NCBI GenBank assembly: GCA_937920635.1
Contig: CAKZUE010000031.1
Location: 1-44,468, forward strand
Origin: an uncultured Bryobacteraceae bacterium
GTDB lineage: Bacteria > Acidobacteriota > Terriglobia > Bryobacterales > Bryobacteraceae
DNA length: 44,468 nt
Direction: 5' to 3'
This document shows, piece after piece, positions 1-44,468 of the stretch (the stretch's first letter is position 1; each line of letters opens with the position of its first letter). A model generated the notes under the pieces. The model did not search any database. It had not been told where the DNA came from and saw nothing but the letters and a program-made list of their open reading frames with translations. The position numbers and the translations under genes were made by a program.

Positions 1-381
<381 letters not shown>

Positions 382-449
382 AACCATGTGAGTTGCTTCG
401 CCCCGGTTTGACTCAAGACTGAAACGGAATTAACTTCGCGTTCAACCAG

Positions 450-463
450 ATTGTCAAAGATCT
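450..463 (-). promoter_or_regulatory. rrn leader boxA-like antitermination element
   Basis: On the minus strand, about 70 bases upstream of the 16S 5' end, the sequence AGATCTTTGACAAT closely matches the rrn boxA core TCTTTAACAA. It sits within a short inverted repeat (CCAGAT at 447-452 with ATCTGG at 459-464), so boxA would lie in a small hairpin. Position and orientation fit Nus-factor antitermination of the rRNA operon. The assignment is by motif only. Confidence 0.55.
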
Positions 464-678
464 GGACAGCCGTTGCCGATCTTGTCGAAGAGCAACCGAC
501 CGCCGGCCTCGAAAGGCGATTTGGCACGCACTTGGCTGGCCTCCGCTTTTTGCAGGGGCAACACCAAGCCTTGGCCAAAAACTTGGGAAACTTGAGACCT
601 ACTGAGGACGTCAACCGCTGGCGCTCGATCGGCCTTCCGCTTTCGCTTCCAGCCGATGGCGCTCAGCGCCCATCACCC

Positions 679-707
679 AGACTACCAAACCGAATCGGCC
701 TTTGCAA
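679..707 (-). promoter_or_regulatory. Putative rrn promoter
   Basis: On the minus strand a -35 TTGCAA (702-707) is separated by exactly 17 bases from a -10 TAGTCT (679-684). Directly upstream of the -35 lies a seven-base A run (711-717) resembling an UP element, as expected of rRNA promoters. It lies about 300 bases before the 16S 5' end, so a long leader containing boxA would be transcribed. A second promoter nearer the gene cannot be excluded. Confidence 0.5.
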
Positions 708-862
708 GCCTTTTTTTCGTTTCTCTCGTCCGGGCGACGTCCTCGGGAACGTCTCCAGCAACAACTGTACCATTGCCTGACACGGCTTCGCAACATCGGC
801 GGCACACTTTTGTCAACCGTTCCCGCCCCGGGGCGCGCCCGTGTTATGCTCATCTCCGGCAC

Positions 863-2266
863 GTGTTCACCCGGCAACAGGCAAAACTCAAACCTTTCCT
901 GCTAGTTGCAGACCTCCTGCTGGTGTGGGCCGCGTTCGGACTCGCCTATCTGATCCGGCAGAACCTGCCTCTGGAGCGGGCGTTTTTTCTCACCGCACCC
1001 GTGAGGGCGCTGCTGCTGCTGACAGGCATGGCAGCCTGGGTACTGGCGGGAATGTGGGTCCGCGCCTATGACGAGATTCTAGCCACCCGCCCGCTGCGCA
1101 TCCTCGCCCGGACCTTTCAGCAATGCGCGATCGCTGTAACGGCGCTGGTTTTCGTCGAATACACGCAGCGGCTCGACCTGAGCCGGCCCTTTCTGGGCCT
1201 CTGGGCGGTGCTGGCGTTCCTGCTGCTCGGCGCCGGGCGGCTGCTGACCCGCTCCGTCTACCGGCGCTGGGCGGGCGCCACTGCGGACCGGCGGTTTGTC
1301 TACATTGCCGGCACGGCGGATACAGCTCTCCGGCTGGCGCGGATGGTGGAACAGAGCGGGCGCTACGGGCTTGAGCTGGCTGGATTCCTGGCCAAAGAGC
1401 CGGGCCAGGTGGAGCTGTCCCGGACCTACCCCGTTCATGCCTTCTCCGAGCTGCCCCGCCTGCTGGAGACGCGCGTGGTGGACGATCTGCTGTTTGCGGT
1501 GGATTCGCAGCAACTGTCGGAACTCGAAGAGCTGCTCCTGCTCTGTGAGGAGGAGGGCGTGCGGACGCGGTTCCACCTGGGCTTTCTGCCGCACCTGCAC
1601 AGCCGCGTGGGGCTGGAGTGGCTGGAGGGCGAGCCGCTGCTGACGTTCTCGGGAGCGCCGCATGACGACTTCCGGCTGCTGATGAAGCGGGTGATGGACA
1701 TTGCGCTGGCGGGCGCGGCGCTGCTGCTGCTGTGGCCGGCGCTGATCGTGATCGCGGTCCTGATCCGGGCGACGAGCCCGGGGCCTGCCATTTTCCGGCA
1801 GGTGCGCTGCGGGTTGAACGGAAGAAGGTTCGTGCTGTACAAATTCCGGACCATGGTGGCTGACGCCGAAGCGCGCAAGGCGGAGCTGGCCCACCTGAAC
1901 GTGAAAAAGACGGCCTTCAAGATCCCGAACGACCCGCGCGTGACGCCGCTGGGGCGGTGGCTGCGGAAGCTGTCTCTCGACGAACTGCCGCAACTGTGGA
2001 ACGTGCTGAAAGGCGAGATGTCGCTGGTGGGCCCGCGGCCGCCGGTGCCGGAGGAGGTGGAGCGCTACGAGCGCTGGCAACGGAGGCGGCTGCGGATGCG
2101 GCCGGGCCTGACGTGCCTGTGGACGCTGGCCGGACGCGACTCGCTGGATTTCGATGAATGGATGCGGCTGGACCTGGAATACATCGACCGCTGGAGCCTG
2201 ATGCTGGACGTGGAGATCATTCTGCGGACGATTCCCCGTGTGCTGTTCGGGCGCGGGGCGAACTGA
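863..2266 (+). CDS. Undecaprenyl-phosphate glycosylphosphotransferase (exopolysaccharide initiation)
   Basis: Predicted inner-membrane enzyme of 467 residues that transfers a sugar-1-phosphate from a nucleotide sugar to undecaprenyl phosphate, the first step of exopolysaccharide repeat-unit assembly. The N-terminal third has several hydrophobic helices, followed by a Rossmann-like CoA-binding region. The C-terminal bacterial sugar transferase domain is intact: KRVMDIALAG entry helix, KFRTM, PRVTPLGRWLRK, SLDELPQLWNVLKGEMS and LVGPRP. The reading frame stays open upstream to an ATG at 656, but that stretch is low complexity and unlike the family. GTG at 863, just before the first hydrophobic segment, is the better start. 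No Shine-Dalgarno is visible; a TATGCT lies 12 bases upstream. No other polysaccharide genes are in view, so the polymer is unknown. Confidence 0.88.
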   Translation: MFTRQQAKLKPFLLVADLLLVWAAFGLAYLIRQNLPLERAFFLTAPVRALLLLTGMAAWVLAGMWVRAYDEILATRPLRILARTFQQCAIAVTALVFVEYTQRLDLSRPFLGLWAVLAFLLLGAGRLLTRSVYRRWAGATADRRFVYIAGTADTALRLARMVEQSGRYGLELAGFLAKEPGQVELSRTYPVHAFSELPRLLETRVVDDLLFAVDSQQLSELEELLLLCEEEGVRTRFHLGFLPHLHSRVGLEWLEGEPLLTFSGAPHDDFRLLMKRVMDIALAGAALLLLWPALIVIAVLIRATSPGPAIFRQVRCGLNGRRFVLYKFRTMVADAEARKAELAHLNVKKTAFKIPNDPRVTPLGRWLRKLSLDELPQLWNVLKGEMSLVGPRPPVPEEVERYERWQRRRLRMRPGLTCLWTLAGRDSLDFDEWMRLDLEYIDRWSLMLDVEIILRTIPRVLFGRGAN

Positions 2267-2357
2267 GCGGGTCTTGGGTGGAGGACACACTGCGTCTTCC
2301 GTGATGAGGGGAATGGCCCGGGCGGGCGCGTGGCGCCGTGCGGCGCGGCTCAGAAAG

Positions 2358-2386
2358 CCGGGGCCGGGCCAACCCCGCGGCCCCGG
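2358..2386. terminator. GC-rich hairpin between convergent genes
   Basis: A perfect 9-bp inverted repeat (CCGGGGCCG at 2358-2366 with CGGCCCCGG at 2378-2386, 11-base loop) lies between the convergent glycosylphosphotransferase and ferredoxin genes. It could end transcription from both sides, but neither side has a T-tract, so it is only a terminator candidate. I see nothing else in 2267-2530. Confidence 0.3.
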
Positions 2387-2530
2387 GGCTTGAGGGAGGG
2401 CGGCGCGCCTATCCGGGTGCCGTCCTCCTGGCTTTGACCGGCGCACGTGGATGCCACGGAAGGCCATTCCCGCAGGCCTCCCGCTCCAAAACCGGGGAGC
2501 ACGGTTCTGTTGTCGGCGGAACAGCGCGGG

Positions 2531-2818
2531 CTAGTGTGTCTTGAGTCCGAGGCGGGCCAACTCCACGCGCAGGCGCCGCTCAGACACAGCCCCCACCAGT
2601 TCGCCGTCTTCGATCATCGCCGGCGCCAGCCCACAATGGCCCAGGCAGCGCGAGGGCGCGACGCGGATATCGGCTTGGCAGTGCTCACGGGCGACTTCCA
2701 GATCGCGGAGCAGATCCAGCGCCCCCATGCGGCGGCACTCTTCGCCCGTGCAGACGACAAACACATGGCGGCTGCACGGGCAGCGCGCCGCCTCCAGCCT
2801 TGCGGCAGTTGTGGCCAT
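2531..2818 (-). CDS. Thioredoxin-like [2Fe-2S] ferredoxin
   Basis: Small 95-residue protein of the thioredoxin-like [2Fe-2S] ferredoxin group (related to NuoE and Shethna-type ferredoxins). The four cluster cysteines are visible in the family arrangement: CTGEEC (C-x4-C), then after about 31 residues CLGHC (C-x3-C) followed by GLAPAM. There is no signal peptide, so it is cytoplasmic. It begins 40 bases downstream of the radical SAM gene on the same strand and is probably cotranscribed. An inferred role is electron supply to that enzyme, or cluster handling. A free-standing copy with no NADH dehydrogenase genes nearby supports a dedicated partner role. Confidence 0.8.
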   Translation of the reverse strand: MATTAARLEAARCPCSRHVFVVCTGEECRRMGALDLLRDLEVAREHCQADIRVAPSRCLGHCGLAPAMIEDGELVGAVSERRLRVELARLGLKTH

Positions 2819-2858
2819 TGGTCATTCCCCTCAGAATGAGCAATTCTTCCTGAAAACC

Positions 2859-3974
2859 TCAACTCGCGCGAGCCGCCCTCGGCTCATAAATGCAGAACGG
2901 CTCCTCATCGTGGTAGTCGCCGGTGAAGCCAAAAGCTCTCGCCCGGCAACCCATGCAAACGCGTTTGAACTCGCAGATGCCGCACTTGCCCTGGAGATTG
3001 TCGAGGTTCCTCATGTCCTCGAACAGCGGCGAGCGGCTCCACACCTCCTCAAACGCCTGCTTGCGCAGGTCGCCCGCCTCCAGCGGCAGGTAGCCGCAGG
3101 GCTGCACCTTGCCCTGGTGCGAGATGAAGCAGACGGCGGAAGCCGCCAGGCAACCACGCGTCATCTGATGCAGCGCCGCGGACTGCCCGGAGTGGTTCGG
3201 ATGCGGCATCTGCTCCGGAACCGCCTCGCCCGTCCGCCGCGCCTCGGCGCGGCGCTGACGCGCGATGCGGTAGTACTGCGGGGCGCAGGTCGCCTTCAGC
3301 TCCATGCCGGAGTCCAGGCTGCGGTCGTAGAACCAGTTCAGGATGCGCTCCGCCTCCGCCCCGTCCACGGATTGATCCTCGGCGATCGTCAGCCCGCAGC
3401 CGACGGGCACCAGCAGAAACAGATGGAAGGCGTCCACCTTCAAGCGCCTGGCCAGATCGAGCATTTCCGGCAACTGGTGCGCGTTGTGCCGGGAGACGGT
3501 CGTGTTGATTTGCGTGGAAACACCCACCTGCTGCAGGCAGCGGATCCCTCGCAAGGCGGCGTCAAACGCCCCCGCATGGCCCCGGAAGGCATCATGCGTG
3601 GCTGCGTCGGCGCCGTCCAGGCTGATGGAAACACGGACGATTCCGGCGTCTTTGATGCGCTCCGCCATCGCCTCGTCCACCAGCGTGCCGTTGGTGGCCA
3701 GCGCCACCCGGATCCCGTGTCCCACCGCGCGCTTCGCGATATCGAACACATCCCGGCGCCAGAGGGGCTCGCCGCCGCTCAACACCAGGATGAATGGGGC
3801 ATATGGCGCAAGCTGATCCACGATCCGGCAGCATTCAGCCGTGTTCAGATCGTCTGGGCTCATCAGCTCCGTCGCGCTGGCACGGCAGTGGATGCACCTG
3901 AGATTGCAGCCGGTTGTGAGTTCCCAGAACACCAGCCGCGGGCGGAATTCCTGAGTCTGGACCGCCATGTTCAT
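2859..3974 (-). CDS. AhbD/NirJ-like radical SAM/SPASM protein (heme synthesis type)
   Basis: Radical SAM enzyme of 371 residues. The cluster motif CNLRCIHC (C23, C27, C30) lies in the ELTTGCNLRCIHCRA context typical of AhbC/AhbD/NirJ. The C-terminal SPASM-like region has CGICEFKRVCMGC (C331, C334, C340, C343) and a late cysteine in EEPFCIYEP (C361). The segments SHQGKVQPCGYLPL and GKCGICEF...RARAFGFTGDY match the AhbD type, which decarboxylates iron-coproporphyrin III to heme b in the siroheme-dependent pathway. The family is firm; the exact reaction is inferred because no other ahb or nir genes are in the window. ATG at 3974 or the second ATG at 3968 can be the start. The palindrome at 3972-3987 overlaps the first. 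Confidence 0.82.
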   Translation of the reverse strand: MNMAVQTQEFRPRLVFWELTTGCNLRCIHCRASATELMSPDDLNTAECCRIVDQLAPYAPFILVLSGGEPLWRRDVFDIAKRAVGHGIRVALATNGTLVDEAMAERIKDAGIVRVSISLDGADAATHDAFRGHAGAFDAALRGIRCLQQVGVSTQINTTVSRHNAHQLPEMLDLARRLKVDAFHLFLLVPVGCGLTIAEDQSVDGAEAERILNWFYDRSLDSGMELKATCAPQYYRIARQRRAEARRTGEAVPEQMPHPNHSGQSAALHQMTRGCLAASAVCFISHQGKVQPCGYLPLEAGDLRKQAFEEVWSRSPLFEDMRNLDNLQGKCGICEFKRVCMGCRARAFGFTGDYHDEEPFCIYEPRAARAS

Positions 3975-3987
3975 ACAAAATTGTATG
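3972..3987. promoter_or_regulatory. Perfect dyad operator overlapping the ahbD-like start
   Basis: CATACAA-AA-TTGTATG on the plus strand is a 7+2+7 perfect inverted repeat covering the first possible start codon of the radical SAM gene, and directly upstream of the alternative start at 3968. The size and symmetry suit a homodimeric repressor, and the position would block transcription or initiation. The half-site resembles those of some GntR- and Rrf2-family regulators, but I cannot name the protein. Confidence 0.5.
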
Positions 3988-4084
3988 CAATTGGGCAGCC
4001 AACCCTCGCCCGCTGCCGCAGGTGACAGGCTTGGACTCTAATCGATTGATAAAAAAGCGTCCGCGCGACAGCCGGGGGCCAGGC

Positions 4085-4726
4085 TCAGAAGCTGAAAGTG
4101 AGCCCGAAGGTCGTATTCACCCACTGCTCCCGGGTGAAAATCGCCGGGTTGGCGCCGATCGGGGGACCGGAGGTCTCCGCGCGGTAGACACGGGTGATGG
4201 CCGTCAGCCGCACACCCTGGCCCTGCGTGAGAGCGATGCCCGTTCCGAGCATGGCATAATAGCCCCACCCGTCCCGCGAGACGCAGTCCGGGCACTCGAA
4301 GCGCACCCACTGGTTGGGCTGCCGCAGCGACTCCGCCGTCCGCACATACGAGGCGCCGCCACCCCCGTAGAACTCCACCCGCCCGCCTCCCACAGGCGCC
4401 ACCACGCGCGCGCCCAGCGGCAGGTAGGTCTGGAAGTCGCGGATGCGCAGGTAGCCCGCCGAGGGGTTATAGATGAAGTCCTTGACCCGCGCGGCGTTGT
4501 AAGCGCCCTGGTAGCCGAGATCGACCTGGAAGTACTTCAACGGGCGGTAGCCGTAGCCAAAGCCCCAGGCGACCGCACTTTGGTAGAAAGTGGTCAGATC
4601 CTTGCCGGGCACGGCGACGCCGAGTCCGGTTTCAAAGTGGTGCCTTGGATGCCAGCTCTTGCCCCACTGGGCCGATGCCGGTAGCGCCGCCGTCAGCGCG
4701 ATTATAGCCACAATCGCCCGTTTCAT
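4085..4726 (-). CDS. Outer-membrane beta-barrel protein
   Basis: Secreted 213-residue protein with a Sec signal peptide (MKRAIVAIIALTAALPASAQ, cleavage near residue 20). The mature part is rich in alternating aromatic and glycine residues and ends in TTFGLTFSF, whose terminal phenylalanine and preceding beta-signal pattern fit BamA-inserted barrels. It resembles small 8-strand outer-membrane proteins (OmpW/OmpA-like size). Two cysteines (FECPDC) may form a loop disulfide. It is the last gene of a minus-strand run, 44 bases behind the Mrp gene, and a six-base T run follows its stop on that strand. Specific function unknown. Confidence 0.75.
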   Translation of the reverse strand: MKRAIVAIIALTAALPASAQWGKSWHPRHHFETGLGVAVPGKDLTTFYQSAVAWGFGYGYRPLKYFQVDLGYQGAYNAARVKDFIYNPSAGYLRIRDFQTYLPLGARVVAPVGGGRVEFYGGGGASYVRTAESLRQPNQWVRFECPDCVSRDGWGYYAMLGTGIALTQGQGVRLTAITRVYRAETSGPPIGANPAIFTREQWVNTTFGLTFSF

Positions 4727-4770
4727 ACGACCCTCTGGACGCTCTCCTTCGCCGCTTCGTTTCCGGCGCT

Positions 4771-5601
4771 TCAGTCCTCCACGGTGATGGTGGGCGCCTT
4801 CCGCACCAGCGATTCGGTGCGCTCGATGACCCGCCGCGCCAGCTCGTAGAACGGCGCCGCATGCGGATCCGCCTCGCCGAGCAACGCCACGGGGCGTCCG
4901 GTATCGCCGCCGACGCGGATCTGGGGATTCAGCGGCAGCTCGCCAAGGAACGGCACATTCATGGCTTCGGCGGTGCGGCGCCCGCCTCCCTCGCCGAAGA
5001 TGTCCAACTTCTGCCCGGTCTCCGGCACGATGAGGCAGCTCATGTTCTCGACGATGCCGAGCAGCTCCACCTTCACCTGCTGAAACATCAGCACCGCTTT
5101 GCGCCCGTCTTCCAGCGCCACCTCGGAAGGCGTGGAAACCACGATCGCCCCGGTGATCGGCGCCGTCTGGATCAGGCTCAGCGCCACGTCGCCCGTTCCG
5201 GGGGGCAGGTCCACCAGCAGGTAGTCCAGCTCGCCCCAGTCCACCTGGCGGATGAAGGACTGCATCACGCTGTGCAGCATGGGTCCGCGCCAGATGAGCG
5301 GCTTGTCGCCGGGGTTCAGGAAGCCCATCGACATCAGCTTGATGCCGTGCTGCTCGAGCGGCTGGATGCGGTTGCCGATCGCGTACGGGGCTTCGCAGAT
5401 GCCCATCATCAGCGGAACATTGGGCCCGTACACGTCGGCGTCGAGCAGGCCCACCTTGTGGCCGAGCTTCGCCATCGCAATGGCCAGGTTCACGGCGACG
5501 GTGGTCTTGCCGACGCCGCCCTTGCCGGATCCGATGGTGATCAGGTTCTTCACGCCTTCGATCGGCTGCTTCGGCATCTCTGCCTGTGGAGGTGCGCCCA
5601 T
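4771..5601 (-). CDS. mrp: Mrp/ApbC/NBP35-type P-loop ATPase, Fe-S carrier family
   Basis: Cytoplasmic 276-residue ATPase of the Mrp/ApbC family, whose studied members carry [4Fe-4S] clusters to target proteins. The deviant Walker A GKGGVGKTT is at residues 26-34, followed by LLDADVYGPNVP and LLVDLPPGTGD. The usual N-terminal MIP18 (DUF59) domain is missing: only about 18 residues precede the ATPase core. The CPxC pair that normally follows ENMS is also missing. Here the segment reads ENMSCLIVPETG, leaving one cysteine (C189). Cluster binding by the usual dimer-bridging CxxC is therefore doubtful. The gene starts 11 bases after the hydrolase gene on the same strand. Confidence 0.85.
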   Translation of the reverse strand: MGAPPQAEMPKQPIEGVKNLITIGSGKGGVGKTTVAVNLAIAMAKLGHKVGLLDADVYGPNVPLMMGICEAPYAIGNRIQPLEQHGIKLMSMGFLNPGDKPLIWRGPMLHSVMQSFIRQVDWGELDYLLVDLPPGTGDVALSLIQTAPITGAIVVSTPSEVALEDGRKAVLMFQQVKVELLGIVENMSCLIVPETGQKLDIFGEGGGRRTAEAMNVPFLGELPLNPQIRVGGDTGRPVALLGEADPHAAPFYELARRVIERTESLVRKAPTITVED

Positions 5602-5612
5602 ATCTTTCCAGT

Positions 5613-7550
5613 CTACCGTTTCGCTACGAAGTCCCAGAGTTCTTCCGCGTGGCGCGTGACGCGCTCGATATCCGCTTCGAGCAGAAAGCGTTTCTTGGCC
5701 AGCTCCCGCGCCGCCGCGTCGATCCGCTTCAGGTACTCCTGCTTATTCGAATAGCGGCGCGCGATCTCCGATGCATCGAATGCGAAAAACGAGCCCGCCG
5801 TGCCGCCGATCTGTTGCGGAGCGCCTGTCTTGGGATGCCTGAGATTCCAGCCGGTGAATGTGCCCAGCGGCACGGCCACCACGGGCATGCGGATGCCGCC
5901 CAGGTCGATTCCATCCTCGTCCACCTGCGGAACCAGCACCGGGAAGCGCGCCCGCACGCGTGGCGGCTCCACGGTGATGATGCCCCTGGAGACGAACTCT
6001 TCGCCGAAGTCGAGATCGAACGCCTGCTTGGGGAACCGCGGCGGTTCGATCCGCATCTGCTTCGGCCAGCGCATTTTGTCCGGAGGCGCCAGTTGCTCGT
6101 CGGCGAGAGTGGGAAACTGCGATGGCGGCGGCTGCCGCCCGTCCTTGACCCAGTCCTGCAACGCCGCCAGCAGGGCGCGGAAGAAGGGCCGCGTGTCGTT
6201 GGGGTTCGCGGGATATTGCAGCTCCGGATTCATGGCCGGCAGCCGCCCCGGACCGTGCTGCGAGCCGGACAGCACATACAACCGCGTGTTGGCATGAAGC
6301 GGGGCGTCGACCGCGCCCGCCACATCGGTGTGCACCAGCGCGGCGCAGCGGTTCCAATATTCCCAGCTTCCATTGGTGAGGAACAGCCTGGGAACGGCCT
6401 TCGGGGCCAGGTGCATGAGCAGCCCGTCGGAGCCCGCCGCGTTCCAGGCGGGCTGCGGCGTGTCGGAAAACGGGAACAGGTCCGTGGGGTAGAGCGTGTT
6501 CCAGAAGGCCCATCCATCGCGCGAAGGCTGGGCGAAGCGCTGGTTGAGGAAGACGCGCCCCGCGCCCGCCACGTCCGCCCAGACGCCATCGAAGACGATC
6601 CGCCCCATCTCGTCTTCGTTCATGCCGGTGTAGAGGAACGACCGCAGGTACCGCCCGCTCTGCGAAATGCCGAACCCGATGGCGCGCTCCACCCGCGGCG
6701 ACGGCGCGGCGAAAGCGCCCTCGCCCGGAGGATGCTTGAGGAACGACACCGCATCGCGCACCGCCGCCAGTCCGGCGCTGGAGAGCCGCGGATCGGACGC
6801 ACGGTAGACCAGCTCGTAGAGCCGCCCCGGTTCGAAGCCTGCGGTCATTTCGATGGCCGTGCGGTCTTCCGTGAAGCGCCAGCGTGACGGGTCGATTTTG
6901 CGGCGCCGACCGAGGACCGTGTCGCGGACGGTCAGCGCGGCGGGCTCGTTCAACGCCGGGTAGGCGATGTGGCCGCGATCGGCCAGCGGCATCCGCGTGG
7001 TCTTCTCCGCGGGTAGGAACTCGGAACGCACCACGCCCTTTACGCCGTGGATTACCGGCGCGTGCAGCCGCAGCAGCAGCGGGTTGCCGGCGGGCACGTC
7101 CCATTGCCAGCCGATCCAGGCCAGCGTGTAGCCCTGATCGAGAAGCCAGCCGTCGCCGAACTCCTCAGCAGTGCGGGGATCGAGCGATCCGCGCGCATGA
7201 CAGAAGCGCGCCAGCATGCCCTTGCCGCCGCGGTTCGGGATCTCGACCAGCAGCGTGCCGTTTGCGCGCTTGGGATCGGCGGGTTGCAGCAGGTAAAGGT
7301 CGGCAGCGAATTCGACCAGGCCGCTCTGGTTCCTGGGCGCGAGGGAGAGATCCGCGAGCGCACTGTTGGAGGCATGGCGCGGGTCCAGCTCGAAGTGGAT
7401 GCGCGCGATCACGCGCTCGTATGGACCCGCGGCGAAAGGTTTGCCTTCGAGCACGGGGCTGCGGCCGAGGATCTCGATGCGCGCCACACGCGCCTGGACG
7501 GCAAACAGCAGACAGGCGGCGGCGCACACGAGGCGCAGAATGGTTCCCAT
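5613..7550 (-). CDS. Secreted alpha/beta hydrolase domain protein (Abhydrolase_10-like)
   Basis: Protein of 645 residues with an N-terminal signal peptide (about 20 residues). It resembles the large secreted alpha/beta-hydrolase-domain family common in Acidobacteriota and Proteobacteria (Pfam Abhydrolase_10). The nucleophile-elbow-like motif GISQSGR lies at residues 294-300. The N-terminal half is a beta-rich module with LLVEIPNRGGKGM, also typical. Substrate unknown; an esterase-type reaction is likely. A TAGAAT hexamer lies 7 bases before the ATG with no Shine-Dalgarno. The gene lies between tsaD (45-base gap) and mrp (11-base gap). Confidence 0.75.
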   Translation of the reverse strand: MGTILRLVCAAACLLFAVQARVARIEILGRSPVLEGKPFAAGPYERVIARIHFELDPRHASNSALADLSLAPRNQSGLVEFAADLYLLQPADPKRANGTLLVEIPNRGGKGMLARFCHARGSLDPRTAEEFGDGWLLDQGYTLAWIGWQWDVPAGNPLLLRLHAPVIHGVKGVVRSEFLPAEKTTRMPLADRGHIAYPALNEPAALTVRDTVLGRRRKIDPSRWRFTEDRTAIEMTAGFEPGRLYELVYRASDPRLSSAGLAAVRDAVSFLKHPPGEGAFAAPSPRVERAIGFGISQSGRYLRSFLYTGMNEDEMGRIVFDGVWADVAGAGRVFLNQRFAQPSRDGWAFWNTLYPTDLFPFSDTPQPAWNAAGSDGLLMHLAPKAVPRLFLTNGSWEYWNRCAALVHTDVAGAVDAPLHANTRLYVLSGSQHGPGRLPAMNPELQYPANPNDTRPFFRALLAALQDWVKDGRQPPPSQFPTLADEQLAPPDKMRWPKQMRIEPPRFPKQAFDLDFGEEFVSRGIITVEPPRVRARFPVLVPQVDEDGIDLGGIRMPVVAVPLGTFTGWNLRHPKTGAPQQIGGTAGSFFAFDASEIARRYSNKQEYLKRIDAAARELAKKRFLLEADIERVTRHAEELWDFVAKR

Positions 7551-7595
7551 GGGGTCGATTCTACGCGCCCGCGCCGCCCGCCGCAGCAGCCGTAG

Positions 7596-8678
7596 TCAGG
7601 CCAGAGCGAGGTTCGCCTGCGCCTTCAGCGACAGATCGTCGAACTCGCCGCGCTCGAACCGCGGCCACGCCGCAGCGGCGATCATGGCGGCGTTGTCGGT
7701 GGACAGGTGTGGCGTCGGGAAGTAAGCCGGGCAGGACAGGCGCCCGCTGTGCGCCGCCCGCCGCAGCCCCGCGTTGCAGGCGACACCGCCGGCGATGATG
7801 ACCGCCCGCGCGCCGGTCTCCTCGGCCGCCCGCTCGACGCGCTTCAACAGCTCCTCGACGACGATGCGCTGAAATGCGGCGATGACGTCGAGCGTCGCCC
7901 GCGGCGTCACCCGCAGCCACTCTTCCACAGAAGGGCGGGGATTGCAGCGCAGCAGTTCGCGCCGCCGGGCGATCTCCTCTTCCATGTTCTTTGACTGCAC
8001 CCACCGCAGCACAGCCGTCTTCAGTCCGCTGAAGCTGAAATCGAGCGGATTCCCCTTCATCTTCGCCATCGGGAGCGCCACGGCGTCGGCGTCGCCGTAT
8101 TCGGCCAGTCTGTCGAGCACGGGGCCGCCCGGATAGGAGAAGCCCAAGAGCTTGGCCACCTTGTCGTAGGCTTCGCCGGCGGCATCGTCGCGCGTCTTGC
8201 CCAGCAGGCGGTAATGTTCGCCACCGGGCCACAGAAACAGGTGCGTGTGCCCTCCGCTGGCTACCAGCGCCAGCGCAGGAGTTTCTATCGCCTCGCCCGT
8301 TCTCCGTGCATCCAGAACGACGGCATGGATGTGGCCTTCCAGGTGATTCACGCCGATCAGCGGCAGCCGGCGCACCACGCTCACGCCTTTGGCGAAGGTC
8401 AAGCCCACCAGGAGCGACCCCACCAGCCCTGGTCCCGCCGTCGCCGCTATGGCGGAAAGATCCGCCCAGGAGGCGTGCGCCTCTTCCATCGCCTCGCGCA
8501 CAACCGGTACGATGGCTCGAAGATGCTCGCGCGACGCCAGTTCCGGCACCACGCCGCCGTACTTGCCGTGCGTGGATACCTGGCTGGCCACCACGCTCGA
8601 CAACACTTCGCCGCCGCGCGCCACCACGGCGGCGGCTGTCTCGTCACAGGAAGTCTCGATGCCGAGGATATACGGCAT
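7596..8678 (-). CDS. tsaD: tRNA N6-adenosine threonylcarbamoyltransferase TsaD
   Basis: TsaD (Gcp/Kae1/YgjD) joins threonylcarbamoyl-AMP to A37 of ANN-decoding tRNAs, together with TsaB and TsaE. The 360-residue protein opens with [19 protein letters not shown]. It has the metal-binding HLEGH motif, GGHTHLFLW, and the C-terminal [10 protein letters not shown] and STDNAAMIA motifs. The frame is open to 8705, but family alignment places the start at the ATG at 8678 ([10 protein letters not shown]). It diverges from queA across 63 bases. Two tRNA-modification genes thus sit head to head. The adjacent hydrolase and mrp genes may be cotranscribed. Confidence 0.96.
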
Positions 8679-8704
8679 ATGTCCCCAAATGGGTATAGTA
8701 GACA

Positions 8705-8733
8705 TTGCGGCCGGTTGGACCAGGCCGTGTAGT
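8705..8733 (+). promoter_or_regulatory. Putative queA promoter with near-zero leader
   Basis: TTGCGG (8705-8710) is separated by 17 bases from TGTAGT (8728-8733), which ends 8 bases before the queA ATG. Transcription from this promoter would begin at or next to the start codon, and no Shine-Dalgarno is present. The boxes are imperfect, so this is a prediction. Confidence 0.4.
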
Positions 8734-8741
8734 ACCTGCGA

Positions 8742-9761
8742 ATGAACCTCTCAGAATTCGATTATCGCCTCCCCGATGAGTTGATCGCACAAGAGCCGCT
8801 GGCCGACAGGGCGGCGTCCCGGATGCTGGTGGTGGATCGCGCCACCGGCCGGATGGAAGACCGCCTGTTTCGCGACCTGCCGCAGTACCTGCGTGGGGGC
8901 GACTGCCTGGTCATCAACGACACGCGAGTGGTCCCTTCCCGGCTTTACGGGCGCAAGGAAGGCTACGCACGCGATGTGGAGATCTTCCTGCTCACGCCAC
9001 AGGATCCCGGGCGGACGCTCTGGACGGCCCTGGTGCGTCCCGGGAGGCATCTCCATGAAGGCGCCCGCGTGGTTGTCTCGGAGCGCCTGAGTGTTGAGAT
9101 CCTGGAGACCCGCGTCCGCGGCGAGCGGCTCGTCCGGGTGGAATGCCAGGGAGACCTGGACGAGGAGATGGAGCGCATCGGACATGTGCCGCTGCCGCCT
9201 TATATCCACCGGCCTGACGCACCGGAGGACCGCGAGCGCTACCAGACGGTATTCGCCGCGCGCCGCGGCTCGGCGGCAGCGCCAACGGCAGGACTGCACT
9301 TCACGCCCGAAATGCTGGAAGCCTGCCGCAGCGCAGGCGCAGAGATCGCCCGCGTCACGCTCCACGTCGGGCTTGGCACCTTCCAGCCGCTGCTGAATGA
9401 CACCGTGGAGGAGAACCGCCTGCACCTGGAGCGGTACTCAATTCCGCCGGATTCGGCGGCCATGCTTGCCGCCGCCTCGCGGCGCGTGGCGGTGGGCACG
9501 ACCGTTGTCCGCACGCTCGAGTCCGCGGCGCGCAACGGAGGGCTGGGACCCTGCGATGGCGAGACGGATCTCTTCATCTATCCGGGATTCCGCTTCCAGG
9601 CGGTGGACGCCATGCTCACCAACTTCCACCTGCCCAAGTCGAGCCTGCTGCTGCTGGTGTGCGCTTTCGGGGGCAAGGATCTGATCCTCGAAGCGTACCG
9701 CCATGCCGTCGAGCAGCGCTACCGCTTCTTCAGCTACGGCGACTGCATGCTGATCCTCTGA
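8742..9761 (+). CDS. queA: S-adenosylmethionine:tRNA ribosyltransferase-isomerase QueA
   Basis: QueA transfers and isomerises the ribosyl group of S-adenosylmethionine onto preQ1-modified tRNA to give epoxyqueuosine, the penultimate step of queuosine synthesis. The full-length 339-residue protein has [15 protein letters not shown] at the N terminus, [11 protein letters not shown], the signature [24 protein letters not shown], and [11 protein letters not shown] and [11 protein letters not shown] near the C terminus. It diverges from tsaD and is followed by a repeat-rich gap, so it is probably monocistronic. The ATG has no Shine-Dalgarno. Confidence 0.97.
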
Positions 9762-9856
9762 AACTGAGAAAGGGGACAGGAACACAATTCCCCTTTTTGC
9801 CCTGCAACCAAACCTCCCAGGAGCCGGGGAGGGAGCTGGCTGCGGCCGTGTTCCGT

Positions 9857-9880
9857 GCCGCGAGCGAAGCGGCCACGGGC
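9857..9880 (+). repeat. Hairpin repeat, copy 1
   Basis: A 24-base sequence starting GCCGCGAGCGAAGCGGCC and ending ACGGGC recurs at 35805-35829 with one substitution and one extra C. GCCGC and GCGGC can pair into a small stem, as in REP-type repeats. Both copies are intergenic. Confidence 0.45.
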
Positions 9881-9921
9881 CGCTCGAGCGAGCGGTCCCG
9901 GCGGGGCCAGACGTGGAAAAC

Positions 9922-9951
9922 TGGTGCCAGGCGGGCCTGTCCCCACTTTTT
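9922..9951 (+). repeat. 30-base dispersed repeat, copy 1
   Basis: The 30 bases beginning TGGTGCCAGGCGGGCC and ending CCCCACTTTTT are identical to the complement of 36121-36150, 26 kb away. At 30/30 identity in non-coding DNA, chance is very unlikely. The CTGTCCCCACT core recurs at 10030-10040. Confidence 0.8.
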
Positions 9952-10213
9952 TTCCCGCTTTTTCTCGGGCCACCTAAAAACCTGGGGAGGGGGGACCTCC
10001 GTCTCCCCCTTGACATACCCCTATTATGGCTGTCCCCACTCTTTTTCTCTCTTTGGCGGCGGGGAGAGAGGTGATGCGGTTGATGGCCAGGCGGGGGATG
10101 AAATCCTGGCGCTGGCCGCGCGAATCAGCCGGACAGAAGCCACAAGGCCTAATTTTTCCACCCATTTTGACGATAATCTGGCTAGCCGGTCCTATGGCCG
10201 GGCGAGGCGAAAA

Positions 10214-11365
10214 GTGTTCAACGCCGTGGTCATCCTGGGCAATACCGAATCGGCGCCGCTGATCCGTTCCCTGATCGCCGCAACGGGACAGGTGACGATC
10301 ATGCGGGAGGCGCCTGCGCCGCCGGGCGACTATGAGATGGCGCGGATCGTCAACAGCCTCCTGCCCGACCTGATCTTCATCGATCTGTCCGGAGGGCAAC
10401 AGGCGCTGGAGTGCATGGCGCGCATCCGTGAGTTCGCCCCCCGGACGCCCGTGATCGGTCTGGGGTGCAGCGCGGAGACGCGGCTGCTGGCGCGCCATCT
10501 GGGAGCGGCTGGACTCGCAGCCCCCGATTGCTCGCCGGACGAGCTTCGAGTCGCGATCCGAGAGGCCATGGAGTCTTTCCACGGGGGCATCGTGGAGCAT
10601 GTCTTTTCGTTCCTGCCCTCCAAAGCCGGGAGTGGATGCTCAACGATCGTGCTCCACACCGCGCTGGCAGCCGCCTCTTTCGGCAGGCGGGTCCTGGTCA
10701 TTGACGCCGACCTGCGCAGCAGCGTCATGGGACTCATGCTCGGCGTCACCCCGGTGGGCGGCACTCAAGCCGTTCTGGAAGCCGCCGCAGACCTGGATTC
10801 ATTCATCCTCCGCCGCAACCTGGCCCAGTGCGGCGGCGCCGACTTCCTGCTCTCTACCCGGGCGCTGGACGCAGAACCACCCGAATGGACCCAATACTTC
10901 CGGCTCCTCAACTTCGTCCGCGGCAGCTATGATTTGATCCTCGTCGACCTGCCCGAGCTGATCAACCCCGCCACGGTAGAGCTCGTCCGCAGGTCGAAGA
11001 AGATCTTTCCTGTCTGCACAACCGAGATCCCTTCCTTGCGACTCGCTCTCCAACGGCTCACAGAGCTGGAAAGGCTCGGAATCCAGCAGGAACGCATCGG
11101 CCTGCTCCTCAACCGCGTCTCCCATTCCTCGCCCAAGCCAGCCGAAATCGAGGAGTCCCTCGGCCGCAGGATCGCACACGCCTTCCCTAACGATTACCGC
11201 GCCGTCTCCCGGGCGATCCAGGACGCCGCTCCGCTCCAATCGAACACAGACCTGGCCCGGGCGTTCGCCGCGTTTGCCGCCTCGCTCGCGGGCGTTGAAT
11301 ACGAGCCTCAGCCTGCGTCGCTGCGCTCGCGGCTGAAGGGGCTGCTGCATCTGGCTTCCGCTTGA
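10214..11365 (+). CDS. Orphan CpaE/TadZ-like MinD-family ATPase with receiver-like N-terminal domain
   Basis: Predicted protein of 383 residues. The first about 120 residues look like a degenerate response-regulator fold (VVILGNTES start, LPDLIFIDLSGG at the phospho-acceptor strand). The rest is a MinD/ParA-type ATPase with a deviant Walker A (KAGSGCST), VLVIDADLRSS and YDLILVDLPE. This two-domain order is that of CpaE/TadZ, which localise Tad pilus machinery, but no tad or cpa genes are in the window. The frame runs open from 9659 through repeats. GTG at 10214, after GAGGCG, is the likely start because homology-like sequence begins there. It converges with the DUF2892 gene. Confidence 0.72.
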   Translation: MFNAVVILGNTESAPLIRSLIAATGQVTIMREAPAPPGDYEMARIVNSLLPDLIFIDLSGGQQALECMARIREFAPRTPVIGLGCSAETRLLARHLGAAGLAAPDCSPDELRVAIREAMESFHGGIVEHVFSFLPSKAGSGCSTIVLHTALAAASFGRRVLVIDADLRSSVMGLMLGVTPVGGTQAVLEAAADLDSFILRRNLAQCGGADFLLSTRALDAEPPEWTQYFRLLNFVRGSYDLILVDLPELINPATVELVRRSKKIFPVCTTEIPSLRLALQRLTELERLGIQQERIGLLLNRVSHSSPKPAEIEESLGRRIAHAFPNDYRAVSRAIQDAAPLQSNTDLARAFAAFAASLAGVEYEPQPASLRSRLKGLLHLASA

Positions 11366-11396
11366 GGCAGCCCTCCGGATCCACGCGGGCGCGCCG

Positions 11397-11581
11397 TCAT
11401 CCCTTGACGCCCAGCTTGCGCAGGAACGTCATCATCGGACACCAGTTGGTGAAAGCGCTCTGGAACAGGTTCAGCCCCACGAAGGCGGTGAACCACAGCC
11501 ACCGCTGATCGTGATACACGCCCAACGCCAGGCTCAGCAGGACAAAGAACCCGGCGATCATTCGAAGCAGCCTTTCCACGT

Positions 11582-11585
<4 letters not shown>
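11397..11585 (-). CDS. Small membrane protein, DUF2892 (YgaP-type) family
   Basis: 62 residues with two hydrophobic segments and the [14 protein letters not shown] end typical of DUF2892 proteins, which also occur as the membrane tail of YgaP rhodaneses. It starts with ATG at 11585, whose last two bases overlap the TGA of the RND transporter gene (ATGA), indicating translational coupling as the fourth gene of the efflux operon. The conserved cysteine-proline is retained. The function of free-standing members is unknown; an accessory role to the pump is an inference from gene order. Confidence 0.8.
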
Positions 11586-14763
<3,178 letters not shown>

Positions 14764-14767
<4 letters not shown>

Positions 14768-15945
14768 GGCCTCACCTCGACGGGACTGCCATCACGAAGT
14801 TCAGCGGGCGCCGGCGCTACGACGGTATCGCCCGCGCGCAGGCCGGTGAGCGCCTCCAGCCGTTCCCCGTGCGCCGCGCCGGTGGTCACCAGGCGCGCCC
14901 GGGCCACGCCGTTTTCGATCACGTACACCTGCTCCACCTGCCCCTTCCTGACGATTGCGGAAGCGGGCACGAGCAGCGCCTGCTTCTCGCCCATCCGGAA
15001 CCGCGCCCGCCCGAACATCCCGCTGCGCAGCAGCGCTCCGGCCACTCCGATTTTGACTGTGAAGGAGCGCGAGCCCGGATCCATCGCCGGCACGATCTCT
15101 TCCACCCGCCCCTGCTGCGGCGCGCCCAGCGCGTCGAGGACCACCTCCACTGCCATGCCGGGCCGGATTTTGCCGATCCTGTTCTCCTCGACGGCCGCCT
15201 CCAGCCGGTAGCCGCCGTCGCGTTCGATCACCGCAATCGGCATGCCCGGCGAGGCCAGCATTCCCGGCTCCGCCTTTCGCTCGACGACGATGCCGCGGAA
15301 CGGCGCGGTGATCTCCATGTAGCCCTTCATCGCCGCCGCCTGCGCCACCGCCGATTCCGCCTGCCGGATCTTCTGCTCAAGCTGCGCCTTTTTCGCCAGC
15401 GCCATCTCGTGGTTGGCCCGCGCCATGCGCAGCCGCGCTTCGGCTTCATCGAATTCCTGCTGCGTGATCGACTTCTGGTCGTAGAGCGACTTCATCCGGC
15501 GGTGGGTGGCTTCAGCCAGCTCCAGTTGCGCCTTCGCCGCCGCAATGGCGCTCTCCACTTCCGGCAGGGCGCTGCGCGCTTCCTCCCGCGCCGCTTCGGC
15601 CTGCTTCAGCCCGCTGTCGATCTCGCGGGCTTCGATCACGGCGATCACCTGCCCGGGCTGCACCATGTCGCCCGCCTGCACGCGCACGTCGCGCAGGTAG
15701 CCCATCACGCGGGCCGACAGGACGCTCGAGACCCGCGCCCGCACCGTGCCCGTGGCCTCATAGATCTCCGGCACGGTCTCTTCGGCCAGCTTCACCGCAG
15801 CCACCCTCACCGCGGGCAGCGCTTCCGCCTTCTTTGGGGCTTCCTTCCCGCCGCCGCAGCCGGCCAGGCCCGCGGCGGCCATCAGCACCATGACGCCGGT
15901 TGTACCGGCCAGCTTTCCTTTAGTCGAGAACATTCGAATCTCCAT
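14764..15945 (-). CDS. RND periplasmic adaptor (membrane-fusion lipoprotein)
   Basis: Adaptor of 393 residues linking the RND pump to the outer-membrane channel. The N terminus carries a lipoprotein signal ending LAGC-GGGKE, so it is probably lipid-anchored. The order follows the HlyD/AcrA plan: a biotinyl-lipoyl half ([34 protein letters not shown]), a long alpha-hairpin of about 100 residues ([20 protein letters not shown] onward), the second lipoyl half ([17 protein letters not shown]), and beta-barrel and membrane-proximal domains. The gene overlaps the tolC-like gene by 26 bases, or by 14 if ATG at 15933 is used. Confidence 0.92.
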
Positions 15946-17236
15946 TCAACTTCCCAGCAGATCTTTCCACTTCCACCGCCGCCAGCCGCTGATCGTGGAT
16001 CGCGGCCAGCCGGCGCGTCTTCGCGTCCAACAGGGCCGTTTGCGCCCGCAGCAGATCGGTCACCGTGGCCAGCCCGTTCGAATAGCGGTTCCGGATGATG
16101 CGCAGGCTCTCTTCGGCCTGAGCCACGCCCGCCTCCGTGACCGCAATGCGTTCAGTGGCGGCGTCGAAATCCGCCAGCGCCTTGGTCAGCTCCAGCCGCA
16201 GCGCATTCGAATACTGCTTCTCGCTGGCTGCCGCCGCTGAAGCCATTGCTTTCGCCTCGGCCACCGACTGCCGCGTGCGGTTGCCGTCGAACAGGTTCCA
16301 GCGCACCGAGCCCATGACGAGCCAGTTGCCGCCGCCCTTGTTGAAGAACTCCTGGCGGTCGGCTTCCACCTGCGCGCGGAACGCGATCTGCGGCAGATAG
16401 CCCGCCCGCGCGCTGCGCGCCTGCGCTTCGGCCGCCTGACGCGCCAGGCGGATCTGCTCGATCTCCGGCCGCAGTTCCGGGCTGGCTGCCTCCACGGCGG
16501 GCGCCGGCTTCAGCGGCGTGGCCAGCTCCTGCGGCGTGTCGAGCGGGAGCCCGAGCGCCTCGTTCAGCGCTGCGCGGGCCACCTTGAGATCGGCTTCCCG
16601 CCGGATCACCTGTTCTTTCATCGCCGCCACATGCACCTGCACCGCCAGCACATCGGCCTCCGTCGCCAGCCCCGCGTCGCGCACCGTCTGCGCGCGCTTC
16701 AGGTCCGCCTCGGCCGTCTTCAGCGCTTCACGCGCCACATCCAGCGCCTGCGCGGCCAGCGTCACGCCGTGATAGGCGCGGGCCACGTGGGCGATCAGGT
16801 TCAGCTCGGCGGCGCGCTTCTCGGCTTCCGTCATTTTCCGGCCGAATTCGGCCGCTTTGACGCCGTTTTTCAGGCCGCCGAAATCGTAAATCAGTTGCTC
16901 GGCCGTCACCATGCTCTGAAAATTGTTCAGCGCATCGGGACGGTTCAGCCTGGCGATATCGAAATTCGCCGCCGTGAACTGCCGTTGCGTCAGCAGCGAG
17001 CCAAACACATACACGGGGTTGTTGCCCCGCATCAGATTCTCCATATACTGGACCCGCGGCAGGTAGCCCGAGCGAGCCTGCCCGATGCGGCTTTCCGCGG
17101 CCTGAATCCGCGCGTCCGCCGCCTCGAGCGAGGGATGCCGCCCCAAAGCCTGCCTCACCGCGTCTTTCAGGGTGAGCGGCGTCTGGCCTTGCGCCAGCAA
17201 TGCCAGCAGCATCAGGGGGGAAATTGGTTTCCGCAC
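15920..17236 (-). CDS. TolC-family outer-membrane efflux protein
   Basis: Outer-membrane channel partner of the RND pump, 438 residues. It has a signal peptide (VRKPISPLMLLALLAQG) and the two-repeat OEP arrangement with long amphipathic helices, including LTLKDAVRQALGRHPSLEAADARI near the N terminus and GLATVTDLLRAQTALLDAKTR near the C terminus. The frame is open upstream to 17455, but that stretch overlaps the divergent sigma-factor gene and has no signal peptide. GTG at 17236 is therefore preferred, with GGGGA just upstream. It is the first gene of the efflux operon and diverges from the ECF sigma gene, leaving a shared 209-base control region. Confidence 0.92.
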   Translation of the reverse strand: MRKPISPLMLLALLAQGQTPLTLKDAVRQALGRHPSLEAADARIQAAESRIGQARSGYLPRVQYMENLMRGNNPVYVFGSLLTQRQFTAANFDIARLNRPDALNNFQSMVTAEQLIYDFGGLKNGVKAAEFGRKMTEAEKRAAELNLIAHVARAYHGVTLAAQALDVAREALKTAEADLKRAQTVRDAGLATEADVLAVQVHVAAMKEQVIRREADLKVARAALNEALGLPLDTPQELATPLKPAPAVEAASPELRPEIEQIRLARQAAEAQARSARAGYLPQIAFRAQVEADRQEFFNKGGGNWLVMGSVRWNLFDGNRTRQSVAEAKAMASAAAASEKQYSNALRLELTKALADFDAATERIAVTEAGVAQAEESLRIIRNRYSNGLATVTDLLRAQTALLDAKTRRLAAIHDQRLAAVEVERSAGKLNGDSNVLD

Positions 17237-17445
17237 ATTCCCCAAGATGCGGCAATTTTTGCGCCGTGACAGCCCCCCGTGCGGCTTTTGCGCGGTTGCA
17301 GGCCTGAAGGAACCCGCCCCGGCGCCTGTCACCTGCCCCCGGTTTCCGCATCCATTCGCCTGAATCGGCGAGCCTCGTACCGGCGCTCCCCGTAGCAGCG
17401 CCGGCGGCGGCGCAGCCAACGGCAGAGCGGAACTACCATAGAAGG

Positions 17446-18078
17446 GTGGCCACACCCTCGCCCCCCTCAGCCGCTGCGGCGCCGGAAGTCGAATGGGCGC
17501 GGCGTCTGCTGGAAGGCGACGCCTCGGCTTTCACCCCGTTTGTGGAGAGCATCCAGCACCGCGTCTTCCAGTACACCTGGCTCATGTGCGGCCAGCGGGA
17601 AGACGCCGAGGAGGTCGCTCAGGAAACCCTCCTCCGGGTCTTTGAGAACTTCGACCAGTTGCAGGATCCGGCGCGTGTGCGGGCGTGGGTCTTCCGGATC
17701 GCCAAGAACTTCTGCCTGATGAAGCGCCGCCGCAGCGTCTTCGCCCCGGAACGCGAGCTTTCGCTCGACGAGCTTCTCCCGGGCACCGAAGACGTCGCCC
17801 GGTCCGCCCAGCTCGAAGACCGAGGCGAGCTGCCCGAACAGCGGCTGCTGCGCGCGGAACTGAACTCCGTGCTTGAACGCGCGCTCCGCCAGCTGCCGGA
17901 CACCTACCGCTCCGTGGTCCTGCTGCGGGACATCGAAGGTTTGTCGACGGCTGAAACGGCGGAGATCCTCGATCTCAGCCAGGATGTAGTCAAGCAGAGA
18001 CTCCACCGCGGGCGGCTGGCCTTGCGCAAAAGCCTGGCCGGCTACCTGGGCGGCAATGGAGAGGTGAAGCCCAAATGA
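17446..18078 (+). CDS. ECF sigma-70 family RNA polymerase sigma factor
   Basis: Sigma factor of 210 residues. Region 2 spans about residues 25-100 (FTPFVESIQHRVFQYTWLMC, EDAEEVAQETLLRVFENF, RVRAWVFRIAKNFCL) and region 4 about 138-200 (LRQLPDTYRSVVLLRDIEGL, SQDVVKQRLHRGRLALRK). The start is GTG at 17446. TACCAT lies 6 bases upstream, so the mRNA may be leaderless. The last codon overlaps the anti-sigma start by four bases (ATGA), the usual ECF/anti-sigma coupling. Being divergent from the efflux operon, it may control it, but the sequence shows no duplicated promoter motif that proves this. Confidence 0.93.
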   Translation: MATPSPPSAAAAPEVEWARRLLEGDASAFTPFVESIQHRVFQYTWLMCGQREDAEEVAQETLLRVFENFDQLQDPARVRAWVFRIAKNFCLMKRRRSVFAPERELSLDELLPGTEDVARSAQLEDRGELPEQRLLRAELNSVLERALRQLPDTYRSVVLLRDIEGLSTAETAEILDLSQDVVKQRLHRGRLALRKSLAGYLGGNGEVKPK

Positions 18079-18374
18079 CGCGCCACAGCCATTCCCATCA
18101 TGCCCACGGGCAGCGCGACCCGCGCTGCCTGGAGATCTTCGCCCGGCTCTCGGAGTATCTCGACGGGGAGCTGGACGAAATGGACTGCCGCCTGATCGAG
18201 GAGCACATCCAGGACTGCGCCCCCTGTGTCGAGTTCCTGCGCTCGCTGCGCCGGTCGATCGAGGCGGCGCACACCTACGCCGCCCAGGTGGAGCCCTCGC
18301 AGCTCCCGCCCGAAGTCGAATCCCGCCTGAAGCAGGCGTGGCAGGAAGCGCTCCGGCGGCGCAAGTCCGCCTGA
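18075..18374 (+). CDS. Zinc-binding anti-sigma factor (zf-HC2 / ZAS type)
   Basis: 99-residue protein with the ZAS signature HIQDCAPC (H44-x3-C48-x2-C51) and an upstream candidate fourth ligand, C18. In the ZAS family (RsrA, ChrR) zinc is held by H and C residues, and oxidation or stress releases the sigma factor. There is no transmembrane helix, so it is a soluble cytoplasmic sensor. The N terminus is histidine-rich (HSHSHHAH), which may add metal affinity. It is translationally coupled to the sigma gene and followed after 54 bases by the OxyR-type gene. Confidence 0.85.
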   Translation: MTRHSHSHHAHGQRDPRCLEIFARLSEYLDGELDEMDCRLIEEHIQDCAPCVEFLRSLRRSIEAAHTYAAQVEPSQLPPEVESRLKQAWQEALRRRKSA

Positions 18375-18428
18375 GCCCCGGCGGCGATGGATCCGCTCCG
18401 CCGCTTGCCGCTAAGCTCGGTACTGACG

Positions 18429-19331
18429 ATGGAAGCAAAGCAATTGCGTTATTTCCTCGCCGTGGCCCGTGCCGGCAGCTTCGTGAAAGCCGCCGAAGCG
18501 GAAGGCGTGGCGCAGCCTTCGCTATCGCAGATGATCAGGAAGCTCGAAGACAGCCTTGGCGTGCCGCTGTTCGACCGTCTGGGCCGCACGGTGCGGCTCA
18601 CCGCCCACGGCGAAGCGCTTCTGCCCCACGCCGAAGCCGTTTTGCGAGAGATCGAACAGTGCCGCCGAGCCGTGGAAGCCGGCCTGTCGCCCGAGCACGG
18701 CCGGGTTTCGCTCGGCGTCATCCCCACGCTGCTGCCTGGGGCCGCCGCACCGGCGCTGCGCGAATTTCGGGAAAAATATCCAGGCATCCACGTGGAAATC
18801 GTCGAGCAGATCACGGAAAGGCTGATTGAAAAACTCCGCCTCGGCGAGATCGACCTGGCGATGATCGCGCTGCCGTTGAAGCACCCTGAAATCGTCGTCA
18901 GCGAACTGTTCCGCGAGCCGCTCCTGGCCGCTCTGCCGGCGTCTCATGAGCTCGCCGGTGAAACCTCCATCCCGCTGTCACGGCTGAAGGGAGAAAGACT
19001 CCTGCTGCTGCGCGAGGGCCACTGCCTGCGGGAGGACGTGATCGAGGCCTGCACCCGCGCCAGGGCGGACTTCGAGACCGCTTTCGAATCCGATCAGCTC
19101 GACAGTCTGCTGGCCATGGTGGAAGCGGGCTTCGGCGTCAGCCTGGCGCCCGCCACAGCCGTCCGCCACCATGCCGGCTGCCGCTTCCTCGCGCTGGCGC
19201 CGCCTGCCGTGCGGCGGGTCGGCTACGCTCTGGCCAGCGGACACCACGCCATGCCCGCGCGCCGGACGCTCATCCAGTTCCTGAAGCGCTACCCCTGGCA
19301 CACCCTGTTCCGCGTCCCCGCGGGAGGGTGA
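18429..19331 (+). CDS. oxyR: LysR-type regulator with OxyR redox cysteines
   Basis: 300-residue LysR-family regulator. The N-terminal winged helix-turn-helix is clear (SFVKAAEAEGVAQPSLSQMI). In the effector domain the segment LREGHCLREDVIEAC places cysteines at residues 199 and 208, the same positions and local sequence (GHCLR) as the peroxide-sensing pair of E. coli OxyR. Peroxide sensing by disulfide formation is therefore well supported. ATG at 18429 fits the family start; an in-frame ATG at 18387 would add 14 unlike residues. No Shine-Dalgarno is visible. It follows the sigma/anti-sigma pair and converges on the RidA end of the multiheme operon with 12 bases between. Confidence 0.87.
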   Translation: MEAKQLRYFLAVARAGSFVKAAEAEGVAQPSLSQMIRKLEDSLGVPLFDRLGRTVRLTAHGEALLPHAEAVLREIEQCRRAVEAGLSPEHGRVSLGVIPTLLPGAAAPALREFREKYPGIHVEIVEQITERLIEKLRLGEIDLAMIALPLKHPEIVVSELFREPLLAALPASHELAGETSIPLSRLKGERLLLLREGHCLREDVIEACTRARADFETAFESDQLDSLLAMVEAGFGVSLAPATAVRHHAGCRFLALAPPAVRRVGYALASGHHAMPARRTLIQFLKRYPWHTLFRVPAGG

Positions 19332-19343
19332 GGGGACGCCGCG

Positions 19344-19838
19344 TTATTCCTCCCCAATGCCCGGCTTGCGGAAGATGGCGATCGCCTCGATCTCGACCAG
19401 CAGCTCCGGGCGGCACAGGATGGCCTGGATGCCGGTGGATGCGGGCAGCGGGTCCAGCCCCTGCTCCTGATAGAAGCGCGTGCGCTCTTCGTTGAAGGCC
19501 TCATAATCGCGTTCGATGTCGCGCAGGTAGCAGGTGGTGCGCACGATGTCCTTCCATGTGGCGCCTTCGCTTTCGAGCAGCCCCGTAATGTTTTGGAACG
19601 TGCGGCGCACCTGGGCGCGGAAATCGCCGATGTGCACGGAGCGCCCGTGCTCGTCGATGGAGGCGGTGCCGCTGATCAGCAGCACGACAATGTTGCCGAA
19701 CTCCAGCCGCAGACCGCGCGAAAAAGAGCTGGGCTTCGCGTAGCAGTAGGCTTCGTTGAGCACATTCGGATTGGAAATGGCCTTTTTCTCGATGGAAACG
19801 GCCTTTGCGGCTTCGGCCAGGGCTTCTTCAAGCCTCAT
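19344..19838 (-). CDS. RidA/YjgF/UK114-family protein
   Basis: 164-residue protein of the RidA superfamily, members of which hydrolyse reactive enamine/imine intermediates. Visible family features are a GxxVVLLISGTASID strand, FRAQVRRTFQNITGLLESEGATWKDIVRTTCYL and PASTGIQAILCRPELLVEIEAIAIF near the C terminus, with an arginine near the usual catalytic place. No signal peptide, so probably cytoplasmic, unlike all other products of this operon. The start is ATG at 19838, preceded by AGGAGG at a 10-base distance and overlapping the upstream stop (ATGA). It is the last gene of the multiheme/propeller operon. Confidence 0.88.
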   Translation of the reverse strand: MRLEEALAEAAKAVSIEKKAISNPNVLNEAYCYAKPSSFSRGLRLEFGNIVVLLISGTASIDEHGRSVHIGDFRAQVRRTFQNITGLLESEGATWKDIVRTTCYLRDIERDYEAFNEERTRFYQEQGLDPLPASTGIQAILCRPELLVEIEAIAIFRKPGIGEE

Positions 19839-20848
19839 GATGGAGAGACCTCCTCTAGAAGTACGGATGAAATCGCTCGCCTGCCGTTGGGCGCGAAGCG
19901 GGCAGCAAGTTGCTCGCGGACGGCAGAGCGGTTCGGCCCCGCTGACTGTATGCATTCTAGCAGCAGGGCTGTGGATTCATAGGCAAGCTGCACGAAGATA
20001 TCGCCGGCAGCCTGAAAACGGGCCGCTGCGGCCCGGATCAAGTCTTGGTTCATCCTGCCGAGCGAGGGCGCCAGAACGGGACGCCTGAGATGCTTCCGGC
20101 AGAAGCGGCTCCACGCCGAAGGGCCGCAAAGAACGCGCGCCCCCTGAGGGAGGAGCATGACGGCGGCGCAAAGCGCCGCTGGCGGGGCAAGGACCGCCAC
20201 CGTCTCATACGATGGCTCCGGTGGAAGGTTCGGAGGCTGGAAGTCGTGCCGCTCGGCGGGCTGGACCAGGCGGCTGAGCACACGCGCCAGTTGGCGCGAG
20301 CCGTGATCGGTAGCGGCCAGCAGGCTGTATTTGCGGCCTCCAATGCCGTCCGAAAGAGCGCGAGCCAGCAGCGAATCGCCGGGCGCCCAACTGAAGATCC
20401 ACGGAACAAACGCCGCGTTGGCCGTTTCGTCGGTCGAGACCGGATCGAGCAGCGGAAACAGCGCCTTGGCCGCCACCTGCTCGGCGAGGTGAGTGGAGGC
20501 GCTGTCGATGCCGCCGATGACGGCCACGGCTCGGTCCTCCATGGCCAGTTTCACCACCGCCGCCGCCCCGGCGCGCCACGGATCATCCGACCAGCGCGAG
20601 AACAGGCGGAAGGGCCTGGCGCCTTCCCCGAGCTTTGCGTTGGCGTGCTCGAGCGCGAGCTGCACGCCCATGAACACCGCGCCGCCCGTTTCATGGCGGG
20701 CATCTTCCGGCCCGAAGAAGCCGACGGGCACATAGGGCAGGGCATCGGCGCCGCGCGCTGGCACTTCGCCGGGCTGCATGGGTGCGCCGCGGCGGTCCAG
20801 GTAAGGCGCCGCAGCCTGCACAGCCAGAAAGTGCCTGCGCGTGATCAT
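19835..20848 (-). CDS. ABC-type solute-binding-like protein (Peripla_BP_6 fold), divergent
   Basis: 337 residues with a short Tat-like start (MITRRHFLAVQAAAP). Motifs such as VGFFGPEDARHETGGAVFMGVQLALEHANAK and VIGGIDSASTHLAEQVAAKALFPLLDPVST follow the branched-chain amino acid/amide-binding fold. It parallels the next gene but is shorter and more divergent, suggesting duplication. No ABC permease or ATPase genes lie nearby, so import by a dedicated ABC transporter is unlikely from this locus. Similar orphan binding proteins occur beside PQQ-dependent dehydrogenases and c-type cytochromes, which this context recalls. It starts 4 bases after the upstream stop. Confidence 0.72.
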   Translation of the reverse strand: MITRRHFLAVQAAAPYLDRRGAPMQPGEVPARGADALPYVPVGFFGPEDARHETGGAVFMGVQLALEHANAKLGEGARPFRLFSRWSDDPWRAGAAAVVKLAMEDRAVAVIGGIDSASTHLAEQVAAKALFPLLDPVSTDETANAAFVPWIFSWAPGDSLLARALSDGIGGRKYSLLAATDHGSRQLARVLSRLVQPAERHDFQPPNLPPEPSYETVAVLAPPAALCAAVMLLPQGARVLCGPSAWSRFCRKHLRRPVLAPSLGRMNQDLIRAAAARFQAAGDIFVQLAYESTALLLECIQSAGPNRSAVREQLAARFAPNGRRAISSVLLEEVSPS

Positions 20849-20852
20849 CGCG

Positions 20853-22328
20853 TCACTTCGTCTCCGCCTGCGTGAGCAGTTCGCGCGCCGTGCGCTCGCG
20901 CGGCGGAACATAGCCGCGCGGGATCTCGAGATCCTCGCGCGAGTAATAGCGCCAGCGGTTGTTTTCGAACCTGGCCAGATACACTTCACCGGCGTCGTCA
21001 AGCGTGGCGGAGAACGGAATGTCGCCGGTGACGCCAGGCCACGGTTTGACGCGCGTGGCGAGAATGTCGCGGATCTTGGCGCGGTTCAGTCCCGCCACCT
21101 GGATGGCCCAGATCAGCATGTTCATGCCGTCATAGGCGTGGGCGGCGTAAGTGTCCGGCTCATCGTTGAAGCGCTTGCGGAAGCGCTCGCGGAACTCGGC
21201 GTAGCGCGGATTGGGCGCATCGGGGTTCCAGGGGTAGCCGGCAATCACGCCCTCGGCATGCGCGCCGGCAAGCTGGACGAACTCTTTGGCGACGGCGCGG
21301 TCCGAAGTCAGGAACGGCTGTTTCATGCCGCGCTCGCGGATCTGCTTCAGGATGATGGCCGCCTCGCGGGCGTCGCCCCAGTGGACGATCACGTCGGGGT
21401 GGGTCTCCGCCAGGCGGTCGATCTGGAGCGAGTAATCGTCCTGCCCCAACTTATAGGCCATTTCGATCACGACGGGGCGGCCAAGGCGGCGCGCCGAGTC
21501 GCGGATCTCGCGCACGCCGAAACGACCGTAACGGTTCGAGGACCGGATGATGGCGATCCGCTTGTAATCCATCTTGCGGATCATGTAATCGACCATCAGA
21601 TAGCCCATCTGCCGGTCGTCGCCGATGCAGCGCATCGTCCATGGAATGTTGGTCTCGATGTAGGTGGGGTCGGTGTCGCCGGTGTTCATGACGACGATCT
21701 CGCCCTTCAGCGCCACGCGGATGGCGATGTGGGAGTTGGCCGAATCGATGGTGCCGAGGATGGCCCAGACGGGGTTCTTGTACAGGAAATTGACGATCTC
21801 ATTGCCGCTGGAGCCCCACAGTCCGTTGTCGTTGGTCACCACCAGCTCAAAGGGGATCTTGCGCCGCAGGTAGCCGCCTTTGGCATTGGCCTCCTCGATG
21901 GCGAGCTTGGCCCCCTGGAGCATCTTGACTCCCATCGGCTCTTCATGGCTGGCGCCGCCTGTGGCTATGCTGACGGTGCTCATGATGGGGCCGATGAAGC
22001 CGATCTTGACCGTGTTGACGTCGTCCGGCTCCGGGATGGCGCGCCCCGGGCCGTTGTACTGCATCTGTTCGAGGAAATGTTCCTTGTAAGGCTTGATCTT
22101 GCCGAAGGGCTCGTAGTCGACCGGAGTCTTTGCGTAGGACGTATCGCGCCGCAGGCGGATGTCGGGAACCTCATACGGCCCCACCGAGTTGATGCGGCGC
22201 AGCACTTCGAGCGTGTGGTCGTCCACCTCGACGCCCGGCGGCACGAGAGGCTCGCCGGCCGGAGGCTTTTTCGGCGCGTCGGACGCCATCAGCGCGGTGA
22301 ACGCCAGAAAGACGAGCAGCCGCTTCAT
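20853..22328 (-). CDS. ABC-type branched-chain amino acid-like solute-binding protein
   Basis: 491-residue secreted protein with a signal peptide (MKRLLVFLAFTALMA). After an N-terminal extension of about 100 residues comes a Peripla_BP_6 domain: VKIGFIGPIMST, GVKMLQGAKLAIEEANAKGGY, ILGTIDSANSHIA, RIAIIRSSNRYGRFGVREI, DVIVHWGDAREAAIILKQIRERG and HAYDGMNMLIWAIQVAG. The family binds small amino acids, amides or other organic ligands in the periplasm. The unusual extension may interact with neighbouring products. Its ATG overlaps the stop of the propeller gene by four bases. No cognate permease is encoded nearby. Confidence 0.85.
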   Translation of the reverse strand: MKRLLVFLAFTALMASDAPKKPPAGEPLVPPGVEVDDHTLEVLRRINSVGPYEVPDIRLRRDTSYAKTPVDYEPFGKIKPYKEHFLEQMQYNGPGRAIPEPDDVNTVKIGFIGPIMSTVSIATGGASHEEPMGVKMLQGAKLAIEEANAKGGYLRRKIPFELVVTNDNGLWGSSGNEIVNFLYKNPVWAILGTIDSANSHIAIRVALKGEIVVMNTGDTDPTYIETNIPWTMRCIGDDRQMGYLMVDYMIRKMDYKRIAIIRSSNRYGRFGVREIRDSARRLGRPVVIEMAYKLGQDDYSLQIDRLAETHPDVIVHWGDAREAAIILKQIRERGMKQPFLTSDRAVAKEFVQLAGAHAEGVIAGYPWNPDAPNPRYAEFRERFRKRFNDEPDTYAAHAYDGMNMLIWAIQVAGLNRAKIRDILATRVKPWPGVTGDIPFSATLDDAGEVYLARFENNRWRYYSREDLEIPRGYVPPRERTARELLTQAETK

Positions 22329-23479
22329 TTCTCACCCCCCTTGTTCTCCGCCAGCATGCGCGGACGCTCGCGCAGCCCGGAATAGTAGCTTTCGCCGATG
22401 CCCCAGGCCAGGCCTTTCGCGGTTCCGACGAAGACGTCGCGGCCGTCGACATCCACGGAGATGATGAAGTTGTGCGGCAGATTGAGGCCCATCTCCACGG
22501 TCTCGAGCACCGTCTTGTCGCGCGTCACCACGGCCTTGCCGGTGTCTGACTTCGGATCCCGCGTGTAGGCGACCCAGGTGTTGGTCTCGGCGTCCATGAT
22601 GGCCCCAAGGCCCTTGTCGGAGGCGAACCACGCCTCGCGCCCGCTGCGGGCGCGCAGGTTGTTGTTGAAGTCCGACGGCAGGCCCGAATCCATGTTGTAA
22701 AACGCCCGCCAGTTCCTCCCGTCGTAGCGGCACACGCCGAAGTAGGATGACACCCAGAGGACGTTGTCCACGTAATTGGCGCCGGTCGTGATCACATGGA
22801 CGATGCCGTCGTCGCGGTAGAGATCGATCTCCATCTCGCCGTCGGGGTCGAGGTAGTCCTTCCAGCGGTTGGCCTTGACGTCGTACTCGAGCACGCCGGA
22901 GCCCCACACGGCCAGGTGGACCTTGCCATCGCGGTAGTGGACGCCGTAGTTCCAGATCTCCTCCATCGGCGCGTTCTTCTCGGTGAAGATGGTCCACTCG
23001 CCGGTGACGGTGTTGTAGCGCGACGCGCCGGCGGTGGTGGCGGCCCAGACGTTGTCGTTCTCCACCGCCACGCCATACACCACGTCGTTGACGAGCCCGG
23101 AATTGAGCTGGTGCCAGTGGTCGAAGCGCCCGCCGCTCAGCCGCGCCAGCCCGCCGCCAAACAGCGCCAGCCAGACGTCTCCCGTCTTCGGATCCACGTC
23201 AATGCCGGTGACGGCGCGCCACGGCAGGCCGTCTTTCTCCGTCCAGACCTTCACCACCTTCGAGGTCTGCTTGTCGATCAGGGCCAGCCCGTTCTCCGTG
23301 CCCACCCAGATGCGGTTCCCATCGCTCTTCACGGCGAAGATGTGATCGTCGGGCAGGCCGTCCTTCACCGTGAACTGTTTCCACTTTGTGTAGATGAATG
23401 GCAGCTTTTCGGCCTCCTGCCCGGCGGCAGCGGCGGAAAAGGAGATGGCGGTTGCGATCAGAATGGCAGCGTTCTTCAT
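22325..23479 (-). CDS. Secreted Reg_prop-type beta-propeller protein
   Basis: 384 residues with a signal peptide (about 20). Repeats of the two-component-regulator propeller type are visible: FTVKDGLPDDHIFAVKSDGNRIWVGTENGLALID, EKDGLPWRAVTGIDVDPKTGDVWLALFGGGLARL, VVYGVAVENDNVWAATTAGASRYN and further weaker blades. Such propellers usually form the periplasmic sensor of hybrid kinases, but here nothing follows them, so the protein is a free periplasmic or surface propeller. It overlaps both neighbouring genes by 4 bases. A role as a binding or scaffold partner of the adjacent cytochrome is inferred from coupling only. Confidence 0.82.
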   Translation of the reverse strand: MKNAAILIATAISFSAAAAGQEAEKLPFIYTKWKQFTVKDGLPDDHIFAVKSDGNRIWVGTENGLALIDKQTSKVVKVWTEKDGLPWRAVTGIDVDPKTGDVWLALFGGGLARLSGGRFDHWHQLNSGLVNDVVYGVAVENDNVWAATTAGASRYNTVTGEWTIFTEKNAPMEEIWNYGVHYRDGKVHLAVWGSGVLEYDVKANRWKDYLDPDGEMEIDLYRDDGIVHVITTGANYVDNVLWVSSYFGVCRYDGRNWRAFYNMDSGLPSDFNNNLRARSGREAWFASDKGLGAIMDAETNTWVAYTRDPKSDTGKAVVTRDKTVLETVEMGLNLPHNFIISVDVDGRDVFVGTAKGLAWGIGESYYSGLRERPRMLAENKGGEK

Positions 23480-26277
23480 AGCGTTTTCAGAAACTCGATC
23501 AGGTCGTTCAATTGATCCTTGGTCATGTCGTTCGTGTAGCCGTGCTTGTCGTACGGGTTGTACACGGTCCAGATTTCTTCCAGCGTCCTCGCCATGCCGT
23601 TGTGCAGGTATGGCGCCGAATCGTAGATGTTGTTCAGGTGCGGGACGTCAAACAGTCCGGTGCGGTCCAGCGCCTGCCGGGTGCCAACGTCGAACCTGCG
23701 CCGCGACGTGTAATACGGCGCGGGGTGGCAGAAGACGCACCGGCCTTCGGGCGGAATGACGCGCCCGTCGTTCGTCATCGTGCGTTCGAAGATCTCCTTG
23801 CCGCGCCGCTGCGCCGGCGTGTATTGCGTGCCGGGCGTGTGGTAGCGGTTCGGCGGGCGGCGGATGGTGGTGATGTAGTAGTCCACCGCGTCGAGCTCTT
23901 CCGGCGTGAAGGGAAGATTGCGCGTAAAGAACACGGAGAGCCGGGCGCCGCACTGGCGCTTCAGGCTCGGGTTGGTGCCCTCCCACTTGAACGGCGCGGT
24001 GTCGCCGATGCCGCGCAGCGTGCGGTTGTCGACGGGCGACACGCCGATGCCGTCGGCTTCGATGTCGTAGGTGATGCCGTCGACGTGGCCGTCGGGATGG
24101 CAGGAGTGGCAGGAGAACTGGCGGCGGAACGTGATGCGGGCGTTGTGAAACAGCTTCTCGCCCCAGCGCTGCTTCGTGATCTCCTTCGGACCGTTCAGGG
24201 AGATCTTGCCCGCCGGCTCCAGCGTGGCCAGATCGATGATGCCCACGGAGTCGTCGAGGCAGTTGGCCACGTAAGCATACTTGCCATCGGGCGCAATGGC
24301 CAGCCCGCGCGGGCTGTCCTGTGTGGGGATGTGCTTCACCAGAAACTCGGCCGCCTTCCCCAGATGGTTCGGCAGCACGCGGCGGCGCTCTTCTTCCGTC
24401 GCCGTCTCAATTACGCGCAGCATCTTTGCCACGTCGAGCACCGCCACGCGGTTGGTGCCGGAGCTGGTGACCAGCGCATGCCGCCCGTCGGGCGTGATCT
24501 TGACGTCGGTCGCGTCGGCAAAGCCGAGCCCCGGCTGATCCAGCAGCAACTGATCGACCCGGCCATCGGCCCAGATCACGGCGATGCCGTTGGTGATGGT
24601 CCAGCCCTGAAGAAGCCGCGTCATCGGCACCAGGTTCTTCGTGCGGTTCATCGTGGCAATGGCGAAGCGTCCGGTGGGATGCCGGTCGATGCCCATCATG
24701 AGGTTCGTGCCCTCGACCTGCCAGCGGTCTTCCACCCGCGCCGAAGCGGCTTCGATCACGGTGAGCTCGCTCGCCAGAGGCTGCCGGAAGCCCGTCATGT
24801 TGGAGTACATGTTGGTGACCCACACGCGCGTGCCGTCCGGGCTCAGCACGAGGTCCCAGGGGCCGCGGCCCGCGGCCAGCTTTTTCTGGAAGGCGAGCGT
24901 GCGCGGATCGAAGACGTGGATGTCTTCCGAGGAAGTGTTCAGCACCAGCACATGACTGTCGCCGGGCGTCACCAGCACGCCGTGCGGCTCATCACCGGTT
25001 GAAAGCTTCTTCTCCAGCCGGCGCGTGGCGGCGTCGATCACCGACAACGAATCCTCTTCGCGGTTGCTGACAAAGGCGCGCCTGCCGTCGCTCGTGAAGG
25101 CCACGCCGGTGGGCGCGGCGCCGGAAGAAACCTCGGCAATGACGCGCCGCGTGCGCGTGTCGATAACTGCCACGGCATCGCCGGCTTCCAGCGTCACCCA
25201 CAGCTCGCCCGTGCCGGGGCGGAAGGCCAGGCGCAGCGGGTTCTTGTACTTCACTTCCGCGGCGCGCGGCGGCAGCTTCGTGGGATGCGCGATCTGCTTC
25301 CAGGCCTCGGCGGCGTTGAATGGCTTGCCATGCGCCGGATTGTGGCAGCCGTTGCAGTCGTTCAGCGAAGCAGGCTTCAGGCCGGCGGCGCGCGCCGCCG
25401 CCGGGTCGCGCATGATGGCATCGGCCGCATATTTTTTGCCTGCCCCGTGGCAGGCTTCGCAGCCAACGCCTTCATCGGCATGCGGCCCGGGGGCGTGGCA
25501 TTTCAGGCACGCCTCGCTCTGCTGCGGGTCGCCGGAGACGTTCATCCCGCGCGCGAGTTCCGCCGCCCGGGGCGTGGAAAGCACCGCCCACGCGCGCGCG
25601 TGCGGGCTTCTGCGCCACACGTCGTATTGATGGCCGTGATCGGGACCGTTGTGGCACGATCCGCAGGCCGCCGTGCCAGTATAATTTCCGGACTCTTTCT
25701 CCGGCATGGCTGCCAGCCTGGAAGGCTTCGGCAGGGGATGCGCGATCTGCTTCCACGCTTCGTCGATGTCCACGGTCGGCTTGGGGAGAACGGCGACGTG
25801 CGACCCCTTCTCCATGTGGCACACCAGGCAGTTGTCTTTCGTGGGCATCCTGAGTCCGGCCAGCATGGCGGCTTTGCGGTCGCGCATCACGGACTCTGCC
25901 GCGTACTCGCTGCCCGGCCCGTGGCAGCCCTCGCATTGCAAGCCATCTTCGCGCCGGAAGGTCTCGCGGTCCACTTCGCGCTCGTCGGCGTTATACGCCG
26001 TGGAATGGCAGCCGAGGCAGATGGCGGCTTCCCAGGGCGCCTCCCGCAGTCCGCTGATCCGCGCAATCTCCCACGACTCGGGCTTCGACAAAGCCGCGTA
26101 CGCCTGCGAGTGTTTCGACAACAGCCACCTGCTGTACTGGTGCCCCATGCCGGGGCCATCGTGGCAGGAGGCGCACACGCGCGAACCGACATAGACAGGC
26201 TTGGGCGGCGCGCCGCGCGACACGAACACGAGCGGCGCCAGCGCGCTTGCGGCCAGGATCCAGACGAACCGTTTCAC
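23476..26277 (-). CDS. Decaheme c-type cytochrome: two tetraheme modules + YVTN propeller + MauG-like diheme domain
   Basis: 933-residue secreted protein. The start is GTG at 26277, overlapping the upstream TGA; the frame is open further but without a signal peptide. After the signal come eight CxxCH sites in two parallel sets: C35, C87, C115, C150 and C205, C257, C273, C308 (first cysteine of each). Each set begins GPxxGHQY and ends EAWKQIAHP, so the tetraheme module is a tandem duplication, of cytochrome c554 type. A YVTN-type beta-propeller follows (about residues 345-690: VIDTRTRRVIAEVSSG, DGRRAFVSNREEDSLSVIDAA). The C-terminal part has CHSCH and CVFCH and the APYLHNGMARTLEEIW segment of diheme peroxidase/MauG proteins. 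Ten hemes are predicted. Periplasmic electron transfer coupled to oxidation or peroxide reduction is inferred. Confidence 0.87.
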   Translation of the reverse strand: MKRFVWILAASALAPLVFVSRGAPPKPVYVGSRVCASCHDGPGMGHQYSRWLLSKHSQAYAALSKPESWEIARISGLREAPWEAAICLGCHSTAYNADEREVDRETFRREDGLQCEGCHGPGSEYAAESVMRDRKAAMLAGLRMPTKDNCLVCHMEKGSHVAVLPKPTVDIDEAWKQIAHPLPKPSRLAAMPEKESGNYTGTAACGSCHNGPDHGHQYDVWRRSPHARAWAVLSTPRAAELARGMNVSGDPQQSEACLKCHAPGPHADEGVGCEACHGAGKKYAADAIMRDPAAARAAGLKPASLNDCNGCHNPAHGKPFNAAEAWKQIAHPTKLPPRAAEVKYKNPLRLAFRPGTGELWVTLEAGDAVAVIDTRTRRVIAEVSSGAAPTGVAFTSDGRRAFVSNREEDSLSVIDAATRRLEKKLSTGDEPHGVLVTPGDSHVLVLNTSSEDIHVFDPRTLAFQKKLAAGRGPWDLVLSPDGTRVWVTNMYSNMTGFRQPLASELTVIEAASARVEDRWQVEGTNLMMGIDRHPTGRFAIATMNRTKNLVPMTRLLQGWTITNGIAVIWADGRVDQLLLDQPGLGFADATDVKITPDGRHALVTSSGTNRVAVLDVAKMLRVIETATEEERRRVLPNHLGKAAEFLVKHIPTQDSPRGLAIAPDGKYAYVANCLDDSVGIIDLATLEPAGKISLNGPKEITKQRWGEKLFHNARITFRRQFSCHSCHPDGHVDGITYDIEADGIGVSPVDNRTLRGIGDTAPFKWEGTNPSLKRQCGARLSVFFTRNLPFTPEELDAVDYYITTIRRPPNRYHTPGTQYTPAQRRGKEIFERTMTNDGRVIPPEGRCVFCHPAPYYTSRRRFDVGTRQALDRTGLFDVPHLNNIYDSAPYLHNGMARTLEEIWTVYNPYDKHGYTNDMTKDQLNDLIEFLKTL

Positions 26278-27917
26278 TGCCCCTTCCTCCGCACCTCCGC
26301 CTTGTGGCGGAGCGTGAGAACCTGATTGGCTTTCACCCCGGGGAACTTCTCCACCACGCCGTCCGGCCAGCGGATCTCGACATCGCATGTCTGCGCGCCG
26401 GCGAGGCCGAAGTGCAGCCGCGGATCGTTCTGCCCAAGATAGCCGCGCACCGGATTGACGTCTTCCACCATGCGCAACCCGTTGGCCGTCACCGTCACCC
26501 GCGCGCCCACCGCGGTGCGCGAACCCGCGGGAAAATCCAGCCGCGCGTCCACCATCAGCCACGGGCGCGCGTTGCCGCCGTCGTTGCGCAGCAGCACGGG
26601 CGTGTCGTTGAGGTTGACGACCAGCAGATCCACGTCGCCGTCGTTGTCGATGTCGGCCCAGGCGGCGCCGCGCCCGACGCGCTTGGTTTCGAAATAGGCG
26701 CCCGCCTCGCGGGAGACATCTTCGAACGTGCCGTCGTGACGGTTGCGCGTCAGGCTGTCTTCCTGGACGTATTCATGGTGGGCGTGGCCGTGCACCGTGA
26801 ACAGATCCAGCCAGCCGTCGTGGTCCCAGTCGAACATCACCGAGCCCCAGCCGGCGTACTGGCCGAGCAGCGGCGACAGCCCCGCGGCGTCATTCAGGTT
26901 CTCGAACACCTTTTTCTTCGGATTGAAGACGAACAGCGATACGTATTGCAGGTTGGGCACGAACAGATCCAGCCAGCCGTCGCGGTTCACATCGCCGTAG
27001 TACGGGCCCATGGAGGCCACGCCCTGGCCATGTTCGCCGAACGCGATCTCGAGCTCCAGGCCGCTTTCCGCGAACGTGCCGTCGCCCTTGTTCAGGAAAA
27101 AATAGTTCTCCATCGCGTCGTTCGAGGTGAAGACGTCGATCCGGCCGTCGTTATTGAAGTCGGCCGCCGTGACGCTCATCGCCCGGCCGCCGGGCCGCCA
27201 CATGCCCGCTTCTTTCGTCACGTCGGTGAAGGTGCCGTCGCCGTTGTTGCGATAGAGGATGCTGGGCAGGCCCTGGTAGCTCAGGGGCCCGGGATAGCCC
27301 TGCGCCGGATAGTAGTCGCGGAACTTGCCGTCGTCATACAGCAGATAGTTGGCGACGTAAACGTCCAGCAGCCCGTCGTTGTTGTAGTCGAACCAAACGG
27401 CGTGCACCGACCAGCGCGGGTCGGCCAGGCCGGATTCCTTGGAGATATCGGTGAACGTGCCGTCCCCGTTGTTGCGGTACAGAATGTTGGGTCCGTAATT
27501 CAGCAGGTAAAGATCCATGTCGCCGTCGTTGTCGATGTCCGCCGCCGAGCAGCCCGTGCCGTACACCCTGCTGCCCACGCCCGCCTTCTCCGTCACGTCT
27601 TCAAAGCGCCCGTTGCCGAGGTTGCGGTAGAGCTTCGCCGAGAGCTTCCCGCGCAGGTCGCGGCCGTCGTTGTCGCTGACGCCTTTGGTCCAGACGCCAG
27701 TGACGAAGTAGATGTCCTGCCAGCCGTCGTTGTCAAAGTCGAAGAAACAGGCGCCCGATCCCGTGCCCTCGACGATGTTGTCCAGCTTGTGGTCGCCGAT
27801 GCTGTGTCGGAACGTGATGCCCGCCTGCGCGGTGATGTCCGTGAACACCGGGCCGCGCGTCGCCGTAGAACCCGCAAGAGCCAGCGCCGCGGCCGCCGCG
27901 GCGAGTCCCATCTTCAT
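26274..27917 (-). CDS. CRTAC1-family secreted protein (FG-GAP/VCBS repeats + ASPIC/UnbV)
   Basis: 547 residues with a signal peptide. It contains many calcium-binding-like FG-GAP/VCBS repeats of the form DxDNDGxxD (FFDFDNDGWQDIYFVTG, AADIDNDGDMDLYLLNYG, FDYNNDGLLDVYVANY, GDVNRDGWLDLFVPN, ADIDNDGDVDLLVVN), predicting a seven-bladed integrin-like propeller. The C-terminal ASPIC/UnbV domain (GARVTVTANGLRMVEDVNPVRGYLGQNDPRLHFGL, VEIRWPDG) completes the CRTAC1 arrangement. ATG at 27917 overlaps the preceding stop (ATGA). CRTAC1 proteins are abundant in Acidobacteriota and Planctomycetes; their role is unknown, with surface adhesion or scaffolding often assumed. Confidence 0.92.
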   Translation of the reverse strand: MKMGLAAAAAALALAGSTATRGPVFTDITAQAGITFRHSIGDHKLDNIVEGTGSGACFFDFDNDGWQDIYFVTGVWTKGVSDNDGRDLRGKLSAKLYRNLGNGRFEDVTEKAGVGSRVYGTGCSAADIDNDGDMDLYLLNYGPNILYRNNGDGTFTDISKESGLADPRWSVHAVWFDYNNDGLLDVYVANYLLYDDGKFRDYYPAQGYPGPLSYQGLPSILYRNNGDGTFTDVTKEAGMWRPGGRAMSVTAADFNNDGRIDVFTSNDAMENYFFLNKGDGTFAESGLELEIAFGEHGQGVASMGPYYGDVNRDGWLDLFVPNLQYVSLFVFNPKKKVFENLNDAAGLSPLLGQYAGWGSVMFDWDHDGWLDLFTVHGHAHHEYVQEDSLTRNRHDGTFEDVSREAGAYFETKRVGRGAAWADIDNDGDVDLLVVNLNDTPVLLRNDGGNARPWLMVDARLDFPAGSRTAVGARVTVTANGLRMVEDVNPVRGYLGQNDPRLHFGLAGAQTCDVEIRWPDGVVEKFPGVKANQVLTLRHKAEVRRKGQ

Positions 27918-29251
27918 CTCGAGCCTCCGTTGGTGAGGATGGCCGGCGCCGTCAGCTTTACCGGCTTCTTGATCACGGCCTTCGCCTCGCGGTTTTCCGG
28001 CGTCAGTTCGGGATCCTCGTGACAGCCGATGCAGCCCCGGTTCTCCTTCGGCCGCGCATAGACCCACGACGAGGCGCGCACCACCTGCCCGGCGCGGTCC
28101 ACGAGCTCCATCTTGAGCGGCGTGTTCGGCGGCACTTCCAGGTGGAAGGAGCCGTCATCCTCGATGCGCAGGTCGCCGATCTTCAGGGGATTGGCGGGCG
28201 AGCCGGTGAACACCCGCAGCCGCCATTCCTGGCCGGGGCGGATGCGGCCCGGCTGGTCGGTGGTGAAGACGCTCAAACAGTACAGGCGGCTCCAGCCTGC
28301 GTCCTCGATCACCACCGAGCCGCGCCCGTCCGGCTCCGGCCGCGGCAGGACTGCTTTGGCCTGCGTCGCGGCGGCCCCTGCTTTGACATAAACCGGAACT
28401 TTTGTTTTATTGGCCGGATGGAACCGGTACACGCCCGCGGGCGACTTCGCGTCCGCCTGCCACGAGACCAGCAGCCGCCCGCCGGGCAGAGCGGAAGGAG
28501 CGGAGAAAACCCCGTCGGCAGGCGCTGTGAGCGCGCGCTTCGTTTTCAGCGGGCGCGCCAGATCCACGGCTGCCAGCGTGCCCGGTCCTTCCACAAACAC
28601 AAGCCGCCCGTCCAGCGTGGCTGCCGGATCGCGCAGGCTCTCTCCGGGCACAAAGAGCGAGTAGTCCGTGCCATCGAGATTCACCGCCATCAACTGCGCG
28701 CGCGGCCCCTGCTTCGATGAGAAGACCATCATGCCGTCGGGCAGCATCGCCGGACCGGATTCTTCCCACGGAGTGAAGGTGATGCGCTGCCGGAGCGTGC
28801 CGTCCAGCTTCACCGTGTACAGGGCGCCGCCGGAGACGAACGCCGCCTGCGGCCACGGGTCGGGAATGTCCAGGCTGAAAATCCGCGATTGATAGACCGG
28901 CTGGCGGCAGTCCGTGCCCATGCGCGTGAGCTGCCGGACAGCCCCGCTGGCCAGCGTCATCTCGTAAATCTGCCACGGCTCGCCCGCGGTCTTCTTTCCC
29001 GCGAATAGGATGCGCTTCGCGTCCCAGGAGACATCGGGCTCGGCGGCAGCGAAAAAGCCCTGCGTCAGCACCCGCGCGGCGCCGCCAGGCTCCACCAGAA
29101 CCAGCCGTGGCTGCCCGCCCGCTGGCGTCTCGGTCAGGACGACGGAATAACGCGCCGCCGCCCCGGCCCCGGTCTGTCCAGCCAGCCCGGTCGCCGCGAG
29201 CAGACCCGCCACGAGCACAGCAGACCCGAAACTCCCCTTTGCATTCCGCAC
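27914..29251 (-). CDS. Secreted WD40-like propeller with one heme-c site (hydrazine-synthase-alpha-like)
   Basis: 445 residues, GTG start, signal peptide of about 25 residues. The centre is a TolB/WD40-type propeller (EPDVSWDAKRILFAGKKTAG, SGPAMLPDGMMVFSSKQGPRAQLMAVNLDGTD). Near the C terminus a beta-sandwich stretch (DGSFHLEVPPNTPLKMELVDRAG) leads to NRGCIGCHEDPELTPENR with one CxxCH (C407, C410, H411). This domain order and the WVYARPKENRGCIGCHE ending resemble the propeller-plus-heme part of hydrazine synthase alpha subunits and their many relatives in Planctomycetes and Acidobacteriota. Hydrazine synthesis itself is not implied, since no anammox genes are present. It is the first gene of the operon. 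Confidence 0.75.
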   Translation of the reverse strand: MRNAKGSFGSAVLVAGLLAATGLAGQTGAGAAARYSVVLTETPAGGQPRLVLVEPGGAARVLTQGFFAAAEPDVSWDAKRILFAGKKTAGEPWQIYEMTLASGAVRQLTRMGTDCRQPVYQSRIFSLDIPDPWPQAAFVSGGALYTVKLDGTLRQRITFTPWEESGPAMLPDGMMVFSSKQGPRAQLMAVNLDGTDYSLFVPGESLRDPAATLDGRLVFVEGPGTLAAVDLARPLKTKRALTAPADGVFSAPSALPGGRLLVSWQADAKSPAGVYRFHPANKTKVPVYVKAGAAATQAKAVLPRPEPDGRGSVVIEDAGWSRLYCLSVFTTDQPGRIRPGQEWRLRVFTGSPANPLKIGDLRIEDDGSFHLEVPPNTPLKMELVDRAGQVVRASSWVYARPKENRGCIGCHEDPELTPENREAKAVIKKPVKLTAPAILTNGGSR

Positions 29252-29259
29252 TGAGAGAC

Positions 29260-29288
29260 AGTTTATGGGGAAACAATCGCCAAACCAA
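29260..29288 (-). promoter_or_regulatory. Putative promoter of the multiheme/propeller operon
   Basis: On the minus strand TTGGTT (29283-29288) and TAAACT (29260-29265) are spaced by exactly 17 bases. The -10 ends 8 bases before the GTG start of the first operon gene, so the transcript would have a leader of about 0-3 bases. No Shine-Dalgarno is present between them. No repressor dyad is obvious around it. Confidence 0.5.
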
Positions 29289-29375
29289 TACGCGCGGAAT
29301 GCTACTCAGATTCCATTAGAAGGATTTGCGCGGCAGCGTCAGAATGCGCCACAATCCACGGCGGGCGGCTGGGGT

Positions 29376-30359
29376 TCAGTAGGCCCCGCATTCCATCAGC
29401 GCCCGCACTTCTGCCGGGTCGTTCGTCTTGCCGAGAATGACGGCCAGGCGGATCCGCGCTTTGGCGGCGTTCAGAGTGCCCGCAAACAGAACGCCGCGCT
29501 GCCGGAGGTCGTGCCCGCTGCCCTCGTAGCCGTAAATGTCGAGCACGCGCCCGTGGGCGCAGCGGGTGGCGATGACGACTGGCAGCCCGGCGTCGATGGC
29601 CCGCTGGATGGCTGGCACCGCCTGCGGAGTGACATTGCCGCGGCCGGTGCCTTCGATCACGATTCCCCGCGCGCCGTTTTCCCGGGCGAAGTCGATGAAG
29701 CGGCCGTCCGCGCCCGCGCACATCGTGACCAGATCAACACGCGTTTCGATCCGCGGCCCGTCAATCACCACCCGGTCGATCAGGCGGCGCCCGAAAATGA
29801 CGCGGTCTACATCGACCAGCCCGAGCGGACCGAAAACGGGGCTCTGGAAGGTCTCCAATTGCTGGGTGTCGGTCTTGGTAGCCTCGCTGGCGGCATGGAT
29901 CATCTGGTTCAGCACGACAAACACGCCTTGCCCGCGCGCCTGCGGACTCAGCACGGTGCGGATGGCGGCGGAGAGATTGGCCGGCCCGTCGAACCCCGGC
30001 TCGCTCACCGTGCGCATGGCCCCCACAACGGCCACCGGCTTCGGCGAGATGTGGCGCAGGTCGAGAAGATAGGCCGTCTCTTCCAGCGTGTCGGTGCCGT
30101 GCGTGACCACAGCTCCGGCCACATCTTCGCGCGCGAGTTCGCGGCGCAGAATCTCGCTGACCTCCCACATCCGCTCCAGCGTCATGTGCGGGCCGGGGTA
30201 CTGGCCGTACTCGATGACGTCGAGCTCCGCCAGCGACAGCAGCGCCGGGTCGTGCTCCAGCAGTGCCCGGGCGCCGAGAGCGGGCACGGCGGCGCCCACC
30301 GCCGGGTCGTACCGCATCCCGATGGTCCCGCCGGTGAACAGAATCAGCACGCGCGGCAT
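29376..30359 (-). CDS. L-asparaginase, type I
   Basis: 327-residue amidohydrolase converting asparagine to aspartate and ammonia. Both catalytic threonine motifs are intact: ILFTGGTIGM near the N terminus and VVTHGTDTLEETAYLL around residue 90. There is no signal peptide, which favours the cytoplasmic type I rather than the periplasmic type II. It is on the same strand as the multiheme operon but upstream of it, with 124 bases and a separate promoter between, so it is probably an independent unit. A GACAAT lies 10 bases before the ATG. Confidence 0.92.
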   Translation of the reverse strand: MPRVLILFTGGTIGMRYDPAVGAAVPALGARALLEHDPALLSLAELDVIEYGQYPGPHMTLERMWEVSEILRRELAREDVAGAVVTHGTDTLEETAYLLDLRHISPKPVAVVGAMRTVSEPGFDGPANLSAAIRTVLSPQARGQGVFVVLNQMIHAASEATKTDTQQLETFQSPVFGPLGLVDVDRVIFGRRLIDRVVIDGPRIETRVDLVTMCAGADGRFIDFARENGARGIVIEGTGRGNVTPQAVPAIQRAIDAGLPVVIATRCAHGRVLDIYGYEGSGHDLRQRGVLFAGTLNAAKARIRLAVILGKTNDPAEVRALMECGAY

Positions 30360-30431
30360 GGCACTCTCGATTGTCGCGCCTTCCTGGCCATGCTGGAATG
30401 AGATTCCGCGCGGGGAAGCCCCACTATTTCC

Positions 30432-30725
30432 GTGGTGGCAGTTCCCGTCAGAGTTGCGGAACCGCTCGAACCAGGCGTCTTCGCCCGCCTGCTGCGCGCC
30501 GTCTGCCCCGCCTGCGGGGGCGCGCGTGCTGTCCGGTCACGGCGCAGAACACTGGCAGATCACCTGCTGGGCGTGGTTGGCCTGCGCCCCTTCCGGTGCA
30601 CGTCGTGCCGCTGGAGGTTCCACGCCTGGCCTTCCCTGCGGCTGCTGGCCCTCCCTGTTCGCGCGCCAGGCGCTCCAGACAGGCTTCGCAGCGCTACGCG
30701 CCCGGAATCCACTGGCAGGAGTTGA
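30432..30725 (+). CDS. Small zinc-ribbon protein, unknown function
   Basis: 97 residues, GTG start. Two CxxC pairs, CPACG (about residue 25) and CTSC (about residue 56), flank a basic stretch, RSRRRTLADHLLGVVGLRPFRCTSCRWRFH. The LRPFRCxxCxxRFH ending is a pattern I have seen in short Acidobacteriota proteins annotated only as zinc ribbons. The last about 25 residues look less conserved. No signal peptide. The -35 box of the next gene lies within its last codons. It could bind nucleic acid; nothing shows a partner. Confidence 0.55.
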   Translation: MVAVPVRVAEPLEPGVFARLLRAVCPACGGARAVRSRRRTLADHLLGVVGLRPFRCTSCRWRFHAWPSLRLLALPVRAPGAPDRLRSATRPESTGRS

Positions 30726-30749
30726 CATCCGGCCGCGGAGGAGTAGACT
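30722..30749 (+). promoter_or_regulatory. Promoter of the PEP-CTERM gene
   Basis: A consensus -35 TTGACA (30722-30727) is followed after 16 bases by -10 TAGACT (30744-30749). The ATG is at 30759, so transcription from the usual +1 (about 30755-30757) leaves a leader of only 2-4 bases. The AGGAG at 30750-30754 would then lie upstream of +1 and outside the mRNA. Confidence 0.6.
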
Positions 30750-30758
30750 AGGAGTGCT

Positions 30759-31313
30759 ATGACCTGGAGGAGACTAGTACTACTAATCCTTGCCTGTTGC
30801 GTTGCCCTGCCTGTTGGCGCCGTTCCCATCATCTACACCGCCACCCTTTTCGACGGGATCCCTGTGATTGGAACCATCAGCCAGCCGAATGGACAGCCGA
30901 GCAACCCCGTGGGCGCAGTGTATTACGCTTTCTATGCGACAGCGGGCGCTTCCGTCACGGTGACCGGGGCGCGTCTTTCTGGCCCCTACGATATGTCTTT
31001 CTGGGTGCTGCCAGGCCTTTACGCGGACACGGATGTCTTTGGCGGCAACCTCGGCGGCTCCGGGGCCTTCGGTTTCGGCGACGACCAGCTCCCTCCAAAC
31101 ATCCCCGGACCCTACGGTGATCCACAGGTCAGTTTCGTCGCGCCTTACCCTGGCTTCTACACGGTGGCTGTGACCAACTTCGCCAGCAACGGAACGCCGC
31201 CTTACCAATTCCGCTTGACGGCGACGGGAATCGCCTTGGCCGAAATTCCCGAGCCCGGCGCGTTCACGCTTGTGGGCCTGGGACTGCTTGCCCTGGCCGC
31301 CCGGCGCCGGTAG
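30759..31313 (+). CDS. PEP-CTERM sorting-domain secreted protein
   Basis: 184 residues with a signal peptide ending near VGAVP and a C-terminal IPEPGAFTLVGLGLLALAARRR: the PEP motif, a hydrophobic helix and a basic tail. This is the sorting signal recognised by exosortase, which removes the tail and passes the protein to the surface, often together with exopolysaccharide. The body is beta-rich and aromatic (VYYAFYATAGASVTVTGARLSGPYDMSFWVLPG), resembling prepeptidase-like domains. No exosortase gene is in view. The glycosylphosphotransferase at 0.9 kb may belong to the same wider export system, but this is only a guess. Confidence 0.82.
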   Translation: MTWRRLVLLILACCVALPVGAVPIIYTATLFDGIPVIGTISQPNGQPSNPVGAVYYAFYATAGASVTVTGARLSGPYDMSFWVLPGLYADTDVFGGNLGGSGAFGFGDDQLPPNIPGPYGDPQVSFVAPYPGFYTVAVTNFASNGTPPYQFRLTATGIALAEIPEPGAFTLVGLGLLALAARRR

Positions 31314-31521
31314 GCGGCCAGCCTGATTCTCACAATGGACATAGGGGGGATGAGTGCGTCCTGCCGCTATGATGGCGCGCCAGCCAGCCCGTGCCGAATC
31401 CCCCCGATAAAAAATATCGATTTGTATTCATTCCGCACCCACCGCATAATGCTTCTAAGTCTGGAACAAGCCCCGCCTGAGCGGCACTTCGTGATTTAGT
31501 TCCGCATCCTCCAGACCCCTG

Positions 31522-31584
31522 CTCGCCGGGCAAGCAGTGTCGCCCCAACGGCGAGTCCGATCCCCGAGAAAACGAGGTACGGAC
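31522..31584 (+). promoter_or_regulatory. Possible structured 5' leader of the porin gene
   Basis: Two stems fit back to back: CTCGCCG (31522-31528) with CGGCGAG (31549-31555), and GTCCG (31555-31559) with CGGAC (31580-31584). The second would enclose the likely ribosome-binding GAGG at 31574-31577, two bases before the porin ATG at 31587. I recognise no known riboswitch class. The AT-rich stretch 31409-31440 upstream may hold the promoter. The rest of 31314-31521 shows nothing else. Confidence 0.3.
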
Positions 31585-31586
31585 CC

Positions 31587-32723
31587 ATGCGGAACAGGTG
31601 TGTCTTCACGCTCTTGCTGTCGCTGTGCGCAGCCGCCCAGACTCCAGCTCCCGAAACGGCGCCCGCCCCGGCTTCGCTCCCCGATGCGTTCGCCTGGAAG
31701 CGGCTGCAAATCAGCGGCTACGTCGATTCTTTCTACGACGTCAACTACAACCACCCGCCGGGGCGCACGTCCCAGCTCCAGGCGTTCAACTTCACCGCCG
31801 ACAAGTGGAGCCTGGCCAGCGCCACGGCTTCCATTCAATCGGCGCCCGCGCCGGTGGGTTTCCGGGTGGACGTGGGCATGGGGCGCGTCTACGACGCCTT
31901 CTGGCTGAGCGAAACGTCGCACGACGGCTGGTCCCGCCATCTGCTGAACGCCTATGTCAGCCTCAAGCCCGCCGCCTGGCACGGCGTGCAGCTCGACTTC
32001 GGCAAGTTCGTCACCAGCGCCGGCGCCGAGGTCACCGAAAGCCATCTCAACTGGAACTACTCGCGCAGCCTGCTGTTCGCCTTCGGTCCCTACTATCACA
32101 CGGGGCTGCGCGCCTCCGTGCCGGTGGGGGAGCGCTGGACGGTGGGCGGAGCGCTCGTCACCGGCTGGAACACGGTTCGTGACAACAACACCGGCAAGAC
32201 GATGGGATTCACGAGCACGGGGTCTTTTGGCTGGGTTTCGATCTCGAACACTTACTACACCGGCCCCGAGAACACCGGCGCCAACCGCGGCTGGCGCAAC
32301 TTCTACGACTCGGTGGTGACGGTGAACCCCTCGTCCCGGGTTTCGATGTATTTCAACTTCGACGCTGGCAACAACCGCGCTCCGGCGGCGCCATCTTCGA
32401 CATTCTGGGGCGTGGCGGGCGCCGGGCGGATTACCCTGTCGCGGAACGTCGCGCTAACGCCACGGCTCGAATACTACAGCGACCGCGACGGCTTCTGGAC
32501 GGGCGCGCCGAACTCGTTCCGCGAGTTCACCCTCACTGCGGAGTCGAAGCTGAACGACAGCCTGATCTCGCGGCTGGAGTTCCGCAGGGACTGGTCGAGC
32601 CAGCCGTTCTTCCAGCAACAGGCAGGGCCCGCGCTCGCCCGGCGCCAGACGATGCTCGTTGCCGGAGTGATGATTGTCCTGTCGCCGCGGCTGCTCGATT
32701 TCACCAGGACCAGCGGCAGGTAG
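31587..32723 (+). CDS. Outer-membrane porin, BBP2 / OmpL-like beta-barrel
   Basis: 378-residue secreted protein with a signal peptide (MRNRCVFTLLLSLCAAAQ). It matches the putative beta-barrel porin-2 family (BBP2, Pfam PF07642): ISGYVDSFYDVNYNHPPGR near the N terminus, VGMGRVYDAFWLSE, an AYVSLKPAAWHGVQLDFGKFVTSAGAEV segment, GFWTGAPNSFREFTLTAESKLNDSLISRLEFRRDWSS and a last strand MLVAGVMIVLS. The family forms porins for small hydrophilic solutes; the substrate is unknown. The ATG follows GAGG at a 9-base spacing. A possible structured leader precedes it. Confidence 0.85.
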   Translation: MRNRCVFTLLLSLCAAAQTPAPETAPAPASLPDAFAWKRLQISGYVDSFYDVNYNHPPGRTSQLQAFNFTADKWSLASATASIQSAPAPVGFRVDVGMGRVYDAFWLSETSHDGWSRHLLNAYVSLKPAAWHGVQLDFGKFVTSAGAEVTESHLNWNYSRSLLFAFGPYYHTGLRASVPVGERWTVGGALVTGWNTVRDNNTGKTMGFTSTGSFGWVSISNTYYTGPENTGANRGWRNFYDSVVTVNPSSRVSMYFNFDAGNNRAPAAPSSTFWGVAGAGRITLSRNVALTPRLEYYSDRDGFWTGAPNSFREFTLTAESKLNDSLISRLEFRRDWSSQPFFQQQAGPALARRQTMLVAGVMIVLSPRLLDFTRTSGR

Positions 32724-32792
32724 AGCGGCTTTGCGGGGCCGCCCATGCCCCGGTCTGCGCGGGCTAGACTCAGAAGGAGAGGAACTCATCCC

Positions 32793-33740
32793 ATGAGCGG
32801 CCCATCGCCGGACCAGATTGCCGAGATCGAGCGGCAGATCGCGCAACTGCAAATGAAGTCGACGGGCGATCACGCCCGTCTGGAGGAGTTGCAGCAGCAG
32901 TTGCGCTCGTTGCGCGGCGAGCAGGGCATCAACCTCGCCTGGCAGCGTGTCAAGCTGGCGCGGCACCCCAAGCGCCCGCATTCGCTCGATTACATCCAGC
33001 GGATCATGCCGGACTTCACCGAAATCCACGGCGACCGCTGCTTCGGCGACGACCCGGCCATCGTGACCGGATTCGGAACGCTCGCCGGTGGCGAGCCGGC
33101 GATGATCATCGGCCAGCAGAAGGGGCGCGACACCAAGCAGAAGCTGTACCGCAACTTCGGCATGCCGAAGCCCGAGGGCTACCGCAAAGCGATGCGCGTG
33201 ATGGAACTGGCGGCCAAGTTCCGGCGCCCGGTCATCACGTTCCTCGACACTCCCGGCGCCTACCCGGGCATCGACGCCGAGGAGCGCGGGCAGGCGGAGG
33301 CGATCGCCTGGAACCTGCGCGAGATGTCGCGGCTGGCCTCGCCGGTCATCGTAATCGTGATCGGAGAAGGCGGCTCGGGCGGCGCGCTGGCGCTGGGCAT
33401 CGGCAACAAAGTGTTGATGCTGGAAAACGCGATTTACAGCGTCATCAGCCCGGAGAGCTGCGCGGCGATCATCTATCGCGACGCCAGCAAAGGCGAGCGC
33501 GCCGCATCGGCGCTGAAGCTGACCGCGCCCGACCTGCTGCGGCTGGAGCTGATCGATGGAATCATCCCCGAGCCGGGCGAAGGGGCGCACGAAGACTACG
33601 ACCGCGCGGCGGAGTTCCTGTTGCAGGCCCTGAACGCCTCCATCGCCGAGCTGAAAGGCATGGCGCCGGAACAACTCATCGCCCATCGTGTGGAGAAGTT
33701 CCGCCGCATGGGCAACTTCTTCACCGAGGCGACGGCGTGA
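32793..33740 (+). CDS. accA: Acetyl-CoA carboxylase carboxyltransferase subunit alpha
   Basis: AccA, 315 residues, forms the carboxyltransferase with AccD and transfers CO2 from carboxybiotin to acetyl-CoA to make malonyl-CoA for fatty acid synthesis. Diagnostic segments: ARHPKRPHSLDYIQRIMPDFTEIHGDR, GRDTKQKLYRNFGMPKPEGYRKAMR, ITFLDTPGAYPGIDAEERGQAEAIA, IGEGGSGGALALGIGNKVLMLE and YSVISPESCAAI. The start is ATG at 32793 after AGGAGAGG; the open frame extends to 32745 without homology. TAGACT lies 22 bases upstream. Its end overlaps the next small gene by four bases (GTGA). accD is not in the window. Confidence 0.97.
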   Translation: MSGPSPDQIAEIERQIAQLQMKSTGDHARLEELQQQLRSLRGEQGINLAWQRVKLARHPKRPHSLDYIQRIMPDFTEIHGDRCFGDDPAIVTGFGTLAGGEPAMIIGQQKGRDTKQKLYRNFGMPKPEGYRKAMRVMELAAKFRRPVITFLDTPGAYPGIDAEERGQAEAIAWNLREMSRLASPVIVIVIGEGGSGGALALGIGNKVLMLENAIYSVISPESCAAIIYRDASKGERAASALKLTAPDLLRLELIDGIIPEPGEGAHEDYDRAAEFLLQALNASIAELKGMAPEQLIAHRVEKFRRMGNFFTEATA

Positions 33741-34009
33741 ATCCGCGCAAGCTGGCCTTCCTGGCGGTCACGGGCTTCCTGCTGCTGGCCGGCATCATGA
33801 CCTGGATGATGCTCTCCGGGCGCCGCCACCGCGTGGAAGTCTGCATCGAGTACCGCGGCCAGACGGCATGCCGGACCGCCGCCGGGCCGACGCCCGAAGA
33901 CGCTCTGCGGGCGGCGACGGACAACGCCTGCGCGCTGCTGGCCTCCGGGATGACCGACACCATGCAGTGCGGGCGCACGCCGCCGAAGAGCGTGCGGAAT
34001 CTCGACTAG
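33737..34009 (+). CDS. Small membrane-anchored hypothetical protein
   Basis: 90 residues, GTG start overlapping the accA stop by four bases, so translation is coupled. Residues about 8-28 form one transmembrane helix (LAFLAVTGFLLLAGIMTWMML). The rest is a small outside domain with four cysteines (VCIEYRGQTACRTAAG, DNACALLASGMTDTMQCG) that could form two disulfides. I do not recognise the family. The coupling to accA may only reflect efficient packing rather than a role in fatty acid synthesis. Confidence 0.65.
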   Translation: MNPRKLAFLAVTGFLLLAGIMTWMMLSGRRHRVEVCIEYRGQTACRTAAGPTPEDALRAATDNACALLASGMTDTMQCGRTPPKSVRNLD

Positions 34010-34020
34010 CGGCGCGCCGC

Positions 34021-35031
34021 TTACCAGCCCGCGCCGCGCGTCTTCGTCTTCACCCGGCACAGATACATGTCCGCCGTGATGTAGAGCGTCGAACCATCGT
34101 CGCCCCAGGCGACATTGGCCGTGGCCTCGCCGGTATCGATCCGCCCCAGGCGCTTCCCGCCGGGCGCATAGATGTGCACGCCTCCCGGTCCGGTGGCCCA
34201 CAGGTTGCCGTGCGCGTCCACCTTCAGTCCGTCTGGCAGTCCCGGCAATTCGCGGCTCACCATCGCCGTCACATCGGCGAACACCCGGCCTGCGCCCAGC
34301 GTGCCGTCGTCCTTCACGGGATAAGCCATCCAGATGGCGCGCTTCGCATCGCTGTTGGCGACGTACAGGATCTTCTCGTCGGGCGAGAAGCCGATGCCGT
34401 TGGGCCGGCTGAGTTCGGCGGTCAGCAGCGTGAGGCTGCCGTTGGACCAGCGGTAGACGCCGCAGAAATCCAGCTCGCGGCGCGGGTCGTTCCACTGTTT
34501 GGGCAGACCGTAGGCAGGATCGGTAAAGTACAGGTCGCCGTTGGACTTCAGCGTGCCGTCGTTGGGGCTGTTCAGCCGCTTGCCCAGATACCGGTCCGCC
34601 AGCGTGACCTTGCCCCCGTCGGGATCCATGCGCGCCACCCGCCGGTCCCCATGTTCCATCAGAATGAGCCGCCCCTGCGCGTCGATCACCAGGCCGTTGC
34701 TGCCGGGCTCGCGCCCGTATTCGGCGGCGCCGGTGTAGCCGGAGGGTTTCAGGAACAGCTCGATGCCGCGCTCATGGGTCCATTTATAGATGGAGTTCCG
34801 CGGAATGTCGGAAAACAGCAGGAAGCCTCCTTTGCGGTCCCACACAGGGCCTTCCGACCATTCGAAGCCCATGGCGAGGACTTCGATCCGCGCATCGGCT
34901 GGCAGCAGTGCGTCGAGACGCGGGTCTTCTCGGACAATCCGGCCAAGTACCGGGTAGGATCTGGGCGGCTGGCCCCAGCAGACCGGAGCCAGGACGAAAA
35001 TCAGCAGAGAAATCAGACAGTTCCTTCGCAT
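34021..35031 (-). CDS. SMP-30/gluconolactonase-family secreted protein
   Basis: 336 residues with a signal peptide (MRRNCLISLLIFVLAPVCWG). It has the six-bladed SMP-30/regucalcin propeller: EGPVWDRKGGFLLFSDIPRNSIYKW, GSNGLVIDAQGRLILMEHGDRRVARMD, LNSPNDGTLKSNGDLYFTDPAYGL, RPNGIGFSPDEKILYVANSD and PDGLKVDAHGNLWATGPGG. The metal-binding glutamate, asparagine and aspartate positions (SEGP, NSPND, PDGL) are present, so lactone hydrolysis of a sugar acid is plausible. ATG at 35031 is chosen because the signal peptide starts there; TAGAAT lies 10 bases upstream. It converges with the accA unit. Confidence 0.88.
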   Translation of the reverse strand: MRRNCLISLLIFVLAPVCWGQPPRSYPVLGRIVREDPRLDALLPADARIEVLAMGFEWSEGPVWDRKGGFLLFSDIPRNSIYKWTHERGIELFLKPSGYTGAAEYGREPGSNGLVIDAQGRLILMEHGDRRVARMDPDGGKVTLADRYLGKRLNSPNDGTLKSNGDLYFTDPAYGLPKQWNDPRRELDFCGVYRWSNGSLTLLTAELSRPNGIGFSPDEKILYVANSDAKRAIWMAYPVKDDGTLGAGRVFADVTAMVSRELPGLPDGLKVDAHGNLWATGPGGVHIYAPGGKRLGRIDTGEATANVAWGDDGSTLYITADMYLCRVKTKTRGAGW

Positions 35032-35144
35032 GGCGCCCTCCATTCTACCGGCGGCGGGGCCGGAGCGCGAGCCGATTCCGGGAGAACGCGGCCGGACGGT
35101 GAGGTGCAATTCTGCGTTTCACGTCAAATTTTCCTTTCCAATGC

Positions 35145-35163
35145 TTGACAGGTCTGGTATGCT
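35145..35163 (+). promoter_or_regulatory. Candidate promoter elements of the RRM gene
   Basis: An extended -10 (TGG-TATGCT, hexamer at 35158-35163) and a consensus-like TTGACA (35145-35150) lie close together, too near to serve as one pair. TTTCCA at 35135-35140 would give a 17-base spacing to TATGCT. Either choice leaves a leader of about 100 bases before the GTG at 35280, as is common for cold-inducible RNA-binding proteins. Confidence 0.3.
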
Positions 35164-35279
35164 GAGAGCGTATTTTGATCGTCCGCGTCTGTTAGGATCG
35201 AGTCTGGCCTCCGTGGTATCCCCCCTGTCCGAACTCCCCTGATCGCACGGCCGCAGTCGAAATACGAAGGAGTGTCTGA

Positions 35280-35612
35280 GTGAAGAATATTTTCGTTGGA
35301 AACTTGAGCTTTAACTCGAGTGAAGATGCCATTCGTGGCTTGTTTGAGAACTATGGGACCGTGGACCGCGTGAGCATCATCACGGACCGGGATACGGGCC
35401 GCAGCCGCGGCTTCGCCTTCGTTGAGATGTCGAACGACGAGGAAGCCGAGCGCGCGATCAACGCGCTGAATGGCATGGATTTCGGCGGCCGGAAGCTCAA
35501 TGTGAATGAAGCTCGCCCGCGCGAGGAGCGTTCGTTCGGTGGCGGCGGTGGCGGCCGTGGCGGCTACGGTGGCGGTGGTGGCGGCGGACGCCGGCGCGAA
35601 CCCCGCTGGTAA
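35280..35612 (+). CDS. Glycine-rich RRM RNA-binding protein
   Basis: 110 residues. One RNA-recognition motif fills residues 1-80: RNP2 is IFVGNL (4-9), RNP1 is RGFAFVEM (43-50). A glycine/arginine-rich tail follows ([14 protein letters not shown], then RRREPRW). This matches the bacterial Rbp family known from cyanobacteria and other phyla, where members bind RNA and are often cold-induced. The GTG start has AAGGAG at a 7-base spacing. The long leader and a strong hairpin after the stop mark it as a single-gene unit. Confidence 0.93.
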
Positions 35613-35626
35613 CATTTCTGTCCATT

Positions 35627-35654
35627 TGCGGGCCGGCGTCTGCTGACACGCCGG
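35627..35654 (+). terminator. Strong hairpin after the RRM gene
   Basis: A perfect 10-bp stem (GGGCCGGCGT at 35627-35636 with ACGCCGGCCC at 35645-35654) encloses an 8-base loop, 14 bases after the RRM stop. The following sequence is pyrimidine-rich but lacks a continuous T run, so termination is probable rather than certain. Confidence 0.55.
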
Positions 35655-36043
35655 CCCCAGCCTGATCTTTCCCTCCCTGGCGGGTCTTCTGCTTTCCCGC
35701 GCGCCGCCGTTCTTGGCGCGGCTTCCTCCCCCGCTTTCCGTTCAGACGCGCGGAAAACTTCCGCCCCGTGCCGCGGCTGAAGCGCCCCCTCAGGCCCGAA
35801 GAAAGCCGCGAGTGAAGCGGCCCACGGGCTGCGTTGGTGCATGCCCCCCGCCGGGTCGCTTGTCGCGGGCGGCGTCCACCCGCCACGCACGGCGCCAGAC
35901 GCGCAGCCACTGCCGGGATCAGAATTCGTGCCTGTGTTGGGATCCGGGCTTCAAGAGCGGCCCCTCGACAGCAGCCCGATCACTGCATCTGCAATGCCTG
36001 CCCGCCTCGGCGGCGGCCTGATCCGCGGGCTGCAATTGGAGGA
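35655..36043. other. Gene-free stretch with hairpin repeat copy 2 (35805-35829)
   Basis: Between the RRM terminator and the tRNA, 389 bases show no convincing gene. Several frames are open but have the skewed arginine/proline composition of random GC-rich DNA. The one recognisable item is the repeat at 35805-35829 (GCCGCGAGTGAAGCGG core), matching 9857-9880 with one substitution and one insertion, in the same orientation. Confidence 0.5.
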
Positions 36044-36119
36044 TGGTGGGCCCTGCAGGACTCGAACCTGCAACCAACGGATTATGAGTCCGCTGCACTA
36101 ACCATTGTGCTAAGGGCCC
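36044..36119 (-). tRNA. tRNA with CAU anticodon, probably tRNA-Ile2 (lysidine type)
   Basis: The minus strand folds as a full 76-base tRNA with encoded CCA. The acceptor stem is GGGCCCT/AGGGCCC with A73, the anticodon loop CTCATAA (anticodon CAU), and the T arm has GGTTCGAGTCC. The overall sequence resembles E. coli tRNA-Ile2 (GGCCCCU acceptor, GACUCAUAAUC anticodon arm) more than elongator or initiator tRNA-Met. C4-G69 and C5-G68, recognised by TilS, are present. The reading as AUA-decoding tRNA-Ile2 is therefore favoured; elongator tRNA-Met is the alternative. Confidence 0.9.
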
Positions 36120-36120
36120 T

Positions 36121-36150
36121 AAAAAGTGGGGACAGGCCCGCCTGGCACCA
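36121..36150 (-). repeat. 30-base dispersed repeat, copy 2
   Basis: Exact inverse copy of 9922-9951. Its T-rich end lies one base from the mature 5' end of the tRNA, so it fills the place where the tRNA promoter's start region would be. It leaves 71 bases before thiG on the other side. Confidence 0.8.
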
Positions 36151-36209
36151 ATTTCTGCCACCCATTCGCTACTATACCGCCCTGGTCAAGCCGCCGCAGC
36201 CGCGCGCCG

Positions 36210-36215
36210 TACAAT
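36210..36215 (+). promoter_or_regulatory. -10 element of thiG, leaderless arrangement
   Basis: TACAAT ends 6 bases before the thiG ATG at 36222. Initiation at the normal distance would fall on or beside the A of the start codon. There is no Shine-Dalgarno and no clear -35 at 17 bases. Confidence 0.4.
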
Positions 36216-36221
36216 GAAAGC

Positions 36222-36998
36222 ATGGACACCCCCTTCACCATCGCCGGGCGCACCTTCCGCTCCCGCCTCATGATCGGCACGGGCAAATACCGCACCTTCG
36301 ACGAGATGGTGCGCTGCCATGAGGCGTCGGGCGCGGAGGTGGTCACGGTGGCGGTGCGCCGCGTCAACCTCACGGACCGGTCGAAGGAGTCGATGCTCGA
36401 TTACATCGACCGCTCGAAATACTTCATCCTCCCGAACACCGCCGGCTGCTATAACGTCGACGACGCCGTGCGCACCGCGTTGCTGGCGCGCGAGGTGGGC
36501 TTGTCCCACTGGATCAAGCTCGAGGTGATCGGCGACGAGAAGACCCTGTTTCCCGACGTTTTCGGGCTGGTGGAGGCGACGAAGATCCTCGTCAAAGAGG
36601 GCTTCGTTGTGCTGCCTTACACAAACGACGACCTGATCACGGCCAAACGGCTGATCGACGCGGGCGCGGCGGCGGTGATGCCGCTGGCGGCGCCCATCGG
36701 CAGCGGGCTCGGCATCCAGAACTTCGCCACTTTGCGCATCCTGCGCGAGCAGATCACCGCCGTGCCGCTGATTGTGGACGCCGGCGTGGGCACGGCGTCG
36801 GATGCCTGCATCGCCATGGAGATGGGCTTCGACGGCGTGCTGTTGAACACCGCCGTGGCTGCCGCGCAGGACAGCGCCGCCATGGCGGCGGCGATGAAGC
36901 ATGCCGTGGAAGCGGGGCGGCTGGCATATCTGGCCGGGCGGATGGAGCGCCGCCTCTACGCCAGCGCCAGTTCGCCGCTCACCGGCGTCATCCGCTGA
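36222..36998 (+). CDS. thiG: Thiazole synthase ThiG
   Basis: 258-residue TIM-barrel enzyme that builds the thiazole phosphate of thiamine from deoxyxylulose phosphate, dehydroglycine and the ThiS thiocarboxylate. Motifs: [64 protein letters not shown] (Schiff-base lysine region), [18 protein letters not shown] and [36 protein letters not shown] at 36222 is the family start; the frame is open to 36126 through the dispersed repeat. No other thi genes are near. Its stop directly abuts the convergent beta-barrel gene. Confidence 0.96.
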
Positions 36999-37544
36999 TC
37001 AGAACGTCAGCCCGAACAGCAGGTCAAGCTGGTTCTCTTTCGTCCGGAACGCACCTGCCGGTGCGTTGACATCCAGGCCGCGCCCTTGCCCGTAGCGGCT
37101 GTACCGCAGCCCCATCGAGAAGCGCGCCAGCCCCGCGCCGAACCGCACGCCCGCTCCAAGCGCCAAGCCTTTGGTGGCGTTGCCTTCGATCCTCGGCAGG
37201 TTGCCGAGCGAGCGGAACGAGGGGCCGGCTTCAAGATAATACCGGGCGCCATCGCCCGGCAGGTGGTACTTCACCAGCAGCGGCACGGTCCAGGAGTTGG
37301 CGGTGTTCGCGCCCGGGTCCTGATACTCCAGCCGCCGGTAGAGCAGATCCGCGCCCGCGGCGAAGCCGAACGGCAGGCTCAGCTCCGCCGTGGGGCCGAG
37401 CGTCCAGTGCTTCGACGCCGCGCGCAGATTGCCCCGCGAGTCGATCACGTCCTGGAAAGCGAAGCCGCCGCGCAGGCCGAAGTGCAGCGGCTGGGCGGCG
37501 GCGGAAGCGGTGACCAAAGACAGAATCGCTAAAAAGTGTTTCAT
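36999..37544 (-). CDS. Outer-membrane beta-barrel protein (OmpA/PorT-like size)
   Basis: 181 residues with a signal peptide (MKHFLAILSLVTASAAAQ). The mature part shows amphipathic strands (LHFGLRGGFAFQDVID, WTLGPTAELSLPFGFAAGADLLYRRLEY, ARYYLEAGPSFRSLG, FSMGLRYSRYGQG) and ends LDLLFGLTF with the terminal phenylalanine of barrel proteins. An eight-strand barrel is likely. ATG at 37544 overlaps the stop of the Gfo/Idh/MocA gene (ATGA), so the two are cotranscribed; the functional link is unknown. Confidence 0.8.
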   Translation of the reverse strand: MKHFLAILSLVTASAAAQPLHFGLRGGFAFQDVIDSRGNLRAASKHWTLGPTAELSLPFGFAAGADLLYRRLEYQDPGANTANSWTVPLLVKYHLPGDGARYYLEAGPSFRSLGNLPRIEGNATKGLALGAGVRFGAGLARFSMGLRYSRYGQGRGLDVNAPAGAFRTKENQLDLLFGLTF

Positions 37545-38722
37545 GAGACGGTGACGAGATCCTCGGCCAGCCTCACCGTGCGGCCCAGATCCATGGCGAT
37601 GTTGGCCAGATGAGGCCCGGCAACGGCGCGCTGCGCGGTCTCCACCGTGCAGTTGGGCTGCTTGCGGCTCTTGAGGCAGTCGAGGAAGTTCTGGATGTGG
37701 GTTTCGATGGGAACCGGCGCTTTCTCCTCCACGATCGGCGTGCGGTTGTCCTTCCACGGCTCCTTCCAGACGGTGACGCCGGCATCGTTCAGCAGCATGG
37801 TGCCTGCGTCCCCCATGAAGAGGATGGACCAGCTGTCATCGAAATCGTTGCAGTAGTTCAGCTCCCAGCAGGTGAGGAAGCGGCCGTAATCGAAGGTGGC
37901 GCTGAACACTTCCGGATGCTCGGCCCCTTCGTTCTTGGCCACGAAGCCCATCGCTGTGGCGGCGCGGGGCGGCGCCGAGTTGGTGAACCACTGCACGACG
38001 TCCATCAGGTGGGTGCCCTGGTCGGTCATGTTGCCGCCGGCGTAATCGCGGAACCAGCGCCAATACCGGAGACGGCGCGGCTCCATCGGGCGTTTCGGCG
38101 CCGGACCGAGAAACCGGTCCCAATCCACTTTGCCCGGGAAGGGCGAGTTGTTGAGCGGGCGGGCGGTGTTCCAGTGCCACTTGGCCTTCACCATGGTGAT
38201 GCGGCCGAGAATGCCGGAGTCGACCATTTCTTTGGCCTTGATCAGCGCCGGCGCGCTGCGCCGCTGCATGCCCACCTGCACGATCTTTCCGCTGCGGCGC
38301 ACGGCTTCCACCATGATCACGCTCTCCTGGAGCGTCTTTGACAGGGGCTTCTCCGTGTAGACGTCTTTGCCCGCGTTGAGCGAGTCGACGAGGTGCTGGA
38401 GGTGCCAGTGGTCGGGTCCGGCGCAGACGGTGAAGTCGATGCCCTTTTGGGCCAGCAGCTCTTCGTGGTGATAGTAGGTCTTGGCCTGTGGAAAGTCCTT
38501 CAGCGCCTCCTGGAGGCAGTCCTCCCGAACGTCGCAGACGGCGGCGCATTCGGCGCCGAGTTTGGCGAAATAGCGGGCCAGATAGCGCCCGCGCCCGCCG
38601 GCGGCGATCACGCCGAAGACGGGCTTGTCATTGGCGGCGGTCGATGAGGGCGAACCGTGCAGGATGGCGGGAGCGGCGGCTGCGGCGGAGCCGGCAAGGA
38701 AACGGCGGCGGCTGGTGGTCAT
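37541..38722 (-). CDS. Tat-exported Gfo/Idh/MocA-family oxidoreductase
   Basis: 393 residues. A twin-arginine signal (SRRRFLAGSAAAAAPAIL) marks export in folded form, as expected for a protein that keeps tightly bound NAD(P). The Rossmann part (VFGVIAAGGRGRYLARYF) is followed by DHWHLQHLVDSLNAGKDVYTEKPLS, containing the family EKP motif, then DYAGGNMTDQGTHLMDVVQWF with the catalytic-region aspartate and histidine. Members act on sugars and glycans; the substrate here is unknown. ATG is preceded by AAAGGAA, with TAGAGT 20 bases upstream. It is coupled to the downstream barrel gene. Confidence 0.92.
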   Translation of the reverse strand: MTTSRRRFLAGSAAAAAPAILHGSPSSTAANDKPVFGVIAAGGRGRYLARYFAKLGAECAAVCDVREDCLQEALKDFPQAKTYYHHEELLAQKGIDFTVCAGPDHWHLQHLVDSLNAGKDVYTEKPLSKTLQESVIMVEAVRRSGKIVQVGMQRRSAPALIKAKEMVDSGILGRITMVKAKWHWNTARPLNNSPFPGKVDWDRFLGPAPKRPMEPRRLRYWRWFRDYAGGNMTDQGTHLMDVVQWFTNSAPPRAATAMGFVAKNEGAEHPEVFSATFDYGRFLTCWELNYCNDFDDSWSILFMGDAGTMLLNDAGVTVWKEPWKDNRTPIVEEKAPVPIETHIQNFLDCLKSRKQPNCTVETAQRAVAGPHLANIAMDLGRTVRLAEDLVTVS

Positions 38723-38791
38723 GACGGATTCCTTTCACGCCTACTCTAACGCACCGCAGCCTTGCGCGTCTTGTATTCTGGAGGTGTTTGA

Positions 38792-38797
38792 TATAAT
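38792..38797 (+). promoter_or_regulatory. tRNA-Gln promoter -10
   Basis: A perfect TATAAT lies 14 bases before the tRNA-Gln 5' end. TCTTGT (38769-38774) at a 17-base spacing or TTGTAT (38771-38776) at 15 may serve as a weak -35. Confidence 0.6.
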
Positions 38798-38811
38798 CGA
38801 AATGGCCTCGC

Positions 38812-38885
38812 TGGGAGGTCGTCTAATGGTAAGACTGCAGACTCTGGATCTGCGTATCGGGGTTCGAATCCCTGCCTCCCAGCCA
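38812..38885 (+). tRNA. tRNA-Gln (CUG)
   Basis: The segment folds as a complete 74-base tRNA with encoded CCA: acceptor TGGGAGG/CCTCCCA, D arm TCTAATGGTAAGA, anticodon loop CTCTGGA (anticodon CUG) on a GCAGA/TCTGC stem, and T arm GGTTCGAATCC. The U1-A72 pair and G73 are tRNA-Gln identity features. The next gene begins 23 bases after the CCA and may share the transcript. Confidence 0.96.
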
Positions 38886-38908
38886 CTTCCAGGTTTCTGA
38901 TTTCCCCC

Positions 38909-39727
38909 ATGAAAACACTCGCTGTTGCTGCAAGCGTTTTGTTCCTGTGTCCCGGCGCCGTCTTCGGCCAGGCGGTTGGCGGAACGGGCTTCAACCGCCC
39001 GCCGGCGGGCGTCGACGAAGTGTTGCGGGCTCGAGTCCTCGAGTTCTACCAGCTTGAGCAGGAGGGGCGTTTCCGGCAGGCTGAGGCGCTCGTCTGCGAA
39101 GAGAGCCGGGACCGCTACTACGACATGGAGAAGAAGCGCTGGACCAGCGTCGAGTTGATCCAGACTCTCTATGAGGAGGGCTTCCAGAAAGCGCGCGCCA
39201 CCATGGCGCTGGGCACCACGATGAACACCCTCAGCGGTCCGATTCCCGTCAAAGCGCCGTTGACCTCGCTGTGGCACTTCGAAAAGGGCGCGTGGTGCCG
39301 CTATATTCCCGAGCCCTCGCGGGACGGCGTCCCTTCGCCGTTCGGCATCATGAAGCCTTCTCCGGGAAATCCAGGCACGCCAGCGCCGGGCGGCGCCGGA
39401 GCGCCGCCGGTCCCCATGGATCCCAAGCAACTGGAGGCGATGGTCCGGCTCTCCAGAACCACCGTGGATCTGCCGTCCTCCGGCGGAACGGAAACGGTGG
39501 AGATCCTGAACGGCATGCCTGGCCGTGTTCAACTGAAACTGGCCTGCCCCAACGTTGCCGGACTCGAATGCAGACTCTCCTCGGATTCGGTGCCCAGGGA
39601 AGGCAAGGCAGTGTTGACCCTGACCTTCACCGCCGGAGCGGGCGCGCCACCCTCGCCGGCCGATGTTCATCTTGTCCTGGAGCCGCTCGGAACCCAGAGG
39701 ACCGTGCGGGTGCAATTCCGGCCGTAA
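38909..39727 (+). CDS. Secreted hypothetical protein
   Basis: 272 residues with a signal peptide (MKTLAVAASVLFLCPGAVFG). The N-terminal mature domain (about 30-130) is alpha-helical (VLRARVLEFYQLEQEGRFRQAEALV, DMEKKRWTSVELIQTLYEEGF), resembling a small NTF2-like or TPR-like fold. A proline/glycine-rich linker (NPGTPAPGGAGAPPVP) leads to a C-terminal beta domain (TVDLPSSGGTETVEILNGMPG, GKAVLTLTFTAG). I do not recognise the family. There is no Shine-Dalgarno before the ATG. It lies just behind tRNA-Gln and opens a stretch of unrecognised genes. Confidence 0.75.
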   Translation: MKTLAVAASVLFLCPGAVFGQAVGGTGFNRPPAGVDEVLRARVLEFYQLEQEGRFRQAEALVCEESRDRYYDMEKKRWTSVELIQTLYEEGFQKARATMALGTTMNTLSGPIPVKAPLTSLWHFEKGAWCRYIPEPSRDGVPSPFGIMKPSPGNPGTPAPGGAGAPPVPMDPKQLEAMVRLSRTTVDLPSSGGTETVEILNGMPGRVQLKLACPNVAGLECRLSSDSVPREGKAVLTLTFTAGAGAPPSPADVHLVLEPLGTQRTVRVQFRP

Positions 39728-39796
39728 AAGCCGCCTCTCCTGAGCCGGGCCGCATGGGAAACCTCAAATGGCCCGTTACCTGCTCCAAGGACCAGC

Positions 39797-40480
39797 ATGA
39801 GCGCCCCCATTTCCGCTTCGAGGTCCTCAGGGCTTGCCTCCTGGTTGGAAAACTCTGCGAGTCCTCCCCGGGCGGCATCCCCCACGGCGGAGGCCGCGAG
39901 GGCCTTTACTGCCACGCTCCACGATGCCGCCAGGTCAGCAGAATCCGGCCAGACGGGCCAGGAAGTCAGCGGCCTGGCCCGGGTCTTCTGTCCTGGCCGC
40001 CCCTCTCTACTGGATCCCAAATTGGCAGACGCCCTGTGCCCATTCGGAACAGCCGTCCCACAACGGGACCAGGCGGACTCAAGCCAGGACGCCGCTGCGA
40101 ATGCCGAGCCGCCTCCCGGTGTGGCGGGTCTGTTCCGGGACATTCCTGAGGAATCTATCGAGCCATTCAACGCCGTCCTCTTTTGGCGCAGACCAGAGAG
40201 CCCGCCACCCGTGGCCGCGCAGAGCAAGCTGATGCTGGCGGAGGCCATGCGCCGGGCCGGATACGACCCGAAAGAATTCGCCGTGTCCTATTGGGAGACC
40301 AAAGGGGAATGGCCCGGTGGGATGATGATCGTGCCCCAGTTGACCGTTGTCGCGCCGAACGGCCGCAAGGCCGATCTCTCCCCTGAGCTGATCGTCCGTT
40401 CGCCGCGCGGCGCGGTGGAAGACATCCGTCGGCTTCTGGAAGAGCCGGAAAGCGGGCAGTCCACCATCTCGATCTCCTGA
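39797..40480 (+). CDS. Hypothetical protein
   Basis: 227 residues, no signal peptide. The first about 100 residues are alanine/serine-rich and probably disordered. The C-terminal part (QSKLMLAEAMRRAGYDPKEF, YWETKGEWPGGMMIVPQLTV, RSPRGAVEDIRRLLEEPESG) has ordinary protein composition and looks like a folded domain. The ATG at 39797 has AAGGA at a suitable distance, which supports a real gene. I recognise no family. It lies 69 bases after the secreted hypothetical and could be cotranscribed with it. Confidence 0.6.
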   Translation: MSAPISASRSSGLASWLENSASPPRAASPTAEAARAFTATLHDAARSAESGQTGQEVSGLARVFCPGRPSLLDPKLADALCPFGTAVPQRDQADSSQDAAANAEPPPGVAGLFRDIPEESIEPFNAVLFWRRPESPPPVAAQSKLMLAEAMRRAGYDPKEFAVSYWETKGEWPGGMMIVPQLTVVAPNGRKADLSPELIVRSPRGAVEDIRRLLEEPESGQSTISIS

Positions 40481-40950
40481 TTCTCCCAGCCCCCCCTGTG
40501 CGGAAGGAGGCTTCCGGCATCCGCGACTGGAAAGCCTCCCGCATCGTCTCGGGGACTGTTCGCCAGCCGGAGAGTGGCCAACGGCTCGGCGACAGGGCTG
40601 CTCCCTGCGGGTCTGTGGCGGGGGAATCGCGGCCGGCCATCAACCGCAAGGGGATCCGATGCCTCCTCGCGTTGCTGGTGGCGGTGTGGGAAATGCCTGA
40701 CCGCGGTTTCCGCTTCCCCCCGGGTTTCCCCCGGCTCAGCCGCTGGCTGCGTCGCCGGGCTGCCCTACCCCCATTTCCACAATCCCCCCGGCTTCCTCCG
40801 GCGGCTGCGTTGCCGGAGGTCACTGTTGCCCGCGCCTTCGGAATCGCACCCGTGCCCGGTCTTCTTGCTGCTGCCTCCCGCCAGCAGCGGCGTGGCTGCC
40901 GCCACACCCGGCAGCCGGAGCGAAAACGCAATCCGGCCGCGATCACCCTG
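40481..40950. other. Gene-free stretch with hairpins
   Basis: 470 bases between convergent hypothetical genes. GGAGGCTT (40506-40513) and AAGCCTCC (40532-40539) form a perfect 8-bp stem shortly after the upstream gene and may terminate it. GCTGCTG (40867-40873) with CAGCAGC (40882-40888) forms another, near the end of the opposite gene. Long open frames cross the region but have no start signals and skewed composition. I see no RNA gene I can name. Confidence 0.4.
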
Positions 40951-41466
40951 TCAAGGCAGAGGAGTGACGTTGAGTTTCCGGGCGATCGCGCGGAGAAGTT
41001 CACGGTCGGCAGCGGTGTAGCCCACCACCGTCTGATCGGCGAAATTCCGGTTGCGCACGATGACGACTCCCCCGAAATCGAAGTCGAGCTCTTCGTCTTC
41101 ATGCAGTTCACGGCACGGAACCGGCACGTCCGGCAACCCGCTCGAAGGCTCGTTGGCGGCCTTTTTGTAAGGGATATTTACGGTTGCCGCTTCGGTCTTT
41201 GGAAGGACAATCGGTTCCAGATAAGGCTTCCCGTTTGCATCTTTTTTGGGATTCCCTTTCTCGTCAATGGCCAGCGCCCGCTCGTACAAAATGACGCGCC
41301 TCGGGGACTTCTCCGCGTCGGGATCGAACCAGTGCTGCGACGGACGTGTCGGGTCGAACGGAGGCGGCTCCTGTCCGGTCGCTCTCTGATATTCGGCCCG
41401 GGTTTGATACACGGGAAACAGATACAGTTGATGGAGCCCGTATTTGGGCTGTGGCAAAGCTGCCAT
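40951..41466 (-). CDS. Hypothetical protein
   Basis: 171 residues, no signal peptide or membrane helix. Composition is normal and charged, with segments such as GLHQLYLFPVYQTRAEYQRA, SPRRVILYERALAIDEKG, YLEPIVLPKTEAATVNIPY and DEELDFDFGGVVIVRNRNF. It is probably a compact beta-rich cytoplasmic protein. ATG at 41466 is preceded by a strong GGAGGT at a 7-base distance, which decides the start over an upstream in-frame ATG at 41559. No family recognised; the proline-rich N-terminal sequence recalls phage or accessory proteins but proves nothing. Confidence 0.65.
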   Translation of the reverse strand: MAALPQPKYGLHQLYLFPVYQTRAEYQRATGQEPPPFDPTRPSQHWFDPDAEKSPRRVILYERALAIDEKGNPKKDANGKPYLEPIVLPKTEAATVNIPYKKAANEPSSGLPDVPVPCRELHEDEELDFDFGGVVIVRNRNFADQTVVGYTAADRELLRAIARKLNVTPLP

Positions 41467-42137
41467 GGCAATACCTCCAGGTTGTTCATGACGGCACGGA
41501 ATCGAGCCACCCCCCTCGATCTCCACAAGCTCAGGAAAAATCAGCCGGAAATATCGCACATGGCATGGTGATACGAATCAGGCCGTACACGCGGCCGCCC
41601 GCGTTTCTTCGGCGGCAACAGCCGGAAAGCGCGGCAGCAGGCAGCGGTCCGGCCGACGCCCGCCTTTTCTTCACCACACAAATATGGGATCTGTGCCGTT
41701 TCTCCGCTTGCCATCGTGTGGAAAGCGCTCTGGGGTGGGAGGTGGCTCGATGAGGGTTGCGTGGGGGATAGCCGGGACATGGGCTCCCCTTGATCGGGTC
41801 TGCTTCGTCGGGAGACCAACCAGGGTGGATCTGCATGGGGATGCACAGCGGGGTGGTCCGGCTGGATCTCCAGCAGAAGCAGCAGATCCTGGCGACGCTC
41901 AAAGACTCGGCGCAAGATGCAGTGCGCCATTCCGGAGTCGGCTGCTTCCGGGTGCACCAGCAGGCTTTACAGAAGTGTGAATGCTGTTCCGTTGGAGCTG
42001 AAGACGACCTGGCGCTGGATTCCGCATCGGGAGCCGTGCCCGGCCTCCGCGCAGAGGCCGGGCTTTTTCTGCTTCAGGCTTCGACCGAACGGCGGTGCGT
42101 CCGCAGATATCAGAACCAACGTTGCGGCAAGCCGCGC
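41467..42137. other. Gene-free stretch containing an isolated terminator
   Basis: 671 bases with open frames on both strands but none with a credible start, normal composition or recognisable domain. The one strong signal is the intrinsic terminator at 42038-42068, oriented for plus-strand transcription. No plus-strand gene in the 1.5 kb before it is convincing, so a small RNA or unrecognised small gene between about 41750 and 42037 is possible. Confidence 0.4.
42038..42068 (+). terminator. Strong intrinsic terminator without an assigned gene
   Basis: A perfect 10-bp stem (GCCCGGCCTC at 42038-42047 with GAGGCCGGGC at 42054-42063), a 6-base loop and TTTTT (42064-42068) form a textbook rho-independent terminator on the plus strand. 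It is the only one in this window with both a long perfect stem and a T run. The hairpin may also serve the minus-strand gene ending at 42138, but that side lacks the T run. Confidence 0.85.
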
Positions 42138-43712
42138 TCACGGGCTCTGACGTTTCACCACCAGCAGCCAGTCCGCGGAGTCCGGTGCAGCGAACGCGCC
42201 ACTGGCATCGCGGCTGGCCGGACGCCTCTCCGCGGGGTCGCGGCCGTTGACCCAAAGGATTTCTGAAGCCTGCGATGCCCTGTTTTCCCAGGCGCCGCGC
42301 AGGCGGACCGCGCCGCCCTCGGGCAGGTAAGCCAGGAGCATGGTTTCGCTGGCCAGCGCATAGCCTGTGCTGACAGATTCCTGCGCGGGCCGCATCTCGC
42401 CAAACGGAACCGACTCCATGAAATCCCAGATCCTTCGCAGAATGCCGTGCCGCGTGGGATGGGCATCGGCGGGGTTCAGGGAACCAGTGAATCCTGTCGA
42501 AGAATTCCCGTCATTGTCCGCGAACACCAGTCCCGCCGCGCTCATCTGGATCACCCACGCGTTGCGGCGGATCTCGTCGTCGGTGTAGTCGCGCTTCAGG
42601 CTGCGCAGGTGGTAAGTGTTGCGGGACCAGAGCGTCTCCTGCGCCAGCAGCGGCTTGGCCGGATGATGGCTTTCCAGAAGCCCGCGGCTCAGCGCGGCCG
42701 GGTCCGGGGTCTTCGGCCCCTGCAAGACACCGTAGGTGGTCCAGTCGCTGTCGCGGAAGGGATCATCTCCGGTGCGGTTGTGGAGGCTGATCGGATGCTT
42801 CCAGGGGTCGAGCGAAGCGATGAGCCAGCCGAGGCGCGTCACCTCTTCATCGCTCATCCAGCGGAGTCCCTCGCCCAGATTGGGTTCGGGTCCGGCCACG
42901 TTCCACAGCAGATGCCACATGGGGGCGAGGCGCGCCAGCGTGTAGCGGATGTAAAGCTCCTGATCCCGGGGGTCGCGCGGGTAGTTGGACTTTTGACCAA
43001 AGAACCCGGCAAAGCCCCACACCACGATGCGGCGCTCCGCCAGGTCATTCAGGATCCGCTCCATGCGCTGGTATTCCGAAGCATTCAGCGGCCAGAGCTT
43101 CGGCGTCTCCCAGCCACGCCCGCGTCCCTCTTCGTCGCGGTTCAAAAAGTGGCTCGCAATGGAGAGAAAGTTGTAGCCGTTGGCCTGCGCCCAGTCGAGG
43201 AACCGCTTCCGCTCCGCGTCCGGCCAGTTGGCGGCGAAGAAGCGGTCGCCGACGTGCAGCCCCCGAACCAGCAGCGGCTTGCCGCCGGCGAAGCCGAACC
43301 AGACCGGATTGGAGCGGTGGACCGTGATCATGCCGGGCAGGGTCGTGTTCTTCGAGACCCGAAACTCGCCCTTGCGGCGCAGGCTGCCGTCCGACATCTC
43401 CGCCTCGTACTTCCACGTGCCGGGCTGCTCGGCGTAGGCGCGGAAACGCCACGTCCGGCTGCCGTCATAAAAGCCCCAGAAAGCGAATTGCGTGCCGTCC
43501 GGCCGCGTGTAGCGGACGTTCAACGCAGCGTCGCGATACGGATCGCCGTAGTTGCGGCCCGTCTTCAGAGCGCCTTCGAAGAAGCCGTACAACGGGATTT
43601 CTGGCCGGGCAGGCCCCTGCGCGGAAGTGTTCCAGCAGAAAAGCAGGGGAAGAAGCCACAATCGGGCGCCCTGCCGAACGAGACTCTGAGGAAGCCTTGG
43701 AGGAGTTTGCAT
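42138..43712 (-). CDS. Secreted glycosidase-like protein (DUF5060 + DUF4038-type barrel)
   Basis: 524 residues, signal peptide within the first about 32. An N-terminal beta-sandwich of DUF5060 type (IPLYGFFEGALKTGRNYGDPYRDAALNVRYTRPDGTQF, GTWKYEAEMSDGSLRRKGEFRVS) is followed by a TIM-barrel-like DUF4038/apiosidase-type domain (GGKPLLVRGLHVGDRFFAANW, RFLDWAQANGYNFLSIASHF, HLLWNVAGPEPN, DPWKHPISLHNRTGDD). A C-terminal beta domain follows. The family acts on plant or microbial glycans; the substrate is unknown. GGAAAGG precedes the ATG. Probably a single-gene unit. Confidence 0.78.
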   Translation of the reverse strand: MQTPPRLPQSLVRQGARLWLLPLLFCWNTSAQGPARPEIPLYGFFEGALKTGRNYGDPYRDAALNVRYTRPDGTQFAFWGFYDGSRTWRFRAYAEQPGTWKYEAEMSDGSLRRKGEFRVSKNTTLPGMITVHRSNPVWFGFAGGKPLLVRGLHVGDRFFAANWPDAERKRFLDWAQANGYNFLSIASHFLNRDEEGRGRGWETPKLWPLNASEYQRMERILNDLAERRIVVWGFAGFFGQKSNYPRDPRDQELYIRYTLARLAPMWHLLWNVAGPEPNLGEGLRWMSDEEVTRLGWLIASLDPWKHPISLHNRTGDDPFRDSDWTTYGVLQGPKTPDPAALSRGLLESHHPAKPLLAQETLWSRNTYHLRSLKRDYTDDEIRRNAWVIQMSAAGLVFADNDGNSSTGFTGSLNPADAHPTRHGILRRIWDFMESVPFGEMRPAQESVSTGYALASETMLLAYLPEGGAVRLRGAWENRASQASEILWVNGRDPAERRPASRDASGAFAAPDSADWLLVVKRQSP

Positions 43713-44021
43713 CGCACAGCCTTTCCAATAAACAGCTTCATGGCGCGGAACAGCGCGTGCGGCGAGGCCATTCCGCTGCCAGCCGGCCGCCCGGCCTGTG
43801 CCAGGCGGCTGGCCCCGTTGCCGCGGACTCTAGTATGTCAGTAACATTCTACCATCATGCTGAGACAGCATCAGCCGATTCCGGGGCCGTCATGGGTGGA
43901 AGAGACCATGGCCTGGGTCCGAAAGAGTCCTCCGCCACGCCGGAGACCCTGGCTGGTTCAACCCGTTGCCATGGTTTGAAAAAAAAGTTCCTGCGCCCGG
44001 GCAGTTGCCATCTTATTGGCT
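43713..44021. other. Intergenic region with a dyad and a possible structured RNA
   Basis: ATGCTG-AGA-CAGCAT (43857-43871) is a perfect 6+3+6 dyad in the shared upstream region of two divergent genes and could be an operator. Further on, 43903-43912 and 43968-43977 pair over about 10 bp (ACCATGGC core, one G-U). They enclose GGGTC (43915-43919) with GACCC (43945-43949) and a nested TCCG/CGGA stem. A run of eight A follows. No known RNA family is recognised. Confidence 0.35.
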
Positions 44022-44240
44022 ATGGAAAACACACTCAACGACACCAAAACCTGGCCGGAACTGGCCATCGGCCTCTTTGACAAGCTCACGGGCCGCGGAG
44101 CGGAAATCACCTACGAATTTGAGAACTTCGAGGTGTACGTCCCGAGCTCCGCCTCCGCAACTCCCGAGCACGCTCTCTGGCGGGTGAATGGAACGCTGCG
44201 TGTCCGCACCAAAGACGCGGTGTCTGCCACACGTGGTTGA
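44022..44240 (+). CDS. Small hypothetical protein, possibly frame-interrupted
   Basis: 72 residues from ATG at 44022 (MENTLNDTKTWPELAIGLFD). The sequence up to about residue 60 has normal composition (GAEITYEFENFEVYVPSSAS, HALWRVNGTLRVRT). It then ends abruptly at a TGA after DAVSATRG, while the +1 frame continues as a plausible protein to 44427. It may be a complete short gene, or the first half of a gene broken by a frameshift near 44215. No family recognised. TATTGG lies 2 bases before the ATG. Confidence 0.5.
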   Translation: MENTLNDTKTWPELAIGLFDKLTGRGAEITYEFENFEVYVPSSASATPEHALWRVNGTLRVRTKDAVSATRG

Positions 44241-44427
44241 GTACGACCTGGTCATCGAACATTGCGGCCACCGGCTGCGGATTCGCGGGACGGAGACCAT
44301 GCTGTCAGCCGAGCCTCAATCGCTTCGCTCAGCATGGCACTACCTCCGGCTTCTCCTCCGGTCCAGACGTCGCCTGGCAAAGATTCCAGCCCTGAAAATC
44401 TACTGGAAGCGGATCCGCATCTGGTGA
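44188..44427 (+). CDS. Possible overlapping or frameshifted continuation of the preceding small gene
   Basis: In the +1 frame relative to 44022-44240, the stretch from about 44218 reads PHVVEYDLVIEHCGHRLRIRG and runs to a stop at 44427, ending ALKIYWKRIRIW. The first part has believable beta-strand composition. The ATG at 44188 has no ribosome-binding site. It may be the second half of a frameshifted gene, a separate coupled gene, or chance. Confidence 0.25.
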   Translation: MERCVSAPKTRCLPHVVEYDLVIEHCGHRLRIRGTETMLSAEPQSLRSAWHYLRLLLRSRRRLAKIPALKIYWKRIRIW

Positions 44428-44468
44428 GCGCCGCCTGGCACTCTCAGCCGGTCAGTGCGCCGCCATCC

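Follow-up and report, generated by a model that had tools for sequence, protein, structure and literature searches.

The closest known systems to the locus described here are the anammox hydrazine synthase (HZS; HzsABC, PDB 5C2V) and two sets of HZS-like genes from the recent literature. Hagglund et al. 2025 (PMC12758564, December 2025) described clusters of HZS homologues in clades I-III, with a core of alpha, CRTAC1 and c554-beta-gamma and, in clade III, two binding proteins downstream; according to its text, the hosts are mainly anaerobic Planctomycetota and Desulfobacterota (a Paludibaculum is named, and Bacteroidota and Bacillus stand in a tree), and a look-up of Rid, Reg_prop, DAHP and chorismate in that text gave no match. 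In the Phycisphaerae UBA1845 (PMC10732223) an hzsA-like gene lies directly upstream of a fused hzsBC-like gene, and possible anammox was proposed for these genes; a link to Rid or DAHP synthase was not found in passages of that paper, two of whose MAGs (OFTM5 and OFTM321) supplied the contigs of our loci L091 and L092.

The locus lies in a window of 44,468 nt (the whole stretch of DNA analysed) from an uncultured Bryobacteraceae bacterium. A direct ORF check found seven intact open reading frames, all on the minus strand, spanning 29251 to 19344:

27914..29251, minus strand: g1, HZS-alpha-like subunit with a TolB-like propeller and the HZS middle domain (PF18582, 1.4e-16)
26274..27917, minus strand: g2, CRTAC1-type FG-GAP/UnbV_ASPIC propeller protein (PF13517, 1.6e-53; PF07593, 5.8e-21)
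23476..26277, minus strand: g3, two cytochrome c554 domains, an HZS-beta-like YVTN propeller and an HZS-gamma-like diheme MauG/CCP domain
25270..26277, minus strand: N-terminal part of g3, signal peptide and two c554-like tetraheme domains with eight CxxCH (PF13435, 5.4e-26, two stretches)
23479..25269, minus strand: HZS beta-gamma fusion part of g3, residues 337-933 (NCBIfam and PDB matches, alignment)
22325..23479, minus strand: g4, Reg_prop beta-propeller protein with an export-type N-terminus (PF07494, 3.6e-05)
20853..22328, minus strand: g5, Peripla_BP_6 (type I) binding protein 1 with an N-terminal extension (PF13458, 7e-44)
19835..20848, minus strand: g6, Peripla_BP_6 binding protein 2 with a Tat-like N-terminus, MITRRHF (PF13458, 1.4e-13)
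19344..19838, minus strand: g7, single-domain Rid-fold protein with chorismatase-type motifs and no signal peptide seen (PF01042, 4.5e-19)

Five of the six junctions are 4-base overlaps (ATGA or GTGA) and the g5/g6 junction is a 4-base gap; eleven CxxCH motifs are present, ten in g3 and one in g1. The initial annotation had reported the same layout and motif count, its propeller, cytochrome, binding-protein and Rid domains were recovered by Pfam and NCBIfam, and the export signals it gave to six products agree with the export-type N-termini of g1-g6 (translations read by eye). The well-spaced promoter that it placed before g1 did not reappear in a sigma-70-type scan of 19000-29700 (no site, against a mean of 1.2 in shuffled sequences), other promoters being still possible. 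An asparaginase gene (29376-30359, 124 bases upstream of g1) was considered as an eighth member of the operon and left out, because it adjoins g1 only in four congeners (L033-L036) among the 40 loci mapped. The name CRTAC1 for the g2-type protein is taken from PMC12758564. A PQQ-dependent alcohol oxidation cluster was also rejected: none of the seven genes encodes a quinoprotein, as had been noted before, and the TIGR03866 score was 106.5 (cut-off 287.3).

Profile and PDB matches place relatives of all three HZS subunits in one operon, since g1 corresponds to alpha and one half of g3 to beta plus gamma, the latter two fused as in Scalindua. The g1 protein scored 80 bits against the HZS alpha model NF052339 (cut-off 800) and matched 5c2v_A at 5.5e-18, and 5c2v was the top Foldseek match of its AlphaFold model (pLDDT 89.4; E 8.6e-27, TMq 0.76). 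Its single CxxCH occupies the heme alpha-I position and the protein stops 34 residues later, so that the alpha-II bis-His heme domain is missing; some relatives keep a C-terminal extension. For g3, earlier read as a decaheme "YVTN + MauG" protein, these domains stand, but the identity of that half as a homologue of HZS beta and gamma had been missed: it scored 188.8 bits against the beta-gamma model NF052342 (cut-off 1250), 151.4 against the NCBIfam beta model (cut-off 560) and 77.9 against the gamma model (cut-off 625), with PDB sequence matches to 5c2v_B (1.9e-36) and 5c2v_C (8.6e-18). HzsABC is the top fold match for beta as it is for alpha (5c2v_B, E 4.9e-30, TMt 0.91); the gamma chain is not among the 50 Foldseek matches listed for g3. 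L-NosZ (66 bits, cut-off 700) and NirS/NirF were set aside as identities of g3, their similarity lying in the common propeller fold and HZS beta matching better.

The likeness to the anammox enzyme extends to the CxxCH motifs of alpha-I, gamma-I and gamma-II (two in the gamma-like domain, beside the eight of the c554 part), to the distal His of gamma-II and to the Cys at gamma-165 (Cys776 in g3; Cys in 32/40 aligned proteins), the predicted third thioether Cys at gamma-I. Other catalytic positions differ. A Tyr at +4 after the CxxCH His, equivalent to alpha-Tyr591, occurs in none of 44 aligned alpha-like proteins, and PMC12758564 reports a gap there in its homologues; gamma-His144 is replaced by Trp (Trp765 in g3; 40/40 aligned), as in the clusters of that paper, which equates this residue with the Trp of CCP/MauG; and gamma-Asp168 is replaced by Arg (Arg779; 40/40), an equivalence that depends on one alignment at a position near a gap. 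Unlike HzsABC, the operon has its alpha gene first and adds c554 domains, CRTAC1, Reg_prop, binding proteins and Rid. With scores so far under the curated cut-offs, and with changes at several catalytic residues, the product is, judged by sequence, not HZS. In the same genome (98.4% complete) a search with PF13447 (HAO-type) found g3 itself as the sole match and no companion HAO/HDH-type enzyme.

The initial annotation knew of no described system with this gene set; the core with alpha, CRTAC1 and beta-gamma with c554 domains is, however, that of PMC12758564, whose clade I likewise runs downstream from alpha through CRTAC1 to c554-beta-gamma; by heme count, its clades II and III correspond to our cassette types that lack c554 and that carry one CxxCH more. 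The window departs from the clade pattern in that its alpha lacks the alpha-II domain, yet its beta-gamma is clade-I-like. The ordered gene set recurs in Acidobacteriota, Bacteroidota, Planctomycetota and Verrucomicrobiota, which is more than chance, and instead of homologues scattered over related genomes we found the order maintained in distant phyla, in line with the earlier suggestion of a conserved functional unit around a periplasmic multiheme redox complex. Among 46 well-flanked loci (of 81), HzsA was present in 43, CRTAC in 46, RegProp in 45, BP in 45 and Rid in 34 (missing from 12). A profile built for the second binding protein had taken in trimmed copies of the first. Type II cassettes carry at least one binding protein in 16/17 and two or more in 2/17; the one binding protein of about 600 aa that was checked (L109) has a single Peripla_BP_6 stretch. 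Relatives of amino-acid-binding type head the PDB list of g5, the leading match being an amino-acid binder. The cassette is also present in Maribacter polysiphoniae DSM 23514, M. arenosus CAU 1321 and Lutimonas saemankumensis. Maribacter and Lutimonas are aerobes. Differing from the hosts given in the text of PMC12758564, those found here include many Acidobacteriota and Flavobacteriaceae.

With its 164 aa, the g7 protein forms one domain and carries the motifs SGTAS, PASTG and LCRPELLVEIE. At the position that we take, from alignments and RidA numbering, to be that of the catalytic RidA Arg105, 36 of 41 aligned Rid proteins have Ser and five have Ala. In PMC4433059 this Arg separates predicted imine hydrolases from others, and Ser occurs in about 10% of RidA proteins. 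SGTAS, Cys142 and Glu149 (a Cys-x6-Glu motif) are each present in 41/41, and the Arg next to Cys142 is replaced by Trp in the Bacteroidota members (12/41). Motifs common to the cassette Rid proteins are carried by chorismatase PDB 5ag3, and in the Nat-hyg5 chorismatase Glu-325 is catalytic and Cys-318 marks the subfamily (PMC7170507). Thus g7 shares PF01042 and the conserved Glu with the RidA/YjgF imine deaminases, whereas its SGTAS and CRPELL motifs are not RidA-type; with the chorismatases FkbO and Hyg5 (5AG3, 4BPS) it shares Rid-related sequence, SGTAS, PA(S/A)TG and Cys-x6-Glu in CR..LLVEIE, whereas FkbO/Hyg5/XanB2 are two-domain chains and g7, one domain, scores far below the chorismatase cut-off (TIGR04444, 31.1 bits, cut-off 325). 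RutC (52.0) and the Rid model TIGR00004 (49.2, cut-off 106.25) scored above that model, and the cassette Rid profile likewise scored higher with RidA-type structures (57.6 bits) than with 5ag3 (40.5) or 4bps (37.5). From the motifs we infer that g7 may act on chorismate in a chorismatase-like manner.

Across the relatives, a genome-wide search had Rid in 35 of the 37 genomes that carry beta-gamma and in 10 of the remaining 84 (ten relatives with Rid and no detected beta-gamma), so that its presence tracks beta-gamma; in one Bacteroidota order (198 genomes) the four genomes with Rid lie within the six with beta-gamma. When the 27 genomes whose mapped locus has no co-directional Rid were searched, nine had multi-domain chorismatase-like proteins (for one of these, in L165, the Rid model scores above the chorismatase model, 64.2 vs 47.5) and eight had no Rid at 1e-15, genome completeness not being given. 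A multi-domain chorismatase-like protein also adjoins an alpha/beta-gamma pair in L066.

A DAHP synthase gene forms part of the cassette or adjoins it in 27/81 loci, always on the same strand and at several positions; among the additional families that recur as neighbours it ranks first (21 loci; the next family has 8, on mixed strands). Its gene overlaps HzsA by ATGA in L143, L144, L149 and L151, BP2 in L075 and BP1 in L123 and L131. The L151 protein passes the TIGR01361 cut-off, the class I operon copies fall into three lineages on the tree, and that of L123 (with a 94%-identical copy in L131) belongs to class II, non-homologous to class I. Another match also passes the cut-off in 12/20 genomes with an operon copy; in eight Bacteroidota genomes the operon copy is the sole one, and cannot therefore be counted there as extra. 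All 27 loci are contigs labelled MAG, though mis-binning does not create reading frames that overlap on a single contig. The window operon has the Rid gene and no DAHP synthase, which occurs in 1/15 type I cassettes, and among neighbour families in at least five loci no exporter or further aromatic-pathway gene was recognised. The cassette is thus larger than the published core by Reg_prop, binding proteins and Rid; neither this, nor its recurrence in the four phyla, nor the loss of the catalytic Arg and the chorismatase motifs of its Rid, nor the genome-wide tracking of beta-gamma by Rid, nor the DAHP synthase link was found in our searches of openly accessible text.

The presence of a chorismatase-like gene product beside HZS-like genes, together with a shikimate-pathway enzyme in relatives, hints that the cassette handles a small aromatic compound and not hydrazine. 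Our preferred reading, to which we give slightly less than an even chance, is a periplasmic heme oxidoreductase of HZS architecture joined to a cytosolic chorismate-to-aromatic arm (g7, with DAHP synthase in relatives). DAHP synthase would raise shikimate flux, g7 would turn chorismate toward an aromatic acid, and the product, once exported, may be bound by g5/g6. The alpha (g1) and beta-gamma (g3) proteins would form a complex on the HZS plan, with g2, g4, g5 and g6 as putative scaffold or ligand-handling parts; its heme pair (gamma-I with the MauG/CCP-like Trp, and alpha-I) would oxidise the aromatic and pass electrons via gamma-II to the c554-type wire of g3. Alternatively, the aromatic may serve the heme pair as redox partner or cofactor precursor.

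The ten hemes and c554 domains of g3, and exported products with no substrate-specific enzyme besides the heme proteins, would also suit a module for electron transfer, respiratory or extracellular, with the HZS-like part as a relay and with Rid and DAHP synthase as bystanders; electron partners do vary between cassette types, because the c554 part is lacking in types II and III. This seems unlikely, however, as most hemes are dispensable in those types and the Rid co-occurrence and the recruitment of two DAHP synthase classes are left unexplained. The Trp at gamma-144, the MbnH-family match of g3 (33.3 bits) and its weak MauG matches would suit a diheme enzyme of peroxide-using type, with a part in maturing a protein-derived cofactor or in the detoxification of peroxide or NO, an explanation we regard as rather improbable: its closest relatives are HZS beta/gamma rather than MauG or CCP, and such an enzyme alone does not account for alpha, binding proteins, Rid and DAHP synthase. 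In the scheme of the initial annotation, a small organic (amine-type) substrate is caught by the binding proteins and oxidised by the heme complex, and RidA hydrolyses the reactive imine; oxidation of a small organic substrate is possible, and the binding proteins, Rid and the amino-acid-binding match of g5 fit, but we give the whole scheme a slim chance, since Arg105 is missing in 41/41, an imine formed in the periplasm would be out of reach of a cytosolic Rid and DAHP synthase is unexplained. A cryptic synthase that forms hydrazine or another N-N bond from NO and an amine is highly improbable, despite relatives of all three subunits, the gamma-Cys165 equivalent and the retained gamma-II site, given the changes at alpha-Tyr591, gamma-His144 and gamma-Asp168 in all aligned proteins and the lack of an HAO-type protein besides g3, and the text of PMC12758564 likewise concluded against it for its clades.

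Extending the aromatic reading beyond this locus, we consider it possible, though doubtful, that the cassettes form a widespread two-compartment system, in which DAHP synthase and a compact chorismatase make a dedicated aromatic metabolite and a periplasmic heme complex of HZS architecture converts it, perhaps through nitrogen or peroxide chemistry channelled between two hemes, and that anammox HZS is an offshoot of an older aromatic-handling family. As the cassette occurs in records named as strains, genetics may be possible. The two classes of DAHP synthase and the chorismatase-like Rid give a concrete lead on the chemistry of the HZS cousins, one that would point to chorismate turnover and an aromatic ligand.

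The seven minus-strand genes between 29251 and 19344 (g1 to g7) were reported in the initial annotation as tightly joined reading frames, and all seven ORFs were found intact at the positions described, with 4 bases shared at five junctions and a 4-base spacing between the binding-protein genes g5 and g6. The eleven CxxCH motifs claimed for the operon products were likewise counted, and the promoter proposed before the first gene was not reproduced by our scan. The surroundings of the operon are as follows:

29376-30359, minus strand: asparaginase gene, type II-like, 124 bases upstream of g1 and co-directional
downstream of the operon, opposite strand: LysR gene
30759-31313, plus strand: PEP-CTERM-type protein, just past the asparaginase gene
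17446-18078, plus strand: ECF sigma factor ORF
15920-17455, minus strand: TolC-type ORF, first gene of an RND efflux operon (11582-17455)
1-381, minus strand: part of a 16S rRNA gene, covering no more than model positions 1-396
36044-36119, minus strand: tRNA-Met
38812-38885, plus strand: tRNA-Gln

The asparaginase gene is kept in the four congeners examined. The divergent ECF and TolC-type ORFs overlap at their starts by about 10 bases (from the listed start of the ECF ORF), and the contig starts inside the 16S rRNA gene, a typical assembly break.

Sequence and fold matches of g1 and g3 indicate that one operon encodes relatives of each of the three subunits of hydrazine synthase (HZS), the anammox enzyme. 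HZS beta (5c2v_B) was matched by g3 residues 345-683 (1.9e-36) and HZS gamma (5c2v_C) by residues 701-862 and 870-933 (8.6e-18); the archaeal YVTN surface-layer propeller 1l0q outscores HZS beta over parts of the g3 propeller (2.3e-50), and the HZS case therefore depends on both domains matching over their full length. Among NCBIfam families, g3 scored highest against the model for fused HZS beta and gamma (188.8 bits), and g1 matched the HZS alpha model (80 bits) and 5c2v_A (5.5e-18). The predicted structure of g1 (AlphaFold, pLDDT 89.4, built with 44 sequences) had HZS alpha as its first match (E 8.6e-27, TMq 0.76), followed by TolB (6.5e-14), and that predicted for g3 (pLDDT 83.4, with parts of the gamma region down to about 45-55) had HZS beta (E 4.9e-30, TMt 0.91); HZS gamma had no entry among the 50 structure matches listed for the g3 model.

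That g1 and g3 are true HZS was rejected, every score being far under the curated cut-offs. In the 40 g3-type proteins aligned (of 81 located), the positions of gamma-His144 and gamma-Asp168 are Trp and Arg throughout, gamma-Cys165 is conserved in 32, and the gamma-II bis-His ligand is present in 39 (one gap). Of 71 g1-type proteins located, 44 were aligned, and none of these has Tyr at +4 after the alpha-I CxxCH; the text of PMC12758564, on clusters of HZS homologues, reports for clades I-III both a gap at Tyr591 and Trp in place of gamma-His144. The alpha-II domain is missing from g1 (a C-terminal extension is retained in some relatives), and PF13447 found no HAO-type protein in the genome besides g3.

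Homologues of g3 were found in 37 of 121 relatives (1e-20), and a survey of 396 Acidobacteriota genomes gave 20 with a homologue at 1e-100, the window's own among them. A scan of genome contigs confirmed at least 521 stretches, the best 80 of which were kept; of these and the window (81 loci), 46 were well flanked (4.5 kb or more of sequence upstream of the beta-gamma ORF, and 5.5 kb or more downstream) and 35 with shorter flanks were left out of the flank counts. Counted on the same strand within 9 kb, the 46 loci hold HzsA (43), CRTAC (46), RegProp (45), Rid (34), and at least one (45) or at least two (29) binding proteins (BPs). By record title they belong to Acidobacteriota (25), Bacteroidota (14), Planctomycetota (5) and Verrucomicrobiota (2), with further partial loci, cut before alpha, in MAGs titled as 'Deltaproteobacteria' (L083) and Aminicenantes (L093). 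By CxxCH number in the beta-gamma ORF we defined type I (at least six, including the window), type II (two) and type III (three; Bacteroidota and locus L134), in agreement with the heme counts given for clades I, II and III in the text of PMC12758564. That text presents HZS homologues mainly in anaerobes, whereas cassette hosts in records not titled MAGs (Opitutaceae EW11, two Maribacter and Lutimonas; L085, L099, L101, L113) include marine Flavobacteriaceae.

In the Rid proteins aligned (41 of the 49 located that exceed 140 aa), SGTAS, Cys142 and Glu149 are invariant, the RidA Arg105 position is Ser (36) or Ala (5), and position 143 carries Arg in 29 and Trp in 12, the latter all from Bacteroidota. 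The chorismatase 5ag3 carries VSGTASV, PAATGIG and CRSDLLVEIE, and in Nat-hyg5 the catalytic Glu-325 and the subfamily residue Cys-318, as described in the text of PMC7170507, have the same spacing of seven as Cys142/Glu149. The RutC and Rid models score higher on g7 than the chorismatase model (52.0, 49.2 and 31.1 bits), the Rid profile prefers RidA-type structures to chorismatases (57.6 vs 40.5 bits), and g7 falls far under the chorismatase cut-off; we therefore name it chorismatase-like in motifs rather than a chorismatase.

Rid (E <= 1e-30) occurred in 35 of 37 beta-gamma genomes vs 10 of 84 others among the 121 relatives (Fisher 5e-19, which ignores kinship; query type and threshold differed between the Rid and beta-gamma searches, and distant forms of beta-gamma are counted in the 37). 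Among 198 genomes sampled from the same order as one Bacteroidota host (itself included), all four Rid genomes fall within the six with beta-gamma, one having the two on separate contigs. Co-directional Rid is lacking at 31 named loci, several of them truncated. Of the 27 genomes tested, all with beta-gamma, 10 have a single-domain Rid match of at least 200 bits on some contig, 9 a longer chorismatase-like ORF (379-472 codons; TIGR04444 37.8-161 bits, every one below cut-off), and 8 neither at 1e-15; on the longer ORF of L165 the Rid model outscores the chorismatase model. In L066, of a more distant beta-gamma group, an ORF of 1072 codons (11093-14308, minus strand) fuses the HZS_alpha middle domain to a C-terminal FGE-sulfatase domain, and lies between a distant homologue of beta-gamma and a gene for a chorismatase-like protein of 359 aa.

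Clustering of unlabelled neighbouring ORFs (at least 90 aa) yielded one stand-out family, at 21 loci and on the cassette strand in all (the runner-up: 8 loci, strands mixed). It is 3-deoxy-7-phosphoheptulonate (DAHP) synthase (L151 copy, TIGR01361 361.9 bits vs a cut-off of 267.75), and a direct search placed it at 25 of 81 loci. At L123 and L131 a class II enzyme (PF01474; 597 bits in L123) immediately follows a binding protein. Positions vary (before HzsA, between Rid and BP, between BPs, after the BPs, adjoining Rid), and ATGA overlaps, called with the nearest in-frame ATG as start, join DAHP synthase to HzsA at four loci, BP2 at one and BP1 at two (class II). Of 20 genomes that have an operon copy, 12 contain a further match above the cut-off; the remaining 8 all belong to Bacteroidota, and every additional match in them falls below it. 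The window's genus has no DAHP synthase at the cassette locus, and the window's own genome carries its DAHP synthase on a different contig. On the class I tree (23 operon and 20 other copies) the operon label changes four times, giving three operon lineages, of which the long row L146 forms one by itself, and placing one row from outside the operons within an operon clade (L187, G137:C57:1953-2705, a further copy in the L075 genome), which may be part of a second cassette. The DAHP-synthase label changes 12 times on the beta-gamma tree, where short-flank loci were scored as without it.

The alpha/CRTAC1/beta-gamma core is known, having been described in PMC12758564 (December 2025) and, for Phycisphaerae, in PMC10732223. 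The Reg_prop/Rid/DAHP-synthase extension was not found in the open-access texts searched or in the text of PMC12758564 and is apparently new; the system is therefore a variant on published HZS-like clusters. We infer complex formation, substrate and chemistry for the g1-g7 products: a periplasmic heme complex would follow the HZS plan, with MauG/CCP-like surroundings of gamma-I, and an aromatic derived from chorismate in the cytosol would feed or assist it. This is our best reading of the observed homology and linkage; the leading alternatives are that the system acts purely as an electron conduit or as a diheme enzyme of the peroxide type. The repeated, partly non-homologous recruitment of DAHP synthase is the strongest sign that the activity of this enzyme serves the system.
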